Below, piece by piece: positions 1 to 64,000 of a stretch of 64,000 nt of DNA. The position numbers and the translations under genes are program-made. How positions within the stretch are numbered: position 1 is the stretch's first letter; the number at the start of each line of letters is the position of its first letter. This DNA is from Siphonodentalium dalli. Its lineage: Eukaryota > Mollusca > Scaphopoda > Gadilida > Siphonodentaliidae. Under the pieces are notes generated by a model. It saw nothing but the letters and a program-made list of their open reading frames with translations. It did not search any database and was not told the origin of the DNA. The DNA lies in assembly GCA_032622095.1 (NCBI GenBank), contig CP136069.1, positions 85,210,958 to 85,274,957 on the forward strand, read 5' to 3'.

Positions 1-3000
1 ACAACGACAACAATGAGAACAACTTCTACAACAAAGACAACAACAATCACAAGTACACCATCACCAACTACTACAACGACTACAACAACGACGTCCACAA
101 CCACAAGTTCACAATCAACAACTACTACAACGACTACAACAGCGACGTCCACAACCACGGCAACGACTACAACAACCACAGTGACCTCAACGAAAACAAC
201 GACAACAACGAAAACAACAACGACGTCCACACCCACAACGACCTCAACAACCACAACAGCGACTACAACAACCAGAACGACCTCAACAACAACGACTACA
301 ACGACAACAACTTCTACAACAGCGACAACAACAACGACAAGTACATCATCAACAACTACTACAACGACTACAACAACGGCGTCCACTACCACAACAACGA
401 CTACAACAACAACCTCAACAACAACGACGACTACAACAACAACAACCACAAGTACACCATCAATAACTACTGCAACGACTACAACAACGACGTCCACAAC
501 CACAACAACGACTACAACAACCACAGCGACCTCAACGAAAACAACGACAACAACGAAAACAACAACGACGTCCACACCCACAACGACCTCAACAACCACA
601 ACAGCGACTACAACAACCAGAACGACCTCAACAACCACAACAACGACTACAGCGACCTCAACAACAACAACAACGACTACAACGACAACAACTTCTCCAA
701 CAACGACAACAACCGCAAGTACACCATCACCAACTACTACAACGACTACAACAACGACGTCTACAACCACAACAACGACTACAACAACCACAGCGACATC
801 AACAACGACTAGAACAAGAACTTCGACAACAACGACACCAACAACCACAAGTACATCATCGACAACTACGACAACGAATAAACCAACGACGTCCACAACC
901 ACAACAACGACTACAACAACCACAGCGACATCAACAACCACACCAACGACTACAACAACCACGACGTCCTCAACAACGACTACAACGACAGCAACTTCTA
1001 CAACAACCACAATTGCACCATCAACAACTACTACCACGACTACTTCAACGACGTCCACAGCCACAACAGCGGCTACAACGACTACAACGACAACAACTTC
1101 TACAATAGCGACAACAACCACCAGTACTACGACTACATCAACGACGTCCACAACCACAGCAACGACTACAACAACCACATCGACCTCAACAACGACAACA
1201 ACGACAACACCTTCTATAACAACTACAAGTACACCATCAACATCTACTACAACGAACACAGTAACGACTACAACAACAACGGCGATATCAACAACGACAA
1301 CAACGACTACAACGACAACAACAACCACAACGACCTCAACACCGACTACAACGACAACAACTTATACAACAACGACAACAACAACAACAAGTACACCATC
1401 AATAACTACTACAACAACCACAAGTTCACCATCAACAACTACTACAACGACTACAACAACGACGTCCACAACCACCACAACGCCTACAACAACCACGACG
1501 TCCTCAACAACGACAACAATGAGAACAACTTCTACAACAAAGACAACAACAATCACAAGTACACCATCACCAACTACTACAACGACTACAACAACGACGT
1601 CCACAACCACAACAACGACTACAACAACCACAGTGACATCAACAACGACTACAACAGGAACTTCGACAACAACGACAACAACAACCACAAGTACATCATC
1701 GACAACTACTACAACGAATACACCAACGACGTCCACAACCACAACAACGACTACAACAACCACAGCGTCATCAACAACCACAACAACGACTACAACAACC
1801 ACGACGTCATCAACAACGACTACAACGACAGCAACTTGTACAACAACCAAAAGTACACCATCAACAACTACTACCACGACTACTTCAACGACGTCCACAG
1901 CCACAACAGCGGCTACAACAACAACGACAACAACTTCTACAATAGCGACAGCAACCACCAGTATTACGACTACATCAACGACATCCACAACCACAGCAAC
2001 GACTACAACAACCACATCGACCTCAACAACGACAACAACGACAACACCTTCTACAACAACTACAAGTACACCATCAACATCTACTATAACGAACACAGCA
2101 ACGACTACAACTACAACGGCGACCTCAACAACGACAACAACGACTACAACGACAACAACAACCACAACGACCTCAACACCGACTACAACGACAACATCTT
2201 ATACAACAACGACAACAACAACAAGTACACCATCAACAACTACTACAACAACCACAAGTTCACCATCAGCAATTACTACAACGACTACAACAACGACGTC
2301 CACAACCACGGCAACGTCTACAACAACCACAGTGACCTCAACGACAGCAACGTAAACAACAACCACGGCCACACCCACAACGACACCAACAACCACAACA
2401 ACGACTACAACAACAACCAGAACGACCTCAACAACGACTACAACGACAACAACTTCTACAACAGCGACAACAACAACCACAAGTACATCACCAACTACTA
2501 TTACAATGACTACAACAACGACGTCCACTACCACAACAACGACTACAACAACGACAACGACATTAACAACAACAACGACTACAACAACAACCACAAGTAC
2601 ACCATCAATAACTACTACAACGACTACAACAACGACGTCCACAACCACGACAACGACCACAACAACCCCATCGGCATCGAAAACCACAACAACGACTACA
2701 GCTACCTCAACAACAACAACAACAACGACTACAACGACAACAACTTCTACAACAACGACAACAACCGCAAGTACACCATCAATAATTACTACAACGACTA
2801 CGTCAACGACATCCACAACCACAACAGCGACGACAACAACGACCACAACATATACAACAAAAACAACCACAAGCACATCATCAACAACTACAACAACGAC
2901 TACAACAACGACATCCACAGCAACCACAACGACTACAACGACTACAACGACAACAACGACAACAATTTCTGCAATGACAACAACCGCAAGTACATCATCA

Positions 3001-6000
3001 ACAACTACTACAGCGAATTCAACAACGGCGTCCACAACCAAAACAACGACTTCAACAACCGCAACGACACCAACAACGACAACAACGACTTCAACGACAA
3101 CAACTTCTACAACAACGACAACAACCACAATCACATCATTCACAACTACTACAGCGACTACAACAACGACGTCTACAACCACAATAGCGAATAAAACAAC
3201 CACAACGACCTCAACAACGACAACAACCACTACAACGACAACAACTTCTACAACAACGACAACACCCACAAGCACATCATCCACAACTACTACAACGACT
3301 ACAACAACGACGTCCACAACCACCACAACGCCTACAACCACCACGACGTCCTCAACAACGACAACAACGAGAACAACTTCTACAACAAAGAAAACAACTA
3401 TCACAAGTACACCATCACCAACTACTACAACGACAACAACAACGACGTCCACAACCACGGCAACGACTACAACAATCACAGTGACCTCAACGAAAACAAC
3501 GAAAACAACAACGACGTCCACACCCACAACGACCTCAACAACCACAACGACGACTACAACAACCACATCGACCTCAACAACAACGACAACAACTTCTACA
3601 ATAGCGACAACAACAACCATAAGTACATCATCAACAACTACTACAACGACTACAACAACGACGTCCACTACCACAACAACGACTACAACAACGACAACGA
3701 CCTCAACAACAACAACAACGACTACAACAACAGCAACAACCACAAGTACACCATCAATAACTACTACAACGACTACAACAACAACGTCCACAACCACAAC
3801 AACGACTACAACAACCACAGCGGCCTCGACAACCACAACAACGACTGCAGCGACCTCAACAACAACAACGACTACAACGACAACAACTTCCACAACAACG
3901 ACAACAACCGCAAGTACACCATCACCAACTACTATAAAGACTACAACAACGACGTCCACAACCACAACACCGACTACAACAACCACAGCGACATCAACAA
4001 CGACTACAACAAGAACTTCGACAACAACGACACCAACAACCACAAGTACATCATCAACAACTACAACAACTACTACACCAACGACGTCCACAACCACAAC
4101 AACGACTACAACAACCACAGCGACATCAACAACCACAACAATGACTACAACAACCACGACGTACTCAACAACGACTACAACGACAGCAACTTCTACAACA
4201 AGCACAAGTAAACCATCAACAACTACTACCACGACTAATTCAACGACGTCCACAGCCACAACAGCGGCTACAACAACAACGACTACAACGACAACAACTT
4301 CTACAATAGCGACAACAACCAGCAGTATTACGACTACATCAACGACATCCACAACCACAGCAACGACTACAACAACCACATCGACCTCAACAACGACACC
4401 AACGACAACACCTTCTACAACAACTACAAGTACACCATCAACATCTACTACAACGAACACAGCAACGACTACAACTACAACGGCGACCTCAACAACGACA
4501 ACAACGACTACAACGACAACAACAACCACAACAACCTCAACATCGACTACAACGACAACAACTTATACAACAACGACAACAACAACCACAAGTTCACCAT
4601 CAACAACTACTACAACGACTACAACAACGACGTCCACAATCACGGCAACGACTACAACAACCACAGTGATCTCAACGACAACAACGAAAACAACAACCGC
4701 GTGCACCCACAACGACACCAACAACCACAACAACGACTACAACAACCAGAACGACCTCAACAACGACTACAACGACAACAACTTCTACAACAGCGACAAC
4801 AACAACCACAAGTACATCATCAACAACTACTACAATGACTACAACAACGACGTCCACTACCACAACAACGACTACAACAACGACAACCTCCTCAACAACA
4901 ACAACCAATACAACAACAACAACAGCAACCACAAGTACACCATCAATAACTACTACAACGACTACAACAACGACGTCCACAAACACAACACCGACTACAA
5001 CAACCCCATCGGCCTCGACAACCACAACAACGACTACAGCGACCTCAACAACAACCACAACAACGACTACAACGACAACAACGACAACAACCGCAAGTAC
5101 ACCATCAACAATTACTACAACGACTACGTTAACGACCTCCACAACCACAACAACGGCTACAGCAACAAAAACGACACCAGCGACGACAACAACGACCACA
5201 ACATATACAACAAAAACAACCACAAGCACATCATCAACAACTACAACAACGACTACAACAACGAGATCCACAGCAAACACAACGACTACAACGATTACAA
5301 CGACAACAATTTCTACAACGACAACAACCGCAAGTACATCATCAACAACTACTACAGCGACTACAACAACGGCGTTCACAACCAAAACAACGATTTCAAC
5401 AACCGCAACGACATCAACAACGACAACAACGACTTCAACGACAACAACTTCTACAACAACGACAACAACCACAATCACATCATCAACAACTACTACAGCG
5501 ACTACAACAACGGCGTCCACAACCAAAACAACGACTTCAACAACCACAACGACCTCAACAACGACAATAACTACTACAACGACAACTACTTCTACAACAA
5601 CGACAACACCCACAAGCACATCATCCACAACTACTACAACGACTACAACAACGACGTCCACAAACACCACAACGCCTACAACAACCACGACGTCCTCAAC
5701 AACGACAACAACGAGAACAACTTCTACAACAAAGACAACAACAATCACAAGTACACCATCACCAACTACTACAACGACTACAACAACGACGTCCACAACC
5801 ACAACAAAGACTACAACAAGAACTTCGACAAAAACGACACCAACGACCACAAGTACATCATCGACAACTACTACAACGAATACACCAACGACGTCCACAA
5901 CCACAGCGACATCAACAACCACAACAACGACTACAACAACCACGACGTCCTCAACAACGACTACAGCGACAGCAACTTCTACAACAACCACAAGTACACC

Positions 6001-8330
6001 ATCAACAACTACTACCACGACTACACCAACGACGTTCACATTCACAACAGCGGCTACAACAACAACGACTACAACGACAACAACTTCTACAATAGCGACA
6101 ACAACCACCAGTACTACGACTACATCAACGATGTCCACAACCACAACAACGACTACAACAACCACAGCGACATCAACAACAACAACGACAACACCTTCTA
6201 CAACAACCACAAGTACACCATCAACATCTACTAGAACGAACACAGCAACGACTACAACAACAACGGCGACCTCAACAACGACAACAACGACCACAACGAC
6301 ATCAACACCGACTACAACGACATCAACTTATACAACAACGACAACAACAACAACAATTACACCACCAACAACTACTACAACGACTACAACAACCACAAGT
6401 TCACCATCAACAACTACTACAACGACTACAACAACGACGTCCACAACCCCGGCAACGACTACAACAACCACAGTGACCTCAACGACAACAACGACAACAA
6501 CGAAAACAACAACGACGTCCACACCCACAACGACCCCAACAATCACAACAACGACTACAACAACCAGAACTACCTCAACAACCACGACTACAACGACAAC
6601 AACTTCTACAACAGCGACAACAATAACCACAAGTACATCATCAACAACTACTACAACGACTACAACAACGACGTCCACTACCACAACAACGACTACAACA
6701 ACGACAACGACCTCAACAACAACAACGACTACAACAACAACAACCACAAGTACACCATCAATAACTACTACAACGACTACAACAACGACATCCACAACCA
6801 CAACAACGACTACAACAACCACAGCGGCCTCGACAACCACAACAACGACAACAGCGACAACAACTTCTACAACAACCGCAAGTACACCACCAACAATTAC
6901 TACAACGACTACGGCAACAACCTCCACAACAAGAACAACGGCTACAACATCAAAAAAGACACCAGCAACGACAACAACGACCACAACATATCCAACAAAA
7001 ACAACCACAAGCACATCATCAACAACTACAACAACGACAACAACAACGACGTCCACTACCACAACAACGACTACAACAACGACAACGACCTCAACAACAA
7101 CAACGACTACAACAACAACAACCACAAGTACACCATCAATAGCTACTACAACGACTACAACAACGACGTCCACAACCACAACAACGACTACAAAAATCAC
7201 AGCGGCCTCGACAACCACAACAACGACTACAGCGACCTCAACAACAACAACAACTACTACAACGACAACAACTTCTACAACAACGACAACAACCACAAGT
7301 GCATTATCAACAACGACTACAACGACTTCCACAACCACAACGACTACAACAACCACAGCGACCTCAGCAACGACAACAACTTCTACAACAACGACAACAA
7401 AAACCACAAGTACATCATCACCAACAGCTACAACGACTACACCAACGACGTCCACAACCACAACAACGACTACAACAACAACAGCGATATCAACAACCAC
7501 AACAACGACTACAACGACAACAACTTTTACAACAACGACAACAACCACAAGTGCATTATCAACAACAACGACTACAACGACGTCCACAAACACAACAACG
7601 ACTACAACAACCACAGCGACCTCAACAACGACAACAACGACTACAACGACGACAACAACAACGACCACAAATACACCATCAACAACTACTACAACGACTA
7701 CAAACACGACATCCACAACCACGGCAACGACTACAACAACCACAGATACCTCAACGACAACAACGACTACAACGACAACAACAACGACGTCCACAACCAC
7801 AACGACATCAACAACCACAACAACGACTACAATAACCGCAAAAACCTCATCAACCGCAACAACGACTACACCGACCTCAACAACGACAACAACGACTACA
7901 ACGACAACAACTTCTACAACAACGACAACAACCACAAGTACACGATCAACAACTACTACAATAACTACGTCAACGACGTCTACAACCACAACAACGGCTA
8001 CAACAACAACGACCCCAGCAACGAAAACAACGACCCCAGCAACGACAACAACGACCACACCATCTACAACAAAAACAACCACAAGTACCTCATCAACAAC
8101 TACTACAATGACTACAACAACGACGTCCACAACTACCACAACGACCTCAGCAACGACAACGACAACACCAACAACGACTAAAACAACAACAACCTCTTCA
8201 ACAACTAGAACAACAACAGCCACAAGTACATCATCAACAACTACTACAACGACTACAACAACTACGTCCACAACCACAACAACGACTACAACACCACAAC
8301 GACTTCAACCACAACGACTACAACAAATAC
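1..8330 (+). repeat. Degenerate ACA/ACG/ACT/ACC coding satellite
   Basis: Over 8 kb consists of Thr codons punctuated by short landmarks encoding TSTPS, TSTSS, TTATST and TTTSTT, so units of roughly 100-130 bp can be followed. A larger order is visible: the landmark encoding RTTSTTK recurs at about 16, 1522, 3370 and 5713 (spacing about 1.5, 1.85 and 2.3 kb). A second landmark encoding TPSTTTTSTPSTST recurs near 1209, 2046, 4408 and 6191. Because the triplet stays in register, other frames are also long and open: Asn/Asp/Tyr/His in one, Gln/Arg/Leu/Pro in another, and Val-rich on the minus strand. These are shadows of the Thr frame. Confidence 0.9.
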
Positions 8331-10911
8331 AATGACCACAACGACAACAACGTATACAACGACAACAACAACCACAACGACCTCAACAATTACGACAACG
8401 ACAACAACTTCTACAACAACCACAATTACTTCATCAACAACTACTACAATTACTACAACAACGACATATACAACCACAACAGCGACTACAACAACGACAA
8501 CGAACTCAACAACAACAACTACAATAACCACAACAACGACCTCAACAACGATAACAACCACTACAACGACAAAACCTTCTATAACAACGACAACAACCAC
8601 AAGTACACCATCAACAATTACTACAACTACCACAACGACAACTACAACAACATATACAACCACAATGATTACTTCAACAGTGACTACAACAACGACCACA
8701 ACAACCAAAAATACAAAAGCAACAGCAACAACGACTACAACAGCGACACCAAGAACCACAACATCAACGACTACAACAACAATGACAACAACGGCCACAA
8801 GGACAACGACTACAACGACCAGAACAACTGTGAATAAACTTATCCTATAACAACGACTACACATGTTGGTAGCACGTCGAGAGGGCGCGGAAATCGCAAA
8901 ACTTTGGATTCGGCTTCGGTCGTCTAACCCCGAAACATAGTAACATCAGATGGCGCGGTAATCGCAAAAACTTTGGATTCGGCTTAGGTCGGCTAACCCG
9001 GAAACACATTAACATCATCGGTGGTAGACAGCACGTGCGAAAGCGTCCACCTAATGGAATGAATACCAGAGAAGGGGTTAGGAATTTAGCGAAATCATAT
9101 CTGGGCCACTACATGCATTGGAATGCCGCTAGTTCCACCCGTTCTTCCAGGTCATACAAGCACAGTACTTATCATCGGAAAGCGACATTCAGAGAACACT
9201 CTTACTCACATTCGTCTAGTTATTCCAGTCCATCGACAACGACAACAACGACTACAACGACTACAACGACAACAACTTCTACAACAACTACAACAACTAC
9301 AACAACAACAACAACAGAAACCACAATTACATCATCAACAACTACTACAACGACTACAACAACGACGTCCACAACCACAACAACGACTACAACAACCACA
9401 ACGACCACAGCAACGACAAAAATTACAACAACTTCTACAACAACGACAACCACAAGTACATCATCAACAGCTACTACAACGACTACAACAACGACGCCCA
9501 CAATCACCACAACGACTACAACAGCCACAACGACTACAACGACTACAACAGCGACACCAACAACCACAACATCAACGACTACAACAACAATGACAACAAC
9601 GGCCACAAGGACAACGACTACAACGACCAGAACAACTGTGAAACAAACTTATCCTATAACAACGACTACACATGTTGGTAGCACGTCGAGAGGGCGCGGA
9701 AATCGCAAAAACTTTGGATTCGGCTTCGGTCGTCTAACCCCGAAACATAGTAACATCAGATGGCGCGGAAATCGCAAAAACTTTGGATTCGGCTCAGGTC
9801 GGCTAACCCGGAAACACATTAACATCATCGGTGGTAGACAGCACGTGCGAAAGCGTCCACCTAATGGAATGAATACCAGAGAAGGGGTTAGGAATTTAGC
9901 GAAATCATATCTGGGCCACTACATGCATTGGAATGCCGCTAGTTCCACCCGTTCTTCCAGGTCATACAAGCACAGTACTTATCATCGGAAAGCGACATTC
10001 AGAGAACACTCTTACTCACATTCGTCTAGTTATTCCAGTTCATCGACAACGACAACAACGACTACAACGACTACAACGACAACAACTTCTACAACAACTA
10101 CAACAACTACAACAACAACAACAACAGAAACCACAATTACACCATCAACAACTACTACAACGACTACAACAACGACGTCCACAACCACAACAACGACTAC
10201 AACAACCACAACGACCACAGCAACGACAAAAATTACAACAACTTCTACAACAACGACAACCACAAGTACATCATCAACAGCTACTACAACGACTACAACA
10301 ACGACGCCCACAACCACCACAACGACTACAACAGCCACAACGACTACAACGACTACAACAGCGACACCAACAACCACAACATCAACGACTACAACAACAA
10401 TGACAACAACGGCCACAAGGACAACGACTACAACGACCAGAACAACTGTGAAACAAACTTATCATATAACAACGACTACACATATTGGTAGCACGTCGAG
10501 AGGGCGCGGAAATCGCAAAATCTTTGGATTCGGCTTCGGTCGTCTAACCCCGAAACATAGTAACATCAGATGGCGCGGAAATCGCAAAAACTTTGGATTC
10601 GGCTCAGGTCGGCTAACCCGGAAACACATTAACATCATCGGTGGTAGACAGCACGTGCGAAAGCGTCCACCTAATGGAATGAATACCAGAGAAGCTGAGA
10701 AGGTGTTAGGAATTTAGCGAAATCATATCTGGGCCACTACATGCATTGGAATTCCGCTAGTTCCACCCGTTCGTCCAGTTCGTCCAAGTCGTACAAGGAC
10801 AGTACTTATCATCTGAAAGCGACATTCAGAGAACACTCTTACTCACATTCGTCTAGTTATTCCAGTTCATCGGAAAGCAATGAACTGATGGGTTGGTATT
10901 TGGCGAGGTAA
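1..10911 (+). CDS. Threonine-rich mucin-like gene, 3' part, with frame breaks
   Basis: The plus strand encodes long runs of Thr with regular Ser, Pro and Ala, the composition of a mucin PTS domain that would carry dense O-glycans. The window opens inside the array, so the 5' end is missing. The Thr frame is frame 1 up to about 4.69 kb, frame 2 to about 8.29 kb, frame 1 to 8849, frame 2 to about 10.69 kb, then frame 1 to a TAA at 10909-10911. Breaks seen against sister copies are: an AAA-to-TAA change at 2353; a 2-base loss near 4700; a shift near 8292; two 1-base losses near 8832 and 8900; and an 8-base insertion near 10693. Beyond 8.83 kb, Thr blocks alternate with basic blocks. The reading is supported by strand (same as the next gene), by composition, and by the open basic block. 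Live gene with assembly errors and decaying gene are both possible. No domain with cysteines and no intron are visible. Confidence 0.55.
8332..9234 (+). repeat. Thr/basic module, copy 1 (two 1-base deletions)
   Basis: A Thr block (8332-8830) is followed by a basic block (8831-9234). Compared with copies 2 and 3 it lacks one base near 8832 (producing a TAA at 8848-8850) and one base in the A-run near 8900. Together the two losses account for the change from frame 1 to frame 2. Copies 2 and 3 are intact at both places. Homopolymer loss at the second site is compatible with a sequencing error. Confidence 0.8.
9235..10044 (+). repeat. Thr/basic module, copy 2 (810 bp, intact)
   Basis: This is an open 270-codon unit. 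A Thr-rich block of about 135 residues leads into a cysteine-free basic block. The basic block contains two tandem copies of a roughly 25-residue motif built around GNRKNFGFG and GRLT, then a segment with RKRPPNGMN, a Trp/Tyr/His-rich stretch (GHYMHW) and a Ser/His/Tyr-rich stretch. It differs from copy 3 at only about six positions over 810 bp, so the duplication is recent or the copies are being homogenised. RKR and RGNRK are potential dibasic processing sites. I do not recognise the basic block. Confidence 0.85.
10045..10911 (+). repeat. Thr/basic module, copy 3 (terminal copy)
   Basis: The Thr block and basic block are nearly identical to copy 2 as far as position 10693, where 8 extra bases shift the frame and produce a stop at 10715-10717. 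If those 8 bases are discounted, the basic block continues to a distinct C-terminal tail (SSESNELMGWYLAR) and a TAA at 10909-10911. That is what a final repeat unit with a unique C-terminus would look like. Downstream DNA is no longer repetitive, and I see no convincing AATAAA in the next 400 bases. Confidence 0.7.
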
Positions 10912-11994
10912 TTACGAGGGCGGTTTGCGGATGCGTTCTCAGTAAGTTCGTGATCCTCAGGTGATAGTGTATTTTCTGGCTAACACACTGTCTGGAAGAA
11001 ATTCTGATTCGTCAAAATATGAAGGATACGTTTGGTTTGAAGACAAGTTGACATAATAAGTTTTATAGCAAGGAATAATTACAATGCGGATATTTTCAAT
11101 TTGAGTTTGGATGAAAGTGTTATATTTTCGCGAAGTTTGAGGATCTGATGATTCATTATTCGTCGATTGCAATACAAAAAGTCATACAGCTGGATAATCG
11201 TGTGCACTATCGTTGAGTCTCATTTTCTTTGTTGTGTATTTATTTCGTGTATGTTATATTGTTGGTTACATTATTGCAAATATATTACATTAAATTTGAC
11301 ACTGAACTGCAAACAAATCTAAAATGATCATCTGTTATGCCAATAATATGACTCATTCCTATATGCACAGAACACATATAATATTTGTTAATAATCCCAT
11401 CAATATTTTCACAATTCACATAATCCACACACGGTTACAAATCATAGAGCTTAACGACACACATTTAGCAATAATACCAACAAACACGGGAACATAAAAG
11501 CCAGGGGATTGACAGGGTCAGACAAACATAGCCGAATCCAGTATCGGTCAAAATAGTCAACATTTGCAGATTCCATGACTGAAAGCAGTGTAAAATATCA
11601 GACTGGCAAATAGCTTAAGACAATTAGTAGTATAAATATCATTTCTTCCAGTATTTGGTAAGTAGTATATTGTGTTAGACCAATCGTCGAATATTTCCTA
11701 TTAGAGAGCACCAAACTCAGAATTCTCCATGGTTGGAAAATTTCCAACTGATGGTCATTTCAGTCTTTCAGTCTAAAAGTTTGACTGAAGCTATGAAAAT
11801 ATTCGAATATTGGTCTCTTGATCTGAATACAACATGCGAATACAATGTACCCGTATCGCCACGTCCCACAGTTATAATTAATTTGTCGCCGGGGGCTTCT
11901 AAAAATCGTATTCACCGAAAATTATTTTACACAAAAAAAAAAAGGAATGAAAATTTTTTCTATCTCTGAATATAACATTAAAATTTGTATCTAA
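10912..11994. other. Intergenic, no recognised feature
   Basis: AT-rich sequence with stops in all frames and only short ORFs of low complexity. A fragment near 11738-11765 resembles the inner repeat of the hAT-like elements described at 14071 and 57634. Confidence 0.5.
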
Positions 11995-12952
11995 CAATAC
12001 ATTATTTTATAACACACTTGTTCGTAGAATTATACTGTTCTTGTTATACTATATTTTCAAATCCGTATGACGCACGTTTGGCATATGCATTGTGTTCGTC
12101 AAGAACGGTTCTTGTCTCATGACGTTCACCCAACCATGAATCATTTACAAAATAACGCGGGTAATATATTTCTTTGTTAACAAATGTTTCTTAAAGGGGT
12201 ACTGAACGCCATTTTCAATAAATTCCCGGTAATAACAATGATCTAATATCGATATTATATAGAAAAATAAGAAATTTGAGTCGAAGATATTATGTATACG
12301 ATCAGGATAATATGTTATCTTAAAATCAAAGTTATTAATTTGAAATAAATTTAATTTATGGCTGGAACCATAAAATAAATTACGAATTTCCGTGTACAAG
12401 ACGTAGTCAAATTAATTCAGATATTGGATTCGGCAACTCAAGCCAATCACTAACTGGTGACTATGCAGTAACTTAAATCAGTATATGTGACTAGTATACA
12501 TATAATATAACATTTATTTCATACAATTGCTGAACACTGTACAAAAATTACCTTACAAAAATTTGTATTTTCGCATTCCGGCTAATGTCTAATGTGCCAT
12601 CCATAAAATTACTTCGTAATTTCAAATAATGGAAATCTGATTATCATATAGACTATAGAAACCAACAACAACATTTGAGTACAGTATCCCTTTAGTAATG
12701 TATTACGCAGTAGACGAAGATCCCAGTTTGACATTGCATGATGTATGATACTTTGTGAGCCGATTTCACAATAAACATAAATTTAATTACCCGAGGAAAT
12801 GTTCATGATTGTATAAGTGACGCATGCAGAACGAAATCGGCTTACAACAGTCGTCTAAATCGTGCAATTGTAAGTTGGGATCTTCGCAGACTATAGCGCA
12901 TGCTTTGAACTGGTGGAACATGCTATCTACGGACATAGCCAGAGTAATGAAT
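11995..12952. repeat. Segmental duplication, copy A
   Basis: Both ends of this block match 15925-16995: 11995-12193 matches 15925-16126, 12695-12755 matches 16127-16190, and 12791-12952 matches 16834-16995. The interior differs because each copy took a different insertion. The short ORFs inside are not supported as genes. Confidence 0.75.
12194..12691. mobile_element. Harbinger-like MITE (498 bp) with TTA target duplication
   Basis: The ends are inverted repeats: AAGGGGTACTG at the left and CAGTATCCCT at the right. TTA flanks both sides (12191-12193 and 12692-12694). The sister duplication at 16124-16126 has the same flanking sequence with a single TTA and no insert, which is an empty site. 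The 3-bp TWA-type duplication suggests PIF/Harbinger mobilisation. No ORF is present, so it is non-autonomous. Confidence 0.75.
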
Positions 12953-13467
12953 GATGTCATTAACTCGTACATCCATCAGCCTGACAAGGTACAGAGGCGA
13001 GGTTATGTCAGAGATAAAAATCGGACCATATGTTGTGGTTATAACCTGGACACACCAATCAGTAATTGGGTCCAGCTGCTCCTTAAATTTGATAACGTTC
13101 CTAGAAATAATAAGCCGCTGTTCTGAAACTGCTACGTTTCATTTATGATTGCTTCGAAGAAATTCGGCTGAACGTCACAAAATAATAAGTTTTAACACGC
13201 TCACTGCATGCGGACGCCCATTCAATTACATGAAAAAAGTACGAGATAACTCGTAGTCGGCAGCGAACTTGGTCTATGTGTTGTTTCTGAATGGGATATT
13301 TGGGATATCAGATCGGCGATTTTTAACGCTATGTTTAGCATCACGTCGAAATAAAAATACTTAATTACGGCAATGTAGTTCTCATTTCCCACGTCGATTT
13401 GGATGTCTACGAAGAACACATCCGTATGTAATTAGCTCCATCTCTGCGAATAATGTATATCTGGCCA
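12953..13467. other. Intergenic, no recognised feature
   Basis: Unique-looking AT-rich DNA with short ORFs on both strands and no domain similarity that I can recognise. Confidence 0.4.
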
Positions 13468-13946
13468 CTGAGGGGGTGTTTATACATTACCCGGCGAAGA
13501 TCGCATTCGCTTTAGCCGGCAGTGATAACAATAGAGTGTTTATACTTCGCCGGATAAGAATTACGGCTATCCGGATACTCAGCTATACGGTTTTCAACTT
13601 TTGGATAAAATGATTTAGTACAAGCACCTGATAGTCGTATGGATTCTAATTCGCTCTGCGGTTAAGTTAGATGTTTATCTTGGGTCATGCCGTCATGGGT
13701 GATTTCCTTTCAACAATTAACTCGAACAATATTATTGTGCAATCGCATCGCCGATAGACCAGCCCGCTTTTCACCTGTGTATATATTGGTCAGTGTGCCA
13801 GTTTGATTGTCTCTAATCAGCTGTCAGGTCGGTGGTCACGCACCTTGGTTATAAGCTATTATTATAAATACTAACCGATGATGGTACACGTACTCTGCAT
13901 GTGCATGGTACATTTGTTGCGCATTCGAGGGAATTAATTCTTAATT

Positions 13947-13978
13947 CATGTACATGTACATGTACATATATATATATG
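13947..13978. repeat. Microsatellite (GTACAT then AT)
   Basis: A short run of GTACAT repeats passes into an AT dinucleotide run. Confidence 0.8.
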
Positions 13979-14070
13979 GAAGAAATGGGATGGCACGTTT
14001 CTGTGGATTCAAACTTAATGGACAATTAGTTCAATAATCTAAATCTGAGTGCGCCGTTGACATATTTACA

Positions 14071-14494
14071 CAGGGACGGGTCTAGAGGGCCTGATTTGGA
14101 GGTGTGGGACTGTTCATCTTTGGAATTTATCGACCGACCGTGGTTATGGCCAGGTGTGAGAATTTTTTTTAATTTGAACCCTGAAAATTGCAAAATCCTA
14201 GCATCCAGCCTTAAGATTTCCAATTGTTGGACATTTTCCAAACTTGACGCACCTCTAATAAGGTTGGATCATTTCCAACTGATGGTCATTTCAGTCCAAC
14301 AATTTGGTAAAAAAATAAGCAAATGTTTCCTAAAGAAATCACCAATAACAAATTGTTGAAAATAAAACTACGAGAACAATTTCATCATATTGCTGATGTC
14401 AAATGTCCAACTATTGCCGTGTCAGGTATGAAATTTCCAGCTTTTGAATATTTTGATTAAAGTTGGGATGAGACACCCCCATCGCCACGGCCCT
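14071..14494. mobile_element. hAT-like MITE, diverged copy
   Basis: The left end reads CAGGGACGGGTCTAGAGGG, a near match to the terminus of the element at 57634. The right end carries the inverted counterpart (CGCCACGGCCCTA). An imperfect 8-bp duplication flanks it (TATTTACA versus TATATACA). The interior shares the TTGGACATTTTCCAA and CATTTCCAACTGATGG motifs with the 57634 element. Exact right boundary is uncertain by one or two bases. Confidence 0.6.
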
Positions 14495-15074
14495 ATATAC
14501 ATGGACATGGTGAACGCCCGAGTAAAATGAAAAACATATTTTATTGTATAATGTGCAGACGGAAAATGTGTCACATTTGATTCGCGATGTTGAAACTTAT
14601 ATATATAATATAAAATCCAATCCGAATGATTAGACACCAATTTGTAGATGTATGCGACGAAAATATCTCAAAACTGACAATGGCCATGCTTTTGGTGCGG
14701 CACTCACTTCACAGGCTGTATGTGAACCCAAACAAACCATTAACAATGTTTTTAAATATCTATAAAATTACCAATAGCAATACCTGAAAGTTTGAGTTGG
14801 ATATTAATAATTTCGGCATTTCCATTTCTAAAACGTTTTATTTCACTATACTGCCCAAACATATCTCTAACAGGAAGCGGCTAGATGTTTACAGGTGTAC
14901 AGCAATATCATATTGCAGTTCAGTGAGAACTAAAACGAAAACTATTAACAAGTAAAGGAGACACATGCATATATGCGTATCTTCGCCGGCGATGTGTAAA
15001 CACTCTGCCCGACCTTCGCCGGCTAACGGGTTCGCCGGGTAACGGCTTCACCGGCTATGTGTGAACGTCACCTG

Positions 15075-15392
15075 AGTTACATAATATATCTAGTGTTACG
15101 TCTTAGGTTTCGAATGTCCAATCACAGACTTCCCATTGAAACTGGATCATGGAATGATACCAATCGGAAAGATAGAGTATGTACGAGATGTAATACAGGA
15201 TTACTTGAAGATGAATATCATTGTATTTTACAATGCTCTTCGCTTGATTATCTGAGAAAAAAATATATTCCCAAATTCTTTCGAAATTATCCGAATTTAG
15301 TTAATTTTACTAAATTGTTTAACTCTAAAAACAAGAATATATTGATTAAACTCTCCACATTTATACAAAACGCAAGAGTTAATTACGAATAA
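15075..15392 (+). pseudogene. LINE ORF2 C-terminal remnant (zinc-knuckle tail)
   Basis: About 105 residues are open. They contain RLRFRMSNHRLPIETGSW followed by a CxxC...H...C zinc-binding pattern (CTRCNTGLLEDEYHCILQC) and a final stop. This block is typical of the extreme C-terminus of non-LTR retrotransposon polymerases in invertebrates. The reverse transcriptase core is absent, so it is a 5'-truncated remnant. It directly abuts the right arm of the foldback element. Confidence 0.75.
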
Positions 15393-15924
15393 TGCATGAT
15401 ATCTGCACTCAGTCACGATATCTCCAACAGTTTCGATGAGATAGCGCGATTTAGTGATGCATGTCATCAAACAACATTGGTCTAATCAACATCATATTCC
15501 AAGCGGGATCTATCTCTAACTCACTCAAAATGGGACGCTTGAACTATGTATACAAAGCATTTAAGGGCGAACAATCTCATAATACCAACTACAGAAGAAT
15601 AACTGTTCTACCAGTCCTTCCAAAACTATTGAAGTGACAATTCAATTGACAGACCAAGCGCTACGTAGAGGGTTTACTGCAAACGCATCACCATTGAATA
15701 GTCCATTTATGTTGGAGCTGTTCGGGAGCAGTGTGACAATACGTGTGATGTATATATTGGACTTTATTGGTGCCAAATCAGCTTTCGGCGAATTCAACAA
15801 GGAAATACCTACCTATCTTCCATCGGACATCCGTACCGAACTCTGAGTGATGTCATACACACCAACCCTTTATCCGTCGTCAACTGGAGAGCTAATAAAT
15901 CATCTGACTTCCAAGTTCTTCATT
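15393..15924. other. Intergenic, possible LINE 3' flank
   Basis: No gene recognised. The 70-codon ORF at 15634-15846 has no recognisable domain. Confidence 0.4.
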
Positions 15925-16995
15925 TTTTATCACACCATTGTTTGTAGAATTATACTGTTCCTGCTATACTATGTTTTCAAATCCGTATGACACACGTTTG
16001 GCATATGCATTGCGTTCTTCAAGAACGGTTCTGTCACATGACGTTCACCCACCCATGAAACGGGAACTTTATAACATTTACAAAATAACGCAGGTAATAT
16101 ATTTCTTTGTTAACAAATGTTTCTTAATAATGTATTACGCAGTATATAGACGAAGATCAGAGATTGACATTGCATGATGTATGAGACTTTATTATACACG
16201 CTTGTTCCCAGAAGTACGGTGTTATTGCTGTTCCATATTTACAAATCCGTATGGAACGTACGTTCCATACGCATCTCGTTGACGTAAAATGACGTTCGCC
16301 TCAACCATGAAACTGGAACTATTTAGATAAAAGAATCATCACACATGACAAACACGCCCTGTACGAGCCTAAATAAACTTTTAATCCTGTATTTTTAATG
16401 CACGGATTCTAGGACGCAAGCGCCTCTCGTTCTATCCTTCCGCGACAGCACTCGTGCCGTATCGACAAACCCATTTACACATCGTTTCGTTATGTGTATT
16501 TATTACACGCTTGTTCCCAGAAGTACAGTGTTATTGCCGTTCCATATTTACAAATCCGTATGGAACGTACGTTCCATACGCATCTCGTTGACGTAAAACG
16601 ACGTACATGACGTTCGTCTCAACCATGAAACCGGAACTATAAAATAAAAGCATCACCACACATGACAAAACACGTCCTCTATGTGCCTAAATAAACCTTC
16701 TAAGCCTGTATTTTTAATGCACAGATTCTAGGACGCGAAGCGTGTAATAAACACAGAACGAGACGATGTGTAAATGGGTTTGTCGATACGGCACTCGTGC
16801 TGTCGCGGAAGGGTAGAACTCGAGGCGCAAGCGAGGAAATGTTCATGATTGTATAAGCGACACAGAACGATATCCGCTTACAACAGTCGTCTAATTCATG
16901 CAATTGTAAGTTGTGACCTTCGCAGACTATGAACTATATCCCAGGCTTTGAACTGGTGGAACATGACATCTACGGATATAGCCAGAGTAGTGAAT
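15925..16995. repeat. Segmental duplication, copy B, with inserted repeat cluster
   Basis: The ends match 11995-12952. The middle (about 16190-16833) holds two direct copies (about 16195-16500 and 16505-16735) of a sequence with CAAATCCGTATGGAACGTAC. These are diverged relatives of the duplication's own left part. They are followed by an inverted segment: 16737-16812 is the reverse complement of 16435-16510. Confidence 0.7.
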
Positions 16996-19110
16996 TATGG
17001 CTATAAAGTTGCCTATATATTGAGCGCAAACTTGTACACACTCTACATAAATGGCATCGTTTCTCAATTAACCGAAACTAATCTCGGTACAAATATTGGG
17101 AACGTCAACGTCGTCTTGGTTATCTCCATCTCTAACAATATACAAACTTTAATCAACATAGCTTGTTGTTGTGGATATCCATCTTTTAAGTGAGGAGCAC
17201 CCCATTATATTGGGAATATAAAGGACACCATTACAGTCATGAACATCGTTACCATCTTTAATCAGGCAAAGTGTAATATTCAGTGACTCAAAATGGGAAA
17301 CATCAACCTTCTACTGAGTGTTTTTCAATGGAACGTATCCTTCAATAACGTGGCACATGTATCAGGTGAAGGTCATTCTTCAGTTACCTTCACCATTCCA
17401 CGGTGTACTCTCTCCTCGACTCTGAGACACATTTAGCTCTCTGATTCCATATAGCTTGATGCCAATTGGACTGCATGAAGAGATTGCTTGTAATAATCGC
17501 CCATGTGTCCATCTGTATAGAGCTTATACGCTTCCTCTATTCCAACTATTATTCCAACTATTATGCATTATTTATACCATCAAATAATCAGCTAAGTGAA
17601 TGCTTGTAATTATCTCGGAATTATTAGTGAAATGAAACATAATTATGTATTCACTCCTGATAATATACAAACTGAGTCAGGAAACACATATGCAATATTG
17701 CAGCACTTCTCGGCGTTAATGTTAAATACATGGTTCTCAGCCGCATTTGTTTCCTGAGCACACAATAGTCCAATGTATATAAACAAGCATATACCAGACT
17801 TCCATGCACCGACACAACTATATAGTGAACCCCAAGGCCAAAATGTAACTATGTCATATATACATGACTTGTGGACTATGGTGTCCCATGGAGAAAATGG
17901 ATCTCCCATCAAAAGTGTCTGGTCCAGTTATGATCACCAGAGTTCACTCTATGTCGTGTTGGACGTATATTAGAAAACCGAGACAATGTGCCTCATTTCT
18001 CACCCATGTTCGGACTGAGCCTGAGAGGAAGCTGAAATTTCAGGTAGAGCGCTTCCCTTCAACGTTGTCATGGAAGCCTGAGATGCCCGCAAATTTGAAC
18101 AAATCTGAATCTACCATTCCGATCGAACCATGGCCATTCCTATCGAAACATGGCAATTTCGATAAGAAATTGGAATTTTTTATCAAACGTTTCGAAACAT
18201 TGACCATTCCATAAGTAGTGTCTCGTGCACTCAATTATACATGCATATACTTTCTGACGATAACTCTTCTTGGTCTATGTATTAATCTTCAATTTTTATT
18301 TTGAAATTTGCAATTTTTGTCCAATCAACATATAATTAGGAAACATTACGATATAGCAAAATAATATCACTTAGTTGCGTACTTAACTGTCGCATCATTT
18401 CTAAGTATGATATGCACCTATTAGTGACTAGAGAACATTGTATGCATTGTTTGACACTCATGATTAAATTGTACAGTACATGTAGCCCAGATGTGTAGCT
18501 ATTGCGTTGGCTGATTATTTTTATCTACGTCAAGCAAAAACTCATTTCATTTCAAAGGCACAGCTATTAAATTATACCCATATTCCACTCTCTACTATAT
18601 ATTACATGTACTTCATGCAGTGGCTATCAAGGTCTTTTTCTTTCTCAGTATTTCTGTCGGTCGATATTCAAGTCAATAATCATGTATCAGCTTCATATAC
18701 CTGGCTACATATATATATAACACATAAACCCACATTGAATGACAAAATGTTACATCCTCAAGTCAACAGTATAAAATTATAACAAAACATTTGCAACTAT
18801 AATCTTGCCCTGTGATCGTTTTACACCACTCACTGGTTACCAACACCAATTTTTGTATAGGATAGTTGATCATACCTAATCAATCAAACAATCGCCGACA
18901 TATTTCCCAGTCCATTATAATGTCACATGGAGTGCATTGGCCAGTAGATTTGAACACCGTGTGTGCACGCGCATCATTATAATTGTGAGGTAAATGTTAT
19001 ATAGGCCTAAGATGAAATCCCTTTACACTTAATGCTGGTCTTTATATATTCACTCAGAAGTATTTCAATGTTCGCAAAAAGACGGGAAGAAAATACATAT
19101 ATGGGAACTG
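16996..19110. other. Intergenic, no recognised gene
   Basis: AT-rich DNA. The ORFs (for example 17643-17912 minus, 17864-18214 plus) overlap on opposite strands and show no domains. Nothing convincing was found. Confidence 0.4.
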
Positions 19111-19440
19111 TTTTTAGCTCAACTTGACAAAGTCAAGTTTGAGCTATTGCCATGGGTTGGTGTCCGTCGTCCGTTCGTGAACAATTTGGCACACCGTGCA
19201 GGCCACATCCATCATCCTGCCAACACCAAACTGCATATGGATTTTCGAGGTAACATCAAGATTATTTGCGAATTTCGTTAAAAAAAAAACATGGTCGCCC
19301 AGCAGCCACGTTTATTGGAGAAATGTTTGAAAAGAAAATAATCTCATCTACACAACACATGTACAATCACTTTCCTGAAATTGTTGACTGTCCTTTATCA
19401 ATTTATTGACTGCTCGGCATAAAATTGAGCTACACTGCCA
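19111..19440. repeat. Dispersed repeat with AGCTCAACTTGAC hairpin start
   Basis: Begins with a short hairpin (AGCTCAACTTGAC / GTCAAGTTTGAGCT), followed by a GTCCGTCGTCCGTTCGTGAA stretch, the style of a dispersed MITE-like family in invertebrate genomes. A second copy is not present in the window, so this is inference. Confidence 0.35.
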
Positions 19441-19598
19441 GTGACACTTTCATTTATGATTTTGCTTCTGATCGTGCTACTATCATTTCACTGTTTTTTT
19501 GGTTCTAATAATATATTAGAATAGGCTAAATAGTCATTGCTAGAAAGAACCAGGCTTATATCATTTTGTTTTAAAATATTCTGATTTAGTTACTAATT

Positions 19599-19614
19599 GG
19601 GGGGGGGGGGGGGG
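19599..19614. repeat. Poly-G run (16 bp)
   Basis: An uninterrupted G homopolymer. Confidence 0.95.
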
Positions 19615-20677
19615 TTGGGTCCCAAAACGTTGCCCTGGAAAAATCTGTTCAATCCGGAAGTTTAATGTAGGGTGACGATTAAGCGGCGTATCATTTATCG
19701 GATGTGAATTAACATTCGAGGAGCATGCAGTTGAACCTCCGTAAATCAAATGTCAAATATATTTAGTAGAAAATTCAACGTATATATTATCATACATTAA
19801 TGGGCATATTAGAACCAGCGATCCATTAAAGACGAATTATGCTAATTTTAGCAAATCACCTCGATGATTGAGTGCCAAGGCAGACACTCTATGTCAACCA
19901 AAAGAAAGATCGACTATCTCCACATGCACGAGCGCAGACATTACATATCTGAGTACATTATGAAGCCAATCCACATAGGTAGTGATGGAATGAACGCATG
20001 GGCCTACCACGCTTGCAGAATGTGATTCAAAATTACTAGTTCATATATAGGGTAACAATTATAGTCATTGTCTATCACTAACTTTTGGAAATTGTCTAAA
20101 ACCTTTAGATCTACGTGGAACAGAAACCATATTTTGCACAGAATGGTCAAATACAATGTACATTATATAATTATGTGTTAATGAAAAGACAACTCTCGTC
20201 CAAAACAAAACAAACTGATGCTCAGATTTCCGGCAATTTATTTCTCACGAGGATAACAACATTTTGGCTGCTAAACGTTGGTCCACATTATATGGAGCCG
20301 TCATTTCAAAGAACTCTACTGTTGGCCCTAGGCCACTTGCAACTATTTATCGAATAAACATCAGTTTGGCGCTCCCTCTAAACATTCACAAACTCACAAT
20401 CCTGACATACCTATACCATTTACGGTAATTTATAAGTACAACATCGCTCGTAACTGTGGTGTGTCGTCTTTGATGGATCAACGTTCGTGCACATACACTA
20501 CATATCCCGCGCACGTAACATTTTGTGAATATTTATCAATCGGGGACACCAGGTATTTACCATCCCACCTGTTCCGAGTAAGAACATATCGTATTCCTTT
20601 ACGACTTATGTTATCCAATTACCAAAAACAAGTATTACAATAATCGGTTGCAATCACTCAATGGCAACATTTGTTTC

Positions 20678-20796
20678 TGATTGGAGAATATAAAACATTG
20701 GAGGTCCGAAGGCAATTTACTCGTTACGAGAGAGAAGACTGCGTGCGTTGCTGTGTGACCAGAACAATTTTTGGGGGCACAACTTCGCCCAACAAG
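20678..20796 (+). promoter_or_regulatory. Putative promoter and 5' UTR of the EMI/VWD gene
   Basis: TATAAAA at 20689-20695 is preceded by ATTGG (an inverted CCAAT box) at 20680-20684 and lies 108 bases upstream of the initiator ATG. That spacing would put transcription start near 20720 and give a 5' UTR of about 75 bases. The reading frame of exon 1 stays open back to 20671, but that stretch would lie over the TATA box, so the upstream ORF is not used as the start. Confidence 0.5.
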
Positions 20797-20885
20797 ATGG
20801 GTACTTCGGTTGTCCCGTCGTTATTGTTACTCTTTGGTCTTCTACTCGGACTCTTGATCGAAAACGTACTTTCACAAAACGAGAG
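20797..20885 (+). CDS. Exon 1: signal peptide
   Basis: The ATG is in the context AACAAGATGG. The leader is classic: a short polar start, a leucine-rich core (SLLLLFGLLLGLL) and a likely cleavage near VLS-Q. The donor AG|GTAAG leaves the codon split after two bases; it is completed by the first base of exon 2. Confidence 0.85.
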
Positions 20886-21613
20886 GTAAGAATATAGACG
20901 TTGATATAGCTATACACACTTATATGAGCCATATCCCAATATTGACCCTTTCATGACGGGAGCTGTGTCGGTGCAGCATTAAAGCCCTGTGCAAGTGCAT
21001 TATCTTATATATGCGAGCCTAGCCTATATCAGATAATGCACTACATGGCTTACAAGGTCAGGGTACATATTGTTAGAACAGAAGGTGAGACTTGATTTCA
21101 AAGCCAAATTAGGGTTGACAAGTTCTCAGACGAGTCGGGCGTTGGATAGACTTAAAAATATAGGGCCTGAATTGGTGAATTCGGAGAACCAGACATAGAA
21201 GACAGTGACAGAAGCCAGCGTCCACTAACAGCATAAGGTATCATAAGGTATGATGGGAGCAACCTGTGGGAGACTCGCATATATAAGAGAATGTATTGGC
21301 ACAGGGTTTTCACAAACTTTCAGGAGGCTCCAGTCACATAATGATTAACTGGTCGTTGAAAGGTTGAAGCCAGAACTAATTGGTAATGCGTTGCATGGAT
21401 TCATTCTTATTGTGTGTGTAAATGAACAGCTTTCCGGTTTGGTTATAACTAGCAACTCAGAATGGCATATCATGACACCAAGTTGTCTGGAATTATCATA
21501 AATGTCCATCTACATGTGCAGCTTCAATATAAGATGATGACATCCGCTTACTTCCAATTTGTATTTGTAATCTATTATATATTTTGAAAGATCTGTGTGT
21601 GTATGTATGTGTT

Positions 21614-21663
<50 letters not shown>

Positions 21664-24600
21664 AAATCGATGGACTCCAAAACGACTAAGCCAATTTCGA
21701 TGAAATTTGGTATTTTAGGGTATTTTCGGCCGGAGACGAACATAGGCATATTTATTTGTCCGTGCGAGGTCAACTTTTCACGTGCGGAGGTCAAATCTAT
21801 TTTTACGCCGTTTTTGCGCTAATATATTTCAGTTCGGTGCTCACAAATCGATTCGATATAGCGCGAATAATAAATTGCCAGTCATATAATTTGCACGGTT
21901 AGAATCTGTGTGGCTTCATCTTTCCAACGATATATAATATGTATGTATCCGTTTTAGTTATCTGCCTCAATTATTAGGTACAAGTGGTACAATGCTTTTA
22001 TCGGGATAAAATCAATGCGTAAATTCTATGACGTCGTCAGAGGTCATAAAGTTAGATTACGTTAACTCTCACCCTGCCGATGCATTTGACTGTGTCGCGT
22101 TAACTCATCACCGGCCGAGGTATCCGCAAATGACATTGGGCTATATATCTCGGAAACGGGTGTAGCTATCGACTTGAAATTTGGTATGTGAATGTATCTT
22201 GCCCCGGATACGAATTTTATCGGGTCGCCGAGCACGTGCGACGCCAGCTTCGCGCATGCGCAGACGAGATCTCGAAAACGGGTTGAGATATTGACTTTAA
22301 ATTTGGTATGTGAATGTATCTTGCCCCGGATACGAATTTTATCGGGTCGCCGAGCACGTGCGACACCAGCTTCGCGCATGCGCAGACCAGATCTAGGAAA
22401 CGGGTGGAGCAATCGACTTGAAATTTGGTTTTTTAATAGCCCGGACGAAGTCGGGTCACCTTCTAGTCTATTATATATTTTGAAAGATCTGTGTGTGTGT
22501 TTGAAATCGATGGACTCGAAAACGACTAAGCCAATTTCGATGAAATTTGGTATTTTAGGGTATTTTCGGCCGGAGACGAACATAGGCATATTTATTTGTC
22601 CGTGCGAGGTCAACTTTTCACGTGCGGAGGTCAAATCTGTTTTTACGCCGTTTTGCGCTAATATATTTCAGTTCGGTGCTCACAAATCGATACGATATAG
22701 CGCGAATAATAAATTGCCAGTCATATAATTTGCACGGTTAGAATCTGTGTGGCTTCATCTTTCCAACGATATATAATATGTATGTATCCGTTTTAGTTAT
22801 CTGCCTCAATTATTAGGTACAAGTGGTGCGATCTTTTATCAGGATAAAATCAATGCGTAAATTCTATGACGTCGTCAGAGGTCATAAAGTTAGATTACGT
22901 TAACTCTCACCCTGCCGATGCATTTGACTGTGTCGCGTTAACTCATCACCGGCCGAGGTATCCGCAAATGACATTGGGCTATATATCTCTGAAACGGGTG
23001 TAGCTATCGACTTGAAATTTTGTATGTGAATGTATCTTGCCCCGGATACGAATTTTATCGGATCGCCGAGCACGTGCGACGCCAGCTTCGCGCATGCGCA
23101 GACGAGATCTCGGAAACGGGTTGAGATATTGACTTTAAATTTGGTATGTGAATGTATCTTGCCCCGGATACGAATTTTATCGGGTCGCCGAGCACGTGCG
23201 ACACCAGCTTCGCGCATGCGCAGACCAGATCTAGGAAACGGGTGGAGCAATCGACTTGAAATTTGGTTTTTGAATAGCCCGGACGAAGTCGGGTCACCTT
23301 CTAGTATTAATATATGTTTTGAATGTACAAGTCTATAATGATACAACATAATTTTGATGTCCGTTTGTTTGTTTGTTTGTTTGTCGGCTTATAGGCCACC
23401 AAACGGCTGGTCAATCGGAGCTGAACATTTGTGTGTAGGGGAACATTTGTGTGTAGGGAGCGTTATTAGGTAGGTCCCGTTCACATCAGATGTCTTAAAA
23501 GGGCACTAATAATTATTTTGACTAGAGACGACCAAACGGTTGGATCATCGGAGCTGAACGTGTGTACATATGAGTAATTTATTATATTAGATATGTTCCG
23601 TTTACCGCAGGTGTCTTAACCCTTTGAACCCTGACACCCCACAGTGATCGACACCCTGACCGGGGCTCCCAGTGGTATTTCCGCTTAAATTAGACAGTTT
23701 CTAGTAGCATGGTGTTGATTATGTTCAAACTGTGACACAGGTATGAAACTTTACAGGTTAGTCCCCCATGGATCAGCGATCATTATAAGATCACGAGACT
23801 TTGCCTCGCGGCAATTCCTTGGTAACGGTTGCTAGGCAACTACCCGGAATTGACTGGAAAATGTAAATATAGCTTATAGCATCGTTATTCAACCCCAGTG
23901 ATTGCGTTTTTTGATACAGGTAATACCCTAACGTGAATTTGAGATATACCCGACCAGAATAGTGAACCAAATATCCCATTTATGGGTAGCAACGGTTGCT
24001 AAGCAAATACCACTAATGATCGAATGACATTGCACTAACTATTCAGTGGTATGTTTTGCCTTAATTTAGACAGTGTCTATAGTCGCGTGGTGTTGGTTAT
24101 GTTCAAAGGGGACACATAACTGAAACTGTACAGGCATGCTATGCATGCATGAACCACTGATCAGCGTAAGACCGGGATACTTTGCAACCCGATCTCTCCT
24201 TAGAAACGGTTACTAGGCAACTACCCGAAATTTGCAGGATAAACGAATTCTAGCTTTTAACGTTGTAATTATACATCAGCGAATTGCGTTTCGATGCAAC
24301 CAATATCCTAATGTGAAATTTAAGATATACCTGACCATGTGCGAGTAAGTCAACTTGATATGCCATAGACTTTTTGTCGCATGTGGCATAACAGAGACTG
24401 ATATTACAGAGACCATGCAGAAACAAACGTAATTTCCCGTAACATATCGTGGCCCCATTGTTCAAGTAAGCTGTCTAGATTGTGTCTACTGAACATGTGA
24501 AACATGCAACTATATGTCATATATAGCGCCACAATTCACTTAAACGCATTTTTCAAAATGAATTATAGCCTGCGCGCATGTGCATATTTTCCTACCCGTT

Positions 24601-27600
24601 TCTAGTGGGCAGCCAATCCATGTACACAACTTTGCCAGCGCTGACTTCAATAGGCCCATTTAAATATATATATTAGTTGGTATGTCGTGTATAAGTACGT
24701 TATAAACCATTTATTTGTCATTGTGCTGGTCTGCGCATGCGCGAATAAATCAACTTGATAGGCGATAGACCCTTCTACATATGTAGCAGAACACTGACTA
24801 ATAAACGCGAGGGTAATTTAAACTGAAATTGTGTGTCTAAATTATGTCTGTTCTGTACACACACAGGGAACACCAAATTATATGCCCTAAATATAGCGGC
24901 ACAGTTCGCTTAAAATATCGTATGTTTTTGTAGATTATATGCTATGCGCTTGCGCATAAATTTCTACCCGATACTAGCGGCCAACCATTCCATACGTACC
25001 ATGGGCGCCGCTGACATATTTGGGGGGCAATTTAAATATAAATCAGTGGGTCTGACGCTCGTTATACTATATATAAATTTGCTACCGAATCATGTCGTCG
25101 CTGCACCGACATATTGGTGTTACGGGATATAGTCACGGTTCGTTTGCACCTAAATATCGGTGTGACGGGTTCAACGGGTTAAAATGGCACTAATAATTAA
25201 TTTAATTATATAATTAATTATATACCCAAATGGTTGCAATCTGGTCGGCGGAAATTGAAACACGGTGACAAATTGAATCATAGCGTGCCATGAGATAGAC
25301 GCCGTTGACATCAGTCGACTTAAAGTGGCAAATATGAGCAACAAAGAGCGTTTCTTATCAGCTTAGAAGAGATGTAGGGAAATTGGTACACCTGACCAGG
25401 CGATTATCATGGGTTTTGACCTCAGCTGACTTAAAGGGGACTAATAAATTGTATGATCAATAAAGAGCGTATATTATCAGCCCAGACGATATGTGCGGAA
25501 ATTGGTGCACAAAAGTAAAATGACGAGGGACCGTCATGGGGTAGGTGCTGTTGACATTAAATGACTTAAAGAAGAACAAATAATGAATACTAAAGGCCGT
25601 TATTATCAACTTAAGAGATATGTGTAACTTTATCTTGAGAGTCAACAGGTGCTATTTACCCCATATGACTAATAAATAGTTAAAATGACTTGAAGAGCCA
25701 CTCATAAATTACGCATTCTTCAACGAAGCAAAGCCGGGTACCCCAGCTAGTAGGAAATAAAATATGTTCATAGTGAGAATGGCGTCCAATATGGTTGTCG
25801 AACATCAGATGCAACAGTATGTATTGCAACATATATAGAACGTGATACGTATAGCATTGTTCATCACACATACAGCTTTCCCGTTGATTCTAAAACGGCC
25901 AATCTGATTGCTCTACTATTTGCACTGATACTATTTAGTGTTTATCCAATGCATTATGTTGTCATAAACATTATTATCTACCAACACTTTTCAAAATAAG
26001 ATGTACATGGGAAGTGACGTCATATTTACACGTGCGCTAGTATGTACGCAATTATCTTATAACATCGATCAGCGACGTTTTATTGCAATCATACAACGGA
26101 AATATAAATTCATCTTATTACCGGTACATATGTGGACCTATTCTGTTTCAGTGGTTCTTGGTGTGACGTACGTCAAATGGAAACAGATAACGTTACAGCT
26201 CCGTGTAATCAGTACATGAGCATGTACTTCCAGCATTATTTCATGGACAACGAAGCGTCGAATACAACAAGACTATCGTCGTCTGAAGTTATCTCACTTC
26301 TTACATCAGACGACAATTCGACCATATGTGTCTTCGTCAAGTAAGTAGTGAAATGCATGCTTTCTGCATAAAGTTATGGCGAGATAGCTCGGCCGGAAAA
26401 TTACTGTAAAGCATAGAAACACGTATTGCGTAAATTCAGGCAAGAACTATGGTATAGTATAGAAAGTTATAATTTCCAGATAATTGGTGATTCCTCAGCT
26501 TTTTGTCTCAGTAATCAGATGTAAATTTCAAAAAGAAATTCTTCATAGATTTCGAGAAAATCAATTTTGAAATATCAAAATGTTTTTTAGAAGAACGTTC
26601 GTTTTGGACCCAAATGTGGTATAATTTAAAGGACTCCGTTAAATTGGGCTATGGCGCTCAATCTAATTATTTGCATAATTGTCTTATTTGTATTATTAAC
26701 ACAGCCGTATTCTTTTATAGAAACGATGTGCAGTTGTTATCGTCATTGTGTTTAGGTCGGTGGGAATGGAAAAATGAATGTTTGCATCCCAACAATGTCG
26801 ACGTTTTCTTTTCTGTGCAAATTTAGTTCCCACTAATATTGTATCGCAAAACGTTCACTTTACCTTTTAGTACCCCCATTTCGGCATTTACCATGACCTG
26901 TTTTGATACACAACTGGAAACTAAAGTTGAATTGTAACGTACGTGTCCAAGATAAAATCCAAAGGTCCAGTGTTCAATCACACAATCTGTATCTGAAACT
27001 AGAATAGACGGAGTAATAACAACCAAAAATGAAATTTGATTCTTTATTGGCTTACCATGTATTAAATACATAAACGAAGGAAACATTATATTACGACGCT
27101 ATTTCTGTAATATTCGTGCCGAAGTATTTAGTAATGCAGGATTAAAATCCAAGATGGCCGCCGGTGGCCATGTTTGTCAATAAATGTCGGAACAATTTGA
27201 TGGCTCCCGTCTATTGGTAACCCAGAAGATCTATGTTAAGTTTGGTGGCGATCGGATGATAGATGTGGGCTGTAGCGTTTGCCAAAGGAATTAGTCATGC
27301 AAAGAGTAAAATCCAAGATGGCTGCCGGCAGTTATGTTTTACTTCGAAAATCGAATTCGATAGAGGTGATCGTAAGCATGACAGTAAATTTTCAAAACAA
27401 TTCTGGCTGAAGGGTGAACCGATGGATTCAAATTTGAAATCCAAGGTGGCCGGTTGCTGGAGATAATGTTTTTAATGAATATCTGAAAAATCGATGGCTC
27501 CCATCTACAGGTCACCTCGAAGATCCATACGAAGTATGTGACGATCGGATGATGAATTTGGTCTGTATGTTGTGCCGAAGGATTTAGTCATTCAAAGAGT

Positions 27601-30600
27601 AAATTCCAAGATTGCCCATGACGGCCATGTTTTTCAACGAAATTCCGAAGAAAAAATGATGTTCCCCTCTAGTGGTCAATCAAAATATCAATATGAAGTT
27701 TGATGTAAAGAGTAAAATCCAGGATGGCTGCCGGCGGCCATGATTTTCTTCCAAAATCGTTCAAATTCGATAGCTCCCATCTATATGTGATCCTAAACAT
27801 GGCTATACATTTTACAAAACAATTTTCCAATAAATCCGGGGTGCAAGGTGTGCCGATTGATTCAGATTTGAAATCAAAGATGGCTGCTGGTCACCCCGAA
27901 GATCGACATAAAGTTTGGTGACAATCAGATTAGAGATGTGGCCTGCAGGGTAACTATGCGGACACGGTTATCAGAAATCCCCAAAAAGGTTGGCATGAAT
28001 GAGTTAATCGTAAAACTCTCAACAAAAACAAAAATACTTACAAATTGCATGATATCAGGGTCAGGACCTTTTGTGTGGTTCGGTTTGTTGTGAACAAAAA
28101 TGTGCCAAGTTGCCCCATTGTCCCAGAAATTCGATGTGTCTACAGTTACGCACAGAACATTTGCTACAACTTTGACAAAACATACTACTATACTAACATT
28201 CTAATACATTTGTTGGCCAAATAATGAGAAACTTTATCAGACTAGCAGCGGGTGGTGAAGTAAGCCTGCGGGAACAGACAGCGGCCGGCTGTTGACTTTG
28301 CTACATTGATTTAAACATAATTTACGAACATTTATCGTCGTAAATGGTGCCTTTCTTTGAAAATGCTTATAATAATAAGAATATCTAGTGTTTTTGAATG
28401 GATACCAGCCGCTCGACAAAATAAACATTTGTCTCGCTCACTCACGATATATTTTCAGTATCCACTCAAAATACTATAGATATCCTTTATCTATTAAAAG
28501 TTCTACTCGATCCGATTCGATGGTCACAATATTATCAGATTCCAACAACAACAACAACAGCAACAACAACAACAACAACAACATTTATCAGAACCGAAAA
28601 AATAATGCTGACCACTGTCAACTATAGTAGAAAATTGCCCGAAACGTGTTATTTATCAACATGTTGTTCGACGAAATTTGGCCTTACTATCAACACAAAG
28701 TCTCTTGATTTTAGAGTTATCCATCTTCATCCATCTTGGTCCGATACCGTCGGCTCTTCGACTTTTTACTGGGCCACTGATAAGTGTCGATGTTGAAAAA
28801 TAATGGATTTCAAAAATCGATATCTAATAATTCTTAGCTTTGATAGGTGGGTTCCTCGACTCGAATCAAATATTTTTTACCACATGATCCAAGTAAATAG
28901 TAATTGACGTGCGCTTAATCGGATTATGTGTAATCCATAAGTTTGTCATAATGTGTAAATATTGATTACATGTACTACATGACCTATCCAGTGTTCTATA
29001 ACCGCCATGACTCGCTTGATTTCGAGAGCCAGTTTACAACGAGTGTCCTGTATAACATTATAATTAATATCCAAATGAACCACTTTTGAAAGGATTTATG
29101 AACCTAGCTGATAAGATGATCAAAATATCTATATATTCTACAGTTATTTCAGTATGGAACAAACCCAAGTTAAACAATCTACACAAAACAAAACCGATTG
29201 GCACGAAAAGCGACGCACTGTTAAAAAGTGTTATGAATACAATTTTTTTTTTAATCCGTGTCTTGTAGTTTACATTTGTTCACCACACACTAACCACACA
29301 GTTGTCGCTACATGTATGTGATGCACGACATTAACCGCGTATTGTTCACTCTAATTAATTCATTTCACGAACATCACCATCTCTGTTTGAAGATACTCAG
29401 AAGTTGTGATACAGGAATGCTGCCCTGGCTATACGGGACCCCAATGTGACCAACGTGAGTCAGTCTCATTCATAAATTATCCCAATGGTGGAGCGGATGT
29501 TATCAGAGTTTTGTTCACGATAGTGACATTTGTGTCGCGATTTTCAATCACGCGTCTCTGTGTCAGATTTAGTTATGGGCATACATTTCTTGATGCATAC
29601 TCATCAGAATCGCGTATTTTCCTTCAAGAAGTATGGTTCCATTCTACCTCTTACTCTCTTCAATTATAGTAATTATAGTCACCCTGCAGTTGAGTGTCGA
29701 CTTAAAACTTCAAATCATTCTCTGTTGTATATCATGCTTTCAATTACAATATAACAGATTGCCCGATCGCCTGTTTAGAGCCCGTTGATGAGTAAGTAAG
29801 AGTGCAAGCGTGAGCGCGTGAAGGAGTGTATGCCTGAATGCATGTATCAGATGAATATTATCTATTGTATCCAACATGTAAAATCATTCATTCTGTATGT
29901 AAAATCAACTGACTGTTTCAATAAAAACAAAAAAACAAAAAAAAATGTTATGGGTGATATTCCTAACGAGGGTTTTTCAATTATCAATTATTTATCGATT
30001 TATCAATAAAATCGTCAATTATGAAACAATAGAGCGTCGTGGAATACAATGAACAGTGCATTTCATTTCTGTGCATATATACAAAGTGGTGCGCGGTAAA
30101 AAAAAAGAATACACATATGTTAATAAAGCAGTTGATTGAGAACAGCCCATGGTTGTGCAAATGTCGGATTTAATGTATTACGTTTATATAGTATATATCT
30201 TATTTCAGACAATTATGTCCATATTAGTTGTTTACATAAATTACTAAGGTAGATACAACATGTCAATTATAGTGTACACATGGCATATTGCTGCAAACAT
30301 TTGCTACATTGGACTTACACAAACTTTCGTCTCAACATTGGCATCGACAACACTCTTTCATTTACGAACATACCACTTGCATCAGTAGTTTTTGAATAAA
30401 AACCGGACCCGTTCAATGAAAAAAGAAAGGGTTTTCAAGGGTTTCTGTCGTTTACAGTTAAAAAGTTCGATTAGTTTGATGGTATTTGGTCAACAGTAAT
30501 AGTATTTGTTTATGTATTTGACTCGCAGGCCTTTTAAACAAGGCATTGCAATATTACGTGGAATTCGTCCCCTCTATTTGTACCACATAGAGTACTTGTC

Positions 30601-33600
30601 TTTCGGAATAATCTGAGTTAATCCATGCGTCAGATTCGATTGGTAAGTGAGCAGTGTGAATCCCGTTACTTATTCCTTATTAAAACAATTTGGAAAAATG
30701 TGGGAAATAACCATGACAACGGCTTTAGTAAGGCGAGCTGAAATTTTGGGTGAAAAAAAATCCGGGTCAAAAGTTCAAAAATGCCTCGAAAATAGGCAAA
30801 GTCCTAAAATAAACGGAAATTGTCCGAAAAAAGTTTGGGGTCATAAATGGCCATTTGTTTTGGGTCGAGTCCAAAACAAATTGGATCGAATTTCAGTTCT
30901 CGCTCTGCTCGGTCGGGACAATTTCGGAAAAAAATAATCATTAACGTCTCAAAGCAAACCGCCCATATGCATGCTATGCGCAATACGCATGTGTCAGTGC
31001 GGCTACATAGTATACTATTACAAACATATCCGATGACTAGCTAATTTAAAATATTAATTATTTACCCCTGGTCAAGTGGTCCTGCTAATGTGCTATGATA
31101 CTGGTGGGTCCTGCTGAACTTTTATGATGCCGATGTTGTTACGAAAATGTACCGTTTTTTTTAAATTGTCATTTTCGCTGTGTTCGGGACATATCTCAAC
31201 ATATCCAGGAAGTCATTATGTGTATGAAACATTCAAAAACAGTGTAATACTGCATGGTTGCATTATAGTTGTTGGAAGATAATCAAGATGGCTGTTCATG
31301 TCGTTTTGCAAACACCAGCGCAGCCATTACTCATTTTTTAAAACACATTTATGTTCTTGAATGTTTCATATAAACACTGTTTTTTTTTATCGGTCGTGGG
31401 TGATATTGTGTTTGCTCATAATACTATGGTAATTCCTCTAATCCATTATTATCCTGATTTCATATCACTTGCCAATCCTTAATCATAGCTAGTGGGGCCT
31501 ATATATATGGTCCCACCCAAGATATGCTACTGAACTATAATGTTTTACTTGTTTCCATTATACATGTATACCAATTTCTGTGCAGTACGATTTAATATAC
31601 CAAAACCCATGAATTATGACACAATTGTTCCAGTTATATAAATATTTAGTGTACAGTGCAATCTAATTGAATAATTCCCAAAAAAATATGAAACTATCAA
31701 ATTCTAACCGTGAATGCTGTTAAATTGCAGAATAAGTTTCTGTTATATACATACTAAATTCCGATCATGAATCTCATTGAATTATGAAACGATTGTTTCT
31801 ATTTAATACATATTTCTGTGTACTTATCCTAAACCACATGGAAATTAGCAAACGTCAAATCACGAATTGCACAAGTGTTTTTGTGATCATTTTTATGTAA
31901 TATAAATGAAAAATTTTCAACCATCATGATAATAGTAAATTTTAAATCAACAATGTCCTTGAATTTAAAAGTTTGTTTTCTCTAACATTTTGACTAAAGT
32001 TACCAAAGGAATTTTTCGCGATTTGTGTTTAGAGATTTTCGACTGAAAACGTCGGTTGGAGTGTTAGAACATAACTACCGAGAATATCGGCACAAATGTC
32101 TGTTATATATAATATGAAATTGCGTAGTGTTTTATGTATATTCAATTTTTATTTAGAATTACCTACCAACTTAAGATTTTGTTGGTACCAGCTTCGCCAG
32201 CATTCATTGACTTTAATATTTGAGGCAATGCGCAACTGAGGAAGTGGGACTCGAATCAATATCAATGCAGATATTTCACAATATGCATATAATATTTATG
32301 ACCAGCGAGATACATGTAGCAAATACAATAAACAATTTATGGGTGGCTATTTAGAATGAGCAGAATTTAACCTCCGCTTTCATAAAGTCAAAAGTCTACT
32401 AGTAGGTCAATTATTGTTCTTTGTCATATTTTTACGACACGTAGTCCATACGTACATGACTCGTAAATTATATTACTTATCCTTTTACATTTTTTCTTCT
32501 ATAATTGCTGTAATCTATCTGACGTAGCAATTGCATGCATAATAACATATAGCATATATATTAGATCCGGTGAAGAGGAATGCAATCCCCCTGATCATTT
32601 GGCTATTGTCACTTCAGCTACATGCACACCAGAGTGTATCCACGGAAGTTGCGTCGCCCCAGACGAGTGCTTGTGTGATAGCGGATTTGAAGGGATGTTG
32701 TGTGACGAAGTAATTAACGGTGAGTGTCACCCCACCCACACCATATCCAGTCACCCTCCGAAGTGGGAACCCATGCATACATACAATCCCAAGCACGTTA
32801 AAACGATATGTTAATGATATTTTTGTCAAGGCGGGTAAATATTCTGATGAATTTCCAACTCAATAGAAATGTGGTGCGCCTTTGTCCATGTAGTCACATG
32901 ACAATAACAATGCATACTGGTTAGCATTGAGAGAAAACAGTTGTTTTCGCCCACAATGGTTGTCATGGCAACGGTTAACATTTCCCACCCTCCCAAGTAA
33001 ACAGGAAGACATGTCGGATGTGATAGGACATAATGATAGGCAACTGAAATGTCTATCGAAAAGTCAAGAATTATATGCTAGATATAGAATAAATAGACAT
33101 AGAGAGGTTGATTTATACACTCAAATCGTTTGAATCTTCCAAAATCGGTGATCCAAAAGATCAGAAAAACCAACTGTGATATCATCCGATACAAAATAGT
33201 GTCTATCATTTGATAAATTATCGCCATTTCAGCAAAATCGTCAAGAAGTCCTGAATCGTTCCAACATACATCGCGATTGTCGCGAAAGCCAGAGCTTTGC
33301 GAATAGAATATATGTCTTTTTTTTTGGTCAAAATTAAAACCGACCATTTTGCATCTTTTGCGGCCAAACTGGTCGCCATCTTGAATTCATTGCAATAGCA
33401 TTCGCTCAGCTAATCGGAGTAACCAACTTTTTCTGTGAATAAAATGAAATGGCCGGCTTAAAGGTCCACTTAATTTTCGAACCCCCAGATCATATATATA
33501 TAAAATATATGCCATATTATATACCATTTGAAAGAGGAAGCTCCAAAACATTGTATTATCAACTTATCCGGTGTAATAAACTGTGGACATGTTGTTTTTG

Positions 33601-36600
33601 TTGAGTTGCCAACGCGTTTTGTCATAAAGATTGAAGTAAAAATCAGTATTATTGTCAATGGAGGGGGAATAACTCTATATATTAAAGATAGAGTTCTTCC
33701 CCTTCCGTTGAAAAAGGTTTGAATTCTGGGTGCCAGAGGGGGGAAGTCTTCAGCAGTTTTCTATTCATATGTGGGCATCTTCTGAGACACAGATGTTTCA
33801 AATAGTGACGAATTATAGTATTTTAATCATATTTTATGGCATAGATTGTTATTAAAACCGTATATCAAGTCACTATAAAAAAAATAATCGGCGACTCGAA
33901 AATTAAGTGGGCCTTTAAACCAGCTGTAAACAATTGTGATTTTATAGAATAGCATACATTGTTTTTCTTCAATGGGAATTTGGCATCAGTATCCAGGTGG
34001 TTGCCATGGCCACCAGGGACAATTTATTTCTTGCCACGTTTCTGAACTTTCAATTCTTTCAGATAATCTCATGCAGGTAAACATATATATGTCGATTATG
34101 GTTCTTTTATCGCAAAAAGTAAAATTTTCAAACATCTGATACCCAAAGGTCTTCCCAGGAGGTGTACGACGCTTGAAATCTGCGCGTGTGATTCGCGCGA
34201 GTCGCGCGTTAATGACGAATTGAGCGTCCTCGTAAAACCCCTATAGCTAATTTGGTTCGTCTACAACTTTCAAATCACAATACTATCATCGTAAATTCCT
34301 TATTTGGTAAGTGACGTAATTTCCATAGATTAGGAGAAAATACTAACTGGATTGAAAAATATTCTCTTGGCAAGAACAGTTATATTATGTACACCTTTTC
34401 TGTCTGATCATTTCCCAATCATGCAGTAACGTGGATTAGCTGGATATTGAACTGACAGCGGCTAGAATGGGTCTAGTTAAAATAAAATTTGGTGTGATTT
34501 GAATGCGATTGTTGATTGCGCCAATAATTTGATCTTCGCCTTCCACATGCAGCGCAACGGAACATTTTAATTGGACAATCCGGTAGTTCCGAGTGTTTGC
34601 TATAAACAAAATTGTTCTCTGTACACGTACATGTACACGATGTTTATGATTCGTAAAAGAACAACATCTGTCTATTATATAATATTCTGTCTATGGCGGT
34701 TTTAGCGGAAGTGACTATTTTAACAGCTATACCAACCGCGAAGGCCCCCGTATCTTATATAAGGATTGTATTTCAGGTATTTATCGACCTATTTCGATTC
34801 CGGAAAAAAATCACACCGAACACGCCTTATCACTGAGTCGCGGCCATATTGGATCCATCCAGCCCGTCCGTGGTTTTAGTGCTACATGTTCTGGAGCAGC
34901 ATTTGCATATATGGAAGTCATGAATATTCAAGAGCCCCATATACCATGCTACTCAGAACATGCTACTTGGCATGTAGCACTAAAACCACGCAACGGGACT
35001 GCATAGATGGATACAATATGGCCGCGAGTTAGTGATTAAACTTATATGATCAGGTGTATTTTGCAGTGAAAGTCGCCATGTGACCTTGACCTTTAGACAA
35101 ACTTCGTGTCGTTCTCTCTATGTAGTATCTTCCTTTCAGGCACTACGGAATTTCTCCAATACTGTTATTCGCCATCACGTTCCTGTCGAGGGCAGAAATT
35201 GCCCGTGTCGGCCACTAATATGTCTGATATATACGCATGCTGCAGCACTGGTGGTACGAGCTGGGGGTCACAGTACGGCCAATGTAACCGGTGTTCACAA
35301 AATTTAACAGGTAAGTTCCAACTGCTGGCCATTTCTGTTTAAAATTTGAATGCATGTAATACCAAATATTCAAATCTCGGTATAAAACGACATAAATTTC
35401 TATATTTGTTGGAAATCCAAATTATGGAAAGAACCTTATACTTTTTTCAGTCTGATATTTCCCACTGCATGGTGCTAATTCAGGCATAGAATTTCCAACT
35501 CGTGGACATTTTATCAAACGCTGCATATATAGCGGGGTGAGATTCTTCCAAACCCCTTGTATGGCATAATTAAATTATTGGAAGTCAGGACTAAAATTCT
35601 TATATCCGACAGTAATCGTTTTTACCATCACGTGTACACCTATGATATTAGTCAGATTCTACAAAAATGGAACCTAAACCGTTACAACATATCTCATTTC
35701 CCCAGTTTTAGTCGACACACGATTTTAACTGCAAGTAAAATCATGTTGATGCCAATTAGGAAATTCTAGTGGCTGCAACCACTTCCAAAAGATAAAACAC
35801 AGTATACATGGCAACAGTCCGTCTACATTCGTGCTTTAGCAAATTTGTTGATTATCTCCGCAGATTACCAGTACTCGAATACAATAGATCAGATACAGCC
35901 ATTGACTTTCCGCACGTGTTTGAATTACGGCACCAGCTATTATAGGACATTCGATGGACTTGAGTACCTCTATAACGGAGAATGCGAATACAACATGGCC
36001 GTGCACCCTCACTCGTTCAGTGTTATATTGCAGCCAGTAAAATGTGACTCAATTGTCACATGTACAAAGGTAGGTTGAAATGAAGATCTGCAATTTAACA
36101 GTCATATACGCGCTACGTTTTCCAGTCTATGTGGAGTTTGATTTTGAATATAAAAAAGCCAGGAATATATACTTCTGACTGCAGCCCACTATATTGGTAC
36201 GGTCGCATGATAACATCTATTGCATATAGGCATTGGTAACAGTATAGTCACTTACGCCATATACGTTAACAATGTAAACGTTCCAAACCCAAATGTATGG
36301 CTGTGTCGCATTAAGGCACCCGCACACTTGAGCACACTATTGCTCACGAGCTCGATTTCTCAAGTCTGCCAGGTGATTTCGCTGAGAAATCGGACTCGAG
36401 CATGTTTGAAATTTTGCCGACTCGTGTTAACAAATTTGTTCTCATTCAAGTGTTGATGTCTGCTCAAATCAATCAGCAATAAACCAAGAATATATATCAT
36501 CCGGTTCTGAATGTGACTCCATGATATTTCACAAAATCAGTTAAAGCTGGAGGCATAGAAAAATTTGACCTTCCCCATTATTGAAACTAAACCTGGTGGA

Positions 36601-39600
36601 TGAACTGGGTATACGGATGCATGTCTCCTGGATTCCATGCCCCATTTGGAGCCGGATTCTGGTTCCCATGCCATTTTTAAAGCCGGATGCTGGACTCCAT
36701 GTGGCAGGGGTGGTAGCAGACAACATAGCATCATTATATATTGCCAAGTTTTCCTCTTAACCATATCTTTAATAAAACGATTCTCCCATTCAGTTATAAA
36801 AGTGTACACTGTAATACTCAATTATTGTTTTGAAGGGATACTCAGGAAACATAATTATGCAGATGACTGGCAAACAAAACTGTACAAGAGGATTTATATT
36901 GATTGACGGGAAATTTTCAGATAATAAATTCAACAAATGCATGGCCGTTTGCTGAAGTCAATGAGCATTCAGTATAGAACGGACTAAACTCTCCAGTGAT
37001 TCTCATTGTTGTAGAAACTTCAAGTGCGAGTCGTGACAACGTACCCCTCAGCAGTGACAGTCATTTTCCATGAAGGGAATATCACCATTGATGACATCAC
37101 GGTAGTCATAAACGAAGCAAATCCACAGTGGTCGAGCTCTGACTCATGTATGTACAGCGTAGTCAGTTATGATCTAACATCTGTAGTTGGCTCTCACCAT
37201 GCATGCATGGTATTCTGTCTTGCCATGCGAACTATATATAGGCTCCATGGTATCACAATCAAATTAAGAATAATATGATTCTTATATACTTTTGAGAGAG
37301 AGAGAGAGGGAGAGAGATAGACTGGCTGGCGAGGTTTATCCCACATATACATTCGTGAAATGACGAAGTAAATGTAGATTCAATGGTGCTCGCTGTTACC
37401 TCTTGTGTAAACCGAACTTCACTCATTAATTGGTGTATATACAAATAATTACAAACAAGCCAAACGTTGAAATCAACGCAGCGCAAACGCAAATACTATA
37501 ATATATCTGTACTCAGAAGCTATGAGTCGCTTGTAATTGTATTTACCAATATGATAATGGACATTTATACAACACATACACTATAATAAAATATTTCGTA
37601 ACATAACATGACTGTAGGTTTCAAAACAATGCTTAATATCCGACCCTGATGCCAGGCATGTACAGTTGACCAATTTGGAAGTTATAGGCAAATTCACCTG
37701 TTCTTGCAGCTTTAACCATCAATAAGATTGCGGACTTTTGGTACCTCGAATCAAGGACGAGGGGGCTGAATGTCAAAGTCGACACCCAGAGCACCGTGTA
37801 TGTGACGGTGGACATCAATTCCGAGAACAACGGGGTCTTAGCAGGCATGTGCGGGAACAGCAATGGCGATAGCTCGGGTTCGTTTCGCAAAATAACTTTC
37901 TCTTTGAATGCACTACTAGTATGCAATACATGTATATCAAGAGCAAAGAAAAACAATCTTTGATTCTCTACCCAACATTATCATATCCGGGAACACTCCA
38001 CTGTGCGGATCACAAGAACTCAGCATTCCTGAACCCCAAACAGATATTTGATGCAGTGAAGATATATAATAACATAAATATTATTATGTATATTTAAGCC
38101 ACATACCAGTAAAGTCAGCCATATCTACAATTCTTAAGCAATCGAGGCAGACCCCCTTTCCATTGCATCTTACACTTGAAATTTTCTGATCAAGTGAAAT
38201 TACAAATCTGTATAAGATTATTTACCTTCACTACTTACTATTTTCACACTGCTACATGTACATTACATGTCTCCCTTTCCGTTTCTATAGTCAACGCGTG
38301 ACATATGGGCCTCCACCAGGAGATATATGAAGCTATATTCGTTATCCATATGTCCCATCATTCTCGTATGAGCCACCACACCTTCCACGTATTGGAGTGG
38401 GTGCGAAAACAAATTAAGCATCTTGAATATCGATTTTCGTTGATTTAATTTATGTTTACATGTCAATGCTTTTTGCATGTATTTGTGTTAAACGTGCGTT
38501 GAAATAGAAATATGTTTTGCACTAACGTCCTTAGAAGATGGAGTGGTAAAACAAATCACCAGATGAATAAGTGTTTTAGCATATGTTCTAATTGTCTTGC
38601 CTATTATGTGAGATAATATCTGTGTTCTGTTGAAATATATGGATAGAAACATAAAGCAGTGTCTTTCGGCAGTTCTCATTCCATATATACATGTACATGT
38701 AAGTTGATATACACCAGAATCTTATTCAGAAATAACATAGATTGCATATCAAAATCCCCTGGAACCCCGTATATATCTTCAACCGCTGTGCATATTGATT
38801 TCAGACGATCGTGTCGACAGGAACAACAACCCCACGAACAATAATGCAATATTTGGTAACGCCCAGATCACATGGTCGTCTACTGTAAGTACTTATTCGT
38901 GCTGCGCTGGTCAAGGGAATTAATTCAAATATATAATAATACGTGTATATAGTTGGTATATGTGCCTCATATTGTCAACTTATATACAATTTCTAAAAGC
39001 CACATAGCTACTCGATAGATGTTTGAATTTTAATTGTTGGAGCTTACATTTCTCACTTTCACCTACTTCATCGGATTCCTGCTTGGTTATGTCAATGCAG
39101 AAGTGGTCATGGAAACACAAGTACAATGATTTCATAAGATCACAAAAGAAATACATAGATTATGAACGAAGAACAAATGTTACAACAAATGTAATGCATT
39201 GACATGCTGAGTATATATCCATCCATCTTGATCGGGCCACTCCTCATATACATTTCTGTTCAACTACCACACTCCTCCCATGATAAACTCCTGCCAATGA
39301 GGAAAGAAGCATCACTGTCTCTAAACGTCTGACTATACGATAACACTATCTTTGTTCCACATTGAAGATAACCTCGTAAACACAATTTGGATCTAAATTA
39401 AGTTGTGTTATTTTTATAAGGGGAACCAAACTATTACATTCCACTCAGTACCAGACTTTCTTAGAGAGCACCAACATAAACTATCTATATAAAAGTGGCG
39501 AGCAGCGCTTTAATAAAAACAAATCTCCAACAAAGAGCACAACACAGCCACGTAGAATATATTCTTTGGTTATTCAGGACAAATACATGTAACACGTGTC

Positions 39601-42600
39601 ACGAACTATAAATGCAAAATCAAACGGCTATAGGGTATCCGATGCTACCCTTCCAGAGAATCGCTATGACAATTGAATGTGGTTTAAAACACGTGTTATT
39701 TTTCAATACTCAGTGTGAAGATTCTCCAAGTTTCGAGAATGGATGCCAGGACGTACAAACGGAGCTAGACGCTACCCGTGCATGCGCTCTGCTAGTCTCA
39801 GATATCTTTCGACCATGCCATAATTCGGTGAGTCTGAGTGATATAACTGAGTGAGGTACATCAATGATTTGGTTTTAATATTCAGCTCTTCAACCGGTCT
39901 GTTGTATGTAAGTATCCAAGAAAACAATCTGCTTTTCACTAGTTCATAAACAGATATATATATAATTTTTCAGCCTGGTATCCCGAAAAGCCGCACATGT
40001 TCTGCTTATAATAGAACTTGTTTTAGGTAGATACTCTGCTCAGAATGACGTCACTTTGAGTCGATAATGTGCTGAAAATGAGAATTATGTGCGGACAATG
40101 ACACAAATAAGCCAACTAACGACTTTTTAGGTGTAGGCTCTTTAACAGGTGTTTTCGCCATAAAACGAGTAACGGATTTGACTCCATTATCTGCTTATTT
40201 CAGAATCAAATAATCACATTATCTACCTATTTCACGTTATAGGTCGATTATGTGCGTATTTGTGCCAGGATATGTTGTTGAATTTTTCTACCCATGGTGT
40301 AACCAAGTACTGAACCAGTTGCATTTCGAAGGTTTAGCCAGAAATAGTGTGCATCCATCATATGTCTGAAGCCAAACATGGTCATACTCTAAAGCTATAC
40401 CTAGTTAGAATTATATAATAACATTTGGTGAGAGATATCATTTTATATTACAACCCTTTATGATTTTCAAATCTGGACTCGGGATGACTGGATACCGAAA
40501 TGTACATGGTTGCTTTCTCTTTAAGGTCACTATACACTAACATGTTGGCTTGGGTATTAAACTAGTTTTGCTTGTGTTCACGTATATGCGACGTGCATAA
40601 CCAATGTATCTGAATTCGACAGTAAATCCAATCTTGTGGAACAACGAAACACCATTGTTGATTTTTTAAAGAAGGCCATAATTGGAACTGTGATCATTAT
40701 GAGTTGAATTTGAGCGTACATATATAACTCGTTTTGGTTGAAGACCGTCTTCATATGGCCGACAGTTTCCAACAACAGTGTTGTGACTTTATGTTTAGAT
40801 ATCTGAAATTTCAATTTATATTATATATTATTCAATTGTGTGCGATGGTCTAGTCCAGAGATCTTATGAGGACACGGTTAGACAAACTTAATGGTCCGAA
40901 TCGGCATCTCTGGTTTAAACTAAGTTTTATTTTAAACCTAGTTTGACTCTAGTTTAAACTAGGTTTGAGTAGGAGTAAAACTTGGTTTTACTGTAGTAAA
41001 ACTAGGTTTTACGGCAGTAAACCTAGGTTTTAGTGTAGTTAAACCCAGGTTTGTGATAAACTCAGTATTAGTTTTCGGAATTTGATCTCAATTAAAACTA
41101 GGTTTTATTGGCGTGATAAAGTTATGATAATATCGCTAATTGTTTGTGGTGAATTGGCGATATAATCATCAGGAGACGATTAGCTATATCTGATATATCT
41201 GTACCATACGTCTCGTCTCGAAAACATATCTTTAAATATACTTTGAAAAAAACATCAAAGTAAAACCACCCAACCCCAGGTTTTACTAAAACCTAGTTTG
41301 GTGGATTTTATTATTCGGTCGAGTTTGTTCGCCCAGTGTTAATGTTGTTTCTTCGCGTATATGGGAGAGTTTCTTTTGAATTGGGGGAGGCGTTTATATT
41401 CGGGGCGTTTGTCACTCAATATTCCGATGCAGTTTATGCACATATAGCAGAGTCTCATTGAAATTGGGGGCGGCGTTAATGTCGGTACTTATGAGATAAC
41501 TTCTAACAAATATGCCAATCAGTGATGGACACGAACATGACTTTTGGAACTTATTCCATATTCCCTTTTCGTAAAGTGTCTCTTTCGGTCAATTTGATGG
41601 TTGGTAGTCCGCCCAAATACCCACTAGAAATACCCCCAGCCCTCACCGGGGTGGGGGTACCGCCCTGAGTGGGTGAAAATGGAGTATGGACCATTTTCAA
41701 GAACGGTAAGGATTTCGGCCAATTTGATGGCATGGGTGGATGGCCTGCCCCAAATATCCCCTGGAAATACCCCACACTCAACCCGGGGGTACCACCCGAG
41801 GGAGTGAAAATAGGGCATGGACCATTGTATTCCTTATTCGCAAATATGTTTCGTTCGGTCAATTTGAGGGAATGGCCCGCACCAAATACCCTATAGAAAC
41901 ACCCCACCCCTTACCACAGGGGTACCACCCAGAGAGGGTGAAAATGGGGTATGGACAATTGTCGAGAACAGTAAGGAATTTGGTCAATTTGACAGCATGG
42001 GTGGGTGGCCCGGGATGAGGGGTGGGTGTTTCTATGGGGTATTTGAGGGCGGGCCACCCACCCATGATCTAAATTGGTCGAAATCCTTACCGTTCTCGAA
42101 AATGATCCATACCCGATTTTCACACCCTCGGGGGTGAGGGGGAGGGTGGGGTATTTCAATGGGGTATTTATAGGGCGGGTCGCCCACCCATGTCGTCAAA
42201 TTGGCTAGAAAGATATATTTTTTTATTAAGGTTTAGGGAATAAGTTCCAAAAATCAAGTTCGTTCATGATACTAGATAATAACTAACCGCTATACAACAA
42301 TCCGCAAATTCGTCGTGATTTCACAAAGCGCACGGGTTATTCGCCTGTTTAGGAGATTAGATAGCGACAACCGGGCGCCTGGCCAAACAATGCATTGGCA
42401 AGTAGCCATAACAGACAAACAGAGACCACGCCTCCTATCATTGCAATTGAACAATTGTGGTCCATATGTGACGCAATCTACCAAATCCGTGGTCGAGTAA
42501 AACTTGGTTTTACTACTAAAACCCAGTTTAAACTTGTAGTTTAAACTAGGTCTAAACTGGAGATGCCGATTCGGACCAATGTGTCCATCGTCTCTGAAAA

Positions 42601-45600
42601 AATCTCCTGTTTGACATCCCGCACTACAGTGAAACAATAAATACGCGCATTTTCGAGACAGTCCTTTCATTTATTTCCTCGACTGACCGCTTCTCATAAT
42701 TCTCATAAAAAATGATATCCTATTCCCCTAACTAGAGACCATAACGACACCAAACAGCCACAGCAGCAGCCACTTTAAACATAATGTTGAACCTATCTCT
42801 AACTACATTTATTAGCAGCCGAATACCAGAGGAGATGGGCTCTAATAAGTTATGCGCAACTTGTGCTCCGATCCTCTGTGCCCACACAACTATACATGTG
42901 TTTATAATAATATATGTAATGTATATATACATTGCTGGTCACAATAAATATTCTCAACAACAACATGGTCTAGTCGCCACCGTGCTGGACTACATCATTA
43001 CGTTACGGGCTAGACGACAGTGAAGATTCGAACATCGGTTCGTGAATGTTCTCTTTGGTGCGGCATGTAATTAAAATCAGGAGTTTCAACAGTGTTTGGT
43101 GTAGTATGTTACTTCACAATTGAGTAACATACAATCATGTATCATGATGGATATCCGAAAATGATGTCTCGATGTGCATAGCATCTAATGACTGGTTACT
43201 AGACATATCGTCTATCAGGAATGGCATCAATTACTATAGTTAAAATATATTATTTGGTATATAGGGCAACCATACTTAATCATTTATCAATACAGGTGGA
43301 TTCGAGGCTCATGTACGAACTGTGTAAGAGCGACTACTGTTCAGCAAGTTCTGACGAAGGTAGAACCGAGGCTCGCTGCACGAACTTCGAGGCAACATCA
43401 AGGGAGTGTGCTGACGCGGGTTATATTGTAGTATGGAGACATCACGCTCCGGATTGTCGTATGTAATATTTATTCATAAATCGTGATTGTCTTTACACAA
43501 TTATGCACCAGTCGACATTGTTAATTAAATGATGTTTTGCTTGGATATGTGCTCCTAGTGGCTAATAGGAAGTTATTAAATAAACACAAAATGTTCCCAA
43601 TTTCAAATTTAAATACACACTAGAATACAGACTAGTATACACAATTCTACACAATGACATTAAAACGTTGAGACCTTTGTGTGGCGTTTCTTTGAACTTA
43701 AATTAGTCAAGTGAAGGCGCAGCCTTTATCGAACGCTTAACTACCACCATGCATGTTTGCAGAATATAGGGAATTCATTCATATTGGGTGATTGTTCACT
43801 TCAGTACAGCCAATGCAGTATCTAATCTTTACGTAATATCGGAAATCATTGGAAACAGCTATTAAAGGTTCAAAATTATATTGTGATTATAATTTGTCTC
43901 TTGACAGGAAATTATGTCAGAACAAATATGCAAGAAAAGCTACTGCTCTGCACTTTAGTAAACATATACATGTACACATTCAGTGAAATTTGCGTAGTAC
44001 GCATTGAAATAACTAGTCGACCTGGTACACAATACTTATAATGGCATACGGCATATTATTCCATTGTGAAATATTGCACTTGATCAAGCCTGCGTTCAGA
44101 CATGCTGTCATGTGATCTTACGTTCGATTTTATTGCCACTGACCATGATAAGCTGTAGTTTCAATCGTATAGCGCATTATACAGTGAATAAGTTTAGATG
44201 CGCATTACGCCAATTACGTCATCGGTCATAGGGCATTTGTCGCTCCCACCATCCTACGAAGAAACAATCCTAACTGTGCATATCAAGGCGATCATACTAA
44301 CAATACATATTGACACCTCACCGAGTATTCCCTTAACGCACGAGTGATACGATGCCGTAACAATATGTGCACGTATCACAACTAGGCGCGAACGAGATTT
44401 GAACAACGTATAACTCAACATTCACACTCCGATCAACTCAAAACATAGCCACTGTTTTGAAACTCAGCAATTTGTCTGCAAGCATCTATAGATATGTCTA
44501 ATTTTGGTACGCAGCAAAACATCACAACTTTTGTACCCTGTTGTTACGTCAGGTACATTGGTTACATTTTATAAGCACAAATTTAGAACTTAGAAAACAT
44601 ATTTCCTGAACTAATTTCAGGCCCATAGGTACATAGGGTACAAATGGTTACTTCTGGTTACTTTAACTATTAGTTAATGTTACATTTGTTACATTTATTT
44701 TTTTGTCTTAGAAATCTCAAAGTACCCTGTTACATTGGTTACAAATTAGAAAACATATTTCCTGAACTAATTTCAGGCCCATAGGTACATAGGGTACAAA
44801 TGGTTACTTCTGGTTACTTTAACTATTATTTAATGTTACATTTGTTACTTTTTTTTTCTCTTAGAAATCTCAAAGTACCTTGTTACATTGGTTACAAATT
44901 AGAAAACATATTTCCTGAACTAATTTAAGGCCCATAGGTACATAGGGTACAAATGGTTACTTCTGGTTACTTCTGGTTACTTTAACTATTAGTTAATGTT
45001 ACATTTTTTCTTTTCTTAGAAATCTCAAAGTACCCTGTTACATTGGTTACAAATTAGAAAACATATTTCCTGAACTAATTTCAGGACCATGGGTACACGG
45101 GGTACAAATGGTTACTTCTGGTTACTTTACCTATTAGTTAATGTTACATTTGTTACTTTTATTTTTTTTTCTTAGAAATCTCAAAGCACCCTGTTACATT
45201 AAAGTAACAAATGTAACATTAACTAATATGTAAAGTAACCAGAAGTAACCATTTGTACCCCGTGTACCCATGGGCCTGAAATTAGTTCAGGAAATATGTT
45301 TTCTAATTTGTAACCAATGTAACAAGGTACTTTGAGATTTCTAAGAAAGAATTTTTTTTTTACAAATGTAACATTAAAGTAACCAGAAGTAACCATTTGT
45401 ACCCTATGTACCCATGGGCCTGAAATTAGTTCAGAAAATATGTTTTCTAATTTGTAACCAATGTCACAAGGTACTTTGAGATTTCTAAGAAAAAAAAAAA
45501 AAAAGTAACAAATGTAACATTAACTAATAGGTAAAATAACCAGAAGTAACCACTTGTACCCTGTGCACCCATGGGCCTGAAATTAGTTCAGGAAATATGT

Positions 45601-48600
45601 TTTCTAATTTGTAACCAATGTACCCGACGTAACAACAGGGTACAAAAGTTGTGATTTTTTTCGGCGTACCAAAATTTGCCATATATGAGCATCTAACTCA
45701 TAATGCTGAGTTGACAACGACTACACGTTGAACATTCCACCCATTGGGCTACCCAAGATGACATAAAACTTTCATTTCAGCGAAGGTGTGTCCAACAAAC
45801 CACACATATGTTCAGTGCTCGTCGAAATGTCCAGCGACCTGCGAGACAATGTTCTCTCTGAGATCCTTGGATTGTGTGGACGGTGGGTGCTTCCCGGGCT
45901 GTGTTTGTGCCACCGGGACAGTCCTGCAGGATGGCCAGTGCGTGAGTCCCACCGACTGCAAATGTGTGTACCGCGAGAACGAATTCCACCATGGTGACAT
46001 AATTAAAATCAGATGCAATCTTTGGTAAGCCCGTGTTCAATAATTTCCTCATATCTGATAATTAGCTTGTACCAGTACCATATATGTATCAGTAAGTTCA
46101 GTTCACAGAATAATGAAATAATATATCATTATCGTTTCCGCCGTCGCTGACATGCACCTCTGACAGAATATGTAACCGGTTCGGTTTCTCGGTTCTGACT
46201 ATGTTCGACGTGGATCTTTTAAAGTTCTTTAATGGAATTATTAATACTTACAGTGCTGGCTACCCCAGTGGTATTTTCTTTTAGTTTTTTTGTTAGTCCG
46301 TTGTCTTTCATCACCGATGATTTTCTTTGATGACGCCACACGCGCGGAGTTACTCGTGTATTTCTGAGCTTGTTTGCGTAACATATTGTCACACAGAGCA
46401 TCATCAAATATGGCAATAGTGTTAAAACTGGCATACGATACAATTTATCATTTGCGGGACCTATCAGAATGATTGATTAGTCACAGTTTATTAAACTGAG
46501 TTTAATAAATGTTATTGTGAATGTAATCCAAAGAGAACTTTTAAGTTGTGGGAGAATTAAAACTCTTTGCCAGATTTTTTGAAAGATAACGGGTGGTCTT
46601 CAAACTTGAAGAAATATTGTCACAAACAGAAATGTTATCAATAAGTGATTGTCTGTGCTTACGATGCCCTCTTATGCAATGTAAACCAACAACTTCTACA
46701 TAAAGCCATGAGGCCGAATATTTCTTGCAAAGAGAGTGTTTTATTTCTCCAATCACTGGTTTCTACTTTGAAATAATCGTTTGTGATCTATTGACAGTTC
46801 GTATGTACCCCAATGTACATGAGTGAGTTATTTATATGGTGCGGATGTAGGAAGTGCGATTGTTATACTTTACCGGGATGTTTCAGATAGTCTTGAACAT
46901 GGGATGATACAATATATAACTTTAAACTATATATATACACACACTGCTACATACGTAGGCATTCATTGATGTTAACCCTTTATTTACTAAATATCGGGGC
47001 ATCGGTGGCTCAGTCGGTAAGGGGTACAACTCCAAGTCGTCTCGCCCTCCTGTGCTGGTGATAAGAGTTCAAATCCACTGTGGACTTTGTAACTCGAAAT
47101 ATCGAAATCGTTATCTGGTTGAGTTGCCAGTTACCCACCGATGGCCGGTGGTTTGCCGCACATGGTCGACGAATTTATCAACCATTGAAATAACTGTTAT
47201 ATTAGCGGATTTCTTCAACCACTAAACTGGCATTGTCGCAATATGGCCATAGTTGCTGAAAGCGACATTAAACCCCAAATCAATCAATCAATCAATTTAC
47301 TAAATATTCATTAAAGAATATTTCCCGTAGAAATGTTCAGATAATAGGTTCAACAAGGTCGTTTGTTGAACTTATTATCTAAAGATTTCCCACAAATGAT
47401 TAGGAATTCGTATGCACTTGTATATTTTCGTAAATACAACCGTCGTTTGCTATTTTTTTCCTGAACACCTCTTGAATAATAGACCAATCCAATATATATT
47501 TTTACAGTTGATGGGAAAATCAATTTAGCAAATAAGGGTTAATTTGATGATTGAGTATTATATGTCTAAATGTGATTATATTGCGTATACATTTGCCATA
47601 TTGCAGTGAGTGTAATCATGGTTATTGGATGTGCGACGAAGAAATATGTTCAGCAGAATGTAAGGTTATAGGTTACTCCCACGTGACAACGTTCGATGGA
47701 CTGTCTTACCTCTTCGATCCTCAAGACTGCTACTACGATATAGTGCAGGTGAGAACCAACCGCCAACCATAACATTATTGATAGTAGACATATAACGGTG
47801 GGCATTGAACGTACATGTATGTCTCTTACCGTGAATTAATTCACAAGTGTTCATAACCGCTGATGTTGTATTACGTGTGTTTCCATAGGACACTGGTAAG
47901 TCGCGGTTCTTCTAGATAAGCTTGTGTGTTAATTAGTATAAAGATCATCATTCCCTTTGTGCGATATTCACCATGTTGTTCAACCCGGCTACATCGAGAT
48001 GGTGGCTAACGAATTTATGCATGAGCCAATGTACTGAATATGTGTATCATGCATCGTCCGTCTCATCCCATACAAGTGCGTTCCGTTGTCTTAATATTCC
48101 GTACTTCATATATGTATCATTATGCTCCGTCTTTTATGATTTGTGCTTTCTTTCTTTTTTGAACTGTGTATATGTTACATGTATATCTTTGTGAGCTCTT
48201 GGAGGAAATAAAGAAATATATATAAAAAAAAGATATAGTTATTGGCAATACAACGATTTGTGCGGGTTTGGAATTGAACATAATTACCATTATAAAACAC
48301 TCTGGTAAAACCCTGATAAACCAGCATATACCAGTGTATACTATTATAGGGTATTATCTGGATTTACCAGGATATACATTAGTACATTTCAATTACCGGG
48401 ATCCATGACCATTGGAAGCTTCCTGATTTTTTTGTTGAAAACCCTGTGCCAATACATTCTTTTATATTTGTCAGTCTACCTCGTGTATATAACAGAATGA
48501 ATTGGCCTAACAAGTTGTATATTATTTGTTATAAATGTTAAAAATGTAAGAAAAAATGAAAACAATGATAAAAAGTTGTTAAAGAATGCAATAAATGATG

Positions 48601-51600
48601 ATAAAAAATGATAAAAATCAGAATGCAAGAAAAAATATATAAATTGATCAAGAATATAAGAATGTAAGAAAAATGATAGAATTGTTAAAGACTGTAAGAA
48701 AATATGACAAAAATGATAAAATTGTTATATAATGTAAGAACAAATTATAAAAAAAAAATTCTTACATTCTTTAACAATTTTTATCATTTTTTTATATCAT
48801 TTTTTCTTACATTCTTGAAAAAAAATGATAAAAAAAATGATAAAAATTGTTAAAGAATGTAAGAAAAATTGATAAACAATTGTTAGGCCAATGCATTTTC
48901 TTATATATGCAAGGCGACCTATGGTCGACTCGCATATATAAGAGAATGCATTGACACATGTTGCGCCAGTGCAGCCCCCATCATCAAAGGGTTAACATTT
49001 CAGTTCCGAGAAGGCGTCACCGATCCACGCATCAGTCTGAATATTCGAATGTACCATACTCAATGCACAGGTTTCGGAGTAGATTTCGGATGCGTATCAG
49101 AACTTTACATCGAGACTTTTACATACACAATTCGCCTGGATTCGACGACAGCTGCAACTGCGATTTACATCAACAATGTCGACTACACCAACAAGCTGCC
49201 GTTCCATTCGACGACTCACTCTGACGTTTACGTCAAGCGGGCGACGTCGGAGTTTATTCTAGTTCAAGGTTTCGGGTTCCGGATATTGTATGCAGGTCCT
49301 AATGATAGGAGGCTCTACGTTAAACTCAATCCGATCTTCCTAGGGAAGGTTAGTAACCATGACATTGCAATGAAATGTGTGCAACTACTAATAATAAATC
49401 GCGGGAATGTTGGATGTGGCTTCCTTCATTATAAAGAGGCATATATAATCCTCAAATTAACCATTTCTTTAGTGGAAGGATTATTCACTTAGTTATTAAA
49501 CAGTCTATTATCCAGAAAATCCGCACATTAACTGCTAAAAATAGAACTTGATTTATGTTGATAATCTGCTGAGAATCGCCTAAATTTGAGTCGATAATGT
49601 GCTGAAAATGAGAGCGTTTTAGTCACATTATCGACTCACAATGAGGCGATACTCAGCAGATTATGTGCGCACAATGATACAAATAATCCAACTCACCATT
49701 TTTCAGCTGTACGCTCTTTAACATGTGTTTTAACTGTGACCCGCGCCATAAATCGAAATAACGGACTTGACTCTAGTATCTGCTTATTTTAGAATCAAAT
49801 AATCACATTATGCACCTATTTCACTTTATAGGTCGATTATGTGCGTATTTCGGCGACGATATGTTATGAATTTTTATACCGAATCGCATGTTAAACACAG
49901 GTTCGACTCGTCCGTCCCAAGACACAGTTACTACCCAAAGATGTTTCAATATAGCAAATATCGAAATTAAAAAAAAATATTCTACAATCATGCAAATTCG
50001 AATCGGTGATGGGATACAATTCGACGGACCAGGCATACGACAACTTCCTCGAAATCTATATGAATGCATACGAACTGGCTTTCCCTCCCAGAAAGAAAAA
50101 AATACCTAACAATTTATAAAACGTGAACCCTGGATGGCAGCAGGCCTGATTAAATCGAGCATTGCGAAGCACGAACTTTATGTAAAGAAATTGAAAACTA
50201 TACATCTACTCAAGACACAAATAAATACATGAATTATCGCCGACTTTATAGTAAACTCATTAGAAAGAGCAAAACACTATATTACTCGAGAATATTGGAA
50301 GAGAACAACAACTTAAAACAAAATTGGAAAATACTTAAGGTAACACTAAAGATGAATGGTAGCAACATCAGTCTCCCTAAAGTTGTATTTGACAATAATG
50401 GCACTAGTACCGACATAATGGCCGAAAAATTTAATGAATATTTCTTAAACATTGGTCGAAAAACCAGCCAGTGAATGTAGAGTGAATGACAGCGAATCTG
50501 AATTTTCCGATTATCTCCGCAACATAATAACTCACGACTTTACTATTACTCCAACAACAGTCCAAGAAATCATCCTTGCTTGCTTATCAGTGAAGGGGAA
50601 AACTAGCATGGACTTTCAAGGAATAAACAATAAACTTATGACAGAAAAGATCCAGATTATAGCCCATGCAATAGAACATATATTCAATCTCTCACTCGAG
50701 CGCGGTACAGTTCCCTTCAAAATGAAGAAAGCAATGACAAAAAAATGGAATACCATACAAATACTATTAAAAAACACTGAGTTAAAAAGAATTGGAAACC
50801 ATGGGCACGAATCTTCCAAAAAATTCTTAGGTATCCATATTGATGATAACCTAACATTTAAAAAGCACATCTCATCGGTCTGCTCCAAATTGGCTCATGC
50901 AATATACCACATCAACAAAGTCAAAACAATGTTCCCTAGTAGTGCACTGAAATCACTATATTATGCACTTATCCAAAGTCATTTGGTTTACGGAATTCAA
51001 ATATGGGGCCATGTTCCCGAAGTTAAAAAAGTATTCCTGCTACAAAAAGAGCCATACGAACCGTGTGCAATAAAAAGTTTAGGAGTCACACAGAACCGCT
51101 GTTTAAAAAAGAAAATATTTTGAAAGTATATGATCTTTACAAGGTCCACGCTACAATTTTCATACATGACTGGTACTATAATCGCCTACCTGGATCTTTT
51201 TTACAAATGTTTACTAAACGCACAACTGGACCTGTCACCAGGAATAAATACCCTCTATTCCTCAAGAAACAGAGAACGTCATTCAGTGAACACCTGCCAT
51301 TGCACACATTTCCCACCATATGGAACAGCTTAGAAAACGACTTGACATCTCAACAAAGTAGACACATACTTAGAAAACGTATTACGAAAAGCATCATAAC
51401 CCGGTACTCTGACAACGTCAAGTGCAAAAACAAAGGATGTCCTGGTTGACCCCACAACAACTGATATTAAATTAATAATATTAGATTAAAGACATAAAAT
51501 GTATACGTACGTATAAGTGTGTGTATATGTATGTATATGTGCGTGTATATAGGTATATGTGTATATGTATAGCTATATGTATGTATGTATGTAATTATAT

Positions 51601-54600
51601 GTATATGTGCATTTATTATACTGGAAGATTATACCTTAACCTCATCCATTATTATACTGCTCGACACCCAGAATTAAAATAAATGATCATTCAATCACCT
51701 TCGTCGAGTAGTAACCATTCTTACACAATTTTGAAGCCAACACAATGCCCATCTATATAAACCTGGTCCGTACACGGCTTATCCTATAGCCATATAATAT
51801 TAATTACACTCATTAAACAGGGATGGCAGGAAGACAGTCTATATAGGACTAAGCCGTCCCCTTTCAATATACCACACACATTTGTGATTGTTTATCTTGT
51901 TGTTTCTATGTTATGTATTTTATGTATATATTGTAAATAAATTATCCTATCCTATCCTTATAAAAGAATACGCTGGGACAGTCTTTTATTGATCTGCATA
52001 TGTTCAGAAAAAAGAATTTCTATCTATTGCTGGAAAATGTTGAGCTAATATGTTCAACAAACGGCCCATGTGCGCTTGTTGGGGACATTATCTGAACATT
52101 TCCAAATATAACTATACACGTCAATTATTATTTAGTATCGAAATCGTTAAAACGTTATGGTTAATAATTTATATTTTACACGTTTTAACGACACGCCATT
52201 GTGATAATTGCTTGATTATGTCATTTATGGGTTGGAATTAGGTAACACATTTGAGCACGAATCCATTTCGAATAAAAAAAATCAATTGAAACCATATTAC
52301 GGTTATGACTCTATAATACAATACCTCTGATCTATAGTGCAGTATATATTCTATTTGATAGGATAAAAATCGCGACAACAGTAAATTTGTGTAGGAAATA
52401 TCACAATGTTTTCACCGTTATAATTGTAATATTGCTATTTCGAGCATAGGTGATCGGGCTCTGTGGTACGTACAACTACCAACACAGTGATGACAAATGG
52501 ACGATAGATGGCGTTGTACAACCAATTACAGAGGACTTTGTCAACAGCTACCGCGACCCCGTGTGTGCCCCAACGATTGCCAATGCATACAGAAGAGACT
52601 GTGTGGACACTGTTCAGGTTGGTTATCGTAATGGGTGTTATTTTAATCTTGTTCAGTCATATCATTTGACCATCGGTATATGAGTCTGGATAATTATCAT
52701 CATCATCATCATCATCATCAATCGTCCAATTTATTAGGAACGAATTTTGTCGATTCTTGGTCCCAACTTTAAAACAATCATTTACATTTTAGTCTCAATC
52801 TAATGTTCATACAGCTTTACAGTTTTCAGGTTATCCTTGCACTATTCTGTTTCCTTCGATATATGGAAGATTCGTTTTTGGAAATCTGTCTTTTTTCGCC
52901 TTTAGCTCCACTCGAAGTTTGTATAATTCTAACTTAATCATTTCATTGTGTTTACTTGTAGTTGCTTTGTTTTTGCTGCTACAGCATTTTGAATCATGTT
53001 TGTTCTAATTGTTATATAATTTGTTGTGACTTTCACGGGTCTGATTTTGTTTATCTGTCGGTTACTAATTAGTTCTAACGATAGGATATCTTCAGAACCG
53101 TGCGTTGTCATTTCGTGTACACATTTCTTTATCGCTTGCCAATCTACTTCTTTAGCTTCCGTTTCATCGAGTCTTTAACGTTCCGGTATATTCATTATCT
53201 GGTAAATTGATATACCTTACTGGTACATTGATATACATTGAGCTGGAATACTGAGTCCTGATTTATCAGTTCAAAACACTGAACAAGTAATAAACTATGC
53301 AATGTGTCTTGAACATGTTTCATTTCGTTTCAGGAAGATGCGGTTCGAACCTTCTGCGCTCCTCTTTTGAGCTCCTCTCTGTTCGGCGAGTGTACACAGC
53401 TGATGGATGATGCGATCTTTTTCCACACCACGTGCATGAATGACCTCTGTCTTGCGCCACAGGTCACATGGGCAGACGCTGCATGCAGAATCATTGCTGA
53501 CTTCGCCAAGGAATGTGCCTCGCGCGGCAAGCTCGTGAACTGGAGGACGTCAGTACTTCATCCCACGACTGGGGATCTTCTGTGCCGTGAGTCACATGAC
53601 TTGTATCTCTGTTTATTTGCTATTGTTATTATTATTATTTTTTCTTATTGGAGTCATCGCGAATAAGCTTTTCGGTGCGTAGTGCAATTGTGTAATTTTC
53701 TAGATATCAGCGTTGGTGAAAAATTGTACAAGCCCAGTACCCGTAGGGAGCAATGCGAATTGAACCACAATGAAATTCAAATGCGAATTGGAATGGTTAT
53801 TATATTCCCATGATTTCAAATTATTCGACTCCGGGAATCGGGTATAAAAGGCATATTGACCGCTACCGGAAACAACTAAACAAATCCTGATTAATGTTAG
53901 TAAACAGGCAAAATAGTACAACAAACGAGGCAAAAGGGCCTAGACTCTTAATCGAATATGGAATAAGTATTCTGGCAACAGTGGTGAATTGGACAATTGT
54001 TGGAAAAAAAACCGAGTATCTTGCCTGGTTAGAACAAAATAAGCCAAACAGCTTTCTCATTTGCATGCTACATGCATGGGAATATGTCAAAACCAGTCGT
54101 CACTTTTCCTCATTTCACTCGCCATTTTGGAAGCCGTATAACGTATAATGACCTCAAGATTGTTCACATGTATATAAAAATTGGATATGGAGCAATCTGT
54201 CTGGTCTCTTTAGTACTCATTGTCATATTAGTGACGTCATAAATCCCATCATCAACAGGGTGGTTATATCTCGTCATAAAATTCCAACGGGGGTATAAAA
54301 TAATGATCATATGTAGAAAGAAAAAATATTACAACATTACAAGGTAATACATGTATTTAACACTTTCTGTACTGAACACTCATGGGCGAGTAGCTATCCC
54401 GTCGGAAATGTTCAGATAATAAGTTCAACAAACTTATTATTGAGCATTTCCTTCACACCAATAAATAGGTATCATTCTCTACTGTTTAGTATCTGTCGTC
54501 TGCTAATATTTCCTGAGTATATCACTCAAGACGGATTACAATGTAAGTTTATAACTACAATAATCTGTTCTACAGATATAACATGCACAGGCGGTGAATC

Positions 54601-57600
54601 CTACAATGAATGCGCCTCGCCATGCTTGAGTTATTGCCGAGATTTCCTGTTGGACGACGTTGGATGTGAGGAGGAATGTGTCGCCGGCTGCGCATGTCCA
54701 CAGCACGAGTTCACGAGCGACAACGAAGAGTGTGTCACTCAGATGCAATGCACGTGTTACGACGCGTACAATCCTGAGAAGCAGATCTACGATAGCGGAG
54801 AAACTATCAGACGACCATGCACCGAATGGTATGTTTGTTCTTCAAATATATAATACTAGCAGGTTAGCCCGCCACTGGCGTGGTTGGTCAGAAACATGAC
54901 ATTTTTGTAATTATTTTGTTTTTATTTAATTTTTTTTGAATTTTTGAATATTTAATTTTTTTTGAATTTTTTAATATTAATTTAATTTTTTTCTTTTTTA
55001 TAATTTAAATGATTTTTTATTTTTAAATTTTTTTAATTTTAAATTGTTTTAATTAATTTTTTAAATGAATTTTTTTGTTTCTGGCAGAAAAATTGACCCG
55101 ATGAAATCCCCCCTTCCTAGGAACGACATACAACGCATTCTTTGTTTTTCAATGAGTTAATTCATGGTACCCGTCCTAAACTTCCCCGTTCCTAGATACC
55201 CGTCCCTAAAAGAGGTATGATTTTTTTTTAACCTGCCCGTGGCCATTGAGCAGCCCCTGACAGAGGTTGTCCACCCTTACGAGATGGTCAATAGTCCCCG
55301 CAAAGAGCGGACAGTCAATTACATGAAAATGTCCCCCGTTCCTAGGAACGACAGGCAATACTCAGACTCACAGATAAGTAGAGTTACGCCTCTTGGATCT
55401 GAATCGATAGCGAAAACGACGCTCTTTATGTAAACACTGTGGAAAAGAAACGCTCTTTATCTATCAACGCTATTAAACCCGAAGTGCCGATTCCGGTGAT
55501 TTTGATGATTGGGAGTGGAGAATGGGTGCTCAGAGCTTTTCCAAAACGCGACAACGACGGTGTCCGTGGGTTTTTACCCTTAGATAGGAAGTTTGAGCTC
55601 AATCTGTCCACGCATTTTCGATTCTATGAAGTACCCACACACACACATATATATATACGGAAGTCTCAAAATATATATATAGATTTGCAATTCAGCGATT
55701 CTATATAGCATGCAGATAAGATATTATCCTTTTCAACTGTTGACAGTTTAAGCATGAACAGTTGTAAAATTGCGTCATTGGTGATAGGAAAACGACATAA
55801 CTCTACTCTAGAAGCGTGATTTGAGGCCTTCCTATTCAAACATAGAATCCGTTTACAAAACTTGAGAACATTATAATTCCTTGCCGATCTGGTACGCGTA
55901 TTACGATATTTGGCATTTTACTCGGCAAATGGAGCATGATCAATTTTACTTACCTCTTTTCCATGGCGCCAGTGTACAGATGGTCGTCTTCTTTGAATCA
56001 TTCTCGATTGGCAAAACAGCTCATTTCACGAAGAAAAAAAAGGCTCCTCTCATGTACACCATATACTATAGCATACAATAGTCTATTCTTCAGGTCAATA
56101 TTTTTTAGTTATTTTGAAGTTCTCGGTACCGAAAGACATGTTATTTCCCCCATATATTTCCCTGATTAAAGTGTTCTTTTTAAAAAGTCACGCCTCGGGT
56201 ATACTATTACAGCTCACCAACACATTCTATGTGTAATACTGAGCTATGTGCAATGTGGTTGCTACGCATTTTGCTTTTTAGTTTTTGGCTCATACAAAAG
56301 TGATGTTTTTAATTATTTCAGCCAGTTTTTGGCAAAACGTGGATCTGACCCTTAAATATATTACCACGGTATTCTTTTCCTTGAACGAAATAGCATACAT
56401 TGCTTACAGTAACGGTGATTCTGATAACACATCACCATATCGTATGCGAAAAGTAAATGATTGAGAAAATGTTCATTTACATGTTTCGTTTAAAATATTA
56501 GCTACTAAACAACTCATATCGGATACTGTAAAACCGTATACGGAACAGATTTGTTCTCAGTGAGTTTTTGGCGTTCAAATTTCACAACCTAAAAAACAAA
56601 TGACCGAACTCATTTGAACAAGAGACGTCAGTCATATTTGTATGGGGCGGGATTCAAATTGAGCTAACAGGCAATAACTTGTACATGCTCATTTCCTTTG
56701 TTTTTGGTTCTCGCTATCTTTACAGGCGAAAACGGCGATGAGTAGTCTTTGGTTTTGTCCCGCCACTTATCGTGGTTTAGTCTGATAGAAAACAATTCAG
56801 TGACGAAACAAGGCATCTTAAACACCAGCAGTCAATCCTCACGATGTATTATGCTTCCAGTGTGTGATGGAATTGGTCGTGGTCACGTGACACCCTCATT
56901 CATTCCTCGCGATATGATATGCTTCCAGTGTGTGCCGAATATATAGGTCGCGGTCATGTGACATCATCATACATTACCGACGATGTGATATATTTCCAGT
57001 GTGTGTTCCAATGGGTGGTAGTCTTGTGACGCCCGCATTCATTCCCCACGATGTGATATGCTTCTAGTGTGTGTTCCATTGGGCCGTGGCCATGTGACAC
57101 CCTGACTCATGTCATGTGATCTTGTAATATGCTTCCAGTGTGTGCTCCAATGGATCGTGGTCATGTGACAACGAGGACTGTACAGACCTGGTCGTCTGCC
57201 CGAAAAATCAGATCTTCCTGACGGAGGTATCGACGTGCAGATCAACATGCATCAACATCGCGAGGATATCGTCGACTACAGTGTGTCAGGATGACACCGT
57301 GTACCAAGGGTGTGGTTGCATGTCTAACCAAACTTTATCACCAAATGTAGGTACCAGATAGTAAATAAATGTACAAAACTGCAGTTGTGTGTTAATTTGA
57401 CCGTCGGTTCATGGAACTAGTGCGGTAGTATAGCTGGAGCGGTCAGGTTACTACGTTTTCAGATTTTTTGCATTTTGCAGCTTTCGACCAGGAACGAGTC
57501 AATTCAACAAGTGAAATTGAGTGCGCGCAAACAAACAGACACGAGAGTTGCAAAAACAATGACAGACGACACCTATATAGCCTTTTTTCATTCACTAAGC

Positions 57601-60600
57601 AGTTATATCAAATTTGAGACGGAAACTAATGATCAGGGATGTGGCTAGAGGGGGGGGGGGGTGTGGGGGGTGTCTCACCCCCCAGCAGAGAGCTATATTT
57701 TCAATAGTTGGAAATTTCATACCTGCCACAACGAAATTTCACACCAACAATAGGTTGAAAATGTTCTTGTAGTTTGATTATAAAACAATTTATTGGGGGA
57801 ATTTATTGTTTTTCGACCAATATTTGCATATGTTCCTATTTTTTGTCAAAATTTTTGACAGAAATGGTCATCAGTTGGAAATTTTCCAACCTTAGGGGGG
57901 TGACAGGTTGGAAATTTCAAACACTTGGAAACCTTGTGTCCTGGTCTCTCCCCCGTGGCCAGTCAAAAACTTCTAGTTAATTTAAGAAAACAATATTGTC
58001 ATACAATTGGTCAACATTGTCATTGGAATTGTCATCAGTTGGAAAATTTCCAACCTAAGTGGGGGTGTAGGGTTTGAAATTTCGAACAGTAGGAAGGCTT
58101 GAGGCTAGTCTAGATGTTAGGATTTTGCGATTTTTCTTGTTCAGATTTCAAAATTTTCGCACACCGGGCCGAACCATGGTCGGCCCGGTGTGTCATTGCC
58201 CCATTCACATGGCCAATACAAAACTGCTAATTAGTTTAGCAAAACAATATTTTACTACATTTGGTCAAACTTGTAGACATAAATGGTCATCAGTTGAAGA
58301 ATTTTCCAACCTGAGGGGGAGTATGAGGTTTGAAATTTCCAACACTAGGAAAGCTTCAGTTGAGGCCAGTCTTGATGCTAGGATTTGCGATTTTCTTGTA
58401 TAGTTTTCAAAATTTTCTCACACCGGGCCGAACAACCATGGTCGGCCCGGTGTTTCCTGGTCTGTTGTCGGTAGCTGTGTGCATTTGTCTGGAATTAGAT
58501 CACTAGTTGTTTTTTTGGGGGCAATTTTCAGGTTAAAATATCTTAATGTTCTCATACTGGGAAAATAGAAGCATGGCTTATGAATATATAGGAAATTAGG
58601 CCTGAGCATGAGGTACAAGGGGGGGGGGTGCAAATGGCAAATGGAAATATGCAAAACGTTGTGTTGGTACGATTCCGACTCAAGGGGGTGGGTGCAAATG
58701 GAATTATGCAAAAAGTTGTGTCGGTGTGATTCCGACTCAAGGGGGGGGGGGGTGCAAATGGAATTATGCAACAAGTTGTGTTGGTGTGATTGCGACTCAA
58801 GGGGGGGGGGTGCAGTTGGAAATTCCCAAGGTGGACACCCCTCCCCAGCGGAGACCCTCTAGCCACATCCCTGCTAATGATTCATTAAAATTAACTTTTA
58901 CTTCCACGAACTAGAAATTTAGACAGTTCTTCGAGTTTCGTGTGATAGACTGGCCCTTCTCTTTGTTCGCCGAGCAGTTGAAAACATAGTAGCATGACCC
59001 TTTCTCTTGTAGTATGCGGTAGCACGAGAGGCTAGATGTCTCAAGTGTTAACCGTCCGTGTGCAACAACGCACATGTGCGGTTATCGACGGGCATCTCCT
59101 AACCGATGTTATCGGATGTGTTTTATGGGATTTTCATATCTTGGTGTCTTATGATGTTTTTTTTCAAAGTTCCGGTTTCAATGTCGAGTCCAATTAAGCA
59201 TTGTAACACAAAAGTCTTTCCATTCGGCACACGTTTCAGAAACGGCGTTAATATATGACACGGGTCGAGATGTTGGATATGTGCGTTTTTTTCTGAAAGA
59301 GTAATTAATTAAAAAGTAGGTACTTCATTAAAATCAGCCAATAATCCCCGCCACCACCATTAAAATAGGTACATATTAAATAATTCCTCCATGTTATGTT
59401 GATGTATGTGCTTTCTTAGGGGGATGCCCCATTTTGTGACCGTAAACGTTCACAATTCGCCACAGTTTTTGAAATGGGTTAACATTATTCAGATACACAC
59501 TAAATGTATTTTTTTGTATTTGTGTTTCATTAAAAAAAATACGCGACTAAGTTAAATGGCACGCAAGTATACACACATACAGTTTTTTTTTTTTTAAATT
59601 TTTTTTTTTTATTGTGAACAAAGAATACATGTAACAAAAGAGAAAAGACATAATACACGCACTCATTCATGCTCTCGATCCAGGACATGGAAGAGCGGAC
59701 TCTGCCATGACCTGGCCGACATGACTTTCGGAAATATTTAAAGGCACATATTGTGTTGGGACAATTGTATTGTGTTTTTTTTAGGCACCGTTGAACTTAA
59801 CAGCAAGACGAAGCAGTGATATTAGTTTCTACCTTGTCATTTCTTTGACCGAAAATTTGCTTTCTTTAGCTAAAATAGTAGTGATAAAAACAATAGACTA
59901 TTTTGTTTCCCTCAGAATAACTTTGAATGTCCCGTATTAAAACAGCTAAAGTGGTTGATGGTGTGTAATAAGTATTTCAGGTTTGCAGAATCAAAGTTCC
60001 AAACTATATGTGCAACTTTAATTATTTTACGTTCAGAGTTTACCATAAACAGTATAATTAGTAAATTAACCATATTGAAACTGTATTGTAAATATTGGTT
60101 CGACAGCTATCTGGAAAATACACAACGCTCGCTGTTTTTGCTTTTCGGACAGTGTTGTGATGTGTTTAAGTAAACAGGTGTATCTATTGCATTTATCGTA
60201 GAATATGATTGGTCAAAAATAAAATGATCAGTGTAACTAAATTGGATAGATATCTTTCGCTTGGGTATCGGGTAATTAAGTTTGTTGTGTGTGATATTCA
60301 GGGTCACTGTTAAAGGTCGGGTGTATTTTTGAGTCTGCAAATATCGGGGTTTCAGTCTATTATTTTATATTTAAGGCATTTCGAAGTGTCATCCACTGGT
60401 TATCGTAGTCATGATTCATGTTACATTTTTGCGGGTTGTATCTCTCGCATTCATACCTAAATTTAAGATCGCAAAGGAATGAGCGAAGCGACAGTTGCGT
60501 GGGCGTGAATTTTGTCCTGTATATATATTGTTTCATCACTAGCAGGAAGAGGTTACCTTTTGACTTTCTGTATTCGTGATCTATATACCGATAATAATAT

Positions 60601-63600
60601 TCTTCTTTGTTAGATCAATGGGAAACTGGTTGTTTTCCGTCCATATTTCAATTTCCTTTATAAAGGTTTGTACATGGGGACAGTACCAAAAAATATGAGA
60701 AATGGTTTCCTGTACATTTTGACATCGATTGCAGAAGTCGTCGACTCGAAGGTTAGCCACCTTCAGAAATTTATTTGTACCGATAATTCGAGTGTTTATT
60801 CTGAATTGGAGCCACTGTAATTTCGTATCGGTTGTCGTTTTAAAGGGCATGCTCAAATATTCTTCCCAATTTTCTATCTTCTCGGAAATTTCGGATTCCC
60901 ATTTTTGACATGAATTTGGCATAATTTTCCCACTTTCTAGAACTTTGTAAAATAATTTTCCGCCCTTTTTGTCACGGAGTATCGCAGTAAGATTATTAGG
61001 TAGGTATGGGTAGGGTATACGGATTAATGGTTGATTAAGAGAACTTGCCAATGACATAATCTGACGTTTTATGTTGCTGATTGTTATGAAATCGACGCGG
61101 ATGTTGAACTTTGCATATAATATGTGTGGGGTATGGAATGTATTATCTGATAGGAATAAATCGTTTATAAAATATATTCCCGCATCTCTCCACGATTTAA
61201 AGTTGATTGATGAACCTCCAATTTTTATGTTCGGATTATTCCAGATAGTTGAGGCCATAATAGTAGTATTTGAATTATTTAATCGCATAAATTTACACCA
61301 TGCACTGAAAACATCTCTCCAGAATGGATTTGCGAACTTGTTTATTTGCTTTACAATATAACTTGCATGGTACGTGAGAAATAGTTGGTCGTTTAAGAAA
61401 GGTGTGGTATTACACAATGAAGCCCACTTTGATTGTTTGCAAATCAAGCGTCGTATCCAGGTAATTTTCATGGCATTATCAAACTTTTCAACATTAATCA
61501 TCTTCAAACCTCCGTGCATATGATCGGCACATAATTGTTTTCTTTTTATTCTATCGCGTTTGGAATTCCAAATGAAATTATATAAACAGGTATTTAGGCA
61601 ATTTTAGGGCTTTCAAAAAAGCTGTACCTGGACTTGGGAGAGTTATAAATAGGTGTGTCAATTTTGGTAAGATGAGGGATTTGACAACGGTTATTCTACA
61701 TCAAGGGGTCAGGAGTCTTTGTTTCCAAATTTGTGTGGTCTTTTCTATGTCTTCGAGTTTATAATTGTAATTTATATTCATGTTTGTTAAATTAGTGTCG
61801 AAGTGTATACCTAGAAAATTGAAAGTGTTTACAGTGGACAGGTTTAATTCTATAAGAACATGTCGTATTTTATTTGGTGACCCTATCCCTATCCATGCTG
61901 CATGACATTTTTCTGGATTTATGCGCAGACCCGATACCCGAGCAAATTCGTCAAGTGTTAAGTACGATTCACGTAGACTGTTTTCAGAACCATCAAGTAT
62001 ATGAGCGTCGTGTCGTCCGCATATTGTGTTATTTTGTACTCTGAACCGCCGAGGAAAATCCCTTTAATTGTATTGTTTTGGCGTATCATCAGCCCCAAGA
62101 CTTTTGCTCAGAGAAGGAAAATATACGGTGATATTGGGTCACCCTGGCGGCAGCCTCTCCCTAACATAAAGCTTTGAGAAATATGACCATTAATCAGAAT
62201 AGATGAGCTGGCATTATCGTACAAAATTGATAGCCATTTCTTTATGGCATCTCCAAAATTAAAAAGGTCAAGACATTTTCTTATAAATGACCAGGAAACA
62301 GATACACACATACAGTTAACCATACTATCAGTGTTCACATAACTCTGCTTTGCATATTACCTTAAGGGGAGGAATTTATCACATCAATCACGTAAACACT
62401 TTCATTGCCGAATGGATTCTTCCATTCAGTTATAAAAGTATGCATCGGAATAATCAATATATGATTCATTTGGGGGATGATTCGATCATACAAGAGTATT
62501 CCTATTCAGCCATGTTCAGGGAATGTTCATTTAATAAGTTCAACATGCAACCTTGTTGAACTTTCAATATGAACATTCCCAAAGTGAACTTCTCGCCAAT
62601 GAGGATTTAGTGACACGCTTCGGGAAGGGAACGCAATGATAATTTAAATACGAGTAAGACAATTGGCGAGTTCGAAAATGAGGAAGCCCAAATGAGAACA
62701 CCTGTTGATAAACATTTATGATATTATTCTGTACAGGGTACCTGCGTCGACGCGAATGACTGTCCATGCTTCTTTGGTGGACGTTACTATCAGACTGGAG
62801 AAGTCCTCGTCCAAGGGTGCAAGGAAATGTAAGCTTTAGTAACTGTTGATTCGATAATTCTCTCACTACGTGGTGTTTATTACTTCCGGAGAATCCTAGA
62901 ATACATTAAGGTGGTTTCGTTTAAGCTGAAGACGCGCTACATTATCAACCACGGCGAAACTGTAAGCCGCTCCCCTCTGTAACTACTCTGTAGAACACTT
63001 CTAGACAGCTGGTTCTATAATCCGTGTATACGGGCGACGGTATTTCATGAGAGATGGTACTATTCCATGTAGGCCGGCGTAGGTATTTTATGAGAGCTGT
63101 TACTATTCCATGCAGGCGGGCATCGGTACTTCATGAGAGCTGGTAATATTCCATGTAGGCGGGGCGTCGGTATTTCATGATAGCTGATACTTTTCCATAT
63201 TTAGACGGGGCGTCGGTTTTTCATGAGAGCTGGTACTATTCCGTGCAGGCGGGCATCGGTACTTCACGAGAGTTGGTAATATTCCATCTAGGCGGGGCGT
63301 CGGTATTTCATGATAGCTGATACTTTTCCATATATAGACGGGGCGTCGGTATTTCACGAGAGCTGGTACTATTCCATGTATACGGTGCGTCGGTATTTCA
63401 CGAGCTTGTACTATTCCATGTCGGCGCGAAGTTACGTCTTCAGAGAAATGACAAGTCCATGACAGTATATGATAGTCAGTACGCCAGTATTTGTATCCAC
63501 ACATGCAGGGTGGATTTGGTACAGGAGATTGGTTAAACAGGCACGTTAATAATACCTGATTTATATGTCGGAGGGACATGTTAAATGTGTGTATTACTTA

Positions 63601-64000
63601 TCTTTTCCACAGGCGTTGTGTAGACCACGCATGGCAGCTCATAAATACCTGGGATTGTCCAGGTACGTCTTTATGTTTTACACATTTCTATTTCCATAAG
63701 CATCCTGCGACTCATTCGAAGAGAATTGTCATTGTCAGGCCACCACGACGTGACTATACTCTTAAAAATCAAACGGTGTGGTATCAGACAATCACTTTCT
63801 TCACGTCTTCAGGTCTGACACAAACTAAATATAAAAGTTATATTTAATTTAGAGTATTTGGATACAATAGCTTTTTCTACACAGGGATCACTTTGTGGAA
63901 TAATTAGGTGAAATATATTGAACCTAACTGTAATTTGGCCACTTGGAATCACTTAATAAAACAGGAATTATTTGATCAAATTTTAGGTACTGAGGAATCT
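20797..64000 (+). CDS. Large secreted EMI-EGF-TB-(VWD-C8-TIL) glycoprotein gene, 22 exons, 3' end beyond window
   Basis: Joining 22 exons gives 1111 codons without a stop and with every phase consistent. Approximate order: signal peptide (1-26), EMI (31-113), EGF-like (125-176), TB-like (178-233), VWD1 (250-428) with the GMCGNSNGD end motif, C8-1 (430-521), TIL1 (523-580), VWC-like linker, VWD2 (620-800) with GLCGTYN, C8-2 (825-905), TIL2 (907-966), linker, TIL3 (1005-1070), then the start of another Cys-rich linker. In known families the VWD-C8-TIL assembly forms disulfide-linked multimers in mucus or matrix (vWF, gel-forming mucins, otogelin, SCO-spondin). An N-terminal EMI before VWD is characteristic of SCO-spondin, but EGF and TB-like modules between EMI and VWD1 are not part of its standard layout. 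I therefore call it SCO-spondin/mucin-like and assign no symbol. Long Thr/Ser tracts are not seen in the part present. More VWD or mucin modules are likely downstream. Confidence 0.85.
20985..21307. mobile_element. Short TIR element, family shared with intron 14
   Basis: The left end CCCTGTGCAAGTGCATTATC and the right end, inverted, CCCTGTGCCAATACATTCTC share TTATATATGCGAG further in. The same termini occur at 48440-48960. Confidence 0.55.
21571..22466 (+). mobile_element. Helitron-like non-autonomous element, copy 1 of tandem pair
   Basis: Starts TCTATTATATATTTTG and ends in CTAG followed by T, preceded by a GC hairpin (CCCGGACGAAGTCGGG) about 10 bases before the end. This matches the TC...hairpin...CTRR arrangement of Helitrons. 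Near the 5' end sits a TG microsatellite (21594-21660). Inside are two roughly 130-bp direct repeats containing GAGCACGTGCGAC. The ORFs within are products of that repeat and carry no Rep/helicase motif. Confidence 0.75.
21594..21660. repeat. TG microsatellite
   Basis: (TG)n with TATG and TTTG interruptions. It is collapsed to a few repeats in the adjacent copy 2, and this explains most of the length difference (896 versus 838 bp). Confidence 0.95.
22467..23304 (+). mobile_element. Helitron-like non-autonomous element, copy 2 of tandem pair
   Basis: Begins immediately after the CTAG of copy 1, with the same TCTATTATATATTTTG start, and ends at an identical hairpin and CTAG. The two copies differ at only a few scattered positions outside the TG tract. 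Confidence 0.75.
23332..25750 (+). mobile_element. Third Helitron-like element, carrying internal tandem units
   Basis: A plausible start TCTATAATGATACAAC is followed by a TTTG tract. The 3' end has AAAGCCGGGTACCCCAG then CTAG and T, a typical animal Helitron-like terminus. The interior has diverged direct units, each with an ACCAAACGG-like start and a CTTAAAxxGGCACTAATAAT-like end. The 5' boundary is inferred. Confidence 0.55.
23616..25182. mobile_element. piggyBac-like non-autonomous element nested in the Helitron-like element
   Basis: TTAA occurs at both edges (23616-23619 and 25179-25182). The ends are inverted repeats: CCCTTTGAACCCTGACACC at the left, and the complement of CCCGTTGAACCCGTCACACC at the right. 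Removing the insert restores TGTCTTAAAATGGCACTAAT. That matches the uninterrupted sister unit at 23491-23510 (TGTCTTAAAAGGGCACTAAT). The interior has two diverged direct copies of about 400 bp. No transposase ORF. Confidence 0.8.
26152..26340 (+). CDS. Exon 2: EMI domain, first part
   Basis: The acceptor TTCTGTTTCAG is followed by sequence encoding GSWCDVRQM, the usual EMI opening with a Trp-Cys. It has three N-x-S/T sites (NVT, NTT, NST) and ends at ICVFVK before GTAAGT. The split codon is completed by the A of exon 3. Confidence 0.8.
27110..27970. repeat. Diverged tandem repeat with AAATCCAAGATGGC core
   Basis: About six degenerate units carry an AAATCCAAGATGGCxGCC-like core (near 27150, 27309, 27437, 27604, 27714 and 27869), each followed by a GATCGGATGAT/AAGTTTGGTG-type segment. 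Spacing is irregular (about 110-170 bp). Confidence 0.6.
28543..28583. repeat. AAC microsatellite
   Basis: A (CAA)n run of about 41 bp, one GCA interruption. Confidence 0.95.
29393..29454 (+). CDS. Exon 3: EMI domain, C-terminal end
   Basis: Follows the acceptor CTCTGTTTGAAG. It encodes YSEVVIQECCPGYTGPQCDQ, containing the diagnostic EMI end ECCPGYxGxxC. The donor is AAC|GTGAGT, phase 1. Confidence 0.85.
29758..29791 (+). CDS. Exon 4: 34-bp microexon (CPIAC segment)
   Basis: Sits between AATATAACAG and GTAAGTAAG. It encodes CPIACLEPVD with two bases completing codons on each side. Exon 3 (phase 1) and exon 5 (phase 2) cannot be joined without it, and with it both junctions are in frame. It supplies two cysteines between EMI and EGF-like modules. 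Confidence 0.75.
29792..32564. other. Intron 4, no recognised feature
   Basis: AT-rich DNA with no recognised repeat boundary. The 96-codon ORF at 30647-30937 is Lys-rich, has no domain, and is not flanked by usable splice sites of the right phase. Confidence 0.5.
32565..32719 (+). CDS. Exon 5: EGF-like domain
   Basis: Encodes SGEEECNPPD followed by CTPECIHGSCVAPDECLCDSG and FEGMLCDEVIN. The spacing of six cysteines and the GFxGxxC end are EGF-like (laminin/tenascin style CxxxCxxGxC). Donor AACG|GTGAGT, phase 1. Confidence 0.85.
33462..33914. mobile_element. MITE with TTAA flanks (453 bp)
   Basis: Inverted ends AGGTCCACTTAATTTTCGA and, reversed, AGGCCCACTTAATTTTCGA. TTAA lies on both sides (33458-33461 and 33915-33918). 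A TTA/TAA reading of the flank is also possible. Confidence 0.6.
34831..35033. mobile_element. Foldback MITE (about 200 bp)
   Basis: Arms of about 60 bp pair across the element: CGCGGCCATATTG at the left versus CAATATGGCCGCG at the right, and TGGTTTTAGTGCTACATG versus CATGTAGCACTAAAACCA. It ends about 105 bp before exon 6. Confidence 0.7.
35140..35310 (+). CDS. Exon 6: TB-like (fibrillin/LTBP-type) domain
   Basis: Encodes one compact module with the order QYCYSP, C, LPVSAT, ACCSTGG, SWGSQYGQCNRCS. The CY...C...LP...CC..G..WG..C..C pattern resembles the TB domain of fibrillins and LTBPs, although the usual CCC is CC here. It is a single symmetric phase 1-1 exon, so it could be shuffled as a unit. 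Confidence 0.6.
35864..36069 (+). CDS. Exon 7: VWD1, N-terminal part
   Basis: Encodes CLNYGTSYYRTFDGLEYLYN then GECEYNMA, the standard VWD opening (TFDGxxYxYxGxCxY). Ends VTCTK before GTAGGT, phase 0. Confidence 0.9.
36070..37014. other. Intron 7
   Basis: No exon. A diverged copy of the TTCAGATAATAA-TTCAACAA hairpin motif is at 36908-36938, and a sequence CCCATTCAGTTATAAAAGTG at 36787 is shared with intron 19 near 62432. Confidence 0.5.
37015..37147 (+). CDS. Exon 8: VWD1, middle part
   Basis: Follows ATTGTTGTAG. Encodes KLQVRVVTTYPSAVTVIFHE and GNITIDDITVVINE, the beta-rich centre of VWD. Donor TCAT|GTATGT, phase 1. Confidence 0.85.
37293..37318. repeat. GA microsatellite
   Basis: (GA)n with GGGA interruption, intron 8. 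Confidence 0.9.
37710..37877 (+). CDS. Exon 9: VWD1, C-terminal core
   Basis: Encodes LTINKIADFW, then VYVTVDIN and the calcium-site end motif GMCGNSNGDSS. The donor G|GTTCGT is weak, but phase and homology both require it. Confidence 0.85.
38805..38884 (+). CDS. Exon 10: VWD1-C8 connector
   Basis: Encodes DDRVDRNNNPTNNNAIFGNA then QITWSST. The acidic/Asn stretch completes the VWD1 metal-binding end and leads to C8. Donor ACT|GTAAGT, phase 0. Confidence 0.85.
38885..39713. other. Intron 10, no recognised feature
   Basis: AT-rich; no exon, repeat boundary or RNA gene recognised. Confidence 0.5.
39714..39827 (+). CDS. Exon 11: C8-1, first half
   Basis: A 38-codon phase 0-0 exon encoding CEDSPSFENGCQ and ending SDIFRPCHNS, the first three cysteines of a C8 domain. 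Confidence 0.85.
39973..40310. repeat. Dispersed repeat, copy in intron 11
   Basis: Shares blocks such as TTGAGTCGATAATGTGCTGA, AGAATCAAATAATCACATTA and ATAGGTCGATTATGTGCGTA with 49510-49880. Confidence 0.7.
40893..42577. mobile_element. TIR element (1685 bp) with a nested foldback array
   Basis: The perfect inverted termini GGTCCGAATCGGCATCTC extend imperfectly through AAACTAGGTTTTA-type repeats. AAT flanks both ends (40890-40892 and 42578-42580), compatible with a 3-bp target duplication. Inside, 41525-42270 is a second inverted structure, annotated separately. No transposase is recognisable. Confidence 0.7.
41525..42270. repeat. Nested foldback of about 125-bp repeats
   Basis: Outer arms TTTTGGAACTTATTCC and GGAATAAGTTCCAAAA enclose direct units (start AATTTGA, then GAAATACCCCA, GTGAAAATGGGGTATGGAC and a TAAGGAATTTGGTC-like end). 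At about 42010 the orientation inverts and two units run the other way. Overlapping ORFs on both strands here arise from the repeat. Confidence 0.7.
43296..43458 (+). CDS. Exon 12: C8-1, second half
   Basis: Encodes VDSRLMYELCKSDYC through CADAGYIVVWRHHAPDC. The LC..D.C ... C..Ya..C...G..v.WR...C pattern is diagnostic of C8. Donor TGTC|GTATGT, phase 1. Confidence 0.9.
43459..45780. other. Intron 12
   Basis: The first kilobase holds nothing recognised; the second half is the foldback element at 44505-45672. Confidence 0.5.
44505..45672. mobile_element. Foldback element made of inverted tandem repeats
   Basis: Outer ends ATTTTGGTACGC... and, inverted, ...GCGTACCAAAAT share ACAACTTTTGTACCCTGTTG. 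The left half holds four direct copies of a roughly 150-bp unit (GTTACATTGGTTACAAATTA, then CCTGAACTAATTTCAGG, then GGTTACTTCTGG). At about 45197 the orientation flips and three copies run inverted. No ORF. Confidence 0.75.
45781..46024 (+). CDS. Exon 13: TIL1 and start of the VWC-like linker
   Basis: Encodes KVCPTNHTYVQCSSKCPATC, then GGCFPGCVCATGTVLQDGQC and SPTDCKCVYREN. Ten-cysteine TIL pattern with the CxxGCxC core, followed by the GDIIKIRCNLW start of the C-rich linker seen in mucins and vWF. Donor TTTG|GTAAGC, phase 2. Confidence 0.9.
46995..47294 (+). mobile_element. tRNA-derived SINE (300 bp) with 13-bp target duplication
   Basis: The head has an A box-like TGGCTCAGTCGG and a B box-like AGTTCAAATCC about 50 bp apart, as in a tRNA-derived Pol III promoter. 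The body carries CCACCGATGGCCGGTGG and the tail ends in ATCA repeats. ATTTACTAAATAT flanks both sides (46982-46994 and 47295-47307), a perfect target-site duplication. Confidence 0.9.
47327..47393. repeat. Hairpin of the TGTTCAGATAATAAGTTCAACAA family
   Basis: Arms AAATGTTCAGATAATAGGTT and AACTTATTATCTAAAGATTT flank a short loop. Related copies at 36908, 52030-52103, 54403-54451 and 62519-62580. Confidence 0.7.
47607..47748 (+). CDS. Exon 14: VWC-like linker end and VWD2 start
   Basis: Encodes CECNHGYWMCDEEICSAEC (linker) and then VTTFDGLSYLFDPQDCYYD (VWD opening). Donor CAG|GTGAGA, phase 0. Confidence 0.9.
48440..48960. mobile_element. TIR element with AT-rich inverted tandem core, intron 14
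   Basis: Left end ACCCTGTGCCAATACATTC. Right end, inverted, TGTGTCAATGCATTCTC followed by TTATATATGCGAG, the termini of the 20985 element. The core (48535-48885) is a diverged short tandem repeat of AATGTAAGAAAAATGATAAA type that flips orientation in the middle. It ends about 45 bp before exon 15. Confidence 0.65.
49004..49348 (+). CDS. Exon 15: VWD2, main part
   Basis: The longest exon (115 codons). Encodes FREGVTDPRISLNIRMYHTQC, the C...tC..ELYIETFTYTI strand region, and ends RLYVKLNPIFLGK. Phase 0-0, joining exon 14 without an intermediate exon. Confidence 0.9.
49510..49880. repeat. Dispersed repeat, copy in intron 15
   Basis: Same family as 39973-40310, here with a GATAATCTGCTGAGAATCGC / GCGATACTCAGCAGATTATG inverted pair. 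Lies immediately upstream of the LINE fragment. Confidence 0.7.
49890..51959 (+). pseudogene. CR1/Jockey-type LINE fragment, internally deleted
   Basis: Pieces in several frames spell a non-LTR polymerase: a linker with KREPWMAAGLIKS (near 50120), MNYRRLYSKLIRKSKTLYYS (50229), an N-terminal RT segment (50452 onward, ending RGTVPFKMKKA), then directly the thumb/C-terminal part (SSKKFLGIHIDDNLTFKKHI, ALIQSHLVYGIQIWG). A final frame ends CKNKGCPG and a stop at 51449. The catalytic RT core is missing between them. The 3' end is a short TATCC repeat near 51945-51959, a tail type seen in CR1-like elements. Dead copy. Confidence 0.8.
51505..51605. repeat. TATG/TATATG microsatellite in LINE 3' UTR
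   Basis: Irregular GTATATGTATG run. Confidence 0.8.
52030..52103. repeat. Hairpin of the same family, intron 15
   Basis: GGAAAATGTTGAGCTAATAT and ACATTATCTGAACATTTCC with a CAACAAACGG...TTGTTG centre. Confidence 0.65.
52450..52617 (+). CDS. Exon 16: VWD2 end and C8-2 approach
   Basis: Encodes VIGLCGTYNYQHSDDKWTID, the conserved VWD end with GLCG and acidic residues, then PVCAP and RDCVDTVQ. Phase 0-0 (56 codons). Confidence 0.9.
52618..53333. other. Intron 16
   Basis: An ATC microsatellite at 52696-52722. Nothing else recognised. Confidence 0.6.
52696..52722. repeat. ATC microsatellite
   Basis: (ATC)n, about nine repeats, intron 16. Confidence 0.9.
53334..53586 (+). CDS. Exon 17: C8-2
   Basis: One exon holds the whole domain: EDAVRTFCAPLLSS, FGECTQLMDDAIFF, CMNDLCLAP, ACRIIADFAKECASRGKLVN and WRT...LC. 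In contrast C8-1 is split over two exons. Donor TGCC|GTGAGT, phase 1. Confidence 0.9.
54403..54451. repeat. Compact hairpin of the same family, intron 17
   Basis: GGAAATGTTCAGATAATAAG directly faces CTTATTATTGAGCATTTCC around TTCAACAAA. Confidence 0.75.
54576..54828 (+). CDS. Exon 18: TIL2 and linker start
   Basis: Encodes ITCTGGESYNECASPC, SYCRDFLLDDVGCEEECVAG, CACPQHEF and CVTQMQCTCYDA, a TIL module. It is followed by YDSGETIRRPCTEW, the start of the C-rich linker. Donor AATG|GTATGT, phase 2. Confidence 0.9.
54856..55683 (-). mobile_element. Helitron-like element, reverse orientation, in intron 18
   Basis: Read on the minus strand it begins TCTATATATATATTTTGAG near 55683. It ends with a CGCCAGTGGCG hairpin and CTAGT at 54856. 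This is the same terminal grammar and nearly the same length (828 bp) as the intron 1 copies. The interior near 54900-55085 is a T-rich low-complexity stretch. It lies 27 bp from the exon 18 donor. Confidence 0.6.
55684..56789. other. Intron 18, remainder
   Basis: No supported feature; short ORFs without domains. Confidence 0.4.
56790..57190. repeat. Tandem repeat (about 70 bp) including the exon 19 acceptor
   Basis: The ATGCTTCCAGTGTGTG block recurs with its CAG/TAG at 56858-56860, 56927-56929, 56997-56999, 57064-57066 (CTAG) and 57136-57138, spaced 69, 70, 67 and 72 bp. Each is followed by GGTCGTGGTCATGTGAC-like sequence. The last copy is the real exon 19 start. Confidence 0.85.
57139..57346 (+). 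CDS. Exon 19: linker end and TIL3
   Basis: Encodes CVCSNGSWSCDNEDC (CxCxxGxWxC linker end), then VVCPKNQIFLTEVSTCRSTC and GCGCMSNQTLSPN, a TIL module. Phase 0 donor AAT|GTAGGT. Confidence 0.9.
57634..58873. mobile_element. hAT-like non-autonomous element (1240 bp)
   Basis: Perfect inverted termini CAGGGATGTGGCTAGAGGG. A perfect 8-bp target duplication CTAATGAT lies at 57626-57633 and 58874-58881. The interior includes two near-perfect palindromes centred on CCATGG with ACACCGGGCCGA arms (58160-58192 and 58422-58454). It also includes repeated TTGGAAATTTTCCAACC/CATCAGTTGGAAA blocks and a G-rich tandem of about 60 bp (58617-58815). No transposase ORF. Confidence 0.9.
58882..59568. other. Intron 19 spacer
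   Basis: No recognised feature. Confidence 0.4.
59585..62301 (-). pseudogene. L1/Tx1-like LINE, 5'-truncated, minus strand, with 16-bp target duplication
   Basis: Minus-strand pieces of a reverse transcriptase: VSWSFIRKCLDLFNFGDA and RGCRQGDPISPYIF (about 62108-62300), the YADD catalytic motif (62012-62023), and a 312-codon C-terminal part (60581-61519) with WRDAGI, KLQWLQFRINTRI and a zinc-type C..C...H...C end. Frameshifts between the pieces make it non-functional. A T-rich run at 59583-59612 is the poly-A tail. ATACACACATACAGTT occurs at 59569-59584 and 62302-62317, the target-site duplication. Typical target-primed insertion. Confidence 0.85.
62318..62736. other. Intron 19, 3' part with hairpin
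   Basis: Contains a hairpin at 62519-62580 (GAATGTTCAT...AAGTTCAACA / TGTTGAACTT...GAACATTC). No exon. Confidence 0.5.
62519..62580. repeat. Hairpin of the same family, intron 19
   Basis: GGGAATGTTCAT, AAGTTCAACA and the inverted TGTTGAACTT, ATGAACATTCCC with a CAAGG-type loop. Confidence 0.75.
62737..62828 (+). CDS. Exon 20: TIL3 end and linker
   Basis: Encodes GTCVDANDCPCFFGGRYYQT and GEVLVQGCKE. Closes TIL3 (CVxxxDCPC) and starts the next linker. Donor AAAT|GTAAGC, phase 2. Confidence 0.85.
63030..63430. repeat. Minisatellite, about 9 copies of 42-46 bp
   Basis: The unit begins CGTCGGTATTTCATGA, contains AGCTGGTACTATTCCATG and ends GGCGGGG. Copies 3-4 and 6-7 form a higher-order pair of about 132 bp spacing. 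Lies in intron 20. Confidence 0.9.
63613..63662 (+). CDS. Exon 21: 50-bp linker exon
   Basis: Encodes RCVDHAWQLINTWDCP, a CxxxxW...W.C linker like those before VWD modules. Acceptor TCTTTTCCACAG, donor CCAG|GTACGT, phases 2-1. Confidence 0.75.
63987..64000 (+). CDS. Exon 22, start only
   Basis: After ATCAAATTTTAG the two bases GT complete a Gly codon, followed by TEES. Cut by the window end. The phase fits exon 21. Confidence 0.55.

Follow-up and report, generated by a model that had tools for sequence, protein, structure and literature searches.

MUC19 is rich in Ser, Thr and Gly, and its gene also carries VWD domains. The central exon of human MUC19 is broken in frame by an indel in CHM13, and a study of its long-read haplotypes found no complete ORF in any of them (PMC13345508). 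Work on snail mucus regards the mucins of invertebrates as orthologous to SCO-spondins (PMC10475054).

The window, i.e. the whole stretch of 64,000 nucleotides that was analysed (C9:85210958-85274957), belongs to a 2.23-Gb genome in 9 contigs. It contains the 3' part of a feature of ~33 kb that consists of a Thr-coding (ACN)n array, followed at its 3' end by modules in which Thr blocks alternate with basic blocks. The array starts at ~C9:85188700, about 22 kb upstream of the window, and ~31 kb of it precedes the modules, with 22 kb of that outside the window. With a probability of roughly 0.6, this feature is a formerly coding mucin-type Thr exon, the basic tail of which was recently triplicated, and which is now decaying. 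Its elements are as follows, in window positions:

1..8830, extending upstream of the window, + strand: Thr-coding (ACN)n array, which reads as poly-Thr
4624..4782, + strand: tandem duplication with a period of 85, which is not divisible by 3, located at or close to the first Thr frame change
8870..9234, + strand: basic block copy 1, in which the frame of copy 2 is open from about residue 10
9235..9640, + strand: Thr block of module 2
9680..10045, + strand: basic block copy 2, the sole copy open throughout in the Thr frame
10046..10450, + strand: Thr block of module 3
10490..10870, + strand: basic block copy 3, which carries insertions of 8 and 9 bases
10871..10911, + strand: unique end, ESNELMGWYLAR then TAA at 10909-10911

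Within the array, followed in 500-base steps, the share of Thr in one frame is 66-79%, and the array has the long Pro/Thr/Ser-rich tandem repeat of a mucin PTS domain. A single Thr frame runs for 26.9 kb with no frameshift before its first change, and a second frame change, at ~8250-8290, leads back again. Four in-frame TAA codons are present among the 8,948 codons that precede the first frame change; with these stops and frame changes, the frame through the repeat exon is not open as it would be in a mucin. Inspection by eye of the ORFs of 75 aa or longer in the 27.8 kb upstream revealed no signal peptide and no Cys-rich or membrane partner, and the stretch 10911-20560 was inspected for partner domains as ORF lists alone. 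No VWD, C8 or TIL domains were found in the Thr/basic feature, and Rfam and tRNA searches of the window returned nothing.

Copies 2 and 3 of the modules are full units of 810 bp and copy 1 is a partial one, each full module combining a Thr block of ~400 bases with a basic block of ~370-390 bases. The period of 810 bp given in the preliminary description is found between copies 2 and 3 (810 bases, or 270 codons), and the unit is a repeat beyond chance. The identity of these two copies, put at about 99%, is confirmed by 796 identical bases out of 807 aligned; the two differ by 11 substitutions, and copy 3 additionally has one insertion of 8 bases and one of 9. Copy 1 is different, with a basic block that abuts the end of the long array directly and a Thr part that closely matches copy 2 over the last ~100 bases only. 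The basic block of copy 2 comprises 122 aa, with a pI of 12 and a charge of +24, and its composition agrees with the earlier claim of a Cys-free, Trp/Tyr/His-rich block with RKR (an RKR site, 2 Trp, 6 Tyr, 9 His, 0 Cys). The two tandem GNRKNFGFG...GRLT motifs also described there correspond to a 69-base tandem repeat in this copy, identical at 62 of 69 positions, and the first motif of copy 3 reads GNRKIFGFG. At the unique end, the TAA overlaps a GAG/GTAATT, cut after 10907, that is donor-like by comparison with the donor consensus.

An intact module is not found in every copy, two of the three being broken. Compared to copy 2, copy 1 has 1-base deletions at 8833 (immediately upstream of the block and beside a substitution) and at 8898 (near the start of the block), and the frame of the array itself runs into a stop at the start of copy 1, ending at 8850. 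Copy 3 contains a frame-breaking insertion of 8 bases at ~10689 and an in-frame insertion of 9 bases at ~10779; the rest of this copy after the former is open in another frame, up to the TAA at 10909-10911. Most of the blocks can be read in an ORF of 614 aa (8873-10717), which spans the block of copy 1 from ~residue 10, all of the copy 2 module, and the block of copy 3 to residue 75. The two 1-base deletions in copy 1 sever this ORF from the array, and the 8-base insertion in copy 3 severs it from its own 3' end. Copy 2 alone has a block that can be read through in one frame together with the Thr blocks on either side. When the block was shuffled 20,000 times with its dinucleotides preserved, this frame was open in 0.96% of the shuffles and any + frame in 2.9%, and the evidence for the basic block as a reading frame is thus modest. 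For a precursor cleaved at dibasic sites, which had also been proposed, the 614-aa ORF does cover most of the blocks, with no secretion signal recognised and with the frame broken on both sides; nothing beyond RKR itself points to cleavage, and RKR precedes Pro, which furin-type enzymes accept poorly at P1'.

Thr arrays of the same kind occur elsewhere in the genome. The loci L001, L002, L011, L012, and L020-L035 belong to a large set of poly-Thr exons spread over the genome, which when pooled have a strong excess of silent differences and which lack internal stops. Cys-containing stretches adjoin some of these arrays (L011, L024, L025, and L028), and Pfam assigned no family to those of L024 and L028. 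The stretch adjoining L011 is an LDLa-like motif. On the same strand as the modules, a Thr array at C9:85326.3-85332.9k shares its frame with an LDLa-like motif that lies about 105-110 kb downstream of the modules (Pfam E 0.005, which does not reach the family cut-off), and another Thr array is located at C9:85352.5-85355.7k. L030 (C6:224737400-224743200) is composed of three near-identical tandem copies of a Thr exon with its flanks, ~1.9 kb apart.

Constraint on the codons was assessed as the share of silent changes among single-base codon differences between recently duplicated array segments, with a neutral expectation of 0.324 silent, calculated for the array codons with each transition weighted four times as much as each transversion. 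In the array, this share is 30/143 at an identity of at least 96.5%, 162/403 at 92-96.5%, 292/619 at 88-92%, and 487/817 at 80-88%. Recent changes in the array thus look neutral or below, and older ones look constrained, which is the combination expected of a decayed mucin exon; so is homology to working members, seen here as a DNA identity of 74-78% between the Thr block and the best-scoring arrays elsewhere.

The controls were 20 loci with 22 array segments, with 16 further stretches chosen among the DNA-search matches, of which not all were taken. A single array supplied L002, L022, and L023, of which L002 and L023 overlap by about 0.6 kb, and three of the 22 segments, all in L030, yielded no pairs. 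In the youngest class, 47 of 69 differences are silent in the relatives L011, L012, and L002, versus 30/143 in the array (Fisher p 4e-11), and in all 20 control loci pooled, at an identity of at least 92%, the share is 314/451, versus 85/282 in the array at equal settings (p 7e-26), both p values being too small because the differences are not independent. The purifying codon selection found in the relatives is therefore not seen in the array. With longer tiles and a longer seed, the array has 107 silent differences out of 274. A polarised count at three tile sizes gave 76/242, 95/257, and 73/229 silent for the array and 102/162, 70/100, and 35/45 for six controls pooled, with L029 lacking tiles and L023 lacking usable differences at the two larger sizes. 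Low silent shares are present among individual controls (L031, 1/8; L032, 1/3; L029, 10/20; L034, 5/10; L021, 6/12), and in the polarised count L029 is the only low one among the six (3/11, 90-base tiles). L029 and L031 are possibly relaxed or decaying as well. Constraint in the part of the array before the first TAA was considered and set aside, with 26/49 silent for 150-base tiles, yet 8/23 for 90-base and 10/26 for 210-base tiles. When the basic blocks of the three copies are compared, together with the bases immediately preceding each, four substitutions are silent and nine are not, close to the neutral share of 0.28.

The stop codons can be compared in a similar manner. Control segments were trimmed to their first and last TT before counting, and contain no stops in 12,569 codons, where the rate of the array would predict 5.6 (P 0.004). 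The 17 stops present in seven of the 20 untrimmed control loci are located beyond the ends of the arrays, with none left after trimming. L030, considered as a decayed but frame-true array, was rejected on the same grounds, since its stops lie outside the array and it thus provides no test of frame retention. In the array itself, private substitutions are estimated at roughly 206-481, and stops represent 0.85% of neutral changes; ~2-4 stops would thus be expected by neutral drift, and the four seen fit drift.

Frame retention is more ambiguous. In the 26.9 kb before the first frame change, 56,974 of 56,974 repeated 40-mer pairs are spaced by multiples of 3, either because the frame is still selected, or because indels of 1-2 bases are rare in a triplet repeat with no homopolymer runs. 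The agreement between the four stops seen and the ~2-4 expected under neutrality favours the latter. As a proof of coding, the spacing was dropped, as the stretch had been ended at the first frame change and triplet slippage would give the same pattern. All repeat spacings in 22 of 22 control segments are also multiples of 3, these segments being likewise defined by one frame.

These observations bear on whether the feature might still be a living giant mucin, with its stops and frame changes being assembly errors or belonging to a minor haplotype, and with most replacements of Thr being tolerated. A single Thr frame across 26.9 kb, the constraint on older differences, unit lengths of 810 and 69 that are both multiples of 3, and the 614-aa ORF over most of the blocks, with copy 2 open as in 0.96% of the shuffles, would all be consistent with it. 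Nevertheless, we consider it unlikely, as similarly composed relatives, taken from this same assembly, are free of stops in 12,569 codons and are 70% silent when pooled, and the frequency of stops in the array is roughly that expected under neutral drift. Of the earlier view of the Thr blocks, the mucin-like ancestry stands, with many like exons in the genome, most of those tested being strongly constrained, but a living secreted protein of alternating glycan-bearing and polycationic blocks is unsupported in the assembled sequence, in view of the frame-breaking indels, the four stops, and the neutral recent substitutions. It is highly doubtful that some individuals make a protein of >9,000 residues in which O-glycosylated Thr stretches would alternate with Cys-free blocks of charge +24. 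If they did, it would be a self-complexing mucin that condenses via polycation and glycan segments and not via cysteines, under very lax constraint on single residues; if any such protein is made, alternation of glycan and polycation blocks would set it apart from the usual build of mucus or glue proteins.

The nature of the basic block has to be weighed separately. Protein and DNA searches at E 0.001 did not find it elsewhere in the 2.23-Gb genome. In agreement with the preliminary description, which knew of no family for it, the block has no Pfam or PDB relative: Pfam gave a chance-level match alone (E 0.56), and a search of the PDB gave no match. The AlphaFold model of a single block sequence has a mean pLDDT of 56 and no usable fold, with one helix predicted for residues 67-86 (pLDDT about 67-80). 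The restriction of the block to this locus, its lack of a family, and the neutral mix of its substitutions could mean that it was never protein, but unique non-coding DNA next to the array, carried along in a satellite-like duplication of the end. This is distinctly improbable, as copy 2 is open in the Thr frame, which so few shuffles reproduce, as the unit lengths keep the frame, and as the 9-base insertion in copy 3 preserves it as well.

On the + strand, an SCO-spondin/mucin-like gene starts 10 kb downstream of the feature and occupies positions 20797-54850 of the window and beyond. The following parts of it were recognised:

20797-20885, inside the conserved stretch 20562-20918, + strand: likely signal-peptide exon (exon 1)
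26117-26354 and 29380-29464, + strand: segments conserved in comparison with a paralogue
from 32565, + strand: EGF-like exon
from about 45781, + strand: TIL-like exon, assigned by eye
47551-47769, + strand: ORF with a VWD-like start, assigned by eye
53313-53663, + strand: ORF with C8
54317-54850, + strand: ORF with TIL

One of the early segments ends with a CCPGYTGPQC pattern, which recalls EMI domains, and Pfam gave no match for 26150-26338. The paralogue of this gene is located on C9 near 208.25-208.35 Mb, on the - strand, and exon 1 and the two early segments are conserved in it near 208.34-208.35 Mb, with their order kept; the 18 kb that precede exon 1 of the paralogue showed neither a Thr array nor a basic block. 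This arrangement indicates that the Thr/basic feature is probably separate from the gene downstream. That the Thr and basic blocks form an exon of the SCO-spondin-like gene is barely credible and was dropped, for although they share its strand and the phases of the donor-like cut after 10907 and of the EGF exon acceptor match (phase determined by hand), the gene has an apparent exon 1 of its own, with a signal peptide, and two segments before the EGF exon, which the paralogue keeps with neither Thr array nor basic block seen in the 18 kb upstream. Elsewhere in the window, a minisatellite with a period of 122 is found at 22147-22429 and 22985-23275, with nearly the same consensus in both places, and a reverse-transcriptase-associated zinc-binding (zf-RVT) fragment at 60581-61603 on the - strand (E 2.7e-5, just below the cut-off) is probably a remnant of a retroelement.

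If the feature is a decaying mucin-type exon, the ancestral exon would have encoded an extended Thr-rich, O-glycosylatable region with a single short basic tail at its end, and the array itself is seen today. The tail, together with ~400 bases of Thr repeat, would have been copied in 810-base steps to yield the present copies, the duplication itself being evident from the modules. The array would have gone on growing by in-phase repeat exchange. Selection at the codon level would then have lapsed, after which the stops and frame breaks that are now observed may have built up, and the contrast between constrained old and neutral recent changes is present in the array. While working, the exon likely served, by analogy with its living relatives, as a spacer that carried glycans within a secreted or surface protein, and we infer that the cationic tail could have bound its own or other acidic glycans.

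Compared to gel-forming mucins and SCO-spondin, characterized by VWD-C8-TIL, the feature is close in position, with one such gene 10 kb downstream and Thr arrays farther along the strand, but it differs in that no VWD, C8, or TIL was found in it, and the neighbouring gene has an apparent start of its own. The central VNTR exon of human MUC19 is similar in being a very large mucin repeat exon with its frame broken by an indel (PMC13345508). The present locus differs in its poly-Thr repeat and in the triplication of a unique basic tail, and no partner exon rich in Cys was recognised for it. A clean ORF over the repeat units is, in such a case, no proof that the whole is translated, and the silent share of recent versus older copy-to-copy changes is a simple means of separating living from dead mucin-like exons within one genome, with no need for transcripts. 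The other Thr (ACN)n exons of the same genome (L011, L012, L002, L024, and others) share the codon make-up and the style of repeat and are detectable by DNA search, but they extend over 0.6-6.6 kb in the stretches read, are free of internal stops, and have a strong pooled excess of silent differences.
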